Shown: positions 1-64,000 of the stretch, piece by piece | How positions within the stretch are numbered: the stretch's first letter is position 1 | How the letters are laid out: each line of letters opens with the position of its first letter | The notes under the pieces: generated by a model | Seen by the model: only the letters and a program-made list of their open reading frames with translations | The model's database searches: none | Told to the model about the DNA's origin: nothing | Made by a program: the position numbers and the translations under genes | Assembly: GCF_016097555.1 (NCBI RefSeq) | Contig: NC_054702.1 | Location: forward strand, 68,386,195-68,450,194 | Direction: 5' to 3' | Origin: Gigantopelta aegis | Taxonomy: Eukaryota > Mollusca > Gastropoda > Neomphalida > Peltospiridae | DNA length: 64,000 nucleotides

Positions 1-51
<51 letters not shown>

Positions 52-295
52 TGTGTGGTGTGTGTGTGGTGGTGTCTGTGTGACCTGGACAGATAGCTGA
101 GATAACCGATGTGTGTGTGTGTGTGTCTGTGTGTGTGTGTGTGTGTGGTGTGTGTGTGTGTGTGTGTGTCTGTGTGTGTGTGTGTGTGTGTCTGTGTGAC
201 CTGGACAGATAGCTGAGATAACCGATGTGTGTGTGTGTGTGTGTGTCTGTGTGACCTGGACAGATAGCTGAGATAACCGATGTGTGTGTGTGTGT

Positions 296-336
<41 letters not shown>

Positions 337-376
337 TGTGTATGTGTGTGACCTGGACAGATAGCTGAGATAACCG

Positions 377-423
<47 letters not shown>

Positions 424-497
424 TGTGTGTGTGTGTGTGTGTGTCTGTGTATGTGTGTGACCTGGACAGATAGCTGAGATAACCGATGTGTGTGTGC
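1..497. repeat. Compound (GT)n satellite with SINE-derived inserts
   Basis: Nearly pure GT/GTGTCT repeat, interrupted five times (about 80, 199, 252, 350 and 460) by the same ~28-bp segment containing CCTGGACAGATAGCTGAGA followed by TAACCGATG. The segment resembles the tail half of the SINE family found at 10.06 and 49.34 kb. The last copy runs into GTGTGCCCAGGATAAC and a TTAACTGGATATAAGC tail at about 497-535, as in that SINE. I infer that a SINE tail seeded or was captured by the array. The array is cut by the window edge. Confidence 0.85.
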
Positions 498-1086
498 CCA
501 GGATAACTTGTGTGAGCCTTAACTGGATATAAGCACAACAACGTGGATGGCCGATTCTATATTTTGTCGCATTAAGAATAGTCCCACATATAAGTGAATG
601 CATGATCAGTGTTTGTACCAGTAATATCGTTGACACGAGGGTACCCCTGTGTTTACAATAAACTTATTTCATAAAATATTCTAAGTGTAAGTAAACGCAA
701 TAAGTGGTCGTGATTCTAAAGCGTGCACAGAGAGACTGAACTGCAGAGCGTCTTTCTGACAGATCCAGATAAGTGGGGAGGGCATAAGAGTTTCAGACAA
801 GGCTGCACTATTGTGCCAAAACGTTTTCTTGTGGTTTAGTATGTTTTGATTTGTATGTGTATTTACTTGTAAGACAGGATATAACTCCAGTGTAAAGACG
901 CTTGGCTGAGATGCGTTAGGTCGCAGAATCGACCCCTCCCCCTATGGACTCGTGTTTTTCCCAGTCAAAACCAGTGCCTACCAACTGGTACATCAAATAC
1001 CATGGTGTATTCTGTCCTGCAAATGGGAAACTGCTTATATATGATTCCTTGTCGCTTTATCGGTAGCAGTAGCCGATGTAGCGGCA
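498..1086. other. Intergenic, no gene seen
   Basis: SINE tail remnant to about 540, then unique AT-rich sequence. 940-1080 contains a short degraded piece that resembles repeat DNA. No splice-consistent coding segment is visible on either strand. Confidence 0.5.
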
Positions 1087-1096
1087 GTGGATCCTC

Positions 1097-1345
<249 letters not shown>

Positions 1346-1544
1346 GAATGTTATACAACACATGCTGGGTGATAATGGATTATTGCCAAATAGTCTGTAA
1401 TTAATTAGAATGTGTTGTTGCGTGGATGGCGTACTAATATCTAGGAGAAGAATTAACCGACAAATCTACTGATAAAAGCATCAAGATTGTTTCATTCGTG
1501 GTTAAAGTAATTTAGGTATCAAAAACAACACTAAACGCCATTTA

Positions 1545-1765
<221 letters not shown>

Positions 1766-1769
1766 TAAC

Positions 1770-2500
1770 CAAATGTCGAAGTAACCATATGTTAAAGAAC
1801 ATATGGGCGTAGATTAAAAATGTGCCGAGATATTGTGAACCAAATGAAATATTTCTTTCTTATTTATCGTTACTTTTAAACACATCATTTCCTTATAATA
1901 TACATGTAATACAATCAAACATACAAAATACTAATTTATGACAGATGACTGGCATGGCATTAATGAACTTGATAAATGTATATAATTTCTTTATATTCGA
2001 GTTCTATAGTGGTTTAATTTAAAAGTGCTGGGTCTAATGTAAAATATTTCTTAGATATGTACATCTTCCATTAGCATACATGTGGGCACTGGAATAAGTA
2101 ATGGAGCTAGCTAGTAGTCTGTCGGTCATGAACCAAAGCTGATTAGTGATTTTCGACCGTCTGTCCAAAATCAATGTTGGACCAAAGTACTGATGCTATC
2201 TGTGAGTAAGTGATTGCTTCTCGTGGTTATCCGTTGAGCCAAAATGTTGAAAACATCCGTGTCTGCAAATACGATCGGAACGCTTGCTGGGTAAATGATT
2301 GATGGATGGACGGATGGATCGGACGTACTCACGGACTGGAATGTTCAATGATGAATAGACAAAACGAATAGCACGCAAAAGTGCATAAATGATCGTTGTA
2401 CCAGTTCCAGATCATTCTGACCGTTTTTCCTCTTTTGATTTGTACTGCCGACTTCCTTCTTTTTTTCTTTGTACTTTACCCGATGCAGCATTTCGTAAGG
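1770..2500. other. Intergenic, no gene seen
   Basis: AT-rich unique sequence. Only short spurious frames on both strands. Confidence 0.5.
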
Positions 2501-2519
2501 ATGGGTTGGGTTTTGAGTA

Positions 2520-2692
2520 GTTTTTTTATCTTTTTTGTTGGATTTATTTTTGTCATTGGGTTTATTTCTGTTGTTGTTGGGTTTTTTTGTGTTTTTTGTT
2601 TTATTTTTGGGGTTTGTTTTGTTAGTTTTTTTTTTTGGGGGGGGGGGGGTTTTGGGGTGGGTTTTTTTTTTTTTTGGGGGGGGGGGGGGTTG
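2520..2692. repeat. Strand-biased G/T-rich tract
   Basis: Almost only G and T on the + strand, with poly-T runs next to poly-G runs (notably 2627-2690). The Pro/Lys-rich minus-strand frame across it is a composition artefact. The G runs could fold as G-quadruplexes (inference). Confidence 0.85.
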
Positions 2693-3425
2693 AGGTGTGT
2701 GCTCAGGTCCAGCCGAATATCGTACATAGATTGTGCTAAATATTACGTATAAATTACGTATTAATTCCATTAATACAACCGCATTGGCGGTAGCCATATT
2801 TGTTACTTGACACAGAAGTGGCTAGATGCAAGATGGTCGGTTATATTACCACGCTTAATGTAAGACTACCACGCCCCATCTAAACTTTCATCTAGTATAA
2901 ATATAGATTAACATCCATTTTTTTTTTTTTTTTTTTGTCATAGCTATGTATAGTTTAGCTTGTCAGGCTATAAACGTGAGCTGTGTGACTGTTTATGTAA
3001 TGTAGCTTTGTATAATTCATAACTTTGCATGTTATCGTTAAACACTAAAGAGGGTTTCTTTCCAGATAACTCGATCTAGTTTGTTTGATACTGATTGTTG
3101 CACTAGCTGTTTTTGACTACTGTAGTTAAGAATGTACTGATTCACAATAATTACATTTAATATCATTAATGATTAAAATCAATCAGAACTAATTAGAAAT
3201 ATCGATTGCGAACATTAACTGCTTACAAAATGCACTATTTACTCTAGCAACAAATGAAAACCGCTTAAAGTTGCGCTTTTGCGATCTCACTTGTAAGAAC
3301 GATTTGTAACATATGGAAGAATTTCACTGTGAAAGCATCCATATTGTAAAGACTTAAAAAAAATTCTGAGATAGTCAGCCATTCACAAAAATAAAACAAA
3401 CAGGGCATACATTTATAGCTAAAAC

Positions 3426-3580
3426 GTTTGTTTTGTTTTAGGTTTTTGGGGAGGGGCAGTGTTTGGGTTTAGGTCTTTATTGTTGTTGTTTGGGGTTTTT
3501 TCTTTCTTTCTTTTCTTTTTTTTTAGTCTCTTTTATTCTTTGGATTTTTTGGGGGGTTGAGTTTTTTTTATAATGGGGGG
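3426..3580. repeat. Second G/T-rich tract
   Basis: Another stretch dominated by T and G runs on the + strand, ending in GGGGGG near 3578. Resembles 2520-2692 in composition, not in exact sequence. Confidence 0.7.
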
Positions 3581-4039
3581 TCTGAATAAACTAAATAAAA
3601 ACTTAAACGGTTTTGAAAATATGGTGAAAAGTAACATTTGTTTCTTCTTCTTCTCGTTCTTCGTTAGTCAAATCATCAGACCGGTCATTCCCACAAACGA
3701 GGCGGTGTTCATTAGTTCAATGACTGTTCCATGCAGTTTTAAATATGCTTATTTCATCCCTTAAATACTACTGCACTGTAAGCAATCAAATAATGTAAAA
3801 ATGTTATGAATTAAAATAATTTAATATGGAGTACAGTTCATTCAAATACCATTGTGTTTTAATGTAACGACCACGATGTTGTGATAGTGGTGATTTTTTA
3901 ACCCATCCTGCCGAAAACGTGATTTCCCAATACACTGTACGGTGATTTCCGAGAACATGTCAAAGTGGAAGGAGTGCGTATCCAAAACAGGTGATTATTT
4001 TCAGGTGATTGTTATTCTACTTTGTCGTCCACTCGAAAT

Positions 4040-4355
4040 GGGGCGAGACGCAGCCCAGTGGTAAAGCACTCGCTTGATGCGCGGTCGGTTTGGGATCGAT
4101 CCCCGTCGGTCAGCCCATTGGGCTATTTCTCGTTCCAGCCAGTGCACCACGACTGGTATATCAAAGGCCGTGGTATGTGCTATCTTGTTTGTGGGATGGT
4201 GCATATAAAAGATCCCTTGCTACTAATGGAAAAATGTAGCGGGTTTCCTCTCTAAGATTTATGTCAAAATTACTAAATGTTTGACATCCAATAGCCGATG
4301 ATTAATAAATCAATGTGCTTTAGTGGTGTCGTTAAACAAAACAAACTTTAACTTC
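4040..4355 (+). mobile_element. tRNA-derived SINE, head 1 with tail A
   Basis: Starts with a tRNA-like head: A-box-like AGCCCAGTGGTAAAGC, then B-box-like GGGATCGATCCCC. The core follows (CCAGTGCACCACGACTGG, GGGATGGTGCATATAAAAGA). The tail has GACATCCAATAGCCGATG and ends GTGTCGTTAAACAAAACAAAC. Apparently full length. The longest frame inside it is not a gene. Confidence 0.9.
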
Positions 4356-4670
4356 ATATCCAGTTAAGGTTCAAGCACGCTATCCTGGGTACACATCTCA
4401 GCTATCTTGACTATCTCTCCAGGACAGTGAGTTAGTTGTTAGTGGTTAGTCAGAGAGAAGAGGGTGTAGTGGCCTTACACCTACCCTTAAACCAAACTTC
4501 TTCTTCCTCTTGGACACTACCATACAGTGTATCAGGAAATCACTTGTTTGGGGCAGAATAGTGTATTTGAGTGATGGGTTAGTGAGAAAGACGTCGGTGA
4601 AGTGGTCTTACACCTCCCCACTGGGCCATTAAGATTCACCATGTGTTGGAACCGATATTCAGATACTAGC
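4356..4670 (-). mobile_element. SINE of the GGTTCAAGCACG family (family C), reversed
   Basis: Read on the minus strand, this is the family whose 3' end is CTTGAACCTTAA-TGGATAT and whose 5' tRNA-like head carries CCATCGG…GGGTTCG boxes. Here the body matches well (CTCTCCAGGACAGTGAGTTAG, GGTGTAGTGG, TTACACCTACCC) but the head is diverged. It sits head-to-tail against a SINE at 4040 and a MITE at 4672. Confidence 0.75.
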
Positions 4671-4671
4671 C

Positions 4672-5049
4672 TTAAAGGGACAGACCCTAGTTTTTAAACA
4701 CTGATGCATATTTTTTACCATTAGAGCCGTTTATGATCACTGAAAACAAATATTACTTATATTTTATTGTTTAGATTATCCATTTCCGTAGAACCGAAGT
4801 GTGTCTGGTCATCATGTTGTTTCTAATATCACAATATGCAGTTTTCGTATTTTTAAAAACGCACGTGCGTCTGAGAAGTAGCGGTTATGGATTTCAGTTC
4901 TAGTCTAGTTTTTTAGGATATTTTTCGGTTTTAATGTCACGGACTCTTGATTGACTCTGTTGTAACTTTATTCAAGTGTCTTACAGGTTTGTAGATTAAC
5001 TAAACTTAATGTCCACTTTTACGAGTTGAAACAGGGTCTGCGCCTTTAA
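4672..5049. mobile_element. TTAA-flanked MITE, family E (short form)
   Basis: Inverted ends AGGGACAGACCCTAGTTTTT and (reverse complement of the right end) AGGCGCAGACCCTGTTTC, each flanked by TTAA. TTAA target duplication is typical of piggyBac-type transposases. No coding capacity. Shares internal sequence (TTACAGGTTTGTAGATTAAC) with the longer copy at 11817-12604. Confidence 0.8.
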
Positions 5050-5066
5050 AGAGCTATTCGGGATTA

Positions 5067-5600
5067 ATGGTTCATGTGCTGTCCTGTCTGTGGGGAAAGT
5101 GCATAAAAAACATAATCGTACGAGGCAGGGGGCAGGGGGCAACTGCCCCCGCCCATAGGGCTGAAGCAAATCCTCAAATTCGGTATAAAAAAAAAAAATT
5201 AAAAATTTAAATAAATAAATAAATAAAAACATAGAGATATTTGGGCAAAATGAGCTTTGCTGAAACCTTTTCACCATGTGTATTTATATCACTGCCCACA
5301 ATATTAGTTGTAATCCATGTGATTCGTTTGTAATTTGGCAGTGATTCTAATATGAATAACTGTTGTTATCCAGATTCGGGTATTTTCGTTTAATTCGGGC
5401 AAAAATCGGCCTACATCCCTACGAAAATGGGAGACTGTACGCCTATGCATATAACTGATACCTTACTACTTGTGGGAAAATGTAGGGTGTTTCGTCTGAA
5501 TACTGTGTCGGAATTAATGACCAAATATTTAGCATTCAGTAACCGATCATTAATAAATCAAAGTGCTCTAGTGGTGTTGTTAAACAAACCTTACCTTTTA
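5067..5600 (+). mobile_element. Broken SINE fragments (head 1/tail A type)
   Basis: A core fragment at about 5067-5110 (GTGCTGTCCTGTCTGTGGGG). After unrelated sequence, a degraded tail A follows at 5440-5600 (CCGATCATTAATAAATCAAAGTGC, TAGTGGTGTTGTTAAAC). The two may be one interrupted copy. Confidence 0.55.
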
Positions 5601-5649
5601 ACCAATACATGTTCGATTTGTAGTCACCGTGAGGGGTGGGGTTTCTGCG

Positions 5650-6370
5650 TGTATAGTTAAATTAATTTGCTGTACACATAATAATATAGCCCTATGGCGT
5701 CTTGCCAAATACACTGACCAACTGCGATAATGAGTAGTTTGGGGCTTGTTTGTTCAACTACGTTCGTGTAACATTATGTCGGTAATTACACATTAACGAT
5801 TTAATTGGACGCGTATGGAAATAGAATAAAATAATATTACTGGCATGCTGACAAGGTCTGCCATTTTCTTTTAAACAGTACAGTAATTCTTGATCTCCTG
5901 GAGCGTGATAAAAACCGTCGCCCCACACGTCGTGAGACATAGATATAGTTGTGGTTTGCAGAATTAAATACAGACTGAAACAGTATGTAACTGTAAGACA
6001 GATTCTAAGAAAATTTATTAAAAGTCGATATCGGACATTTCTTCCACAAGCCAGTTCGCCCTATTGTTTGCTCCATATATATAATTGGGGGCGTTTTGGT
6101 TTAGGGGCGAAACGTCTAGGCATTCATTCAAACCTGTCTCAGAATAAATGGTAAATGTATATCTAAGGCAACAACACAGAAGACTAAACTATAGCGGTGT
6201 AAACTAATTTGTCATAACATTTATCAAAATCAAGGAAAGACACCTGTTATCACGATACATTGATTATAAACACTTTTCTCTGACTGATATATTTATAATT
6301 ATAAAACAAATAACAAAACAAAAGAAGAAAAAGAATAGTGATTTCAATGTAGTAATACATTTTATAATTT
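5650..6370. other. Intergenic, no gene seen
   Basis: AT-rich sequence with short frames lacking coding character or splice support. Confidence 0.5.
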
Positions 6371-6373
6371 TAT

Positions 6374-6375
6374 CG

Positions 6376-6406
<31 letters not shown>

Positions 6407-6617
6407 AATCATAATCATCACCACCACCACCATCGCCACCACTACTACTACTATCACCACCACCACCACCACCATCATCAGTAGTAGTAGTAGTAGTAGC
6501 AGTAGCAGTAGCAGTAGCAGTAGCAATTGCAGTAGCAGTAGTAGTAATAGTAGTAATTGTAGTAGTTGTAGTAGCAGTAGTAGTAGTAGCAGCAGCAGAA
6601 GCAGTAGTACTAGTAGG
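6374..6617. repeat. Trinucleotide microsatellite (ATC/ACC/TAG)n
   Basis: Runs of TCA, then ACC, then TAG/CAG units in succession. On the minus strand it reads as long poly-Met, poly-Val and poly-Leu, which is not a protein. Confidence 0.93.
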
Positions 6618-6619
6618 AT

Positions 6620-7398
6620 GATGATAAGGAGGAGGATGAGGGGGAGGGAGATGAGTACGACTTTCAAAAAAGGAAATAAAAAATGACTACTAATTGAACT
6701 ATTAGATTTTTCAGGCGTATTCGTGTTTCGTACAGGAAATGAGATATTAGATTTTGCCACGACGTGTCAACGTTATTAATTGCACTGGGGTCAGTATGTA
6801 TAAAGAATAGTCTATTACCTTGTTGATTTTACACGTATATGGCAAGTTTGATCACTCCATCTATGACTAAGACGCCATGACATCCTCACGTTGGTCTATT
6901 CAGAAAGAAAATCTATCATGTAATTAAGGTACACACTCGTTTCAGATATCTATAGGTAAAAAAAAAAGACAGGAACGACATAACAAACAAGGTTTTTCTG
7001 TTCTTTTTTACTCGCTTAGCGTCACGTCAAACGTGTCAAGGCAAAAGCTAATATTGTACGTGTTGAGGCAATATTTACCAACTAATAAGCAGCCAGTGGT
7101 GTTGGGTGGTGTAAGTTTCACAATTTAAATAAATAGAATGATATTATTAGAATGTTTTCCCTGGTAAACATCCGTTTCTGATGAGTAATGGCTGGAATGG
7201 TGGATAGGTGTAGCCGTGTGGTTGGCGTCGCCCTGCAAAAAAAGTGCTAAAACTTTCGTCTTACGTCGACCCAGTAATTATACAACTGTATGTGTTGTTG
7301 AAGGCTTTAACACAATCTCGCCCATGCATATAGCATGTAGTTAAGGTTAAAGGCCCTGGATTTTTAATGTTTTATGTTTCATGCATTTATAGTTATTT
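6620..7398. other. Intergenic, no gene seen
   Basis: Unique AT-rich sequence. No repeat end or coding exon recognised. Confidence 0.45.
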
Positions 7399-7647
7399 TC
7401 GAATTAAGGTTCAAGCACGTTGTCCTGGGCACACACCTCACCTATTTGGACTGTCCATGTCAGTATGTTGATGGTTAGTAGTTAGTGGTTGGTGAGAGAG
7501 AGAGGAGCCGGTGTAGTGGCTGTACACTAACCCATTGAATCTGACAACTCGCTCTGGGTGGTTGTGAGTCGGTACCGGGATGTGAACCCAGTATCTAGCA
7601 GGCTTTTTAAGTACGATGGCTTAACCACTATACCACCGAGGCCGGTC
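7399..7647 (-). mobile_element. SINE family C, near full length
   Basis: Minus-strand copy. Its tRNA-like head is at 7600-7647 (reads GGCCTCGGTGGTATAGTGG), its B-box-like part is GGTTCACATCCCGG and its tail is CAAGCACG/CTTAATTC at 7401-7420. Confidence 0.85.
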
Positions 7648-7779
7648 GTTATTCATTAATTTATTAATTTATCTATTCATTCATAGACCCACTAGATTAG
7701 GCCTATAAATAGTTTTACTCTTTGCCCCGGTATGTCCAACAATGTGTTTGGACAAATGTATGATCGTGTAGAGGGGGCA

Positions 7780-8171
7780 TTAAAGGGACATTCCTGAGTT
7801 TGCTGCGTTGTAAGATGTTTCCGACTAATAAAATAGTTCTACGATTAAACTTACATATTAAATATATTTTCTTGTTTAGAATATCAGCGTCTGTATATTC
7901 AATGTGTTTCTGGTCGTCTTAATATTTGTAAGAAGCCCAAACTGGATTTTGTCTTCAAATAATTTCGTACGTACGACAAAAATATTTTTTAGGAAATAAA
8001 ATAAAAATTAACCTAGTACAAATATTAGAACGATCAGAAACACGTTTAATATACAGCCACTAATATTCTAAACAAGAAAATAGATTTAATATGTAAGTTT
8101 AATCGTAGAAATATTTTTATAAGTCGATAACATCTTAAAACATTGCAGTAAACTCGGGAATGTCCGTTTAA
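7780..8171. mobile_element. TTAA-flanked foldback MITE, family D
   Basis: Left arm begins TTAA-AGGGACATTCCTGAGTTT; right arm ends AAACTCGGGAATGTCCGT-TTAA. The two arms are inverted copies over ~150 bp, so transcripts can form a long hairpin. TTAA flanks suggest a piggyBac-like source. Its right end is 39 bp before the splice acceptor of the LURAP1-like exon at 8211. Relatives: 18730-19035 and 21978-22105. Confidence 0.9.
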
Positions 8172-8210
8172 GTTTGAAGTGACATAATTTTGAACGCATT
8201 CTCTTCACAG

Positions 8211-11200
8211 ACCGCTATGAGGGAACAAGATGTCCGCCTTCTGAAGCAGCTGATCCACATCAACGAGACTATCAGACGGATGAGCAGCAGCCGAGAGCTG
8301 GGGCGTGTCAAGTCTATGTCGTGCTGCCAGCAAGTGAACGGGTGCGTCACTCTGCCGAGGAGGAAACCACCGCTGATAAGACAATGTAGTGAACCGCAGT
8401 TCCTCACAGAGTATCTGCATAACCCTAGTCTCTTGACCGGGTCCACGTCTAGTCAAGGTGATCACACATACAGTATTTTGAATTTTATTTCTTTCTAGGC
8501 AACTATATTTTATATCTTAATTTTCAGACTTGCGAGATTTGTAAGGTTATAAGATATTTTGTGATATCGTTGGAAACTGGGGCCTAATTCACTAAACTAT
8601 TGTAACTTTGCGATCTCGCAGTGCAATACTAAAAGACTTGCAAAGAGAATGCTTTGTTGTCTAGCAGAGCCTAAGAGACCTTTGTGAATTAGGCCCCTAG
8701 GTCAATATATCAGTAAACTATTTGAAGATTCAAGCACGTCTGTCTTTAGCACACCCTCGGAGTTTCCCAGGAAATGTGTTCAAGAAGGAAGACAGGAAAC
8801 ATATTTTGGGCAGGTTCATTGTCCGAGGGTGGGTGTCGTTACAAAACCTTTTTGGTACATCTAGTTTCACTTTTTAATATGTTTTCTATTATATTAGATG
8901 GAAATCCTAACAGTGTGGCCAGTCAAAAATGGCGGACAACATAATTTTAAAATGAAGAGTTTAATAAATTTGTGTTACAAATTGAGCATTGACTTTTGAA
9001 AGTGTCAAGCAAAAGGAATTTGAAGCAAATGGTTTATTTAACGACGCACTCAACACATTTTATTTACAGTTATATGACGTCGGAAAAGAAATTGAAGTAC
9101 ATCTTTTGCTTCCATAAAGTTTTGCTTGTGACTGAATAATCTACTTATTAGCGGAACGTCCTATAAAACGAATGGTTAATAAGGCATCTTAATATCTCAC
9201 GGAATGTTCCAGAAATTATCACATGGGGCAGACAATATTATTTAATATATACCGCCAATGGAATAAAATTAAATAATTTCCAACGTGCTTTGAAATATAT
9301 TAGAATACAATGCCCATCCATCATGTAGTTACAAAATCTACCCGGAATTTGTTTTAAAGGGTACACATGGACGTCCTCTACCGGCCACCCCAATATACAC
9401 ATGGTAAAAATACACTTTTGCATATATACGTTTTACCAATAAAAAATGTACTGGCATACCTACAGAGCCGTACCCTCTGGGGGGCGGGGGGGGGGGGGTG
9501 CAACTCTGAGAATCTCACTTTTTTTACTCCCAAAAATAGCATACACATCTCAGGGTTTAATTTGTATAGTGTTTCATTTGTTTATAAAAAGTAATGTCCC
9601 ACCCCTAGGATTTTGATCAGGGTACGGCCCTGATCTGTATCCATAATGCATTAAAACCAACTGGCATAAACACAAACTGTGTTGCCTCCTATGCGCACCC
9701 ACCGCAGGATTTCCATATAGGTTAATTGCAAGCCCTGATCCAATGGAGAGCTTTCGCAACCACACCCTTATATTGTTACGGATAGTGACAAGTCACCACT
9801 GTCAGTGTAGCCTTGTTGGTGACCGCTTACCGCTCTGTACGATTAAAAGACCTGCTGCACGTAATAAACGTCATAGCTAATATAAGATTTTAAATAATAA
9901 TAATAATAATAACATAAATAAGACTTCTAAAATGTCGCTATATTTAAGTCATTAACCGTGTCGATCTGCGAAACTAGTCAAACGATTAATACTGTTAATC
10001 GAATCATAACTGGGCAGAATTTACGAAGCCTTTTTTTTAAGCATTGTAAATGTACCAAACTAGGTTGTGTCTTGGTTAAGCCATCGGACATAAGGCTAGT
10101 AGGTACTGGGTTCGCAGCCCGGTACTGGCTCACACCCAGAGCGAGTTTTAACGACTCGGTGGGTAGGTGTAAGACCACTACACCCTTTTCTTTCTCACTA
10201 ACCACTAACAACTAACACACTGTCCTAGATAGCTGAAGTGTATGTTCAGATCAGCCCAGGACAGCGTACTTGAACCTTAATTGGATATAAGCACTAAAAT
10301 AAATGAAAATGAAAATTGCAAATGTATGTAGTTACACGCGTGTAAGACATAAACAGGCTTTGTAAATACGGCCCTATTATGATCAGCTATCGGCATCCGT
10401 AACAGTAATGGTGTGATTGCGAGACCTCTCTACCATTGGACTCTTCTGGGTTACACTCATCTCTGGACAGACTTGCATTCATTTTAATATCACAATCCCG
10501 TAATATTACGTTATCTTGTATGTGCAAAGGCTGCTAAAAATAGTACTGAGTTTTATCGACGTGGCACTTTTAATGTCCTTACTAAGAGATAAAGCATACA
10601 TTTATAACGTAAATAAACGTAAACAGAGAACGAGTAACCAAGAGGCGTGTCACTGAGTACATATAATTAGGTGTATCAAGAAAAAATAAACATATATCTG
10701 CCCCATAGAGACACGTTAGGCTTCATACAGGGCACAATAACCTGCATTTGAAGTATTAGGCTTGTCACTTTGAAGTCTTGTATTATCTAACCTAATGGAT
10801 ATTTAATTATCTAACATCAAAGGCTTACTTGTATACGAAAGTGCAGTTTGAAGCGGTTGATTTCACTATAATCCTTTATCACTATTGTTCGAATGACACG
10901 ATCTTAAAAATGTACAAACTTAGTAGCGTCACCATTTGCGCTACCGCACGCTTTGTAGATCAAAGGCCATAGGATGTGAATATAAATATATCTTCTTGTT
11001 GATCCATCAAAAGAGTGATCCATGCGGCAGAAGCTGATTTCCTCTTTAATTTACTAACTGCTGGGTTGAGATAAAACAATAAAACATAACTCATAAACTT
11101 TATTGTCATTTTATATCGTTTAATCTTCCTATCATAGACGAAATTATATATATTTGTTTATACCTATTTAATTTTTAACTTTTAACTAATTTGCATACTG

Positions 11201-11520
11201 CTTTCTTTTCATTCTTTTTTTTTTCAGAAACACTCGGATCCCAAGATGACGTCAGTTCCGGCGGTGAAATGGACGACAGCTACTCGCCTTCGTTTCGTCG
11301 TTTAATGTTTCGTTTAAGGCCCAAATCGTTCTCCGTTTTGTCCACAGCGTATTTGCCATCTGACGAACTGAAAGGCGGGGACTCGTTCTATGACGAAATA
11401 CTACGACGAAACATTAAGCTGTGGAAGTGGAGTAAGTCACAGGACACGTCCAGAGACTCCATGGATTCTGTGTTCGAGGAAGAAATGGCGGCTTTGTTAG
11501 AGGCGGAGATCGAGAGATAG
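8211..11520 (+). CDS. LURAP1/FAM89-like leucine-rich adaptor protein (5' incomplete)
   Basis: Two exons. Exon 8211-8457 follows acceptor TTCTCTTCACAG and ends CAAG before GTGATC. Exon 11228-11520 follows a T-rich acceptor TTTTTCAG and ends with TAG. The 1+2 nt split codon joins as GAA, giving 179 visible residues and no internal stop. Residues 4-25 (REQDVRLLKQLIHINETIRR) match the conserved LURAP1/FAM89 helix (LR-x-DV-x-LLxQL-x-x-x-NE-x-I-x-x). The middle is Ser-rich (SSQETLGSQDDVSSGGEMDD) and the C-terminus is acidic (EEEMAALLEAEIER). In vertebrates LURAP1 is a cytoplasmic adaptor linked to MRCK/myosin and NF-kB signalling; that role is not shown here. The N-terminal exon(s) were not found and may lie upstream of the window. 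The family call rests on one helix. Confidence 0.7.
8579..8697. mobile_element. Small palindromic MITE in the LURAP1-like intron
   Basis: Inverted ends GGGGCCTAATTCACTAAA and (right, complemented) GGGGCCTAATTCACAAAG enclose ~85 bp. No coding sequence. Confidence 0.75.
9028..9086 (-). mobile_element. SINE tail B fragment
   Basis: TTTATTTAACGACGCACTCAACACA… to TATATGACGTCGG is the 3' tail of the second SINE tail type, here cut short. Confidence 0.75.
9463..9632. mobile_element. Palindromic MITE with poly-G interior
   Basis: Ends CAGAGCCGTACCCT and, complemented, CAGGGCCGTACCCT. Interior includes a G run at 9481-9498. Confidence 0.65.
10012..10374. mobile_element. MITE family G split by a SINE
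   Basis: Ends GGGCAGAATTTACGAAGCC and (complemented) GGGCCGTATTTACAAAGCC. The family is ~105 bp when uninterrupted (copies at 50737-50843 and 52746-52851). Here the inner sequence is separated by a complete SINE at 10055-10314. Confidence 0.85.
10055..10314 (+). mobile_element. SINE family C, full length with target duplication
   Basis: tRNA-like head (TGGTTAAGCCATCGGACATA, then GGGTTCGCAGCCCGG), body and tail (CTTGAACCTTAATTGGATATA). Flanked by ATTGTAAATGTA (10043-10054) and ATTGCAAATGTA (10315-10326), a 12-bp target-site duplication with one mismatch. Confidence 0.9.
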
Positions 11521-11715
11521 CAAAATAGACCTACTGTGATCATGGGCAGCGTTAGAGGAAGGAACATTGGACATTTATCAGAAAATTCCTCGAGGGTCTA
11601 CATTTTATAGTCATGCGGAAAATCTTCAAAAGCGCCCTAGAAAACACTTTTGATGGCATGTTTTAAGGGCTTCGCAAATGTTATATTGGGTGATGCTTGG
11701 TTTTTACTACCTTTT

Positions 11716-11721
11716 AATAAA
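11716..11721 (+). terminator. Polyadenylation signal AATAAA
   Basis: Canonical AATAAA about 195 bp after the stop codon of the LURAP1-like gene, upstream of the next transposable element at 11817. Position fits a short 3' UTR. Confidence 0.6.
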
Positions 11722-11816
11722 CGTTTTTAAACCAAAATCATCTGTTTGTCAAATCAAAACCCCAAAGAGGCTTGGTGACTTCTGCATGGGATTTTCAATA
11801 ACTCCCAAGGCCACCC

Positions 11817-12604
11817 TTAAAGGGACACACCCTAGTTACGTTTATTTGTTAACCATTACGGCGTTGTTTTTCGCTATTAAACCCCATTTTTCACAAATAA
11901 AATTGCACTTTACTTACATTTTATTATTTAGAATACACATTTCCATTCACCTGAAGTGCTTTTTGGTAATCCTGATGTTTGTAAAACCACGAAATGCATT
12001 TTTTGCATTTTTTCACAAGACGTGCTATCGAGAAAAAACCGTTAAGCAAGCGAGGTCCAATCTATTTTTAATGTCACAGACGTTGGTATATCACGTGACC
12101 GTTATCATTTTGGTTCGGTTTGTTTTCTCGTGCACGGTTCGCGCAATCAACATCCGATTTGTTGTTGTTCATTTGTGAGATTTTTCTTCACAGTTCGTGA
12201 ACATTTTCAGTAACAATAAAGTTCAGACAAGTAAGTGTCTCAATACAAAACGTTACAAACCCTTAAAACCAATAATTTTGCTAAGTCTTACGATATCTGG
12301 AGAGGGGATACAACCAGGACAGAACAGTTGGAACATGTCCAGGAGAGGTGAGACGAACGCACCCCAAGTCTGTGAAATTTGTCGTGACGTAGGCATTGTT
12401 GTGCTTCTACCGGTGACATCAGAATACTAACTTTCAAAATTATTTCAAGCAATTGGGACATGGGGATTCCCATGGTATTTATCGATATAAAACCTGCTTT
12501 TTCACTCCATTTGATAAAAACGTGATCTAAGTGTGTTACAGGTTTGTAGATTAACCAAATTATAATTTATTTTCGCTGGATGGAACTAGGGTGTGCGGCT
12601 TTAA
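11817..12604. mobile_element. TTAA-flanked element, family E (long form)
   Basis: Same ends as 4672-5049 (AGGGACACACCCTAGTT; right end complemented AGCCGCACACCCTAGTTCC) between TTAA sites, but 788 bp instead of 378. The extra interior contains a 77-residue + strand frame (12197-12430) with no family I recognise. Non-autonomous as seen. Lies ~100 bp past the LURAP1-like poly-A signal. Confidence 0.8.
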
Positions 12605-12844
12605 CTAAGCTGGCTTTTCTTGGTGAATAAACATAAACAGCCTTCAAGTGTATAAATGTAAAAAGTTCCTCTGATATTGGAATTTATGCACTAAATATGT
12701 TTATAGTTTTATTAATTATCTTTCATTTCAGTTTTGTTTTACTGATTAAAAAAGAAATGTAATATGTTTTGTTGTGTCAAGTTTATAGGGTGTGAGTTGC
12801 CACAAGATATCAACAACTGTCACGTCTGGTAAGAAAGAGATCAA

Positions 12845-13145
12845 TTCAATTCAATTCTTTATTTGCATTGAGCTTTACAGCTCATTGGTGTAACATACAA
12901 TATGATATGGTAGGATCGTAATATAGATAATGAAATATACCTCAAATCTGAATGACAAAACACTTATCCGTGGTCAGTAGCGTATCTCTGCACAATTCAG
13001 CGTCGAATGGCATTTGGTAAAATAGTAATTGATTCCATGAATCTATATCTAGTGCCCCATCTATAGGAGGACAGCCACTCCCAATGAGATATTTTACTGG
13101 ATACATCCTTTTGACCACTAAGAAGAGGTTTGCCACTCCCAAGCT
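12845..13145 (-). mobile_element. Interspersed repeat family I, copy 1
   Basis: The segment with TCTGAATGACAAAACACTTA, GATTCCATGAATC and GGAGGACAGCCACTCCCA recurs in diverged form at 27340-27535 (TCTGAATGACAAAACATTAT…GAAGGACCGCCACTCCCATA). Class unknown. Confidence 0.6.
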
Positions 13146-13424
13146 AGTTTACTAAATCAAAACTAGCAGATCTTATTGGAATAAATATAGCTGTATTGAC
13201 ACATATTCATGAATCACTGTCAAAACAGTAATGATATCAGGTGTCCGCGAAAGATGAGCATATCATGTCCCACCAGTGGTACCCTCCATGAATACTACCA
13301 CCACAGCTGTCACTTCATCTAAAACTATGAAAAAATAAATGTGCAATAATTTCACCAAAGACATAAAAAGTTCAAAATATGGAATAGCATCGGACATCAT
13401 TTTGGTCAGAAAAAAAGAAAAGAA

Positions 13425-13706
13425 AGAAGTGTTTTATTTAACGACGCACTCAACACATTTTATTTACGGTTATATGGCGTCAGACATATGGTTAAGGACC
13501 ACACATATTTTTTTAGAGGAAACCCGCTGTTGCCACATAGGCTACTCTTTTTTACGACAGGCAGCAAGGGATCTTTTATTTGCGCTTCCCACAGGCAGGA
13601 TAGCACAAACCATGGCCTTTATTGAACCAGTTATGGATCACTGGTCGGTGCAAGTGGTTTACACCTACCCATTGAGCCTTGCGGGGCACTCACATTTTAG
13701 TCAGTG
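13425..13706 (-). mobile_element. SINE, tail B with alternative head
   Basis: Minus-strand copy. Tail TTTATTTAACGACGCACTCA and GGCGTCAGACATATGG, core GGGATCTTTTATTTGCGCTTCCC. The body then differs from head 1 (CACTGGTCGGTGCAAGTGG, ACACCTACCCATTGAGCC). The tRNA-like part is missing or truncated. Confidence 0.8.
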
Positions 13707-13709
13707 ATA

Positions 13710-14713
13710 CATCGTATTTAGTAGATATAGCCTCCGAATGTTTACCACAAAACGTTTGAATGCCCCCTTAAGAGTTCCTGGACATCATAACCCTGGTGAA
13801 ACCAATTTTACTCCAGAATGATATAGCAAATATGCATACTGTGAGCATGTCCTAAGGTATCTTAGATGATGCTATGATATGTAGACATCAAAAGCTAGAG
13901 CAGAAGGTATATAAAGGGAAAAATTGACTATTGGACAGTTTAAGTCATCCTTTAGTCATAGAGCTTAGTCTGAAGACTAGTGGTGCTTTGAATCTGTATG
14001 CATAGATCGAGGTAGGAAACCGATTTGATATCTAGAGATCTTTCTTTTAATTCTATCTCTTGTGGTTAAATCAATGGAAGGTAATCTGTAATCCTGCTAT
14101 TAATGAATGATATAAGACCATCATTATAGCGGGGGAAAGAAAAACGACGTGTGTGGAATTTTGTACTTTGAAACGATTTATTCCTTCACTTTTTTAAAAT
14201 AACATTTTATAAACTAAAACAAAATCGCATAGTGTTAGTTTTGTGTGTTTATAGGACGTTGTAAACGATTTTGGTTTTGACAGTAATTTTAAATATTTAG
14301 TGGAACTGCCACAAGTAACAAAATTAAGGAGACGTTATAAAAACCAATAATGTAATATTGTTGCAAAATATCGACCCATATTTTAACAGGGTCTTGGGAT
14401 TAAGCATGTCTATTTTGTAGCTGTGTTTAATTTCGTTTTGTCGTTAATCGTCTGATACTAAATCAAATTTTGCATCACATAAATACTTGTAGAAGATGCA
14501 ATAAAGCCAAATCGGCCAGAACAAGTTGGTCTTCTGTACACAATCAATAGTTTTGTCAATGTCTTGAATGTCTGGAGATTAACAGGGCGATGAATGCATA
14601 TAAATATATACTTACGTTCAAAAGTAACTTTACATACATTTAATTTGAATAACTTGATAAATATTGTTGCTAATGGAAAAGAACCAATTTAGAAACTGCC
14701 TTACAAAAACTTT
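13710..14713. other. Intergenic, no gene seen
   Basis: AT-rich, no repeat boundaries or coding exons recognised. Confidence 0.4.
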
Positions 14714-14906
14714 CAGAGGCGGATCGGGGGGGGGGGGGGGGGGTCAGGGGCCCCGCCCCCTCCCTAAATTTTGCAATAGTTATAATTTTATTATATATTA
14801 ATTTTTATTTTTTTACGATCCCCCTCCAAACCTCCCCCGAAATTCCCTTGGCATTCCACCTCATGTCACTGGGGCCCCCCAAATGGATTTTCTGGATCCG
14901 CCACTG
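14714..14906. mobile_element. MITE with CAGAGGCGGATC ends
   Basis: Left end CAGAGGCGGATC, right end GGATCCGCCACTG, enclosing a poly-G run and AT-rich centre. Typical non-autonomous DNA-element architecture. Confidence 0.7.
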
Positions 14907-16371
14907 ACTTTGAATATATCACGAAGTGCATAGTCACGTTTAGATGCTGAACTTTATGATACTTTCATATCCCACCATGTTGGTTTTTTATAATACAATT
15001 CCAAGCCTTGTAAAGTTTATTTTGGAGGTCAGTGTAGTTTATTTTATACGCGTCATTCTTTCTGTAATAATATCATTGGTTTTCATGTTTGTATCCAATC
15101 AACGTTCACGCATGGCGTATTGCACACGCAAAACGTGACTTAGAACAGATTTATAAAGAAGATCAATACTAACTGAATGGCCGTTAAGTATCGTTTATTT
15201 TACAACTTGTTTCAAAATATATGGAATTAAACAAGTGTACTATTGGGTTTTTTTTTACATATTATATCCTCAAGAACAAGTTTAGAAGAAAATCAAACAT
15301 ATTTTTCAAACCTGCAACTTACGGCGCCTGCGTTTATAAATTTAGCTTCTAGTTTCGGTAGTGTTAAAGTCATTGGACGATTTAGTTTCTGGGAAGGAAT
15401 TCTGGGACAGCGCCATGAATCAAGACTGCTAATTCAGTCATTTTAATATACACTGTTACCCGTTGGAGAGAACAATGTGTGAAATAAAATTTGCTGTATT
15501 ATATGGCGACATTAGATATACATAGGCGTTGAAAGGACTGCCCTGTCCCTCCCCTCAAATTCTGAAAACAATATCTTCCTCCTGTTGGAAGTCGAATTAC
15601 TATATTACTGTCCCCTTCAGTTGCTGGCATATCGAAGACGTGTGACTATAAATGTACGTTAATTGGAGAGAGATTTAAAGACATCTGAATGGATTCTCCA
15701 TAGCGATAACCTAGACATCAAAATCAAACCGTCCAATTACATTAACACTGAATCGATTGATGTTTAAGATGTACCACTTATCTGAAACGCCGTAAATATG
15801 TTTTTAGTGGGAAGAAACGCTTAAGTTTACTGTAAACGTGTGGTTAACGATAATCCCGTAACAAATGGAATGTTACACTTTAGATACTGTTTATCATACT
15901 ACCCATTGTTTTAAAACGCTTTCGCACGTTAGATACGTTTTGAAACAACCGGTTGCATAATAAATGATATTTAACGGCCACTAGTGTTCATAATTATCTG
16001 TGTACATAATACTGAAGAAAACATATGGGGCGAGTGTCTAGCACAATTATTTTTAATGGAAGCCTCCTGTAAGATACATCACAAGTTCGTCTGAAGAACT
16101 CTATTTCTGTAAACCGTGGACCGCTGCTCTGTTGGACGTAACGCCTCCGCCTAAGATGTGGGCTAATTCGATCAATTCATTAGAAATCCATATCGACGTG
16201 TTTCTTTGAAGGACAATTTTCTTAATGTTTCATGTTGGGTAATCTTGTATCGATTCGAAGCTCGACTAGCAGTGAAAATCATGAGTAATTAAGCTCTACG
16301 TAATGTATTATAAAACACGTGTAGCAACTAACAGTAAAACAGGCCATGTGGTGAGAATATAGAGAATAACT
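14907..16371. other. Intergenic, no gene seen
   Basis: Short frames on both strands have no recognisable domain or splice structure. Confidence 0.4.
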
Positions 16372-16512
16372 GGACTAAGTTCAGCCAGCGAACGGTTCGC
16401 TAACGTTCGCGAACTATTTCATTGGTTCCCGACGTTTCCATTTGGTTTACCGTGAAGCGTATAAACCAGTCTAGCGGACGTTTTTCTGCTGGGGCTGGCT
16501 GAACGTAGCCCA
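16372..16512. mobile_element. Hairpin MITE with GTTCAGCCAGCGAACG arms
   Basis: TAAGTTCAGCCAGCGAACG on the left, GGCTGAACGTAGCCCA on the right, with internal GTTCGC/GCGAAC pairs. A relative with similar arms is at 34132-34278. Confidence 0.7.
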
Positions 16513-16625
16513 GGTTACCGTCTTAAGATATCGGCTTTATCCTAAGTAGTATAGAATAGCGAATGTCGAGCGCCATTCACAATACGGTACGAGCAAGATA
16601 AAGCCGATATCTTAAAACAGTAACC
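16513..16625. mobile_element. Hairpin element abutting the previous MITE
   Basis: GGTTACCGTCTTAAGATATC…GGCTTTATC mirrored by GATAAAGCCGATATCTTAAAA…GTAACC. Arms of ~30 bp, loop ~50 bp. It starts at the base after the preceding element ends. Confidence 0.7.
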
Positions 16626-16884
16626 GGTTATTTTGTTTACTCTGAAATCCTTTATATAAAAAAATTAAAATTAAAAGATGAACCGTTTTATTTCACAACT
16701 AAACCATTTTTTCTTTCCAGAGTTGCAGGTGCACGCGTGATGAATGACTTGTCGGTTGAATATATATAAACAAAAACAAATTGGTTCTTAAATAACAATT
16801 TAGTTTTTATTTTTAAAACAGAAAATGTCTTCAATTTTTTTTCTTCAAAAATCAAAACTATCAACTGGAAATAAAATAAATAAG

Positions 16885-17477
16885 CAATCTAATTAAAATT
16901 AGCTCCACTATTACATGTGGATCTAAAGACAGCCAGTTGGAGCTCATGTCCACCAATCAAAACCTTACTTGCAGAATCCTGCCAGTGATTTAAAACTAAC
17001 AACACTGCGTAGTCCCCAATGTCCAGGTAACATTTCGTCTGTAAATAATAATTTAAATATTGACCAATCACACTTCGCCTTTTATAACGTTATTTGGGAG
17101 CATACAAATTCTAAAAATATCGGGCGAGTCTATTTTAGTGGCCGCAGTACAGCTAACCATACCAATACGTACGGGGTGGGTTATCAGTCTTCAATTTTAC
17201 ATTAAAAATTATTTATGTATTTATCAAATTAAAAAAAACTAAATCAGTCTTCAGTTTTACATTAAAAATTATTTATTTTATAAAATAAAACATGTTTTAA
17301 GGCATTCGTAATTCACACGAAACATGTCGTATACCCTCAGGATAATTCGGAATGTTTTCAAATTATTTTTAAATCACTGGCAGGATTCTGTAAGTAAGGT
17401 TTTGATTGGTGGATATGAGCTCCAACTGGCTGTCTTAGATCCACATGTAATAGTGGAGCTAATTTTAATTAGATTGA
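16885..17477. mobile_element. Foldback element with ~110-bp inverted arms
   Basis: Left arm 16885-16995 (AATTAAAATTAGCTCCACTA … GAATCCTGCCAGTGATTTAA) is repeated inverted at 17369-17477 with few mismatches. The centre has a direct duplication (TTTTACATTAAAAATTATTT at about 17196 and 17257). No coding sequence recognised. Confidence 0.85.
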
Positions 17478-17579
17478 TAAATAAGTAACATTGAACAATA
17501 GGACATTCCTCTGGACATCATAACTAGTGAAAAAGTAGTTCCGTCTCAAAAACCGAAAATATCAAAATATTACATCGAT

Positions 17580-17655
17580 CGATCATTCGTTCATTCATTC
17601 ATTCATTAGTCTATGCATTCGTTCGTCCGTCTATCCTTTCGTTTGTTCGTTCATT
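17580..17655. repeat. Degenerate (CATT)n repeat
   Basis: Runs of TTCATTCATTCATTC with derived GTTCGT variants. Confidence 0.7.
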
Positions 17656-17917
17656 TAGCCAGATTTTATACTTATCCACGATTGCCGCCGATCTGAAGTA
17701 GACTGCGGTATTCCTGTGACCGTGTTAATGGATTATCGAGCAAGAATTATCAGTGTTTACATAATAATATTTAAAATTCCTTTCTGTACGAGAGTCATTA
17801 AGTGGAAAACCAAACTTGCCTAGTTCACGTATTATTTGCACTGATAAACTCCAGATATTTGTCCATGTAGAGGATGTTTCTTCGATATACCAAATACAAT
17901 ATTTTGACAAATAAAAT

Positions 17918-18130
17918 GTTCTTTTGTTTAACGACACCACTAGAGTATATTAATCATCGGCTCCTGGATGTCAAAAATTTAGTCATTGAGACCAAACTGG
18001 GATCAGAGGGAACTCGCTTTATTGTTCTGTTAGTAGTAAGAGATCTTTTATATGCATTTTCCTACAGATGACAGCACATATCACGACCTTTGAAATGTCA
18101 GTCGTGGGGCACTGGCTGGGAGGGAAACTA
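17918..18130 (-). mobile_element. Degraded SINE, tail A
   Basis: GTTTAACGACACCACTAGAG tail, core GAGATCTTTTATATGCA and TCAGTCGTGGGGCACTGGC. Head missing. Confidence 0.75.
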
Positions 18131-18286
18131 TATTTTAATGGCTTGCCTTTAATACACCTGTTGTAGAAGCGAATTAAAGACCCTAATCATTAAAGTTATG
18201 GACTTCCTCCATGGCATTGGTAGTGGTTAGGTGCTTGAATGACATCCTACTACTTGTTTCCAACCCAGATTGGTGTTTAAGGTATG

Positions 18287-18724
18287 ACTATACCAAATAA
18301 AATCCCATAGACGACCATGTTAACATTTGTTTTTAAAAACACTATATGCAATATATCAACCAAACTATGACTCATAAATATTAGTACGACAACCCCTACC
18401 TCAAAATATTAACTGAAGAAAATGGTACCTTGCATGACTCATTTTCGGTATAACCAGATGTTTTTACAACACCCCTAGTTTCGCACAAAATTTGAGTACT
18501 TTTTTTACAGGTACCCCATGCATGTTCCAAGCACAAGGCTACTTGACACAGTGGTACTAGATAAAATAAAATTGCATACATGTTTAGCCCAGATGAAACT
18601 AATTTATTTTTACAACCAACACACTCAAATTTGTAACCAATCACTGGACTTGTGGTGTTAACTTCTTTAGCAAAAGTTCGGTGCACCTCGAACTTTGACC
18701 CAGCCGGAAATTATTTGGTTTAGT
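18287..18724. mobile_element. Family F DNA element, copy 1
   Basis: ~440-bp element with ends ACTATACCAAATAAAATCCC and (complemented) ACTAAACCAAATAATTTCC. Matches 28021-28445 along its length (e.g. ACCCCTAGTTTCGCAC, GACCCAGCCGGAAATTA). No open frame conserved between the copies. Confidence 0.8.
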
Positions 18725-18729
18725 GTTAC

Positions 18730-19035
18730 CTTAAAGGTTCTACCATGAGTTTGCAGCATTTGTAACATTATTTTGACTAACAGAGCCCTTTTAACAACTA
18801 CAATTATATATTACATGTAAATACGTTGCCTTGTTTAAAGTGTCAGTGTCTGTATATACAATGTGTTTCTTGTTATCTTAATGTTTGTAGCCCAAACTAT
18901 ATTTTACCTCCAAATAATTTCGTCCGTACAAAAACATATATATTATGAAGTAAAATGAAATAAAATTCAATTTGCTACAAATATTAGGACGACCCGAAAC
19001 ACATTCGATAGATAGAAACTGGCATTTTAAATAAA
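18730..19035. mobile_element. Family D MITE, truncated copy
   Basis: Relative of 7780-8171 (TGAGTTTGCAGCATTTGTAA, GTCTGTATATACAATGTG, then the inverted half with CGAAACACATTCGATA), losing its right terminus. Confidence 0.7.
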
Positions 19036-19121
19036 CTATTCAAAATTTAAATTTAGTTTTTAAAAAAGGATTTAAATTAATATCTGGAAATATGTTACAA
19101 TGGTTGTAAACCCAAGATTTG

Positions 19122-19385
19122 CCCTTCAACGCCTCAACAACTAACCGTTATCTCACTGTTCAGATTGCTGCAATCTGTGTCCAGTACAGCATGCTTGGAT
19201 CTTACTGGCCCTTTAACGCCTCAACAACTAACCGTCATTTCACTGTTCAGATTGCTGCAATATGTGTCCAGTACAGCATTCTTGGATCTTACTGGCCCTT
19301 TAACGCCTCAACAACTAACCGTTATCTCACTGTTCAGATTGCTGCAATATGTGTCCAGTACAGCATGCTTGGATCTTACTTGGAT
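19122..19385. repeat. 87-bp tandem repeat, three copies
   Basis: AACGCCTCAACAACTAACCG starts at 19128, 19215 and 19302, an exact 87-bp period. Units differ by few bases. The period is a multiple of three, which creates a 97-residue repetitive + strand frame that is not supported as a gene. Confidence 0.93.
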
Positions 19386-19439
19386 ATAAGAACGGAAGTC
19401 AAGTTGAAATGAAAATTATGGACGTCTCAATGATGAAGT

Positions 19440-19912
19440 CGTTAAGCCATCTCTTTAGGACTGGTAGGTACTGGGATCGCATCCGGTTATCGGTTCCAAC
19501 TCAGACAGAGTTCTAACGGCTCGATTGGAAGTATAATGTCACAATATCGATTTATCGCTCTCGAACACTGTGCGGACGATCAAGCCACGTAAACCCACCA
19601 GTACGACTCGTATATCAAAAGCCGTGGTATGTGTTATCCTGTATTCGGAAGATAAAACATCCCTAGCTGCTAGTGCTAACATTTAGGAGTAATCCCAGTA
19701 GCGGATGCGGTTTTCATTTCTCACATTAACTCATTAGTTTGTCGTGGAAGCCACGTAAACGTAACCAGTGCGACTCATATATCAAAAGCCGTGGTGTATG
19801 CTATCCTGTATTCGGAAAATAAAACACTCCTTACTGATAACATTGAGGTGTAGCCAAAGTAGCGGACGCGGTTTTTCATTTCTCGATTTAACTCATTAGC
19901 TTGTCGTGGATG
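19440..19912 (+). repeat. SINE fragment with 166-bp tandem duplication
   Basis: A degraded family C head (CTGGTAGGTACTGGGATCGC) precedes two copies of a 166-bp unit starting AAGCCACGTAAAC at 19582 and 19748. Each unit contains the SINE core ATATCAAAAGCCGTGGT and ends GTCGTGG. Confidence 0.8.
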
Positions 19913-20220
19913 GACAGCTCAAGGAGCCGATCCGTGTTAAAAGACATCGAGGTCGACCTTTCATATAATAAACAACAATCATCATCACCATCATCACTAT
20001 TATTAAAACAGGTGCTTCTCGTGCATGTGACTACTTGCAACCAGTATTATAAACAATTGGCAATACTAACACGATGCAGATTTATTAATTTTATTGACAG
20101 TGAGAAGAAACAAGTCCAGTTAACATAAAGCAAAATTGTAAGCAATATACAAAACAAACCACAACCAATTTAATACAGAGAACTCCACAACTGAGGTCTA
20201 CCAAAAACGTTCGTTTAAAG

Positions 20221-20355
20221 CATTGGCGTACCCAGATACACATCTTGTTTTTCCCCCACCACCATTTATATTTTCATTCATAGTCATAGTGTGATTCCTG
20301 TCTCCCCTCCCTCCAATGTGAGTGTCCCCAATATAATATCCTGGATACGCCAATG
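20221..20355. mobile_element. Palindromic MITE
   Basis: CATTGGCGTACCCAG at the left, CTGGATACGCCAATG at the right. 135 bp. Confidence 0.75.
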
Positions 20356-20359
20356 ATTT

Positions 20360-21880
20360 AAAGTGGGTATTACTAAACAGACATTATTCATAAGGATACA
20401 GTCAACTCTTTTCTACAAAAGACACTCAACTAACTTAAAGCATGAGGTTTGTACATCTATACAAATCAAAATACGTGCATTTTGTACCCAGTGGGAACAC
20501 AGACAAGTTTAATGAATGAAAAACACGTAGGTGCTTGTTGTATGTAGTGCACTATATAGCTGGTTCCACTGTGTATTCATGTGGTAAAAAATTACATTAG
20601 TAAATATCTAGTCGGGAATGTCAGTACCGTAGAACCATTATAAAGTTTCCCAGTGTGAGAGTGTCATTAAGTGTTTAGAAAAGTGTGCTTTTATCGTAAA
20701 AAAATATCATACAAAACGTCGTCGTTTCATTTACCTTACAAGATTTACCTGTCACACCTGCCTTTCACCTGAATGTACAGGTGTGTCGTCGGGTATCATT
20801 GCGTGTAACCTCTTAGAGATAATAGCAGCAATCTAACACGTGAAAGGAACGTCGTGATCACCGATGTGGGCGCTGAACAGATATAGATAGAGAAATGTGA
20901 TAAAATGTAATAATAATATAATTATATCCACAACCGTGTTTCATTTCTTTTTTTTCACGATAAATACCTTGATTTAAAATAATACAAAACGCTGGGTTAC
21001 TCGGGTATAGTCATTTTCGATAGCACTTCACTGGTGTCGAAAGACATTTGTCCTGAAATGTTTGAAGCATTTAATCCACCTCTAGTAATGAAAAAAAGAA
21101 AGAATACGTATTACAAGTATTTCCTTTAAAATAGTATTGATTTTGTCCTGAAAAATCCTCAATTTTCTCAATATTCCCATGACGTCGACTAAATATGCTT
21201 TAATGTTTGTAAATGCTATAATTAAAGATAGTAACCATTTCTGGAACACCAGTATGCCAGGATTTGACTTTTACAATAAGGTTGAGGGTTTTTTCTTACG
21301 AATATTGCTTTGACACTACTAGCTTGATATTATGTTCATGCATCAGAGTCAGTTACATTCAGATATATTTGGTAGCAAATTAAATGTACTGTTATCCTGT
21401 GGGTGTTGGGTATTGCCTGTATGGGTATTATCTCAACTCCGACTTCCAGATGATCCGTTCTGGAACATCATACACTAATTATTTTTTTTTAAATTGATAT
21501 TACATACTTTGTGAATAGGCCTACTTCAGCACTCTGTCAAATATAATAATGGAATACTGTGCATGTATACAAAAAGCGGTATTGAAATATTAATGTCAAT
21601 ACGTGTGTTCCTTACATAAAGGTCAGTCAACACTACAATTACAAGACAAATATAGTTAACAACAAACACAGCTTTAAAAGGGTTTTAAGTGGTTACAAAG
21701 ACAATATGTAATGGATCTTTTGACCCTCTTACAGAAAGTGCAACGTCTAAGTTAAAGCTATAAACGGTGGACTTGCTATTTATTGACAATAATCTAAATT
21801 TAAGTGCAACAACAAAAGATAAACGAATACTTTTTTTCTACTCTAGAATTACCGAGAAACCTCAAAATATATTTAACGTA
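20360..21880. other. Intergenic, no gene seen
   Basis: AT-rich unique sequence with no recognised exon. Confidence 0.4.
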
Positions 21881-21886
21881 TACAAC

Positions 21887-21922
<36 letters not shown>
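21887..21922. repeat. (AAT)n microsatellite
   Basis: Twelve AAT units. Confidence 0.95.
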
Positions 21923-21977
21923 TCATGATATAAGTTTTTATAATCTCTTTTATGAATGATTAAATAGGCCTATATAC

Positions 21978-22105
21978 GTTAAAGGTTAAATAACCCGATG
22001 TTAAAGCTTGCAATATGATTCCGACTAATAAAATCCTTTTAACAACTAAACTTACATATTACAAACGTTTTCTTATTTAGAATACCAGTGTCTGTATAAT
22101 GAAAC
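21978..22105. mobile_element. Family D MITE fragment
   Basis: TTCCGACTAATAAAATCCTT, ACTTACATATTACAAACG and GAATACCAGTGTCTGTATA match the left arm of 7780-8171. Confidence 0.6.
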
Positions 22106-22580
22106 AAGTTAAAATTCGTATAACAACCTACTCGTATACCTTCTGGGTTTTTTAAATTCTAAATAAATAAAACGTTTCTTAACTTACCATCAAATTATAT
22201 AGATTAAATATTATTTTTAATACTGGGGTGAAGACAAAATAACAGAACAGCCAATGTATGCGGTTTCACTTGCACTGTCAAGACAGTAATCGATAATTGA
22301 ATGCAGTATAGGGAGACTTGATAACACAAGCATCCAGATCATTTGATAACTCAGGACTGTCTCTAAATATGTATCTTGAATAATGCGATCTTAACTTATC
22401 AATTGACTCAACATTTATCTAACCTACTCAACACAATTAATCATGGGCCAGTAGATATTTTCGACAGTTTTCTTTATGCGTGTATGTGTTACATAATGCA
22501 TTTGTGTTTTGTTTTACAAAGCATACAAATATTGGGTCACTGGTTAATATTTATTTTGTCGAGTATATTTCTGTACGTGT

Positions 22581-22716
22581 GAAGGCGACGGCACACGATA
22601 CGAGTGCATCGTATGAGACTAGCCACGAAAATAGCCAACTGACATCGGTTGTATGCAGTCGGTTATTCTCGTGACTATTCTCGTACGAGACACTCGTATC
22701 GTGTGTCATCGCCTTC
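22581..22716. mobile_element. Hairpin element with 26-bp arms
   Basis: GAAGGCGACGGCACACGATA…GAGTG is mirrored by CACTC…TATCGTGTGTCATCGCCTTC with about two mismatches. A second inner inverted pair is present (ACTAGCCACGAAAATAGCC / GGTTATTCTCGTGACTA). Confidence 0.8.
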
Positions 22717-22719
22717 AGT

Positions 22720-23350
22720 GGTAATTAATATGTGAGTTTTATAGTATGTGGATGGAATATATTTTCATTAGGACGTTATCATGGAATGTTCACATACAAT
22801 GCAGTTTATCTTTCAAAATAATTTTACATTATAAAATACTTTTGTTTTTCAACATCGTCTAATGTTATATGTTATAGCATCTAAATTGAAATATATGCAT
22901 TTATTATTATAAAATACTCCATATCTGCTTACATTGACTAATGTTAGCAAAGTTATATATCATAGCATGTAAATTGCAATATGTACATTTAGTATGTACG
23001 TCTATATACTAATAAGTCACTCCTAATGACATAAAAAATAGTTATTACAAATATTCGGTATTAATAACTACAAGACAAATCATCGACTTTGTGCATCACT
23101 CAATTAAACAGTACATTCATAATATTACTAATACATAGAGAAGCATGTAGGCTATTTTCAAGAACAACTAACATACTGACAGTACTTAAAATATTTCAAT
23201 GTAGCAAAGTTTCCTATTTATATTACATCATTGATCAGAAGTGATTTAAAAACTCAAGACCTTCAAAAATCATTTCAAGATTGGTATCTAGTTAGTCTTT
23301 ATATATGGCTGAATTATTTCTAAACATAACTTGTGATCAAAACAAATATT
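22720..23350. other. Region downstream of the nuclease-like gene
   Basis: AT-rich sequence with a TTTATT (AATAAA on the minus strand) near 22900 that could end the 23351-26190 transcript. Nothing else recognised. Confidence 0.35.
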
Positions 23351-26190
23351 TTAAAATTGTGCTTTCTTCTGGAAAACTTTGTCTGGACGTAAACAGTAAG
23401 CGACTCGAGTAATTAAATCTTGTTCTAGAAACCAAACAAAGTAGTTTTTGAATAAGTCAAGCTCCCCATGAACTGATATCAATTCCTTATCGCATTCATC
23501 CAGTTTGGACGTGACCATGGCTTTTTCACTGTGATTAGTATCGTCTACTCTGAGAAAGATAACCATGTAACCATCGTTTCTTCCAGTAAATAGTTTCTGT
23601 GTGTGTTCGGGAAGTCGCACATTACATTCTACTACTGAAAGCCCTTCTTTGACCAGATACTGACTGAAAAAGCTTTTATCTGTACTGGAAAAGCTAGGTT
23701 TGTCAAGTATTCCATGAAGAATGTTTGGTAAAGCTCGTGGAATAGGAAGTCCGTCGGGCCAGATTTAACAGAATCCTCCAGATCATTTGATAACTTATAG
23801 TGAAACAAAGACACACGGTGTGATATTTTTTCTGGTATTTTGGTGCTGTTTCCAACTTCATCTTCTTCAGGTTTAGTTTCAACATCTTGATCTTCCGTAT
23901 GCAAAACCATTTTGTTGTCGGAATACTCAGTTACGGCAACAGATTCCTCTGTCAGAAAAGTACACGGATCTGGTACTGGCGTGTCACTGTACTCAGTTTC
24001 GGCAACAGATTCCTCTGTCAGAAAAGTACACGGATCTGGTACTGGCGTGTCAGTGTACTCGGTTTCGGCAACAGATTCCTCTGTCAGAAAAGTACACGGA
24101 TCTGGTACTGGCGTGTCACTGTACTCAGTTTCGGCAACAGGTTCCTCTGTCAGACAAGTACACGGATCTGGTACTGGCGTGTCACTGTACTCATTTTCGG
24201 CAACAGATTCCTCTGTCAGACAAGTACACGGATCTGGTACTGGCGTGTCGCTGTACTCAGTTTCGGCAACAGATTCCTCTGTCAGAAAAGTACCCGGATC
24301 TGGTACTGGCGTGTCACTGTACTCAGTTTCGGCAACAGATTCCTCTGTCAGAAAAGTACACGGATCTGGTACTGGCGTGTCACTGTACTCAGTTTCGGCA
24401 ACTGACTCCTCTGTCAGACAAGTACACGGATCTGGTATGGGAGTTCCATTGTATTCCGCGTTGTATTCTGTTGTCTGTACTTCCATGTTAGTGTCACAAT
24501 TTTCCGGCACAGCTTGTGATGATGGACGTTTACCAGTCGGCATCATATTGCAGTATATGTCAATAACGTTTTTGTATGTATCAACGTCCTTAAATCCCGG
24601 GTAACTTTGGATATTCCTGGCCCACCACAAAGACAAAGGACTAGTGTCAGAAACATCTCTACAATGGACTTCATTGGCAAACAGACATCTTTCCAGTGCA
24701 TCGAGACCAAGGTGTTGTCTCAGCACAGAAACAGATGAACTTAAATTAACCAAGGTTTCTCTTCTAATATTTGGAAGAGCGACCACCTTCCTTACTGGAA
24801 TATTGAGATGCAAGTCTTTCATCACGTGTCGAAACATTCGCTCATCTCTATCGAGCTGTTTCAGTGCGCGTTCAATGAAATCTTTTATTTTTCTGTTGTG
24901 TTGGTCCTTGCGCTTCTTCACTGCCTTCCAGTACCCTTCGCTGTCTGCCACTTGCATGGACTCACCTATCGCCTTCACCTGAATAAACGTTACACCATGA
25001 TTGAGATGCAAGATCAGAATGTCGTGTTCACCATTGTCTCTTCGTGAAAGATACCTTTTCGCAGAAATGCGGTCAGCGTGGCCAATCATGTCCGCTGTTT
25101 TCAAATGTTTGAGATAGTTTTCAAACTCGAACCCTGAAATCAAACACATGGGTTCCACGTCTCCCGCTCCAAAGTGTATCCTCATTCTTTCGATGGCATC
25201 CACAACACTGCGTTCTGCACTTTCTCCTCTTCTTATCCCGGGGTTGCTTTCGTGTCGTATGAAATATTCCTTTTCTTGCAATCTTTCTGCGTTCTCTGAG
25301 GAACATCTGATGTTGTATGCCTTTTTGTCGCAATTCTGGAAGTAATCTTCTATGAAAGGTTTCGTTTGGCCGCTTATAGCGCGTATGCCTGTATCTGGCA
25401 AGTCAATATCGTTTGGTTTTCTGTTGTAATGGGTTAATGGCGATGAAAAACCTGTTAGTTCTTGATTGAATATTTGACGTCCTTTTGATATGTGTGAAAT
25501 ACAGGTTTCTCTGTTTGCAGTGGTTGATTGTTGTGGACACCCATTATCCATTTGTTCATGGCTTTTTGCGTTTTTGCTTTTATTGAGTATTGGTGTTTTA
25601 TATCTATTGACTATCGGTTTGTCCATGTATTTAACACGTACTCCTGATCTCTGCGAAACTGGCATGTTTCTGTTTTCATTTGGTGGCTTTCTTTGGTACC
25701 TCCTTTCCAATTCTAGGTTGTACTGGTAACGTAATCCTGATATATATGAACTTGGACATTCGGTGTTTTCTCTGATTAGTGATCTTGGAGGATTAAAATG
25801 TGTTAGACTATGGTTGTATACATGATGCGGTTCTGATCTGCCTGAAACGAGGGCTTCCCAGTTTTCACTGGGTGCTATTGGCCGATATCTAACGTTTACC
25901 CGCTCGTGACTACATGTATATTCGTGACGTTGTCCTGCTATGCGTGAAATTGGAGTTTCTCTGTTTTCATAGAAGGCTGATACTCGACGGCCGATAATGT
26001 GTTTTGGTGCCTGTCTGTAAGCGTAGACTTTGTGTGAAATAGGGGTGTCTCTGCTTTCCTTGTTTAGTGATACTGGACGGATATGTATTGGTATCTGATG
26101 GTAAATGCAACCCAGTTTTGCTTGGCGCTCCTGCAAATGATGGTTGTACCAACTGGAATCTCCATTGTTTAACTCTTCACGATAGAACAT
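23351..26190 (-). CDS. Protein with NERD-like PD-(D/E)XK nuclease domain and 22-residue repeats
   Basis: An 852-codon frame (26190-23632) preceded at about 26216 by a T-rich acceptor TTTCTTCAG, so an upstream non-coding exon is likely. Domains: residues ~42-260, degenerate ~33-residue repeats beginning ENRETPIS-like. Residues ~321-475, NERD-like fold: GESAERSVVDAIERM, GEHDILIL (Asp390), then GVTFIQVKAIG with Gln404 and Lys406 in the (D/E)XK position, and IPVRKVVALPNI. Residues 579-754, eight 22-residue repeats with core TPVPDPCTFLTEESVA. In this fold Asp, Glu/Gln and Lys bind metal for DNA cleavage; activity is inferred. After about residue 809 another frame reads better (PDGLPIPRALPN…, KEGLSVVECNVRLPEH) and continues to a TAA at 23351 (RPDKVFQKKAQF). 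This implies a one-base slip near 23755, an assembly error or early decay. No P-loop NTPase is present, although many NERD-type proteins pair with one. Confidence 0.6.
23929..24456 (-). repeat. 66-bp coding minisatellite, eight units
   Basis: Eight tandem 66-bp units (22 codons) in frame. Internal units differ at only one to four bases; the first unit (at 24456) is the most diverged (NGTPIP instead of SDTPVP). High nucleotide identity suggests recent expansion or homogenisation. The antisense frames across it are shadows. Confidence 0.95.
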
Positions 26191-26330
26191 TATGCTTTGG
26201 TTAATATGAACATCTGAAGAAAAAAAAGTTTATATAATTATTAGTTTATATAATCAGTAATATCTTCTCGTTTAGAAAACAATTTCTGTAGTAAATTATA
26301 AATTTAAATTAGTATTACCATTCAAGACCA

Positions 26331-26902
26331 GGAGCCAGTTTCATAAAACATTGTAAGTTTACGTCTGCGACTAACAATTATACCGGCCATTCGTTTGGCA
26401 TCTATTTCACGCAGACAATTACATCATTATGGAAGATGGAGCATTTTAAGGATACAAGAAAATGAAATATGTGTACTTCAAAATATATTTGTTGTACTTT
26501 TAATAGTAATAAGAATTGTAGTTTAGTCGTATATTTACGTTTACGTGCAAAACTAAGCATACGATGTTTCGTGAAAGAAAGAAAGAAATGTTTTATTTAA
26601 CGACACATTTTATTTACGGTTATATGGCGTCAGACATATGGTTATAGACCACACAGATAATGAGAGAGGAAACCCGCTGTCGCCACTCTTTTCGAGTAAG
26701 GGATCTTTTATATGCACCATCCCACAGACAGGGTGGTACATACCACGGCCTTTATTATATACCAGTCGTGGTGCACTGGCTCGAATGAGAAATAGCCAAA
26801 TGGGCCCACCGACTGGGATCGATCCCAGACCGGCCGCGCATCGAACGAGCGCTGTACCACTGGACTACATCCCGCTCAACGATGTTTCGTGAAATTGGGC
26901 CC
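26331..26902. mobile_element. MITE split by a SINE
   Basis: Ends GGAGCCAGTTTCATAAAACA and (complemented) AGGGCCCAATTTCACGAAACA. Uninterrupted length would be ~255 bp. Lies ~140 bp upstream of the nuclease-like frame, in its probable 5' region. Confidence 0.8.
26577..26878 (-). mobile_element. SINE, head 1 with tail B, 16-bp target duplication
   Basis: Full-length minus-strand copy: tail GGCGTCAGACATATGG, core GGGATCTTTTATATGCACCA, head GGGATCGATCCCAGACC…GAGCGCTGTACCACTGGACT. Flanked by a perfect duplication ACGATGTTTCGTGAAA at 26561-26576 and 26879-26894. Perfect duplication suggests a fairly young insertion. Confidence 0.93.
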
Positions 26903-26904
26903 TG

Positions 26905-28020
26905 TACATTTAACGTTGCAAGTGTCACATTTAGCTATTTGTGCACGTATTTGTGATAAATAATTACAAATTAATCAAAAACATAATATGTGGACTGTGC
27001 ATAATTAACTCAAGAATATTAAAATTGTAATGTTTTTCCACTAGGCGTAAGCATCTGGTTTTTATTCGTCACGTATCCATTAACATAGTTCTTATCAGTA
27101 TGGAGATGTAATTCAAATAATATACAAACTGTTACAGTATGTGTTAACCCGTCGGCCACCCTTATTACATTTTGCAATAATATACAACTTAATAATCATT
27201 TGGATGCAGTTTTTTGTCGGCATGTCATTCAAGGTATAATCTTTACATTTCACATAAAAAATTAATACATCTTTTTAAAAATCTTTTTACAATTTTGAGA
27301 CTGCCCTTTTAAGTTGTAACTGCCATTCATTGCATAGTTTTCTGAATGACAAAACATTATTCCGTGATCAAAATCGTATGTCAGCAAAAGGCAGAGGCCC
27401 AATGATGTTTTACGCAAAGTCGTGATTGCTTCGATGATCCACTATAGGGTGTTCGTTTTTAGAAGGACCGCCACTCCCATAGGAGATCCGTTACAGGATG
27501 TTATATCCCTTCACTACTGTCTGTATGAGGACTTCACCATATAATGAGTGACCATATCAAGTATTTTATACTGAGTAAATATGAGTATATATATATATGT
27601 ATTTTAATAGGCCTTCAGGATATGTTCGTATTTAAACGTTGTACATATACGCAGGTACGCAGGTACGCAGCTGCGTACCACCTGAGATTACAAATATTTA
27701 TTTTATTAAATTATATGATGTAATCGCAGAGCCAATAACGATTTATTCCATCGCCGAAAAAATCTGCGTACCACCTGAAAATCCCAAGCTAGGCCCCTGA
27801 AAATAATATTTCGTTAAAACAAAATACATGATCAATTTCTTCTTCTTTAAACCAACTGATATTTCGTGTGGAAAAATATTTCGTAGGAAGCAAACATTAT
27901 TTGTTTGAACGAAATGCAAAATTTGTATAGCACCAGCTAGTGACTCACTTATATTACAGATCCGTAATAATAGACATGCGAGAAACACAAGACATGCGCA
28001 CGCATACGATATTAGGTTGG
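26905..28020. other. Intergenic with repeat family I remnant
   Basis: 27340-27535 is a diverged second copy of the repeat at 12845-13145. The remainder is AT-rich with a 16-bp (AT)n at about 27583. No gene recognised. Confidence 0.5.
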
Positions 28021-28445
28021 ACTATACCAATTAAAATCCCATAGGCGACCATGTTAACGTTTGTGTTTAAAAACACTATATGCAATATATCAACCAAATT
28101 ATGACCCATAAATATCAGTACTACAACCCCTACCTCAAAGTATTAACTGCAGAAAATGGTACCTTTCATGGCTCATTTTCGGTATAACCAGATGTTTCTA
28201 TAACACCCCTAGTTTCGCACACAATTTGAGTACTTTTTTTTTACAGGTACCCCATACATGTTCCAAGCACGAGGCTACTTGACACGGAGGTACTACATCA
28301 AATAAAATTGCATACATTTTTAGCCCAGATGAAACTCTTTTTTTTCTCACAACCAACACACTCACATTTATAACCAATCACAGGACTTGTGGTGTTAACT
28401 TCTCTATCACGAACTTTGACCCAGCCGGAAATTAATTGGTTTAGT
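28021..28445. mobile_element. Family F DNA element, copy 2
   Basis: Ends ACTATACCAATTAAAATCCC and (complemented) ACTAAACCAATTAATTTCC. Colinear with 18287-18724 apart from small indels, and closer to perfect inverted ends than that copy. Confidence 0.82.
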
Positions 28446-28601
28446 GCTAGTTGTATACTGATGGGGGAAATAGGGAATCACACAAACAATAATGTAACAT
28501 TAAATGTTGTAGTTCAGCGAATAGAGACTGCATCCAAAACCCTTAATACATAGTGTCGGAAGCTGACAGACAGATAGCGACACCGATAGAGATAGAGAGA
28601 C

Positions 28602-28623
28602 GGGGGGGGGGGGGGGGGGGGGG
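28602..28623. repeat. Poly-G run
   Basis: About 22 consecutive G on the + strand after a GATAGAGAGAC stretch. Confidence 0.9.
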
Positions 28624-29479
28624 CGAAACTAACTGACATTAGACTAGTTTTGTAGTTATAGTGATTTTATATAAATGTATCGGGTAATAATAACGTTTAT
28701 AATTTTATCAGTTATATTTACACAATAATAATTAATAATAAATACTATTTTGTAAGTTAAATATATAGTCTAGGTATAATACATATTCAGAGATGAACTT
28801 ACATATTCGTGCGTACTGTTGACTTCACTACCTCTTCAAACGTGGATCTAAAAATAGTCGCTGGGTTTTTTTTCCTGCACATGTGACATGACAAAAATCT
28901 ATAGTCTGCGCATGAGTAATGGGAACCGCTTTGTATTTGTACTTGATTACACATACAGGGGTATTGCGCCTTCCATATCAGTAATCAACTATAAATTAAA
29001 CTACACGTCATACGAAACAGTTATTTTAAAACCCATACGCTTCTACATACAGTACCTTGAAAACAGAGATTTCATTACCTTAAATTTACATTTAACATTA
29101 TGTCCGTCGGCAAAAATGTTCCACCAACTGTTTGCATATTCGTCAGAAAGCTGGGGTTTGGATGTGGTAGAGGCACAAGAGTTGACCATAAACATTCTAA
29201 ATTGCTTTAGAACGCGTGCGCGCGCATGCACGCACACAAACACATTTTTGTATCCGAATCTGGATTACATTATTCATATTAGCATTAATGTCAACAGCTA
29301 TATAGAGTTGCAAACGAATCGCAACGCATTTTTACATGGGTTACAACTAATATTTTGGGTAGAATAATAAAAAATACACATGGTGAAAAGTGTTCAAGCC
29401 AGCTCATTTTGCCTGAATTTCTCTAATGTTTTTGCCCGAATTTAAGGATTTTCTCCGGGACTGGGGGTGGGTGAAACTG

Positions 29480-29501
29480 CCCCCCCCCCCCCCCCCCCCC
29501 C
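29480..29501. repeat. Poly-C run
   Basis: About 22 consecutive C. Adjacent text (CTGGGGGTGGG…AGCCGTCC) looks like an old repeat edge. Confidence 0.9.
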
Positions 29502-29519
29502 AGCCGTCCCGTACACTTA

Positions 29520-31756
29520 TGCACACACACACACGCGCGACAACGTATATAATGTTAAGATTTGAACACAATATATATCTGACTGAATGTTAACAAAGGA
29601 TTTCTGTCAGAAAAGTGAATGGTATATCTGAACAAAGAATGAAACAACACAAGATAATGAGATCATTTTAAATTATTTATTAAACAATCTAATAAAGCAC
29701 TGTAAATACTGAATTATGGAATAACAGGTTACTAAAGTTGTGTAAAAAGATAACAAAAATTGAGATCATAAATATTTATCACTATTTTAAAGTCAACTTA
29801 ATGCCATTAATAAATCAGCAAAATTATTTTATGTACAGGTACTACAAAACCTATCATTGAAATACGAAATGACAAGATACCAAAAGTGTAAAAAATAACA
29901 GAAATTGAGATCGTAATATTTATCACTAAATTGAAATCTTAATGACAACAATTTAAATTACTCCAAGAACATGTATCATAGAAATCAATGCATAATGATC
30001 AACAGAAGAAAAGCAAGTTAATACAAATGTCTGTTCATAATCCCCATAAAGTAATTTTCATATATATTAATTAAAACAAAAACTCTCTTCTTTTACATGT
30101 ATGTTAGAATGATATATCACACAATTTCACACATTACATTCTTTCTTGCTTAGTATATAATAATGTATATATTCTACATGTATATTGTTGTCAAGAACAT
30201 ACTAAAGCTTTGATCCCAAGTATATGTTTTATTAATTAACCTTTTAGAATAGTTAATTACCTGATTTTTCATGCATCACTCCAGTTTTTGATATCCTGTA
30301 GTGCCATCAAGGCTAAAAATGTAGGACATCTTATCCAGTTTCATGTAATAATATATTTTTTTAAAATGACAGTTTATTTATATCACATATATTCTTATAT
30401 ATATATTCTTGTTTCAAGCTGTAGGCAAAGCAACACGTTTTTGATGGTGTTCTTATCTTTGAAAAATAAAGGGTAAATTTGGTGAAGTAAGTGGTTACTG
30501 CACAGACATTAGAAAGGTTATTGGATTGGATAACGTATTAACGTGCCTATATCCAATTAAGGTTCAAGCACATCTCTCCCGGGCACAATCTCCTACTTCG
30601 CCTGTGACTGGGTCCTGGACTGAACTGGGAAAGGTTATTACTGAGGCTCATGGACATAAAAACCATATGCTGTATTATCTTAAAAGCACTGACCATAATA
30701 ATTCTGAGATACATACCTTTTTTGGTTTGCATTAAATGCATTTGCAGCTACTTCAGACACTAGGACACAAAAAACACATTGAATTGCCAAAATGGATAAA
30801 TTAAACAAGCTGTAAGTAATATGTATATTAAGGACAGAAAATGCTGTAATAGCTGAACATATTTCACCCGGCCTCATAACTGGGATTAGTGCCTTTAAAA
30901 TTGCAGCATGTTCTTTGCATGGTTTTATACAAGCCCCCACCCCCATTTGAGAATGAAAATGTATGCTCTATATAAAGATAAAAATGAGGCTTTCTTACAG
31001 GTCTGTTAGTCATGCTTAACTGTAACTGGGCCATTTTTGTAGCAATAATTATTTGCAACTTGGTAATGAATACAATGATTTTCTACTCACAGAAATCAAA
31101 TTGGCAAGACAATTTTTTTTTTTTTTTTTTTTATTTCTTAGGGCTGTTAAAGAAAAGAGAGTGATAAGGAAGGAGAAGCAATAACTGGCAGCTGGGTAGT
31201 TTGGCTACTGACAGTTTCACCTCTGGGTAAATTGATAGTATTATACTGTATACCAGGAAAACAGTGCATGCATATAAATTTCAAGTCGTTCACATTCAAT
31301 CTCTAGTCACAGAATTTATATGCACACACATTATTTTCCAGGTTATAAACGGTCCTTTATATCTGAGATGTGCAATCGCACCTTATTTTCCTCACAGAAC
31401 TGTTTTAATCGTCCACCGAAAAGAAGTAACGACAAGCCTCTCCATCTGTTTTTGTTTTTTTAAAGCTGTTTTAAGAACCCGAGCCAGCCCTAGTATTTCA
31501 ATATCATTATAATAATTTAGTGATTGTTCAAAGTGTGCTATTCAAAATTTCTTTTTTATCAATATGTGTAAGCTTTACTTAAAAACAATTCTATGGAATG
31601 CAAATCACTCACCTGGAGCTTATGAGGTGAGTGATAAAACACTTGCTTGATATTTTCAAACATTAAGGTCTGGTTAAAGGCAACGTGAAATTGACACATA
31701 GCCGACACATAGTAAGTGCTTATTCGCACAAAAAACATGCACGTGACAATGTTAAT
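29520..31756. other. Intergenic or long 3' UTR of the armadillo gene
   Basis: AT-rich DNA holding a SINE family C fragment (30544-30630, ATCCAATTAAGGTTCAAGCA) and a poly-T run at 31112-31131. TTTATT at 29679 would be a minus-strand AATAAA, but the 3' UTR extent cannot be decided by eye. Confidence 0.4.
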
Positions 31757-31953
31757 CTATAGTCCGTCCCATCTTCCTACAAAAATGTTTTTTGTAAATA
31801 ATTTTAGTTTTGTTTGACATAAGAAAAGTTAAAAATGTTTTGGAAATAAAAAAAAGACTATTTTTGTGTGTAATTTAGAAAACAATCGGTTCAAAAAGAA
31901 ATAACTTGTAATAAATTACATAGCATAAAAAGGCATGAAATGACGGACTATAG
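31757..31953. mobile_element. CTATAGTCCGTC MITE, copy 1
   Basis: 197 bp with inverted ends CTATAGTCCGTCCCAT and (complemented) CTATAGTCCGTCATTTC. Colinear with 47539-47739 (CAAAAATGTTTTTTGTAAAT…TTTAGTTT shared). Confidence 0.88.
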
Positions 31954-32144
31954 TTTACAGTATATTGTAGTGCATGTATTAATATATATATATAAATTGT
32001 AATGGTTCAGAAGTTAGCGGAACAACCCAGATAACTTCTACACTGGTGTAGAAAGCAGAGGGGTGGGGTGGGGAGGCAGAGGGGCATGTGCCCCCAACAC
32101 ACACTTTTTAGCAGCAGCAATGTATTTTTATATATTTATACATG

Positions 32145-32180
32145 TATTTTTATATATATATATATGTGTGTGTGTGTGTG
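32145..32180. repeat. (TA)n(TG)n microsatellite
   Basis: TATATATATATATG followed by TG repeats. Confidence 0.9.
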
Positions 32181-32602
32181 CCCCCTCCCCCTTTTTGGCA
32201 CATACTTACACCCGTGTTCTAAAACATTAAATTATAACACTATTACGACTTGGACATAAAGAATAATTTATAATATATTAAAGGTGATATTCAATCATAG
32301 CCATGTAAATGCATCATAAAAGCAAACAGTCACTGATATTTTAACTCCTAAATGGTAAAATAAATAGATTCATAAACAATATTTCTATATAAAAAAAATC
32401 AGCATTGACTGCCTTTTTCATTCTGTTTACCAAGAGGTTAGTAAACGTTTTCATTCACATATAGACTGTGAGATCAAAGTCATGTAGACACAACGTTATG
32501 CAAGTTAATCTACACAAACATGGTGACAAAATGGCAACTGACTGCTAACTGTTGAATTTTTATATTGATGTTGATCATCACATTGTTTTTGCAATTACCA
32601 TA

Positions 32603-32668
32603 GTTTGACACCCAATAGCTGATGTATTTTTCATGCTGGGGTGTTGTTAAACATTCATTCATTCATTC
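32603..32668 (+). mobile_element. SINE tail remnant
   Basis: GACACCCAATAGCTGATG, then GCTGGGGTGTTGTTAAACAT and (ATTC)n, a third 3' tail form. A similar remnant lies at 45448-45500. Confidence 0.55.
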
Positions 32669-33546
32669 AAATGGCAACTGCAACAACATTTTATATAAAC
32701 TTATAAATAATAATTGCACTAAGATACAAGTTGCATCATTGTTCTTTTTTAAAGAAATAATCTAATGTAAAATGAGTATATTCTGCATAATACTTCTGAA
32801 TTACTGTAATAGCCAGACATACATTTACACACAAAAACATATATAGCACCATGTATACATGTTTTTTCAGTGAGAAACAAGCATTCTGAGCGCACTGCTA
32901 AAGCAATACATGTCCCCTACCGAGCCCAAACATGGTCATATCTCCTAAATTCAGGGGCCATAATTCTGTGAAAAATGGGTAATATGCTATGAAAGTCAAA
33001 CTTGATCAGCAATAGAACATGATAAAGCTATACACAATATACAATATAGTAAGGCATTGCAAAAAACAAAAATGTTAGTTATTGCCCTTGAATAGTTTTT
33101 CTATATCAAAAATTAATAAATCAATATGAAAATCCAACATTATTTCTGAATCAGTATATGATAAAGCTATACACAAAATTTCAGGGCACTGCGAAAATAA
33201 CATCCGGAAAACTATATGTTGGACAGGTCTGCACATATACATCTAGGAGAATCTGTATAACTTACAGATCGGAATTGTGATAACTTTATAATCACAATAT
33301 AGTTTTGCTAAAATAGCGAACAGGTAAATGTCTGGTAAAAAACGGACAATGGACAACATAATGTGAGCATAATATGATTTATGATAAAAACTACAAAATG
33401 AGCGGATATATCACAGTAAAACTAACTTGTATACATTCAAGGCAATGTAAGGCACCTGTCTAGCTACTGGAATAATTTTTAAGTCAGTGAAATAATTGCA
33501 TAAACATCTCTTTTGACTATAACAATTATTGAGAATATACAGTCCA

Positions 33547-36500
33547 TCAGGCAAATTTTTTAAGAATCTCCACCACTTTATCTTCATATCCCCACCGAGT
33601 CATTATCTGAAAGAAAATAATTATAGAATAGTGTTTAAGTATTTTAAAACTGTACCAAAGGAGCCTATTAATTGTACTTATTACAAAACTTAAGGTAGTG
33701 CAACATGAAAAAATTGTTTATCAGGGCTCGCGCTGTCGGTAGCTAAATTAGCCATTGGCTAATTTTTACAAAAAATGGCTAATAAAATTTGCAAGTGGCT
33801 AATTTTGAACAAACTGTTACATAATCTATCCGACACCTCGAACATAATAATAATACCAAATATTCAATTAGCGTAATAGCGATCTCACGACCAGTAACGA
33901 GAAACGGTATCATCCAGAATACAGCGTAGGCCTAAAGAAGTTTGCTTATTTTAATAATCAGGGTTATTAATTTTAATGGCATGCATTCAACATGTATGAA
34001 ATCAAAGTCTGTAACTTGTTATTTTAACTTTGTAAAGTCTTTGAACCAAAGTAATAAAAACAGACCGACAATGCGTGTCAATTTGAATACACATGTCAGT
34101 TCAGGGCCGAAAGACATGTAGGCTATCCAAAGGGCTGAGTTTAGCCAGACCGAGCGAAAACAAAACGTTCGCTAGACTGGTTTGTGCACTTTACGTTAAA
34201 CCAAATGGACACGACGAACACCAATCAAATTGTTCGCGAACGTTAGGAAGAATGTTCGTTGGCTGAACTGAGAACAGCTCTCAGCACGAATATATGTCAC
34301 GCTTCAGTCAGCTGACACCCACGTGTCAAGAGACATCGTTGCGGACATTAAACAATACGAAGTAATTACGGAGTTAATCTTGATGTAAATTTGTAGAAAA
34401 ACAGTAGTTGTTCGCATCAATGAATACATAACTGCAGTTTCAGTTATTTCTTTGTCTTTGTTAATTTCGTACCCATGGTCAAGAGCACGCATGAATATCG
34501 CGATCGCGGGAAATGAACATGTGGTATTTATACAAATTGCAGTTGCACGTAAACTGAATAAAATTAGTTTACAATAATCATATTTGTTAGATATAGATTT
34601 GTAAGACTGTGAGGTGAAATTTAATAAGTTAGCTGGATTTTAAAAAGACCGTAAATTTTAATTTTATTAAGGTTTACAAAAATATATATATATATAATTT
34701 ATAAATGGAATATACTGTAAAGTCGGCATTCTTAGCCTAGGTATTTTACAAGCAGAAATCACAAGCATTTAACACGACACTGAAATCAACAGCAACAACA
34801 TTCCACAAATTATGAAATTGTTGGGGGTGGGGAATTGATGGGTTACTTAAAAAAAAGGTCCAAAAAAAAAAGCAATTCAAAACCGTAGCTATTTCAAGAA
34901 ATAATGAGCTCCATATTAAAAAAAAACATAATGCATCATCCCCCACCCCCACCCCCCACGCTGAAAAATCAAAGTAATATATTAACTGCCCCTACCCCCA
35001 TTGCTGTCTTTGATTTTGATAAGGTAATACGGTTTTGTTATTCAGATTTTTTCCAATTTGTACATAATTAGCTGAAAAAGATGCATTTTCAGATTCATAT
35101 ATAAATACTCTATACAGTACTAGGTAAAACAATTTTGGCTAAAGCATTTTCAATATGGCTAATAAAAATTCCATTTGGCTAATATTTTGGCTACAGGTAT
35201 TTTTTATCCAGGGTGAGCCCTGGTTGATGTCACAGTGATGATAAATCAACACATGAATCTCAATGATGACAATTTGAACAAACATGTCAAATATCTTAGT
35301 GGGTTGACAAGAAACTAAGTAATATTCACAATGCAAATGTGTCTGTGCTTAATATATGGTCACAATGCAAATGGGTCTGTGCTTAATGTGTGGCCACAAT
35401 GATTTAGAATATTTGTTTTTATATTATTGGAAAGTGGCTAATGAAAAAAAATATATATACAAAAATCAAAAACTAAATTTTGTAGCAACTTTGTATGAAA
35501 TTTTGCATCTGACTAATTTAGCAATGGGCAGGGTGAGCTCTATTTAAATGCTTTTAGAGATAAGATTTAAGGCTCAAAGTTAGAGTTCGGACTAACATCT
35601 GCAGTAGTGTCATGACAGTGGGCACACACCTCCGCTACCTGTACTTGGGCTGTCTGTCCAGGACAGTGGGTTAGTGATTAATGAGAGGCAAGTCAGTGTA
35701 GTGGTCTTACACCTACCCACTGAGTCGTTAAACCTGCTCTGAGTGGGAGCCGGTACCGGAAGGCAAACTCAGTACCTACCAGCCCTACATGTAATTCCAA
35801 TGGATTAACCACTACACCACTATAGCTAGTTTATAATTACTACAGTATGCAGATGGTAAATACACACCTTGTCCCAGATATCAGGTGGTCTGCAGGATCT
35901 CTGTGCAGGGGCCGAGCTGGGTCTCACACGACTAGGTGTGGCACCTGAAAATAAATATATTAACTTACTTATTGTGGCACGAAGTAGTTTGGATATTTTT
36001 ACCTTTATTATATTTACAGTATTTAAAAAAAAAAAATATTATTATTATTATTGGTTTAAAGAAATGTATTGTGTAGTGTTTTTTAACACATAAAATTACT
36101 GTAGCTATTTCCTGTGTTAGTGAAATATTTCTAGTTTCCAATTTTCACATTATAAAAAAATATATAAATAACTAGTGAAATGTCTCTAAACTGGACCCTA
36201 TATAAACTGGAATTCCCTCAAAGCAGAACATAACATCTCTAATGGGATACCCCTTAAAACAAGACTTATTACTTAATTCGTCCCATGGGTTTATGGTTTA
36301 GGGGAATTCCACAATACCACTATATTACAATTAGAAATTGATACAAGAAGATGAATACCATGTGTGATACCATTAGACATTATAAACACACTAATACCAT
36401 GTATGATATTATTAGACATTACAAGAACACTAATACCATGTGTGATATTATCAGACATTACAAGAACATGAATACCATGTGTGATATTATTAGACATTAC

Positions 36501-39500
36501 AAGAACATGAATACCATGTGTGATATTATCAGACATTACAAGAACATGAATACCATGTATGATATTATTAGACATTACAAGAACACTAATACCATGTGTG
36601 ATATTATCAGACATTACAAGAACATGAATACCATGTGTGATATTATCAGACATTACAAGAACATGAATACCATGTGTGATATTATCAGACATTACAAGAA
36701 CATGAATACCATGTGTGATATTATTAGACATTGATATAAAAACACAAATACCATGTGTGATATTATTAGACATTGATATAAGAATACTAATACCATGTGT
36801 GATATTATTAGACATTGATATAAGAACACTAATACCATGTGTGATATTATTAGACATTACAAGAACATGAATACCATGTGTGATATTATTAGACATTGAT
36901 ATAAAAACACAAATACCATGTGTGATATTATTAGACATTGATATAAGAATACTAATACCATGTGTGATATTATTAGACATTGATATAAAAACACAAATAC
37001 CATGTGTGATATTATTAGACATTACAAGAACACTAATACCATGTATGATATTATTAGACATTACAAGAACACTAATACCATGTATGATATTATCAGACAT
37101 TACAAGAACATGAATACCATGTGTGATATTATCAGACATTACAAGAACATGAATACCATGTGTGATATTATTAGACATTACAAGAACATGAATACCATGT
37201 CTGATATTATTAGACATTGATATAAAAACACAAATACCATGTGTGATATTATTAGACATTGATATAAGAACACTAATACCATGTGTGATATTATTAGACA
37301 TTACAAGAACATGAATACCATGTGTGATATTATTAGACATTACAAGAACATGAATACCATGTGTGATATTATTAGACATTACAAGAACATGAATACCATG
37401 TGTGATATTATTAGACATTGATATAAAAACACAAATACCATGTGTGATATTATTAGACATTGATATAAGAACACTAATACCATGTGTGATATTATTAGAC
37501 ATTACAAGAACATGAATACCATGTGTGATATTATCTGACATTACAAGAACATGAATACCATGTGTGATATTATTAGACATTACAAGAACATGAATACCAT
37601 GTGTGATATTATTAGACATTGATATAAAAACACAAATACCATGTGTGATATTATTAGACATTGATATAAAAACACAAATACCATGTGTGATATTATTAGA
37701 CATTGATATAAAAACACAAATACCATGTGTGATATTATTAGACATTGATATAAGAATACTAATACCATGTGTGATATTATTAGACATTGATATAAAAACA
37801 CAAATACCATGTGTGATATTATTAGACATTGATATAAAAACACAAATACCATGTGTGATATTATTAGACATTGATATAAAAACACAAATACCATGTGTGA
37901 TATTATTAGACATTGATATAAGAATACTAATACCATGTGTGATATTATTAGACATTGATATAAGAACACTAATACCATGTGTGATATTATTAGACATTGA
38001 TATAAAAACACAAATACCATGTGTGATATTATTAGACATTGATATAAGAATACTAATACCATGTGTGATATTATTAGACATTGATATAAGAACACTAATA
38101 CCATGTGTGATATTATTAGACATTACAAGAACATGAATACCATGTGTGATATTATTAGACATTACAAGAACATGAATACCATGTGTGATATTATTAGACA
38201 TTGATATAAGAATACTAATACCATGTGTGATATTATTAGACATTACAAGAACATGAATACCATGTGTGATATTATCAGACATTACAAGAACATGAATACC
38301 ATGTGTGATATTATTAGACATTGATATAAGAACACTAATACCATGTGTGATATTATCAGACATTACAAGAACATGAATACCATGTGTGATATTATCAGAC
38401 ATTACAAGAACATGAATACCATGTGTGATATTATTAGACATTACAAGAACATGAATACCATGTGTGATATTATTAGACATTGATATAAAAACACAAATAC
38501 CATGTGTGATATTATTAGACATTGATATAAGAACACTAATACCATGTGTGATATTATTAGACATTACAAGAACATGAATACCATGTGTGATATTATCAGA
38601 CATTACAAGAACATGAATACCATGTGTGATATACCATGTGTGATATTATTAGACATTACAAGAACATGAATACCATGTGTGATATTATTAGACATTAATA
38701 TAAAAACACAAATACCATGTGTGATATTATTAGACATTGATATAAAAACACAAATACCATGTGTGATATTATTAGACATTGATATAAGAATACTAATACC
38801 ATGTGTGATATTATTAGACATTGATATAAAAACACAAATACCATGTGTGATATTATTAGACATTGATATAAAAACACAAATACCATGTGTGATATTATTA
38901 GACATTGATATAAAAACACAAATACCATGTGTGATATTATTAGACATTGATATAAGAATACTAATACCATGTGTGATATTATTAGACATTGATATAAGAA
39001 CACTAATACCATGTGTGATATTATTAGACATTGATATAAAAACACAAATACCATGTGTGATATTATTAGACATTGATATAAGAACACTAATACCATGTGT
39101 GATATTATTAGACATTACAAGAACATGAATACCATGTGTGATATTATTAGACATTACAAGAACATGAATACCATGTGTGATATTATTAGACATTGATATA
39201 AGAATACTAATACCATGTGTGATATTATTAGACATTACAAGAACATGAATACCATGTGTGATATTATCAGACATTACAAGAACATGAATACCATGTGTGA
39301 TATTATTAGACATTGATATAAGAACACTAATACCATGTGTGATATTATCAGACATTACAAGAACATGAATACCATGTGTGATATTATCAGACATTACAAG
39401 AACATGAATACCATGTAAGATATTATTAGACATTACAAGAACATGAATACCATGTGTGATATTATTAGACATTGATATAAAAACACAAATACCATGTGTG

Positions 39501-42500
39501 ATATTATTAGACATTGATATAAAAACACAAATACCATGTGTGATATTATTAGACATTACAAGAACACTAATACCATGTGTGATATCATTAGACATTGATA
39601 TAAGAACACTAATACTGTGTGTGATATTATCAGACATTATATGAACACTAATACCGTGTGTGATATTATTAGACATTATATGAACACTAATACCGTGTGT
39701 GATATCATCAGACATTATAAGAACACTAATACCGTGTGTGATATCATCAGACATTACAAGAACACTAATACCGTGTGTGATATCATCAGACATTATAAGA
39801 ATACTAATACCATGTGTGATATCATCAGACATTATAAGAACCCTAATACCATGTATGATATCATCAGACATTATAAGAATACTAATACCGTGTGTGATTG
39901 CCTTCAGCGTGGATTTGACCTCCTCTCTGATGACCCCACTGGTGTACATGGACATGGCCATCAGCATGTTGGATCCTCCATGACGGTCAAACAGCTGCTT
40001 CAACCGGTGGTCACTCGACACCAGCAGTCGCGTTAAAATCAGGGCTGAAACATATCATTGAAACAGGTTACTTGAGAGTTTTTGCTCAATGGGCCCACCA
40101 ATGAGTGCTTTACCACTGGGATACATCCCACCCCTGTGCAAATAAGTGAGCGAATGAGTGGGTGAGTGCGAGCACAAATGACTGATTGAAATTAATGGGT
40201 GATGATTTTCTCTTTCTTTTTTTTAAATCTGAAAAAATGACATTCAGCTTTCAAGAATACTGAACAAAATAAAACAAATGTAAGCATTTAAATGCTCAAA
40301 TATAAACCAATATTTATAAAATTAAAATAATAAACTGATATTATACGATTTTGTCAGAAAGGATTATAGGGGCTATTGGACATGCCAAATTAAACATTTT
40401 GTTTAATGGATCTTCAGGACCTATGTCGAATTCTTTAATTTAATTTTGTGGGTGGTGAATACTGAATAAAGTTACTTTCCACTCACTCTCAATGTAATAA
40501 TTCCTGTGTAAAATGGCACACTGATAAATAGAGACTTGAAGACAGTTGAAACAACAGTGTCAAAGTTAGTAAATGTAAGGGATTTTGTTCAATATAAGAC
40601 AAACGTCCTTTTGACAATGAAATTGTTTTTCTTTCTTTTTTTTCACCTTGAATATGGCAACTATACATACAGTAAACATGAATGCATACCAATTATCTCC
40701 AGCATTTCATCTTCTTCATTGATTCGAATAAAATCAATCAGTTTTGGAATACAGCCAAGTTCAGACAATTGCATGTGGGTTTCAACCTGCAACAGATATT
40801 ATAATAATAATTTGATGTTCAACAGTGAATCAATGTAAAAATAGAATTGATTTAGCTGTGAAATTTAGTATATGATCATATTAAGTTCTTAAATATTTAG
40901 TTATCAGACACAACCTGAAAAAGGAACAATATAATTCAGAAATATTTTAACACTAATACTAAAAAATAATTAATTTAATCTGTAAGTAATATTATAAAGT
41001 TTAAAATATTTTGGAAGGTCCTCCTAAGATTAAAAATTAGCCTATATCTATGAAGATAATTAACCAAAACCAATATGTTAATGACATTTAAAATTTACAT
41101 TGTCGTGGAGAACAAGGTCATGCATCAGGAGAAGAGAACTCTTCCTGACATCTCTAGACTTGCTGAAGAGCCCTTTGATGAGTTGGGGACCACATGCAGC
41201 AACTGTCGACTGTCTGCACTGATGAGCAATAGGCTTACTTAAGTCAATCTTAGGTCGGACATCATTGGGTTTTAAATTTATCTTTGTTGTCTTTTTAGCT
41301 GACCCTACAAAATAAAGATGTTAAGTATATGCAATAAAAGATATGTTGTGAATTAACAAAAATGGCCAATTTTGAATATGAAATTTTTTTAATTGGTAAG
41401 ACATTTTAAATTTAATTATCGGTAAATACATTAAATTGTAAACATGGCAAAATAATTTGAAGATAAAGTTATTATAAAAATAGAAATGAAATACATGTAG
41501 ATTTTTCATTCTATAGATAACAGTTCCAATTACATATCCAGTTAACTGTCCATTATTTGAATACTTATTATCTGCTTTAAAAATGCCATCTAATTATATT
41601 GATCAAGTGACAATAATACACAGTTTGATATAATAGTACATTCTGATTTCAGTGATTAAAATTGTAATCCCAAACATTGATAAACAGTAAAAGTAAAAAT
41701 TTAATTGATCGATACTTCTTATTTCAAACCTAATGAATACCCTGAGTAACTGATTTTAATATGCAGCATCCAATACATGAATCATTTTTCGTTCCAGCCA
41801 GTGCACCACGACTGGTATGTACTACCGTGGCCGTGGTATGTACTACCCTATCTGTGGGATGGTGCACATAAAAAATCCCTTGCTGCTAATCAAAAAGAGT
41901 AGCCCATGAAGTGGCGACGGCGGGTTTCCTCCCTCAATATCTGTGTGGTCCTTAACCATATGTCTGACGCCATATAACCGTAAACAAAATGTGTTGAGTG
42001 TGTCATTAAATAAAATATTTCCTTCCTTCCAATACATGAATGAGTCCTCTCACCCTTCTGTGTGCTTTGTGTGGATCCAGAAGCTGAGGATGGACGCACT
42101 TTGATGGCATCCCTGATCATTCCCGCCACTTCTGAAGGCATTTGGCGGAGCGCGATCACCATCTTTCTCTCCCTCTCACAATGAGCTGAGCCAGGTCTAA
42201 AGAGCAAAACGTTTAAGTTTAAAATAAGTTTAAAATTAGCATGCTGAAGCACCATGCGATTCTCTATCAAATGACCTTGACCTTTATTATACTATGTATG
42301 CAAAAATGATGTTCTTTTATTGATAGTGTTTGAGGGAAGGTTGTTTTCTCAGAAACAGATCTAATATAACGCAAATATAATGTAAATCTAACTGAAAAAA
42401 GTTTTATGCTGTTAATGGTAAACATTTAAAGTAGTTAACATTTATGTCTCTGGGGTTTTCACAGGTGACCAAATGATCAGCTCCATTTAAAATTTTAATG

Positions 42501-45500
42501 CTACGACAAATATAATCACACTATAACCTCCATTAAAGTTAAGCATTTGCATAAAAGAAAAAAAATAGCAAAATAATATTATGAGTATATATACTTGTGT
42601 TTTTTGTTATTGCTGCTGTTCATTCTGTTCTGCTCTAAATGACATTCTACCTTTCTTTAAATCTTTCTACATTTATTTAACATGTAATAATATCATCACT
42701 TGAGCTCCATATTTAAAACGTGTGTTTAAAATCATTAATTTATTGTTTAACAACACCACCAAGAGCACACTGAGTGATTAATCGTCGGCTTAGTCTTAGA
42801 GGAAACCTGCTACATTTTTTCCACTAGTAGCACTTTCCCCACAGACAGAACAGTATTTGATTATACTATTACAATGTTTATGGAAATTACCTAGATCTTG
42901 GTCTGAAAGCTGAAACAGGCCCTGAGCTTGCACCGGCCATGTTGTGGTTGTCCGCAGTAACAAGCTTCTCCTCTAATGGCTGAATTGCACATCTGAGAAT
43001 CTTTGTTGACAAAATCTAAAACAGAAGTGATAGTTAATAATGCCCTATCAGTGCTAAAACATCATATTAAAAACAAGCCATGCAAAGCACAATAATACGT
43101 TTACTTAATGTTAATTGTAAACTGATAGCGAGTGTGTTCTGTATTGTGATTGGTTAATTACATTCTTTTTCCGGGATCAAATGAAAATAACACCCGGAAA
43201 GCTAATGACTTCATTAGAAAGTGACGACATTAGCAATTGGAACAGGCCAAGTTGACGGTTCAAGGGTTTACAGTTAAGCAATACCAAATATACATTAGTT
43301 CTGTAGAAAAACAGTTTGTTTACAATGGACATAACCATACACAGTTTTTAGATTTGCAGGTGTTATTGTCTAACACCTTCGGTCAAAAATTACATTTGCA
43401 GGATCAAATAGACAATAACACTAGTAAATAAATAAAAACTCCATGTGGTTATCTCCTAAATATAAATATCAAATAAGTTACAAGCTGATCCATTTCTCTA
43501 TTATGAAAAAGAAAAACTCACACAGGTATTCATACATAAATAAATAAATCAACACTGCGAGACCTATTTTCATTATAATGTTCTACAGTGTATTAACTAG
43601 AATAGTTAATATTTATATCAGTCTTCTCTTCTTCTTTTCGTTCCTTCTTGTAATGATATCACATGGAGATGTTTGCTGCCAGGATGAATCTCAGTGACAC
43701 GGAGGAATTCCTGGTCTCCATAAAGTTTTTCTTCTGTGTTTTTCAGTGTTGGATCAGTAATAATGTCTCATATAGAGTGGAAAAAAAAATCTATCTACAA
43801 ACATTCCTTGAAAATTTAAATTCACAAAAATAAAATATGGTACGAGTTACTGCAATATACTAATATATATGGCTACAAAACTTTCCTCAACATTTTGGAC
43901 TACTAATGTTCTCAACAATTCAAATAAACATCAAACAAAGAAGGAACTCACTCTGATCTGTGAATCGTCATGATCTATAAAAGGGGAGACAATTCTAATG
44001 AGATCTTCTTCATACAGTCCCTTCCTAAGAACTCTCTGCTCGGTGCTGGTTTCCTTCTCCACAAGCTCCAACTGTTTCCGCTCAGCCGCATCCGCAGTGT
44101 CATACAGCGAGTAGCGGTTTATACTGTGAGTCAGGTGAGGGTTGTCCATCACCCACAGGTTCTTCTTCGGCGATGATGTCACTTCTTTCTCATGTTTTGT
44201 GAGTCGTCCAGCTTCCTTCCCCTTCCGTCCACAGGTCGAAATAGCAATGCATAGAAAGAACTCGAGAAGGTTTTTAATGAGGAGGACTTCTTGAAGACTG
44301 AGGTAGTCGCATCTTGGTGTTCTGCCCCGTCGAGCCGATATCGGGGATCCTGGACATGATCGAGCGGAGACCGGTGAACCATGGCGGTGACGGGAAGAAC
44401 TTCTCGATCGCGCACGTGCCGACAGCGGGTTACTCCGGATCTCAAACTTCTCTGCAAACTTGCCCAAGATGAGAGCTGCGTGTCGACCACATTTATTCCA
44501 GATATCCAGAGTAACCTGGCGATTCAGTGTGGAGTACACGTCTCTAAAATAAAATAAAATTATGAGTAAGAGTACAGGTACAGGTTTCTAACTCGTAATA
44601 GTGTGAGTTGGATACGGGTTAATCATCACCCACAGATTCTTCCAGATATAATATGGATGTAACAAAGATTATTGAAAATCATAGTCCCCTGATGAAGGTG
44701 GCTTTTAAGACTGCCAAAACAATTGACAATTATTGTAGCAGAAGTAATTTTATGAACATGTTTAACTTGTCCTAATTTGGTACTTTAGTACAGTATATTA
44801 ATATAAAATAAACGTTTGTTTTAAAATAAAACATAAAATGGTAATGTCTTGGATTTTTTAAAATTATTATTATTGCCTGTAGTGGTAATATGTGGCATGA
44901 TACATAATAATCAACATGTTCCATTAATAATGATAATTATACAAAGCGAAATATATCCAGGAATAGTTTTGTTTAAACAAAACATTTTTAAAGATAATCA
45001 ACTTTTTGATGCATGTATAAGCAACTAAAGTGGATTCAGAATGAGGTAAAAACACAAATTAATTGTTATTTTCATTATTCATTCTTGGCAAACGCAGCTA
45101 AGCTATTAAACAAGTTGATGTGTAACAAATAACTCAACCACACCTGAATGGATTCAAACTAACAAACCTCTGTGTGAGAATCCAGTACTCTAGTAAATGA
45201 ATAAATAGAAAATTTCCCACCAGCTTCATACAAACACAATCAAAGAGGCACTACCCTTGTCACTTTATACTTGTATGTAGATTTACATTGCTGAACATTA
45301 GTTTGTAGTAAAGATGCTTTAGCTCTGCTAGAGAACACAACTGGGGCTTCTTAGTAGCATTTCTTATCAAACAAATAGAATGCTACTCATACTGTAACAT
45401 ATTATGCTTAGCTCTATTATGAACTACACATCTACATACAGTAGCATATAACCAAATAGCTGATGTGTATATTTGTGCTTGGGTGTCAATAAACATTTAG

Positions 45501-48500
45501 TTAAAAAATTGCAAAATAATCTTTTGACAAACTGTTAAACTAGCCTTGGTGATGAAGTGCTTAATCAGAGAGTTCTAAATGCTAGTAGGTGCTGAGTTCA
45601 CATCTCAGTACTAGCCCCCAGTGAAAGTGGTTCGATCCTATATGACACAAGCACCTCTACCCACTGAGCTAGACCCCACCCCAAATTGTAATACATCAGC
45701 ATGAAATTCAAGTTATAGTAAAATGAAAAACCTTAAATGCTGATCATCAAAGAGGTCGGACAAATCAGGAGGGTTGAATGCAGATTTCTGTTTTTCAACA
45801 GGCCACAGGCAGAAGTTTGTTGCTATGGAAATGAGACTGGAGAGTGTGTCAAGCTTGTGCGTATTCCAGTCAGACACGGACTGGTCATCCTTCATTGACA
45901 ACTGACCAGTCGATTCGTCTTCCTTAATATCAGCTGGAATGAGATATATACAGGGTCATTCTTCAAAATAAAAATTAAGTTTCCACTCTGATTTCAAGAT
46001 TTAGACTACAGAGTTCTTTATTCAAAGGTATAATCAACAACCATAATCCACTATATAAGATACACTTCAAAACTACACTCAAAATAATGTCAGTAAGTAT
46101 GAAATATTTAACGTGTGTTTGAAAAGTAAACCAATTATTTGTCTCTATCAAAAGGTATTTGTAGGAAACCCAAACAGGATATATCAGGCAAAGGGACATA
46201 ACTCCAAATAGATTCAATCTACTGTAGCCTCCTACAATCCTATGTGAATTACACATTATCACAAAACGTATGGCCATTCTCAGAATGCAGATGTGCAGAA
46301 AATCACCCGTTTATAATCTTAGCCAGTGCTTATAATACTTTTAGAGTGCACACTCAATCTCTAATGACGTCACATGCATACAATTTGTATGGCGTTGCCA
46401 TGACATTCACGTCTCAGACTCTATTAGTCTCAAGTCTAGACTCTAAACATTTTATAAGCACCAGGCCTTATACAATTATTTTAATTACAAAAGTAGTTTG
46501 GCAACAAATCTTTATACAAAAAACTGAATCCGACTTGTCCTACCTTCTTTACAAATAAGTTCTGCGACTGAAGCAGCCGTATTCTCAAATGCATTCCACA
46601 TCCGTATATCAGCTTTGTGTTTCACTCGCACAGGGTAGACAACTTTAGAAGTCCCTCGAGCACTGACATCTCCACAAGAGTCACCGTCTCCTGGGTAGAT
46701 CAAGGCACTGAAGTGTTCCATCATGGCCTTGGCAAGAGAAATCTTCTTTACACTTGTTAGAATGTGGATCACTTTGCTTGCTACTGAACGAACTTTCCTA
46801 CAAAACATAATTTCATCATCTAAACTAGAAGAACAATAACAGTATATTTTCCCGCCAACTGATTTTTTCTCTCCATAATTGATCATCACCTCAGTAGAGC
46901 TAAACCAAATAAAAAAAATTATTATAATCAACCATTGAAACATCACTAAAATATAATTTTCATTTTGCAAATTTTTGTTCAAAAAGCTGAGATCAGTTAA
47001 AATTATTCTTCTCAATATTCTTTTGTTTTAAAATTGTCATTCAGTACTCATTAAAATGTTGAAAATATGAATAGCAGATTTAGTCAGTATTAATAGCATG
47101 TTTAAAATGTATTTAATTCATTAAAATAAGGCTGTGTATATATAACATTTGTTAGCTGTGCATACTGTCGAACACTTACCTACAATGTGAATCTTTAAGA
47201 CATTGTAAAATACACAACACAAGTTCTCTCCCTTTAATCACAGAAGAAATCTCTGATTCGTCTTCTGCCAAACATTTGATCAAGTTGAGTGCTTGTTGTT
47301 GTACTCCACTGTAAAACAAGCAATGCTATATTGTTTTCAATTTATCATCTGTGTGAAAAGCTAAATAAATTGCATTTGAACATATTTTGAACTGTATTAA
47401 TATATGAGAAAGGAAGGCAACAAAGAGTATTCATCTTAGAGGTGATCAGTCAGACAATCAAAATACATTAAGGCTAGCAGGTACTGGGTTCACATCTCAG
47501 TACTGGCTCCTACCCAACATAAACAACTTAATGGGTACCTATAGTTCATCCCATCATTCTATAAAAATGTTTTTTGTAAATAATTTTAGTTTGGTTTAAC
47601 GTAAGAAGAAAAGTGTTTTAGAAATAATATAAAAATAAAATTTTTGTGTGCAATTTACAAATCAATCGGCTCAGAAATAAATAACTTATAGAAAATGTCA
47701 TAGTATGAAAAAAGGCATTCCCTGTGGGACGGACTATAGGTATAAGGTAACTACTCCAACTTCTCTAACCACTAACCCCTTGTCCTGGACAGACATCCCA
47801 GATAGCCGAGGTGTGTGCCAAGGACAATGTGCTTGAACATTAATCAGATAAAAGCATGAAAATAACTTTAAAATGAAACAAAATATATTGATGGACTCAC
47901 TTGGGTTATAATTATATTAGTTTAATGACGCATTGGCACATTATTTAATCAGTGGCTATTATATGACACACTGACATAACTGTTATTTAATTAGTGGATA
48001 CTATATAGATAACTATTTATAGGATATTAAACAAGCTTCCATTTCGTATCATGTTTATGTCCCGAGTGAAATAATTTTCAATTGTCACAAGCTTTAGCCA
48101 GTGACAATGAAAATTATTTTACAAGGGACATAAACATGATACGAAATGGTAGCGAGTTTAATATCCTATTTAATACCCATAACCGATCTTAATTTATATC
48201 TCTCAACTCATTTTGTGTTAATTTTTCTGCAAGTTGTAGTGTGCCATTCGATGATATCATTGTGTGACATCGAAGTGTTATGTCCCACTTGGTGTTCCAG
48301 TGGGATGTATTACTTTGATATGTACCAAGATATTTTTAACCATATAGGTAATAAGTTTTTCTTCTTAAATGCTATCATCTAAATATAATACAATGAAAAG
48401 GGGACACTATTAAAACACTCACCAGGGACCATCTCGTATCATATTTGTGGCAGACTGCAGAATGTTTTTGTCAATCATGTCCGGGTATATAACATCAGTC

Positions 48501-51500
48501 TGACGATACAAATTGATGACAATTTCAACAAACACTTCCTGTTAAAATAGGAAAGTAGTACTTCAGTTTCAAATGAAAATAGGAAACTTAATAATTTCAA
48601 TCTGAAATAAAAACAAATACCGGATTTCTTTTAATCATTGTATTATAATTATTATTAAATATATTTGTACATTTTAAAAATATTTATCATCAACGTTCGG
48701 ATCAGTTTGGATATTAATATTTTGTTGCAGTTTGTTTGGTTCCATCAAATAAAAATTAGCTGCACAATTTCTAAATCTCTAATAATAATTTTTAAATTAG
48801 GTTTTAGGTGAATTTCATATTTTTCACGATAGAGAAAGACGTGACCAACATTCCAACTGAAGCATCAATGCACTGTACAAATCAAAATGGAAATAAAATA
48901 CACTACATCAAACCTTCATTTTGGCATTAGAGTTTTTGAGTTCTTTGACAATGAAGAGCAGCTCCTGTCCCACGAGACTTGCAGTGGGTGCGTGTGTGGA
49001 GAGAATTTGGAGAATGCAGCAGCTGATATACTTCATGTCCATCGGATGATCGCTGTACAAGATACGCAACAACACGGGTAACAGGACCTCTTCAACCTCA
49101 CAGCATAACAACTCGGCCACACTAACATGGACAAACAGCTGCAAAAAAAAAAAAAAAAAAATGGAAATGGAGTTAAAATCTCTGTTCCTAGTTAGCAAAA
49201 GGTTAAGGAAAGGAAAAATTTTTTTTAACTATAGCTATTAGGTGTCTAACAGATGGTCATTTCGACATTCAGTCAACACCCTTGGTGCCAAAGTACATCC
49301 CTGTTTGTTTCACTTTCTTTTTTTCTTTTAAAATTATTTTGTGTGCTTATATCCAATTAAGGTTCAAGCACGCTGTCCTGGGCACAGACCTCAGCTATCT
49401 GGGCTGTCTGTCCAGGACAGTGGGTTAGTTGTTAGTGAGAGAGAAGAGGGTGTAGTGGTCTTACACCTACCCATTGTCATTAAAACTCACTCTGGGTGGG
49501 AGCCGATACTAGGCTGTGAATCCTGTACCTACCAGCCTTACATCCGATGGCTTAGCTATGATGCTACCAAGGCTAAAGCAAAATGTGTCCCATACCAGGC
49601 CTTATGGGCCATAACGCTGTGAAAGATGGGTAAATCACCATGGAAGCTAGACAGTGAAGGGTATATACTCCGTGCAATAATTCAAATCAAAATCTTCATT
49701 TGAAAATAAAATCATAAAATGTTTGTAACTTGTAAAAAATATTGAATAATCTTCAGACCAATAGACAGTGTTCACTTAAAACATTTACATTATGTTTTCG
49801 TCATAGGCTAATGTCTAATCCTCTTGTTATACGTATCAACGACACCAAAATTCAGATTGTCACCTTAAGTACTCTGACAAAGGTACAGAACTATATATTT
49901 TCAAAAAAATATAATTCCACCAAACCACCTTTATTTGTAGTAAATGTAAATGCACATGTAAACATGCCCCCACCAGAAATTACCGAAAAGAACTTTGCTG
50001 TGAATGAAATAAGAGGTAACCCAACCAGCCTTCCATAAATTTTATTGTTCAGTGTAATGATCACGTGGTATATCATCTAACTTTGGCAGTCATTATGTCA
50101 GTGTAGTAGACAATAACTTTGCAGGGATTTGTGATACCTGGATTTCGCTATGTGAGACATTTCATTAGTACCAAAATATTAAATTACGAAAAACTGATAA
50201 CATGCACACTATTTATGGTATTATAATTAAAACACAAAGTTGGCAGCTTGACCTGAAGCATTTTTAATATTGTGAGGAAAAAAGACACTTCGTTGTTTAT
50301 GTTCAGGCTGACAGTGACGTAATATCGCGCATAATCTCACGATACATGCAGTTACAAACAAAGTATCGAAAACATATATCGATCAAAATTGTATGAGGGT
50401 ACGATATGTGTAAGACAGACAGAGTGACAGACAGATGAATGGATGGACAAAGACAAAACTGGTGGGACCGCTAGGGGACTAATAAATGAGGCCAGTTAAG
50501 TTATATTAAAATGAAATGACATAATACCAATTACATGTAGTTACAAATGAATTTAGGGTAAAATCACTTTATTCCAAAAAGTGAAACCAGTTAAAGTAAA
50601 AAAACTAAAAGAAAACTAATTAAAAAGATATCAGAGGTGACCATTTTGGGCAAGATCAGTTTAATTCAAAATGTATACTGTGAAACAAGTGTATTTAAAA
50701 AGAAATAAGGTGATACCAATTTAAATGAAAATACATGGGCCGAATTTACAAGTCTTTCTGAAACACAGGTTTAAAAGCATTGTAAATGTATCTATGCATT
50801 AACATGCGTGTAAGACATAAACAGGCTTTGTAAATTCGGTCCCATACGTTGAAGTAGTCTTACTTGTTCGGCAGCCCTAAGAGCTGCAGTCTGGATCTTG
50901 GCACTGTGTGGGGAGGACAAGACCGTCATGAGATCATTGAAGACTTCCATCTGTGCCATGAGCAATGCATTTTCCCTGTTGGTGAACAACTGCCTCATAA
51001 ACAGCAGCCCTGCCTCTCGAAATTCTGGCTTACATGTGCGTACAAGGGTTTGAATCTGAAAACATATAATTTGTCACATTTTTGTATTGTACAAAATTTT
51101 AATTAAAGTTTGAAACACATTGTTAACAACTATGATAAATTACTTGATTACCTACGAGGTACAGCATAACGAGGGTCATATTTATCGTACGTCATAACTA
51201 AATCGTATGTCCTCCTGACATTGTCGTTTAATGATTGGCTGTTGTAAGAGTACATTTCTTTCTGATTGGCTGACACGACATTCCACAGATACTACTTTCT
51301 TCATTAATACATTTTTATTTCAAGTGTAAGTTGATCACATGTCGTAATGACAAATACGTGTTTTTAATTAATTTAATAAAACATTAATTGATTATTTATG
51401 ATAACATGTATTATATTACGATGTAGTCGTGACACATCAAACACTTAATTATGAATATAATGTTCACAACTGTTAGAAATCTATACTAAGGTCGACGAGT

Positions 51501-54500
51501 CACTTTTCGCAGCCTTGTTTTGGCTTCATACATAATAAATGTAGCATATCTTACCGTAATTTCACTTGAAAGCCATATTTAGTAAAAGGTACAATGTTTT
51601 AATCACAAGATTTTCTTCAAACACTTCAGGTGTGTTAATAATGTTAAAAAAAAAAAAAATTCAATAGCAATTTTGCACTGGAATTTTTCCAGCATTCTTA
51701 AAACGGAAACGTCATGTACCCAATGTATAGTTATTGTAAGGAGATGCAAAGTGACGTCATTGGAATACTAAACGTCATTCAAATTCAAAACTAATTATTT
51801 CAATTACTGTGTATTTGTTTGCTTTTTAGTACTCTTTACTTACGGGCGTATAAATATCACATAACTTTAGAACAGGTTGTGATTTGATTTTCAAGACATC
51901 AATGAACAAACATTACTCCGCCGTTAAGGAAGCGTTAGTTTGACTGGAATGTTCATTTAGCAAGACAGTTCTACGGTAATAAACAGAATATTACATTCGT
52001 TTCCATGACAGACGATGTTTATGACACTCGTGCCTAAATTATCACATTTCCCTCGCTATCGCTCAGGAAATATCATAATTTAGGCACTCGTGTCGTAAAC
52101 ATCGTCTGTAATCGACATTCATATAATATCCTCTATATACTACATTTAATTACAGTTAGATTTCCCCCACAAATTGTCCAGAAAGAAATCATGAAAAAAC
52201 ATCACAGTGAGACAGATTCTACAAACTAGATGGTAACCATTTCACCTACATGTATATCAACTCCGATAAGATCTCCTTGGACAAAAAAACATGTACTTTT
52301 TCGCCATCTGCCATTTTGCTTTTTCATGGAATACTCTTCAAGAGTGGGGAAAGAATGTGACATAATCTAATAACATCATGACAAGTTATGGTATAAAGCA
52401 ATTATCATGACGTCATATTAATACATTACATACTTACAATTATACCTCACTAGAATCTGTTGATATAACCATTTACTTTTATCAAACAGCCTTCATCTTT
52501 GAAAGATAGTGAACACTCCCCAGTTCAATTGTTAAATGATTGTGACATTTAAATATCATTGATACCCTACCTTGCTGACTTGGTCCACTGTAATGTCTTC
52601 TCTACTGCTGTAGGTACTGATAAGTCGCAACACTGTGTTTGCATTAGATGCACTGGCTGGTCGGTTTTGAATTCTCGACACAACATTCAGCATGTGGTCT
52701 ATTGAAATTACTGAGAAGACACAAAAATATACATTAAAAATATTAGGCCAAAGTTACAAAGCCTGTTTATGTATTATACATGTGTAACTACAAACATTTA
52801 CAATGATTAAACACCTGCATTTTATAAAAACAGGCTTCGTAAATTCGGGTCATTATATTTACACAACAGCACTGTTCAACACTGCCATATGAATGACAAC
52901 TGTAAGAACAAACATTTTGGAAAATATACATATAGACGGCTGTAATATGATCTATCAAAAACATCAGACCAACACAGCTAAGCATACAATGGCATGTAAT
53001 ATGTTATATTGGTTATCTGGTCAGGAATGTCACTTGAAATTCTGTTGAAGATTAATGGAGATGGGATGTAGTCCATTGATAAAGTGCTCACCTGATGCAT
53101 GATTGATCTAAGATCAATCCTCATCAGCAGCCCACTGGGTCATTTCTCATTCAAGCAAGTGCTCCACAATTAATGGCCATTGTGTGTAGTATCCTATCTG
53201 TAGGACAGTACATATTGATGTAAAAGGTTTCTTGCTGCTAATTAAAAGTTAGTCCATGGAGTGGCAGGAGTGGATTTTTTCTCTCAGTATCTACGTGAGC
53301 CACAACCATATGCCCAATGCCATATAACCATAATTTTTTAACATGTGTTGTGTGTCATTAAATAAAACATTTCTTCCTTCCTTCCATATTGATCCATTAA
53401 AACACTCTTGATTGGAAGTGGCACTGTTAAGCTACTACAAACATTATGATGACCAACAATACACTGAATATACCCATTCATAAGTTGTAAGCAAAAACGT
53501 AAAAGTTTGCTGTGTAATTGTTTCAATCGGGAAAATAAGCTGTGTTAGCTGGAAACAAAGTTTGTTTTGTTTAATGACACCACTAGAGCACATTGACTTA
53601 TTAATCATCGACTATTGGATGTCAATCATTTAATCATCGACTATTGGATGTCAATCATTTCATAATTTTGACATAAGTCTTAGAGATAAAACTCACTACA
53701 TTTTTCCATAGTAGCAAGGCAACTTTTATACGCACCATCCCACAGACAAGAGGGCACATACCGTGGACTTTGATATACCAGTCATGGTGCACTGGTTAGA
53801 ATAAGAAATAGCCCAGTGGGTCCACCGATGAGAATCGATCCTAGATCTAGTCACCTACTGCACTTTATCCGCCCTTACTTTAAAACCTGTTATATAGTGG
53901 AAAGTCTCTTGAAGATTGAGAAATAGCCCAGTGGGTTCACAGATGAGGACCGATCCTAAACCTACTGCACGCTACCCGCCCTTACTTTAAAACCTGTTAT
54001 AATAGTGGAAAAGCTCTTGAAGATTATACCTGCATCATCGTCGGAAGAATCATCTTCATCGGAGTCATGTGTCACCGTACTCAGCCTCCCAGAGTCGGCT
54101 TCAGCGTCACATTGCCGACTGCACTCACAGGCGATGTAGGTGAGGGGCAAACTGGAACTCAGTTTGAAAGTTTCAAGTCGTGCAAGGACATTACCAATGC
54201 TTTCATAATCATGGTCTCTGAAACATAAACAATATTATCTCATTATTAATGTACTGGGTAAATTAAGTTTTATGCAAGATATTGTAATCTAAAAAACTGC
54301 ATACATAGTTACTTTATTAATAAAATAGATGAGAAAATTGTTCATGAATTTTGATGGTTAAGAGGAAAAGATAAATATTTTTTAATTACAATAAATACAT
54401 ACATGTATATAATTAAATATAATAAATATGTTAGATTCTACCACAATTTAAAAAAACTAAAAATAACTATATGTACAGTAGAATCTCATTGGCTCGAACA

Positions 54501-56350
54501 CTGTCGGTGCATCAAAGTCTGTTCGACCCATCGGGTAGTTCGAACCATGCATTCAGCCATTGTCGGGTGCTTCTGTAACACAAGAATCAATCAGACAACC
54601 TCGCATCTTTCCGTAAAACCGGCTTGGGCGAGATGATCCGATTGACTCATGAACTGATTGGTGTTACTTGCAAGGTTCATTCATCTAACGATTACTGCAT
54701 TACACTTGCAAGATAATTAATGACAGGTGCTAAATAAACAACACAATAAGCGTGAAAGGGTCGACGAAAAATGTATACATAAATTATTTTTTATATTTCT
54801 TCGGATAAACATGCTGTTCGAGCTAAATATGTTTAATTTTACAGTTCAGACGAATAAACTGGTTCGAGAGAAAGTTTCTGTTCGACCCCAGGGGTATTTG
54901 ACCAATCAGCACCAAAATAAAGGGGTTTAATAGAGAGAAAAATCAGGACTTTGTTCTTGGTTCGAGAATACCAATAGATTCGACCGTAGGGCTTTCGAGC
55001 CAATGAGATTCTACTGTATGTACATGTATGTACACTGTATAGAGTGTATACTGAATGCTCCTGTATATTTTGCAGAGGCTGTAAAAAAAAACCCACCTAA
55101 AAATGACCCCTGCAAACTATCTGACAGTGCAGGCTATGTGACTGAGGTATTTTTACTGCACAGTAATATTAATAATAGCTAGTAAAGAGTTGTACATATA
55201 TTTAGAAATGCTTTTCAAGTTATCTAATTACAGCCTAACATTCCATTGATTTTGAGGTGAAATGTTTTGAGGTTAGCATGTTTGTACTTAATTTGGGCTT
55301 GCTTTTTTTTAGCATACTTCTTTTGAGCAAACCCTTTATCAAATCAGCTTTGGTACAATCTAAAACTCTGACCGATATTGGTAAATGAAATTTGCAAACA
55401 ACAAAAAAAAATTAAAAATGTTTCATTTAATGACGCACACAACATATTTTATTTACGGTTATATGGCGTCAGACATATGGTTAAGGACCATGCAGATATT
55501 GAGAGAGGAAACCCACTGTCGCCACTTCATGGGCTACACTTTTCTATTAGCAGCAAGAGATCTTTTATATGCACCATCCCACAGATAGATATCAGTACAT
55601 ACCACGGCCTTTCATATACCAGTCATGGTGCACTGGCTGGAACGAGAAATAGTGCAATGGGCCCACCGACAGGGATCGATCCCAGACCAACCGCGCATAA
55701 AGTGAGCGCTTTACCACTGGGCTACGTCACGCCCTTGTAAACAACAAGGTCTCTTTATTTATTTGGAGGGTGTTAATAATAAGTCACAAGATATAAAATA
55801 CATTAAAACTCATCTATGTATATGAAAATGTGGTCTCTTAAGAGAGGTGGGTCTATAATACAGGTCAAATTGTATTAGATGATGACAATTTTGGAGTACA
55901 GTAGGGTAGCTTTTTATAATACATGCAGGTAGGTAGTTGACTAATAAGTAAAACCCCTCTAAACCAGACACACATGGGAACAAGAAAAAAGTATGGTTTA
56001 TAGAGGTATCTGGTTTAGAAAGGTTATGTTCTACAGAAACATTTAAAATGGGACCATGAAAAATGTCCAGTTTTGAAGGAATTTTGGTTTACAGAATGTC
56101 TGGTTTTGAGAGGTTTCACCCATACATGTGGTTATAGCCACATAAAACACTTCACCATACATCACCATATCCTTTTTATATATATATATATTATAAGATA
56201 AATGTCTTACTTGAGGTTATGTATATATGTTGTCTGTGATATTCCAGGCACACTCAGAGGCTCCCCAGTGACTTGTAACTCGGGGTATTCCAGGGCCTGG
56301 ACAGTGTTACGAGGACTGGCCAGGTGACCCCTGTGTCCATTCATTCTCAT
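33547..56350 (-). CDS. Armadillo/HEAT-repeat protein, 17 exons, 1013 residues
   Basis: Exons in order: 56211-56350, 54030-54217, 52571-52710, 50864-51055, 48914-49138, 48423-48538, 47180-47308, 46544-46797, 45732-45933, 43952-44543, 42891-43015, 42054-42196, 41099-41304, 40690-40786, 39889-40044, 35868-35944, 33547-33606. All introns are GT-AG, phase is kept throughout, total 3042 nt including TGA. Start MRMNGHRGHLASP; an upstream ATG is closed by an in-frame stop. Residues ~98-109 are acidic (DSDEDDSSDDD). Residues ~157-460 are helical ARM/HEAT-like (AALRAAEQLFVHVSVAELL, CGVQQQALNLIKCLAEDESE). Residues ~566-605 are a basic Ser/Arg linker with SPxSAR motifs. Residues ~715-970 are further ARM repeats (ELGCIPKLIDFI, GGSNMLMAMSMYTSG). 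The tail has RPSSAPAQR and ends VVEILKKFA. ARM arrays are protein-binding scaffolds; I do not recognise the orthologue and see no enzymatic motif. Exon 15 ends against a giant donor-derived minisatellite. Confidence 0.85.
33722..35222. mobile_element. DNA element with CAGGGCTC ends, hAT-like
   Basis: Ends CAGGGCTCGCGCTG and (complemented) CAGGGCTCACCCTGG, with GGCTAAT motifs near both ends (33756-33800 and 35156-35195). CAGGG termini are usual for hAT elements. No clear 8-bp duplication and no transposase frame. It contains a MITE at 34132. A fragment of the same family is at 35405-35540 (GTGGCTAATG, GGGCAGGGTGAGCTC). Confidence 0.55.
34132..34278. mobile_element. Hairpin MITE nested in the hAT-like element
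   Basis: GGGCTGAGTTTAGCCAG and (complemented) AGCTGTTCTCAGTTCAGCC ends with inner AACGTTCGC/GCGAACG pairing. Relative of 16372-16512. Confidence 0.65.
35615..35827 (-). mobile_element. SINE family C in intron 16
   Basis: GGGCACACACCTCCGCTACC, CTGTCCAGGACAGTGGGTTA and GTAGTGGTCTTACACCTACC; head at 35790-35827. The left end is degraded. It sits about 40 bp from the exon 16 donor at 35868. Confidence 0.8.
36176..36262. mobile_element. Fragment of the CTCTAAACC MITE
   Basis: AAATGTCTCTAAACTGGACC, ATAAACTGGAATTCCCTCAA and CAGAACATAACATCTC resemble 55950-56120. Confidence 0.45.
36340..39888 (-). repeat. Giant 39/42-bp minisatellite derived from the exon 15 donor
   Basis: About 85-90 units, read on the gene strand as ATGTCTAATAATATCACACA-TGGTATT… in two lengths: 42 bp (MSNNITHGISVLIS or …ICVFIS) and 39 bp (MSNNITHGIHVLV). 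Both are multiples of three and stop-free, so the array stays open in the exon's own frame from 39888 to about 38620. A partial unit there changes frame, and a second frame of 770 codons follows. Every unit contains CAC(A/G)(C/T)G-GTATT, the exon 15 donor context. Units nearest the exon (about 39610-39888) are 39 bp, the most diverged (MSDD…), and most like the exon. Distal units are nearly identical. Confidence 0.95.
39889..40044 (-). CDS. Exon 15 of the armadillo gene, seed of the array
   Basis: Follows acceptor TTTCAG and encodes ALILTRLLVSSDHRLKQLF … STLKAITH plus one base of a Gly codon. It ends ACACG before GTATTAGTATTC. Its last ~14 bases and the first ~25 intron bases match one unit of the downstream array. 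Exon 16 starts GTGCCACACC, completing Gly and reading ATPSRVRPSSAP. Confidence 0.85.
40086..40135 (-). mobile_element. SINE head 1 remnant
   Basis: CTCAATGGGCCCACCAATGA, then AGTGCTTTACCACTGGGATA, the complement of the tRNA-like head. 44 bp from the exon 15 acceptor. Confidence 0.7.
41787..42030 (+). mobile_element. SINE tail B, 5' truncated, next to exon 12
   Basis: Core GCCAGTGCACCACGACTGG to tail GTCATTAAATAAAATATTTC, inverted relative to the host gene. Flanked by CCAATACATGAAT at 41769-41781 and at 42029-42041 (13-bp duplication). The right duplication ends 13 bp from the exon 12 donor boundary (42054). Confidence 0.9.
42738..42860 (-). mobile_element. SINE tail A fragment in intron 11
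   Basis: TTGTTTAACAACACCACCAA, TTAGAGGAAACCTGCTACAT and CCCCACAGACAGAACAG. 31 bp from the exon 11 donor side (42891). Confidence 0.7.
45543..45632 (+). mobile_element. SINE family C head remnant
   Basis: AAGTGCTTAATCAGAGAGTT, TGCTAGTAGGTGCTGAGTTC, ACATCTCAGTACTAGCCCCC: degraded tRNA-like head in intron 9. Confidence 0.5.
46311..46470. mobile_element. Palindromic MITE in intron 8 side
   Basis: CCAGTGCTTATAATACTTTT…AGAGT pairs with ACTCTAAACATTTTATAAGC…ACC. ~160 bp, 74 bp from the donor end of exon 8 (46544). Confidence 0.65.
47470..47855 (+). mobile_element. SINE family C interrupted by a MITE
   Basis: Head part 47470-47537 (GCTAGCAGGTACTGGGTTCA, ACTTAATGGGTA), then tail part 47740-47855 (AACCACTAACCCCTTGTCCT…GGACAG, GTGCTTGAACATTAATCAG). 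The body resumes after the inserted element. Confidence 0.85.
47539..47739. mobile_element. CTATAGTCCGTC MITE, copy 2, inside a SINE
   Basis: Ends CTATAGTTCATCCCATC and (complemented) CTATAGTCCGTCCCAC. 201 bp, colinear with 31757-31953. The interrupted SINE shows that the MITE arrived second. Confidence 0.88.
48021..48167. mobile_element. Hairpin element with ~55-bp arms in intron 6
   Basis: AGGATATTAAACAAGCTTCC, ATTTCGTATCATGTTTATGT… mirrored by …ACATAAACATGATACGAAAT, GGTAGCGAGTTTAATATCCT. Loop centred near 48090. Confidence 0.8.
49140..49161. repeat. Poly-A run that is the exon 5 polypyrimidine tract
   Basis: A run on the + strand, i.e. a T18 tract directly before the exon 5 acceptor TGCAG on the gene strand. 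Confidence 0.85.
49340..49575 (-). mobile_element. SINE family C in intron 4
   Basis: CTTATATCCAATTAAGGTTC, CTGTCCTGGGCACAGACCTC, GTCCAGGACAGTGGGTTAGT, then the degraded head to 49575. Confidence 0.88.
50737..50843. mobile_element. Family G MITE beside exon 4 donor
   Basis: GGGCCGAATTTACAAGTCTT and (complemented) GGGACCGAATTTACAAAGCC ends. 107 bp, intact. It ends 20 bp from the exon 4 boundary (50864) on the donor side. Confidence 0.88.
51490..51800. mobile_element. Interspersed repeat family H, copy 1
   Basis: Shares TTGTTTTGGCTTCATACA, ATATCTTACCGTAATTTCAC and GTCATTCAAATTCAAAA with 63663-63955 in the same order. Class unknown. Confidence 0.75.
52008..52110. mobile_element. Hairpin element in intron 3
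   Basis: ACAGACGATGTTTATGACAC…TCGTGCCTAAATTAT is mirrored by ATAATTTAGGCACTCGTGTC…GTAAACATCGTCTGT. Arms ~36 bp, near perfect, inner arms too (TTTCCCTCGC/GCTCAGGAAA). Confidence 0.82.
52746..52851. mobile_element. Family G MITE beside exon 3 acceptor
   Basis: GGCCAAAGTTACAAAGCCTG and (complemented) GACCCGAATTTACGAAGCCTG ends. Starts 35 bp upstream of exon 3 (52710) on the gene strand, inside the usual branch-point zone. Confidence 0.85.
53059..53386 (+). mobile_element. SINE, head 1 with tail B, intron 2
   Basis: Degraded head GGGATGTAGTCCATTGATAA, core CAAGCAAGTGCTCCACAA, tail GTGTCATTAAATAAAACATT and (TTCC)n. Confidence 0.85.
53560..53868 (-). mobile_element. SINE, head 1 with tail A, intron 2
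   Basis: Tail TTTAATGACACCACTAGAGC, core CGCACCATCCCACAGACA, head GAATCGATCCTAGATCTAG. Inside the tail, a ~30-bp segment (ATCGACTATTGGATGTCAAT) is directly duplicated. Confidence 0.85.
53870..54028. repeat. ~112-bp local duplication reaching the exon 2 donor
   Basis: GCCCTTACTTTAAAACCTGT…TGAAGATT occurs at 53868-53916 and again at 53979-54025. Between them is a second SINE head piece (GAGAAATAGCCCAGTGGGTT). The second copy ends within ~4 bp of the exon 2 donor at 54029. Confidence 0.8.
54476..55016. mobile_element. pogo/Tigger-type non-autonomous DNA element
   Basis: Ends CAGTAGAATCTCATTGGCTC…GAA and (complemented) CAGTAGAATCTCATTGGCTC…GAAAG, flanked by TA on both sides. CAGT termini with TA target are usual for pogo/Tigger relatives. 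541 bp, no transposase frame. The end repeats are perfect over at least 22 bp. Confidence 0.85.
55405..55733 (-). mobile_element. SINE, head 1 with tail B, full length
   Basis: All parts present: tail, core and head (GGGATCGATCCCAGACC, AGCGCTTTACCACTGGGCTA). Target duplication TTTGCAAACAACAA (55391-55404) versus CTTGTAAACAACAAG (55734-55748). Confidence 0.9.
55950..56120. mobile_element. MITE with CCTCTAAACCAGACA ends
   Basis: AAAACCCCTCTAAACCAGAC and (complemented) GGTGAAACCTCTCAAAACC ends. Centre has further copies of the TCTGGTTT motif. 91 bp from exon 1 (56211). Confidence 0.7.
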
Positions 56351-56682
56351 TCTACTGTCAACATTTTAAATGACCTGTAATAGACAAAATACATGTACAT
56401 GTGTAAGTGAAAAAACTATAAATAAATACAGTTCTATTTACAGGGTGTCATTCTGCGTAGGGTTTTTTTAAAATTATTCTCAAAATTCTATATAGGTATG
56501 TTTTATTAGAACATTAGTAATTACTAACAGGCCATGAGTTTAAACATTCACACTGAGTCTACTTGAAATTAAATCAAATCTTATTTGTCACTTAATTCAA
56601 CCTTCATACTCCGGTCAGGATGATATATTATATAGTGTATACTTAACAAAACCTTAATCAATATTAATATTTAAAAGTTAAA

Positions 56683-56885
56683 AGTTAAAGTTTGTTTAAC
56701 GACGCTACTAGAGCACATTGATATATTAATCATCAGCTATTGGATGCTAAACAATTGGTAATTTTGACATAGTCTTAGAGAGGAAACCCACTATATTTTT
56801 CCATTAGTAGCAAGGTATTTTTTTTATATTCATAATCCCACAGACAGGATAGCACATACCACAGCCTTTGATATACCAGTCCGAG
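56683..56885 (-). mobile_element. SINE tail A, head missing
   Basis: TTTGTTTAACGACGCTACTA, ATCAGCTATTGGATGCTAAA, CCCACAGACAGGATAGCACA. Confidence 0.85.
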
Positions 56886-56950
56886 GTAGCCAAAGCACAA
56901 AGAAAATAACTCCTTGGTGGATAGTCACCAGTGGTCATATGCTTATAAAA

Positions 56951-57208
56951 CTTTAAAGTGACAGACCCTAGTTTTAAACACTACGACATATTTTGCACTA
57001 TTAAAGCTGCTTTTGATAATTTAAATTAGAAGTACTTACATTGTATTGTTTAGAGTATTACGTAATTTGTGTACATGTATCTAACATGGCTCTGGTTATC
57101 CAGGTTTTTGCAATACCCCAAAATGCATTTTTCATAATTCTAAAAACGTATGTTCGTCTGAGAATTATAATGGTTATTGAGACAAGTTCAAGTTATTTTT
57201 AGATGGTA
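56951..57208. mobile_element. Family E MITE, truncated copy
   Basis: AAAGTGACAGACCCTAGTTT, then TTACATTGTATTGTTTAGAG and AACGTATGTTCGTCTGAGAA, colinear with 4675-4880. The right half is missing. Confidence 0.75.
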
Positions 57209-57442
57209 TTTCCCTGTACCTACCAACTGTATGTCTGATGGCTTAACCACAACACCACCAAGGCCAGTCTATACAGATTGTACTGTCGACCTCCTCCTCC
57301 TCCCCCCCCCCCCACCCCCACACACACAGTCCTGATGTTCCTTCAGGCCTGGAATTAAGTATATGAAAATGTTGGTAATATATATATATCAGTCATTGTA
57401 TTCTTGGACTGGACCATATACATAACATAATGTATATTATAA

Positions 57443-57688
57443 GCAGTGGATCCAAGATTTTTAGGGAAGGGTGCAAGGTTTAAAAAGGGCAGCCTTTGTA
57501 CTCATAGTGTAGATGCAATTAATGTAGAAAAAGAGCACCCAACAAAGGCAAAATTACATCAACTTGCCTTACATAATAAACGTGTGCCAAAACATCCAGC
57601 TGACCAAGATATTACATATCCCCACTAATTAACAAAAAAAGTGTACATGTTAAACACTAAACAGTGGATTTTCCAGTCATTTTGAAAT

Positions 57689-57721
<33 letters not shown>

Positions 57722-57765
57722 GGGAGGGGTACACGCCTCTAAAACCTTTCCCTTGGATCCATGAT
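57443..57765. mobile_element. MITE with GTGGATCCAAG ends and poly-G centre
   Basis: GCAGTGGATCCAAG and (complemented) ATGGATCCAAGGG ends, with ~30 G at 57691-57720. The 60-residue frame inside is not gene-like. Confidence 0.6.
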
Positions 57766-60440
57766 TGATTTTTATTAGTGATGTTCCACTGATCGATTAT
57801 AATCGAAGATTGATTGGTTTGGTTCTACCGATGTGATGATCAATTATAAAAATCAACAATCGATTGTGTAGGAAAATATTAACTGCAATTGTTCCTCCAG
57901 TTTAAATGATGGAATTGATTTAATTATGTTGGGGTTTGGGTTTGTTTCCATGTGTACATAAAGAAAAATTGTTATTAAGGGTGAAATAAAACATTTATAG
58001 GGTATATACAAATGAACACAACAATAGGTGCACATGCAGTACTTATAATTGAAATCCTTTGTACATGTACACATGTATGTTGATATAATTCTAACCAATT
58101 GTGTAATCGAAGTTGGTCGATTGGTGCAAACCGATTATAACCAATGATCGATGATGAAATACCAACCAATTCCCAACACTAATTATTATGCATGTATTAT
58201 ATGTCAGGCCCGTATTTAGGGGGGATTCAGGGGGTTCATCCGAACCCTGCCACAAAATGTTAATTCTGCTCAAATAGTTGACTGTAACTTTTGCAACTCT
58301 CTCATAAAACAATATTTGCTTGGCTTCGTCATTTAGCAATCCCCTTACCAAAGCTACAGTGTACATGATTCAGAATTTCTAACTAATCTGGCAAAAAAAA
58401 AAAAAAAAAGGAACCTACATGTAGCAAACATGTTTAATTGTATTTTTGTGCTATGTTGATGACCTCGTAGCATTCGATAATTATAAGACAATGACAGCAG
58501 TTCACCTTCCATTGATTTATCAACCAAAGTTAGAAATAAAATGTTAACAACAGAAAGTAATCCTGTTAAAGGTCAAGTCAAGTCATAGGTTTTAACACGC
58601 ACATTCAGAATAAGCTGTTGTTGCACATGCATGTCATGGGTGCTGGTGTCAACATTCGCCGGCTCCTCCGCCCAAGACAGGAAAAGGTTTGGGGTGGGTG
58701 GGAGAGTAAGTCGCCCGCACTGGCATGTGCAAGGGAGCATAGGCAGCCCGACAATGGTCGGTAGTGGGCAAAGGTTGATTTTGGTGCTCTTGAATTTGCA
58801 AATGTCCCTTTGGATTAAGGCCAATTAGAAAATGTTGCGTACTTTCATGAAGTAATTTCCAAGTATTTCAAAATGTTTTATGGCCAACATGTAGATGCCA
58901 TTTTGATGATATGACGCATCAGTGACAAATTTAAAATGGGGATGCAATACCTTATGCAATACCTTTTGCTGAAAACATTTCAGGACTATGATACACCTGT
59001 ACTGTTAACAGGGGATGCATGTGTGATTCGTGATAATACAATTTTTATGAACATAATGTGTTGTTTTTCAAAAATATGTTCATTATTAAAGGAACTGGTA
59101 CTTCTGAGGTAAAAGTACCTTTTCTGTTACTAAGGTTATAATAATCAATTGCCGAAAATATTTAACATATACATCGGGCCAATACCCCAAGGCCCCATTC
59201 CACGAAATGATCTTAGTACTACAATCACCTTAAGTGCATAGAGTAGTTATGCACTTAAGATAATCTTAGTGCTAAGATTGCTTCATGGAACGCGGCCCAG
59301 GTCAATACCTTTAGCTCCTGTTGTGTGCTAGAATTTCATTTATCTTGAAAAAATATAAAATAAAAAACCTTAATAACAAAAATACAATCTACAAAATAGT
59401 TGAAAATCGTTTTTGCCAGGAATTTAAAATATTTTAAATGTCAGAATTTTTTTTTTTTCCTTTGGATCATGCCCCTGGAACCCCATACAAAGTTTGGGCG
59501 CTTTGCGCCCTACAGCAACTTCATATCCAAATACCTACATGTAGTGAACCCTCCTACTCTAAATGCTGGCTACGGGCCTGCATATAATGTCAAATTACAT
59601 TGATTTAATTAAAATGGAAATACTGGTTTGAATTCATGTAGGCCTACCATATAATTTCGGCAAGTGAATGGTCCTTTTTGGTTATTGATAAAACATTTGG
59701 GGTTATTTTAATGACAGTTTAATGGAAATATTTATTGGGTAAATGCTAATAAAGGTATTTTAACCTAAAATAAGGCTTAAATTTAAAAACTGTACTGTGT
59801 TTGGGTCTTCTGTCAATTTGTGCTAAACAGAGTTATTCCCCCTTAATAGAAAATTTCTATTTTAGGGGGTTTGGGTCAACTTTATTTATTTATTCTTTTT
59901 GAAAATAGTTCTTTAAAAGGTATTCCATCAGTACACCAATTTTTTTTATCATTTCTGTCATATTTAGAAAGTGTCCGCGGTCCCTACTATTTAATAGGGC
60001 CTATTTGTAATACTATTTCATAATTTTTAACTGATAAATAAAATAAACATGTAGACTAGAGTGAAAAACAAAATATTAAACATTTTACGCTTGATAAAAA
60101 TATTGTTTAATCGTGTTATCTATCTATATAATTACCAAATATGACGCGACACTGTGAAGACACGTCGCTTGTTGTCAAGAACAAGATTTTTATTGCCAAA
60201 CTTGACAAAAGTCGTCAAAACGAAACTGAACAGTGCAGAGGAGATATCCTTGTAATTTTTACCGTAGTTCTTCAATCCGATATAGATATAAAATACGCAT
60301 TTAAAATTATTGGTAACGTTAATAAAATATTTTTTATTTATTACAAATAAAATTAGTATTATTTCTTTAATTTTATAACACAATTAATAAAAGAAAAAAT
60401 TAAATAGCTATTTGGTCCAATTGATGCTCCCTTTTTCAAT
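57766..60440. other. Intergenic between divergent genes
   Basis: Contains a hairpin repeat (59191-59298), T and A runs and a CGATTGATTGG-rich stretch at 57790-58160. No exon is recognised. The region upstream of 60441 would hold the PCNP promoter; no TATA box can be assigned with confidence. Confidence 0.45.
59191..59298. mobile_element. Hairpin MITE
   Basis: GGCCCCATTCCACGAAATGA, TCTTAG, then CTTAAGTGCATA / TATGCACTTAAG at the centre and GCTTCATGGAACGCGGCCC at the right. Nested inverted pairs along the whole 108 bp. Confidence 0.8.
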
Positions 60441-60450
60441 ATGGCGGAGC
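60435..60450 (+). promoter_or_regulatory. YY1-like translation-initiator element at the PCNP start
   Basis: CAATATGGCGGAG overlaps the start codon and resembles the AAnATGGCGG element found at the start of many housekeeping genes with short 5' UTRs. Motif match only. Confidence 0.35.
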
Positions 60451-62023
60451 AAGCAGTTGCAGGTGATTTGGAACATAAATTAAGCATTTTGCCTCCTGCA
60501 AGATGCATTTTTTTAAAACAAATAGAGTTCTACATTAAAGTCTTGGTAAAATCACACAAATTAGCCGTCAAATGATTACTGAATAAACACGGATTCTGAA
60601 AGCAGACTAATAAAAATTCAGTTGACGTGAAGGCCAAATAGCTGTGCCATGATAAATCGAAAGTCGTGGTATTTCCTTTCTGCTTGTTCAGAACTTATTG
60701 TCTGTTGACATATATACAGATGTGAAGAAAAGCAGTAAATGACAATACTAACAGAAAGAAAGTCCAAATCTGTCTTAATGAATTGTTCACCATGTAGTGG
60801 TGTCTAAGTACGGTACCGTAGTTCTAGTTGTTTTGCCCTTTGGCCCCTAGCCCCAACCGATGTAGAAAGTGATTGAGAAAAGTATTGACTTGATCATTAA
60901 CTTAATGTGCACCTTGCACTATTCGGCCCCTTGTTACTGGTTTACCCGAGTCTTTGTTCACCCCAGGTCATTTTGTTCCAAAAGTCTGGTCAGGCCACTG
61001 CAAAAGTAGTTTATTTATGATAAAAATATTAAAATGGTCAAATAAAAAAGTTACTTGTTCAGCCAGATTTGTCTGTTCGTGTAAAATAGCAAACTAATGG
61101 TTTATTTACCGAATGAATGAGAGAAAAAGACTCCATCATATGATATGCGGTCATGTGGGATAGAAAAAGTACACCCTCTGTGATGAAACTTTCGACCACA
61201 TGTGAAAATTGTCTAAATCAATATTCATTCCAGATTTGTTGTACAACATCTATGCCTAATCAGCCTCAGGGCTTCAAAAATGTTCTAAAAATTCACTAGC
61301 CATGGGATCAGTCACCAGTGATATATTATTTTTATTATTAATAATTTTTATATGTACTGTATGCATTGTGTACTGGTCCCTATGAAACAATATCATTCTC
61401 AACCTTATACATCCAATACCTACAGGTACATGTACACGTAAGTTGCTGGTTTATGCTACTGATATATAGATCTATACGTAATCTTCCATTAAAATAACTT
61501 AACTGAAAAAAAGAAGAGAAAAAGCCTCTGCAATGAATTTATTATCAATGACAAATGAATTCTAAATTGCAGATAAAACAACTTTACAGCCCGAAGACAA
61601 AAACAGGATATGTACATTGTTCATATTTGACACATGAATACGTTGACACATAAAATGTACAGTGATTATATTTAAAATTTTGGACCAAAACGACCCAGGG
61701 AATAAGGGCAAATGAAACAACCCAGGATGAACGGGAATATTTAGGCAAAATTACTCCAGTTGGAACAGGTTTTAGGGCAAAACAACCGGGATTTGTTTTA
61801 CCTTTGTAACAACTGATCATCATTGTTATTCTCTATCACTGATTCAGTTCTTGTTTTGTTTGCGAGTTATCAGTATGATTATTTTACCAACTTTCACCAC
61901 CTACCCACTTCCTTATCTTTAGCAAGGAAAGATCTGTTATTGTAACTGCTGTACATTTATAAGCAATCATTTGGTGGCAGCCAGTCTGTAATTAGACCCT
62001 TTTTCTCACTGTGATTTTTTTTT

Positions 62024-62084
<61 letters not shown>

Positions 62085-63263
62085 ATTGCACTTTTATTTA
62101 TTTCTGTCCATTTTGTGTTATTTTTTCTTACATTTCGCAGTTGCTGTTCAGTCACAATCCTTGTGGCAAAGTGTTTCAAATTTCCCAGTATTTCAAATTA
62201 ACCAGGCACAGAGCAGAACGATGATGACGAATCTCACCGCAGTCCCAAGAAGAGAAAACACCCAGAGTCGACCCCAGCCAACGATGCAGCAATACCAGAA
62301 AAGAAAAAGTTTTCCATGGCTGTTAATACAACCAAAGAACCAGACTCTAAGCTGCCTAAGAAGCCGATTGCTCCCGTCAAGCTAGCACTTGCATCTCAGG
62401 TAAGCATTATTGTGTCCTGATAGTAATTTGGTACATGGTTTGAAGCACAGTAAATGCTTGGGTTTTCTTTTGAAAGCTGCTACTGCACAAGGTAAATTGT
62501 TATTTCACATTTAAAGGTTGTGGTTTGTGCTGTCCTGTCTATGGGGAAAGTGCATATATAAAAGATACCCTGATGCTAATAATACAATGTAATGTTTTTC
62601 TCTGAAGACAGCATGCCAGAATTACCAAATGTTTGACATCCAGTAAATAATTTGTCATTATGTACACCTAAGTGTCTTAAGAATGCACATAGTGTTAAAT
62701 TTGTGCTTTTGATTTTGTTTAGAAAAAGGATGCACCTCTTCCAGTTGTGAAGAAGAGTTCTGTTGTTGCTGCTGTTTTCAACGATGATGAAGATGTGAGA
62801 TATTTGTTGTATATAACAGCTATATGTAGTCAGCATTATTTGTTAATGTTTAAAGGTTCAATTATGATTTGTTTTTTAATTTACAATGATCTTCAAAATG
62901 TATTTTAAACAAAATGATTTGTCATGACATAATAATTTTTTATTATAATTTTTGGAATGCATGAATTTTTTTCCCCAATGATTCAAAGTTTGCAACTTAT
63001 TTGTTTTAATGTAATGATTCATCAAATAACTAACTATCTGTTCACTTCAATTTAAAGTTGTTTAACAGAACAACGGTCATGTGAAATATTGTGCCCTGAA
63101 ACCACTGAAAATTTTGTCTAGGACAGCATACTTGAACCATAATTGAATATAAGTTTACACAAAAATTAAAATAACTAAATAAAACCTATTTTGAATTGTC
63201 TTGACAGAGTGAGGAGGAGGAAATGCCAGCTGCAGCGAAAATGAGGATGAAAAATATTGGCAG
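60441..63263 (+). CDS. PCNP: PEST proteolytic signal-containing nuclear protein (3' incomplete)
   Basis: Four exons: 60441-60462 (MAEQAVA plus one base), 62206-62399, 62723-62794, 63208-63263, each GT-AG and in phase. 114 residues plus two bases are visible; human PCNP is about 178. Evidence: C-terminal EEEEMPAAAKMRMKNIGR matches the conserved PCNP block, preceded by SSVVAAVFNDDEDSEEE like vertebrate SVAAAFNEDEDSEPEE, and by PIAPVKLALASQKK. PKKRKH at residues 21-26 is a likely nuclear signal; D/E/S/P-rich parts suit PEST turnover. PCNP is a small nuclear protein ubiquitinated by UHRF2/NIRF in mammals. The exon 2 acceptor is chosen at TTAACCAG-GC because upstream acceptors put a stop in frame. 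Remaining exons lie beyond the window. The start context CAATATGGCGGAG resembles a YY1-type initiator. Confidence 0.88.
62029..62082. repeat. (CT)n microsatellite in PCNP intron 1
   Basis: TCTCTC run of ~54 bp after a T run, ~125 bp upstream of the exon 2 acceptor on the coding strand. Pyrimidine-rich, so it could attract PTB-type splicing factors (inference). Confidence 0.92.
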
Positions 63264-63662
63264 GTACAGCACGGTTCCAAACTATATCTAACAATGATGG
63301 TGGCCAGTGGAAGTTGTTTTTATTGGCCTTTATTAAGTTTAACTACTCCTAAGTTAATGCTTTGAAAGGAGAAATTACCAATAGTTATAAAGAAACCAAA
63401 ATAGCAGATTTATCTTATCACATTTTCTTTTTAATAATAATATATTGATGGTTTTCCAATGGATTATTTTTGTAGAATTAGTATCTAAGTCTATACCTCA
63501 GGTGACCAGACGACTGACAATTGTTCGGTACAGTGAACTAATATGCATGTATTATTTTGTCTGGTAGAATGATATCAAATATACTTCCTTATATTCAAAT
63601 ATATTTGAGTGGGCTGTTATGTTGTAACACGCCTTTAGTCCTCTGTTAATAATATAAATTAG

Positions 63663-63955
63663 TGTCGACGACATTCTCTTTTCGTACCATTGTTTTGGCT
63701 TCATACACAATAAGTATAACATATCTTACCGTAATTTCACATCAAATCCATATTTCGTAAATATTAAAAAAAATTTAATTGCAATGTTTTCCTCATACAG
63801 TTGGGTGCTATTATAATTCTCAAACAAAAGATTTTTAACAGCAGTTTTTTCTTGGAATTTTCAGGGTTCTGAAAACAGAAATATGTATCCAGTTTATTAT
63901 TATTGTAAAGTGACATAATTGGTATACTAATGTCATTCAAATTCAAAAGTTAGCT
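63663..63955. mobile_element. Interspersed repeat family H, copy 2, in PCNP intron 4
   Basis: Colinear with 51490-51800: GTCGACGA, TTGTTTTGGCTTCATACA, ATATCTTACCGTAATTTCAC, then GTCATTCAAATTCAAAAG. Confidence 0.75.
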
Positions 63956-64000
63956 GTTATCACAATGCTTCACCACATTAAAACAAAAACTACTCAACTT

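Follow-up and report, generated by a model that had tools for sequence, protein, structure and literature searches.

Results

The window, by which we mean the whole stretch of 64,000 nucleotides analyzed (C4:68386195-68450194), carries the gene LOC121370988 of Gigantopelta aegis, a snail of deep-sea vents, identified by protein search, in a genome of 1.15 Gb (PMC7895826). Exact mapping of the annotated protein (uncharacterized, 1,013 aa) placed 17 coding exons on the minus strand, with a coding span of 33550..56350. Exon 15 (39889..40044, 156 nt) ends with ..KAITH G|, and the residues at this joint are common to the Haliotis and Sinanodonta proteins. Intron 15 (35945..39888, 3,944 bp) runs from cacg|GTATTAGT to TTTTCAG and is followed by exon 16 (35868..35944, 77 nt). 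The same mapping bore out how the exons are numbered and where the acceptor of exon 16 lies (35944), as read from the letters in an earlier note on this DNA. Intron 15 is the longest intron between coding exons of the gene, the next being 2,261 bp. Both LOC121370988 and its Haliotis relative gave weak ARM/HEAT-type Pfam matches, under the curated cut-offs.

About 90% of intron 15 is a minisatellite. Tandem Repeats Finder reported it at 36330-39898 with a 39-bp period, 87.9 copies, 91% matches and a score of 4545. Read on the minus strand, the array starts inside exon 15, at ATCACACACG|GTATT. The last 10 bp of the exon form the end of an array unit, in register, and the repeat spans the exon-intron boundary. 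It was thus confirmed, as the earlier note had held, that the array repeats the end of exon 15 together with the start of intron 15; it is a donor-straddling minisatellite, or mirage (36330..39898, minus strand), with 39/42-bp units.

Donor copies were counted with the pattern CA[CT][GA]GTAT, which is blind to copies without GT. There were 89 donor-like copies, the canonical one included, and the 88 spacings between them comprised 46 of 39 bp, 41 of 42 bp and one of 14 bp. As doubled spacings were absent, no unit was skipped or lacked GT between the first and the last donor. A G precedes the GT in 88 of the 89 copies. Donor spacings and unit typing located the 14-bp short unit at 38621..38634 (minus strand), where it breaks the frame. 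Consequently, the 32 donors of the proximal block (38635..39889, minus strand) are in frame with exon 16 and give a full in-frame C-terminus, and the 57 donors of the distal block (36330..38621, minus strand) are out of frame with exons 15 and 16. The expectation of about 85–90 in-phase donors therefore held for the number of copies but not for the phase beyond the 14-bp unit. Likewise, unit lengths were said to be all multiples of three, which is true of 87 of the 88 spacings; the prediction that about 30 proximal units keep exon 16 in frame was borne out.

When the genome (1.149 Gb) was searched with the exact pattern ATCACACATGGTATTNNTGTTNTT, 64 matches were listed, every one of them in this array. 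The reversed form of ATCACACATGGTATTNNTGTTNTT gave no exact match genome-wide. This uniqueness refers to the exact pattern, and diverged copies may still exist elsewhere. These results bear on whether the array is an ordinary satellite that lies in intron 15 by chance and resembles a donor by coincidence. Minisatellites are indeed common in this DNA, the window containing three arrays (period 20–110 bp, at least three copies), as such a reading would have it, but a chance insertion accounts poorly for an array that starts inside exon 15 and has the last 10 bp of the exon in register, or for a unit whose exact pattern is confined to this array among the matches listed.

Typing of the 88 units gave 22 types. 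Units 1–8, on the exon side, and the last unit, 88, each belong to a type occurring once. Further in, unit types reappear in blocks, and an offset of 26 units is the best of offsets 1–44 (18 of 62 identical). Units ending in the exon's CACACG all lie within the first six. This pattern fits a seed at the donor, with the edges of the array spared homogenization.

Next to the joint, the annotated protein reads ..KAITHGATPSRV.., in which 39889 is joined to 35944 with zero array residues. The sole other related proteins found by protein search were from Haliotis (..TLTALTQGMSRQ.. / ..TALTQGMSRQ.. at the joint) and from the bivalve Sinanodonta (..TLHSVTKG..), and neither has extra residues there. 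T-x-G at the joint is common to all three. Since the two relatives share these residues without extras, the joint residues look older than the array. Use of the first donor is deduced here from the annotated protein, which may itself be a prediction, and from two relatives compared at the protein level.

Donor strength was estimated with a weight matrix and a U1 5′ end sequence. The canonical exon 15 donor scored −1.73 bits, the second lowest of the 16 donors of the gene. Array copies scored between −1.73 and 0.22 bits, except one at −5.07. For U1 pairing, most array donors gave −4.2 kcal/mol, four gave −4.4 kcal/mol like the real donor, and one gave −2.3 kcal/mol, the range across the 16 donors of the gene being −1.6 to −10.2 kcal/mol. 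The canonical donor is weak and its copies match its strength, which makes donor competition plausible, and competition among the array donors is possible. As all these donors are weak and nearly equal, sequence alone leaves it unexplained why the first should win. Mean unpaired fraction was 0.41 for the first donor and 0.28 for the other 88 (0.06 to 0.65 for the next ten copies). Masking of donors by RNA structure was set aside, since this difference is too weak to use.

A related reading is that the array acts as a decoy, binding U1 without being spliced, and thereby slows the splicing of intron 15 or blocks premature polyadenylation. It would draw on the 89 GT copies and on the distribution of polyadenylation hexamers: eight were tested, all of which are absent from the array, and the intron has six occurrences, downstream of it. 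The absence of hexamers, however, follows from the unit's own sequence. The donor core, 6 of the 42 positions, holds one of the 19 alternative bases, against about 2.7 expected by length (raw counts), and the donor sites are weak. We consider such a role very improbable.

The earlier note had also stated that no unit carries a stop. This is correct: the ITHG frame is open, in stop-to-stop frames of 483 and 784 aa, and read-through from exon 15 stays open for 428 residues. Yet 73% of shuffled units keep an open sense frame, and of 126 possible single-base substitutions in the consensus unit just 2 create a stop. The stop-free frame was accordingly rejected as coding evidence, the absence of stops being expected from the unit itself. 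Alternative bases in the 87 full-length units comprised 16 nonsynonymous and 3 synonymous ones, the possible changes being 96 nonsynonymous, 28 synonymous and 2 nonsense. Array units show no protein-level constraint. On this test and on the 14-bp frame break, a coding function of the array was rejected. When exon 15 with the proximal array was used as a protein query, no match at E ≤ 0.01 was obtained among 7,997 candidates of about 264–840 aa, a length range into which neither the annotated protein (1,013 aa) nor a longer isoform at full length would fall.

These data apply directly to a ladder of isoforms, in which donors from the first few up to all 32 of the proximal block would be appreciably used, adding n × 13/14 residues near the C-terminus. 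That the 32 donors keep the frame, that the proximal block is open, that U1 pairing of the array donors about equals that of the real one (−4.2 vs −4.4 kcal/mol), and that human IFI6 splices from downstream repeat units (PMC4526556) all favor it; units free of protein constraint, an annotated protein without repeats and the frame shift imposed by 57 of the 89 donors argue against it, and it is unlikely. The variable MSNNITHGI-repeat protein that had been predicted for this locus found no support, with the annotated protein joining 39889 to 35944, the protein search empty and constraint absent.

Similar arrays were sought across the genome with a pattern of three consensus donors 20–50 bp apart, the reversed pattern serving as control. 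There were 1421+1357 matches for the donor pattern vs 386+360 for the reversed one, and 161+197 vs 121+54 for a stricter donor pattern (matches, not arrays, in each case). Because the reversed motif also gives matches, some of the arrays with a donor motif must be due to chance. Thirteen arrays, all chosen for a donor motif, were drawn from the matches listed (roughly 100 out of 2,778 and roughly 100 out of 358) on parts of contigs C1–C3; C3:4216572-4223433 was counted as one array, the sequence seen being its near part. Eight of the 13 abut or straddle a splice site, two of the eight being paralogs. At the remaining five (L019, L023, L025, L031, L032) no exon was found by eye, and L023 looks, on the same kind of inspection, like an antisense tRNA-derived SINE. 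Matches of the reversed motif and arrays without a visible exon (5 of 13) are what chance satellites would leave, but 8 of 13 sampled donor-motif arrays touching a splice site are not; together with the position of the array at exon 15, this makes a chance origin there hardly credible.

Several of the eight could be assigned to genes. L021 and L022 are C-type-lectin paralogs with 47-bp donor arrays (Lectin_C, E = 7.2e-20 and 3.3e-10 with the join made at the first donor). Both have a stop or frame break further along and so may be decayed copies. L027 is EIF3C, with a donor array of 49/73 bp (PDB match, E = 8.5e-29, 65/65 residues). L029 is a GCN1-like exon with a 57-bp donor array (HEAT_EF3_N, E = 6.8e-13; PDB 7nrc GCN1, E = 3.3e-11, 59/59 residues), although in PDB 7nrc GCN1 is outscored by designed HEAT-type proteins and by a chain that bears the label ribosomal protein L19. 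An EF-hand-like exon, L028, carries a donor array of about 31 bp (EF-hand_6, E = 3.2e-4, under the curated cut-off). L020 (85-bp donor array, and an acceptor array of 46 bp × 22) and L026 (41-bp donor array) are open in frame, carry splice signals and match no family, and comparison of the L020 exon with solved structures gave no useful match. At L024 the array abuts an acceptor on the other strand, that of an EGF_CA exon (E = 7.2e-13). L021 also bears an acceptor-side array (65 bp × 14), and within this genome arrays thus affect both donor and acceptor boundaries (L020, L021, L024).

Donors of the sister arrays were counted with hand-made patterns that skip diverged units. On these counts, spacings divisible by three numbered 0/4 and 3/25 in the lectins, 0/25 in L020, 1/18 in L026, 2/39 in EIF3C and 12/33 in L028, compared with 87/88 in the LOC121370988 array. 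For the GCN1-like array, where the figures cover the first and last parts, they were 13/13 and 7/9. Read-through from the exon met a stop within 2–18 residues at six of the eight anchored donor loci (LOC121370988 included), and stayed open at LOC121370988 and in the first part of the GCN1-like array only. An open frame is therefore no general feature of such arrays, and at LOC121370988 it looks like luck. Loss of frame and an immediate stop in the majority of sister arrays are a further point against a ladder of isoforms.

EIF3C is an essential gene, and the array that it carries suggests that such arrays are tolerated. EIF3C and the GCN1-like gene are housekeeping genes among the array carriers.

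Discussion

We think it probable that the array of LOC121370988 is a mirage that arose by tandem duplication at the donor, that the first donor (39889) is used nearly always and that the array is tolerated. A tandem duplication covering the final 10 bp of exon 15 and the first 29–32 bp of intron 15 would have founded the minisatellite, which would then have expanded and become homogenized, presumably via slippage and unequal exchange. The splicing machinery would recognize the copy that borders the intact exon, and nearly all mature transcripts would join 39889 to 35944, while the next few donors may be used at a low level. The array would be removed with the intron and hence tolerated; this tolerance probably reflects the choice of the donor that adjoins the intact exon. 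Most likely, then, it is a harmless by-product of DNA duplication and no device for making many proteins. By the same logic, duplications across a junction would be one of the few kinds that touch an exon and yet escape selection, because the copy on the intact exon would still be chosen.

A broader proposal is that a process in this snail favors amplification of exon-intron junctions in many genes, housekeeping genes such as EIF3C and the GCN1-like gene included, yielding arrays of tens of donors or acceptors, and that the open cases, namely LOC121370988 and the initial stretch of the GCN1-like array, use some of their extra donors to give a ladder of protein lengths differing between individuals. 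We regard this as doubtful.

In the snail genome a simple pattern suffices to locate splice-boundary arrays, of which some hold tens of donors and some belong to housekeeping genes. They are natural experiments on how one 5′ splice site is picked among dozens of near-identical ones, and offer material for asking whether duplications at junctions contribute to the growth and gain of introns. Near such exons, gene prediction and repeat masking may go wrong.

The name ‘mirages’ was given, in lancelet Adh3, to tandem repeats that span an exon-intron boundary, and in lancelet globins they are described at either boundary (PMC3087553). In the literature searched, mirages were found for lancelets only and for no mollusc, and a search for papers on donor VNTRs yielded nothing of use. 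The lancelet mirages (Adh3, BflGb6/BflGb9, TnC, PGBD5) likewise span boundaries and hold many copies of splice signals (PMC3087553, PMC3902484). According to PMC3087553, these copies could serve as cryptic splice sites, but RT-PCR and Adh3 data suggest that regular splicing is left undisturbed; the Adh and TnC mirages are said to yield no aberrant mRNAs (PMC3902484). Edge units are described as escaping homogenization in the BflGb6 mirage (PMC3087553), as those of the snail array did. The two systems differ in phylum, in copy number (89 donors vs 6 and 3 units in two BflGb6 haplotypes) and in unit length (39/42 bp vs 10–72 bp in lancelet Adh3 and 150–160 bp in the globins; PMC3087553). RNA was examined for the lancelet mirages, whereas the snail array is known from its DNA.

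The IFI6 repeat unit is 12 bp long, in about 26 copies. This human gene, also G1P3 (6-16), resembles the snail array in having a minisatellite that supplies multiple splice donors, and differs in that two of its downstream units serve as donors, from which three mRNAs arise (PMC4526556). The earlier statement that no gene was known with a donor array this large calls for a qualification, donor minisatellites being in print for IFI6 and the lancelets, though none of this size was found in the literature searched. What is new is a very large mirage, in a mollusc, of a kind already known from lancelets. The Rogers model of intron gain (AGGT duplication; potato RdRp), which PMC3087553 also names, likewise copies splice signals by tandem duplication (PMC4974935); in the snail, by comparison, an existing intron was enlarged and no new intron is seen.

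Other features of the window

A single open frame of 865 aa was found in the window at 23632-26229, and its match to NERD was weak and below the cut-off (E=0.0036). Within this frame lies a coding repeat of 66 bp x 7.8 (23924-24437). A separate tandem repeat, 87 bp x 3, to which no gene is assigned, occupies positions 19121-19380.

Splice-site arrays elsewhere in the genome

The Gigantopelta aegis genome (G000) was surveyed for arrays of the donor motif. On contig C1, donor arrays were observed in two paralogous C-type-lectin genes, with 5 copies in one (G000:C1:1233000-1238500) and about 27 in the other (G000:C1:1270000-1276500). The former gene also carries an acceptor array (65 bp x 14), and therefore has one exon with arrays on either side. 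An exon without a named family (G000:C1:1170500-1178000) is likewise placed between an acceptor array of 46 bp x 22 and a donor array of 85 bp x 28. At G000:C1:717000-725500, a 34 bp x 91 array showed a strong donor consensus (CAGGTGAGT); no adjoining exon was recognised when the sequence of this stretch was inspected.

On contig C3, the donor of an EIF3C exon (G000:C3:1803500-1809500) is present in about 40 tandem copies, with a unit size of 49/73 bp. A 57-bp donor array was also observed at a GCN1-like exon (G000:C3:29886000-29889500 and 29891500-29895000), and comprises about 60 copies as estimated from its span, with sequence read for these two outer pieces. The first part of this array is an open reading frame, in frame. 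Judged from the sequence, the exonic ATGCAG looks to double as an acceptor, so that every unit has the look of a tiny exon.
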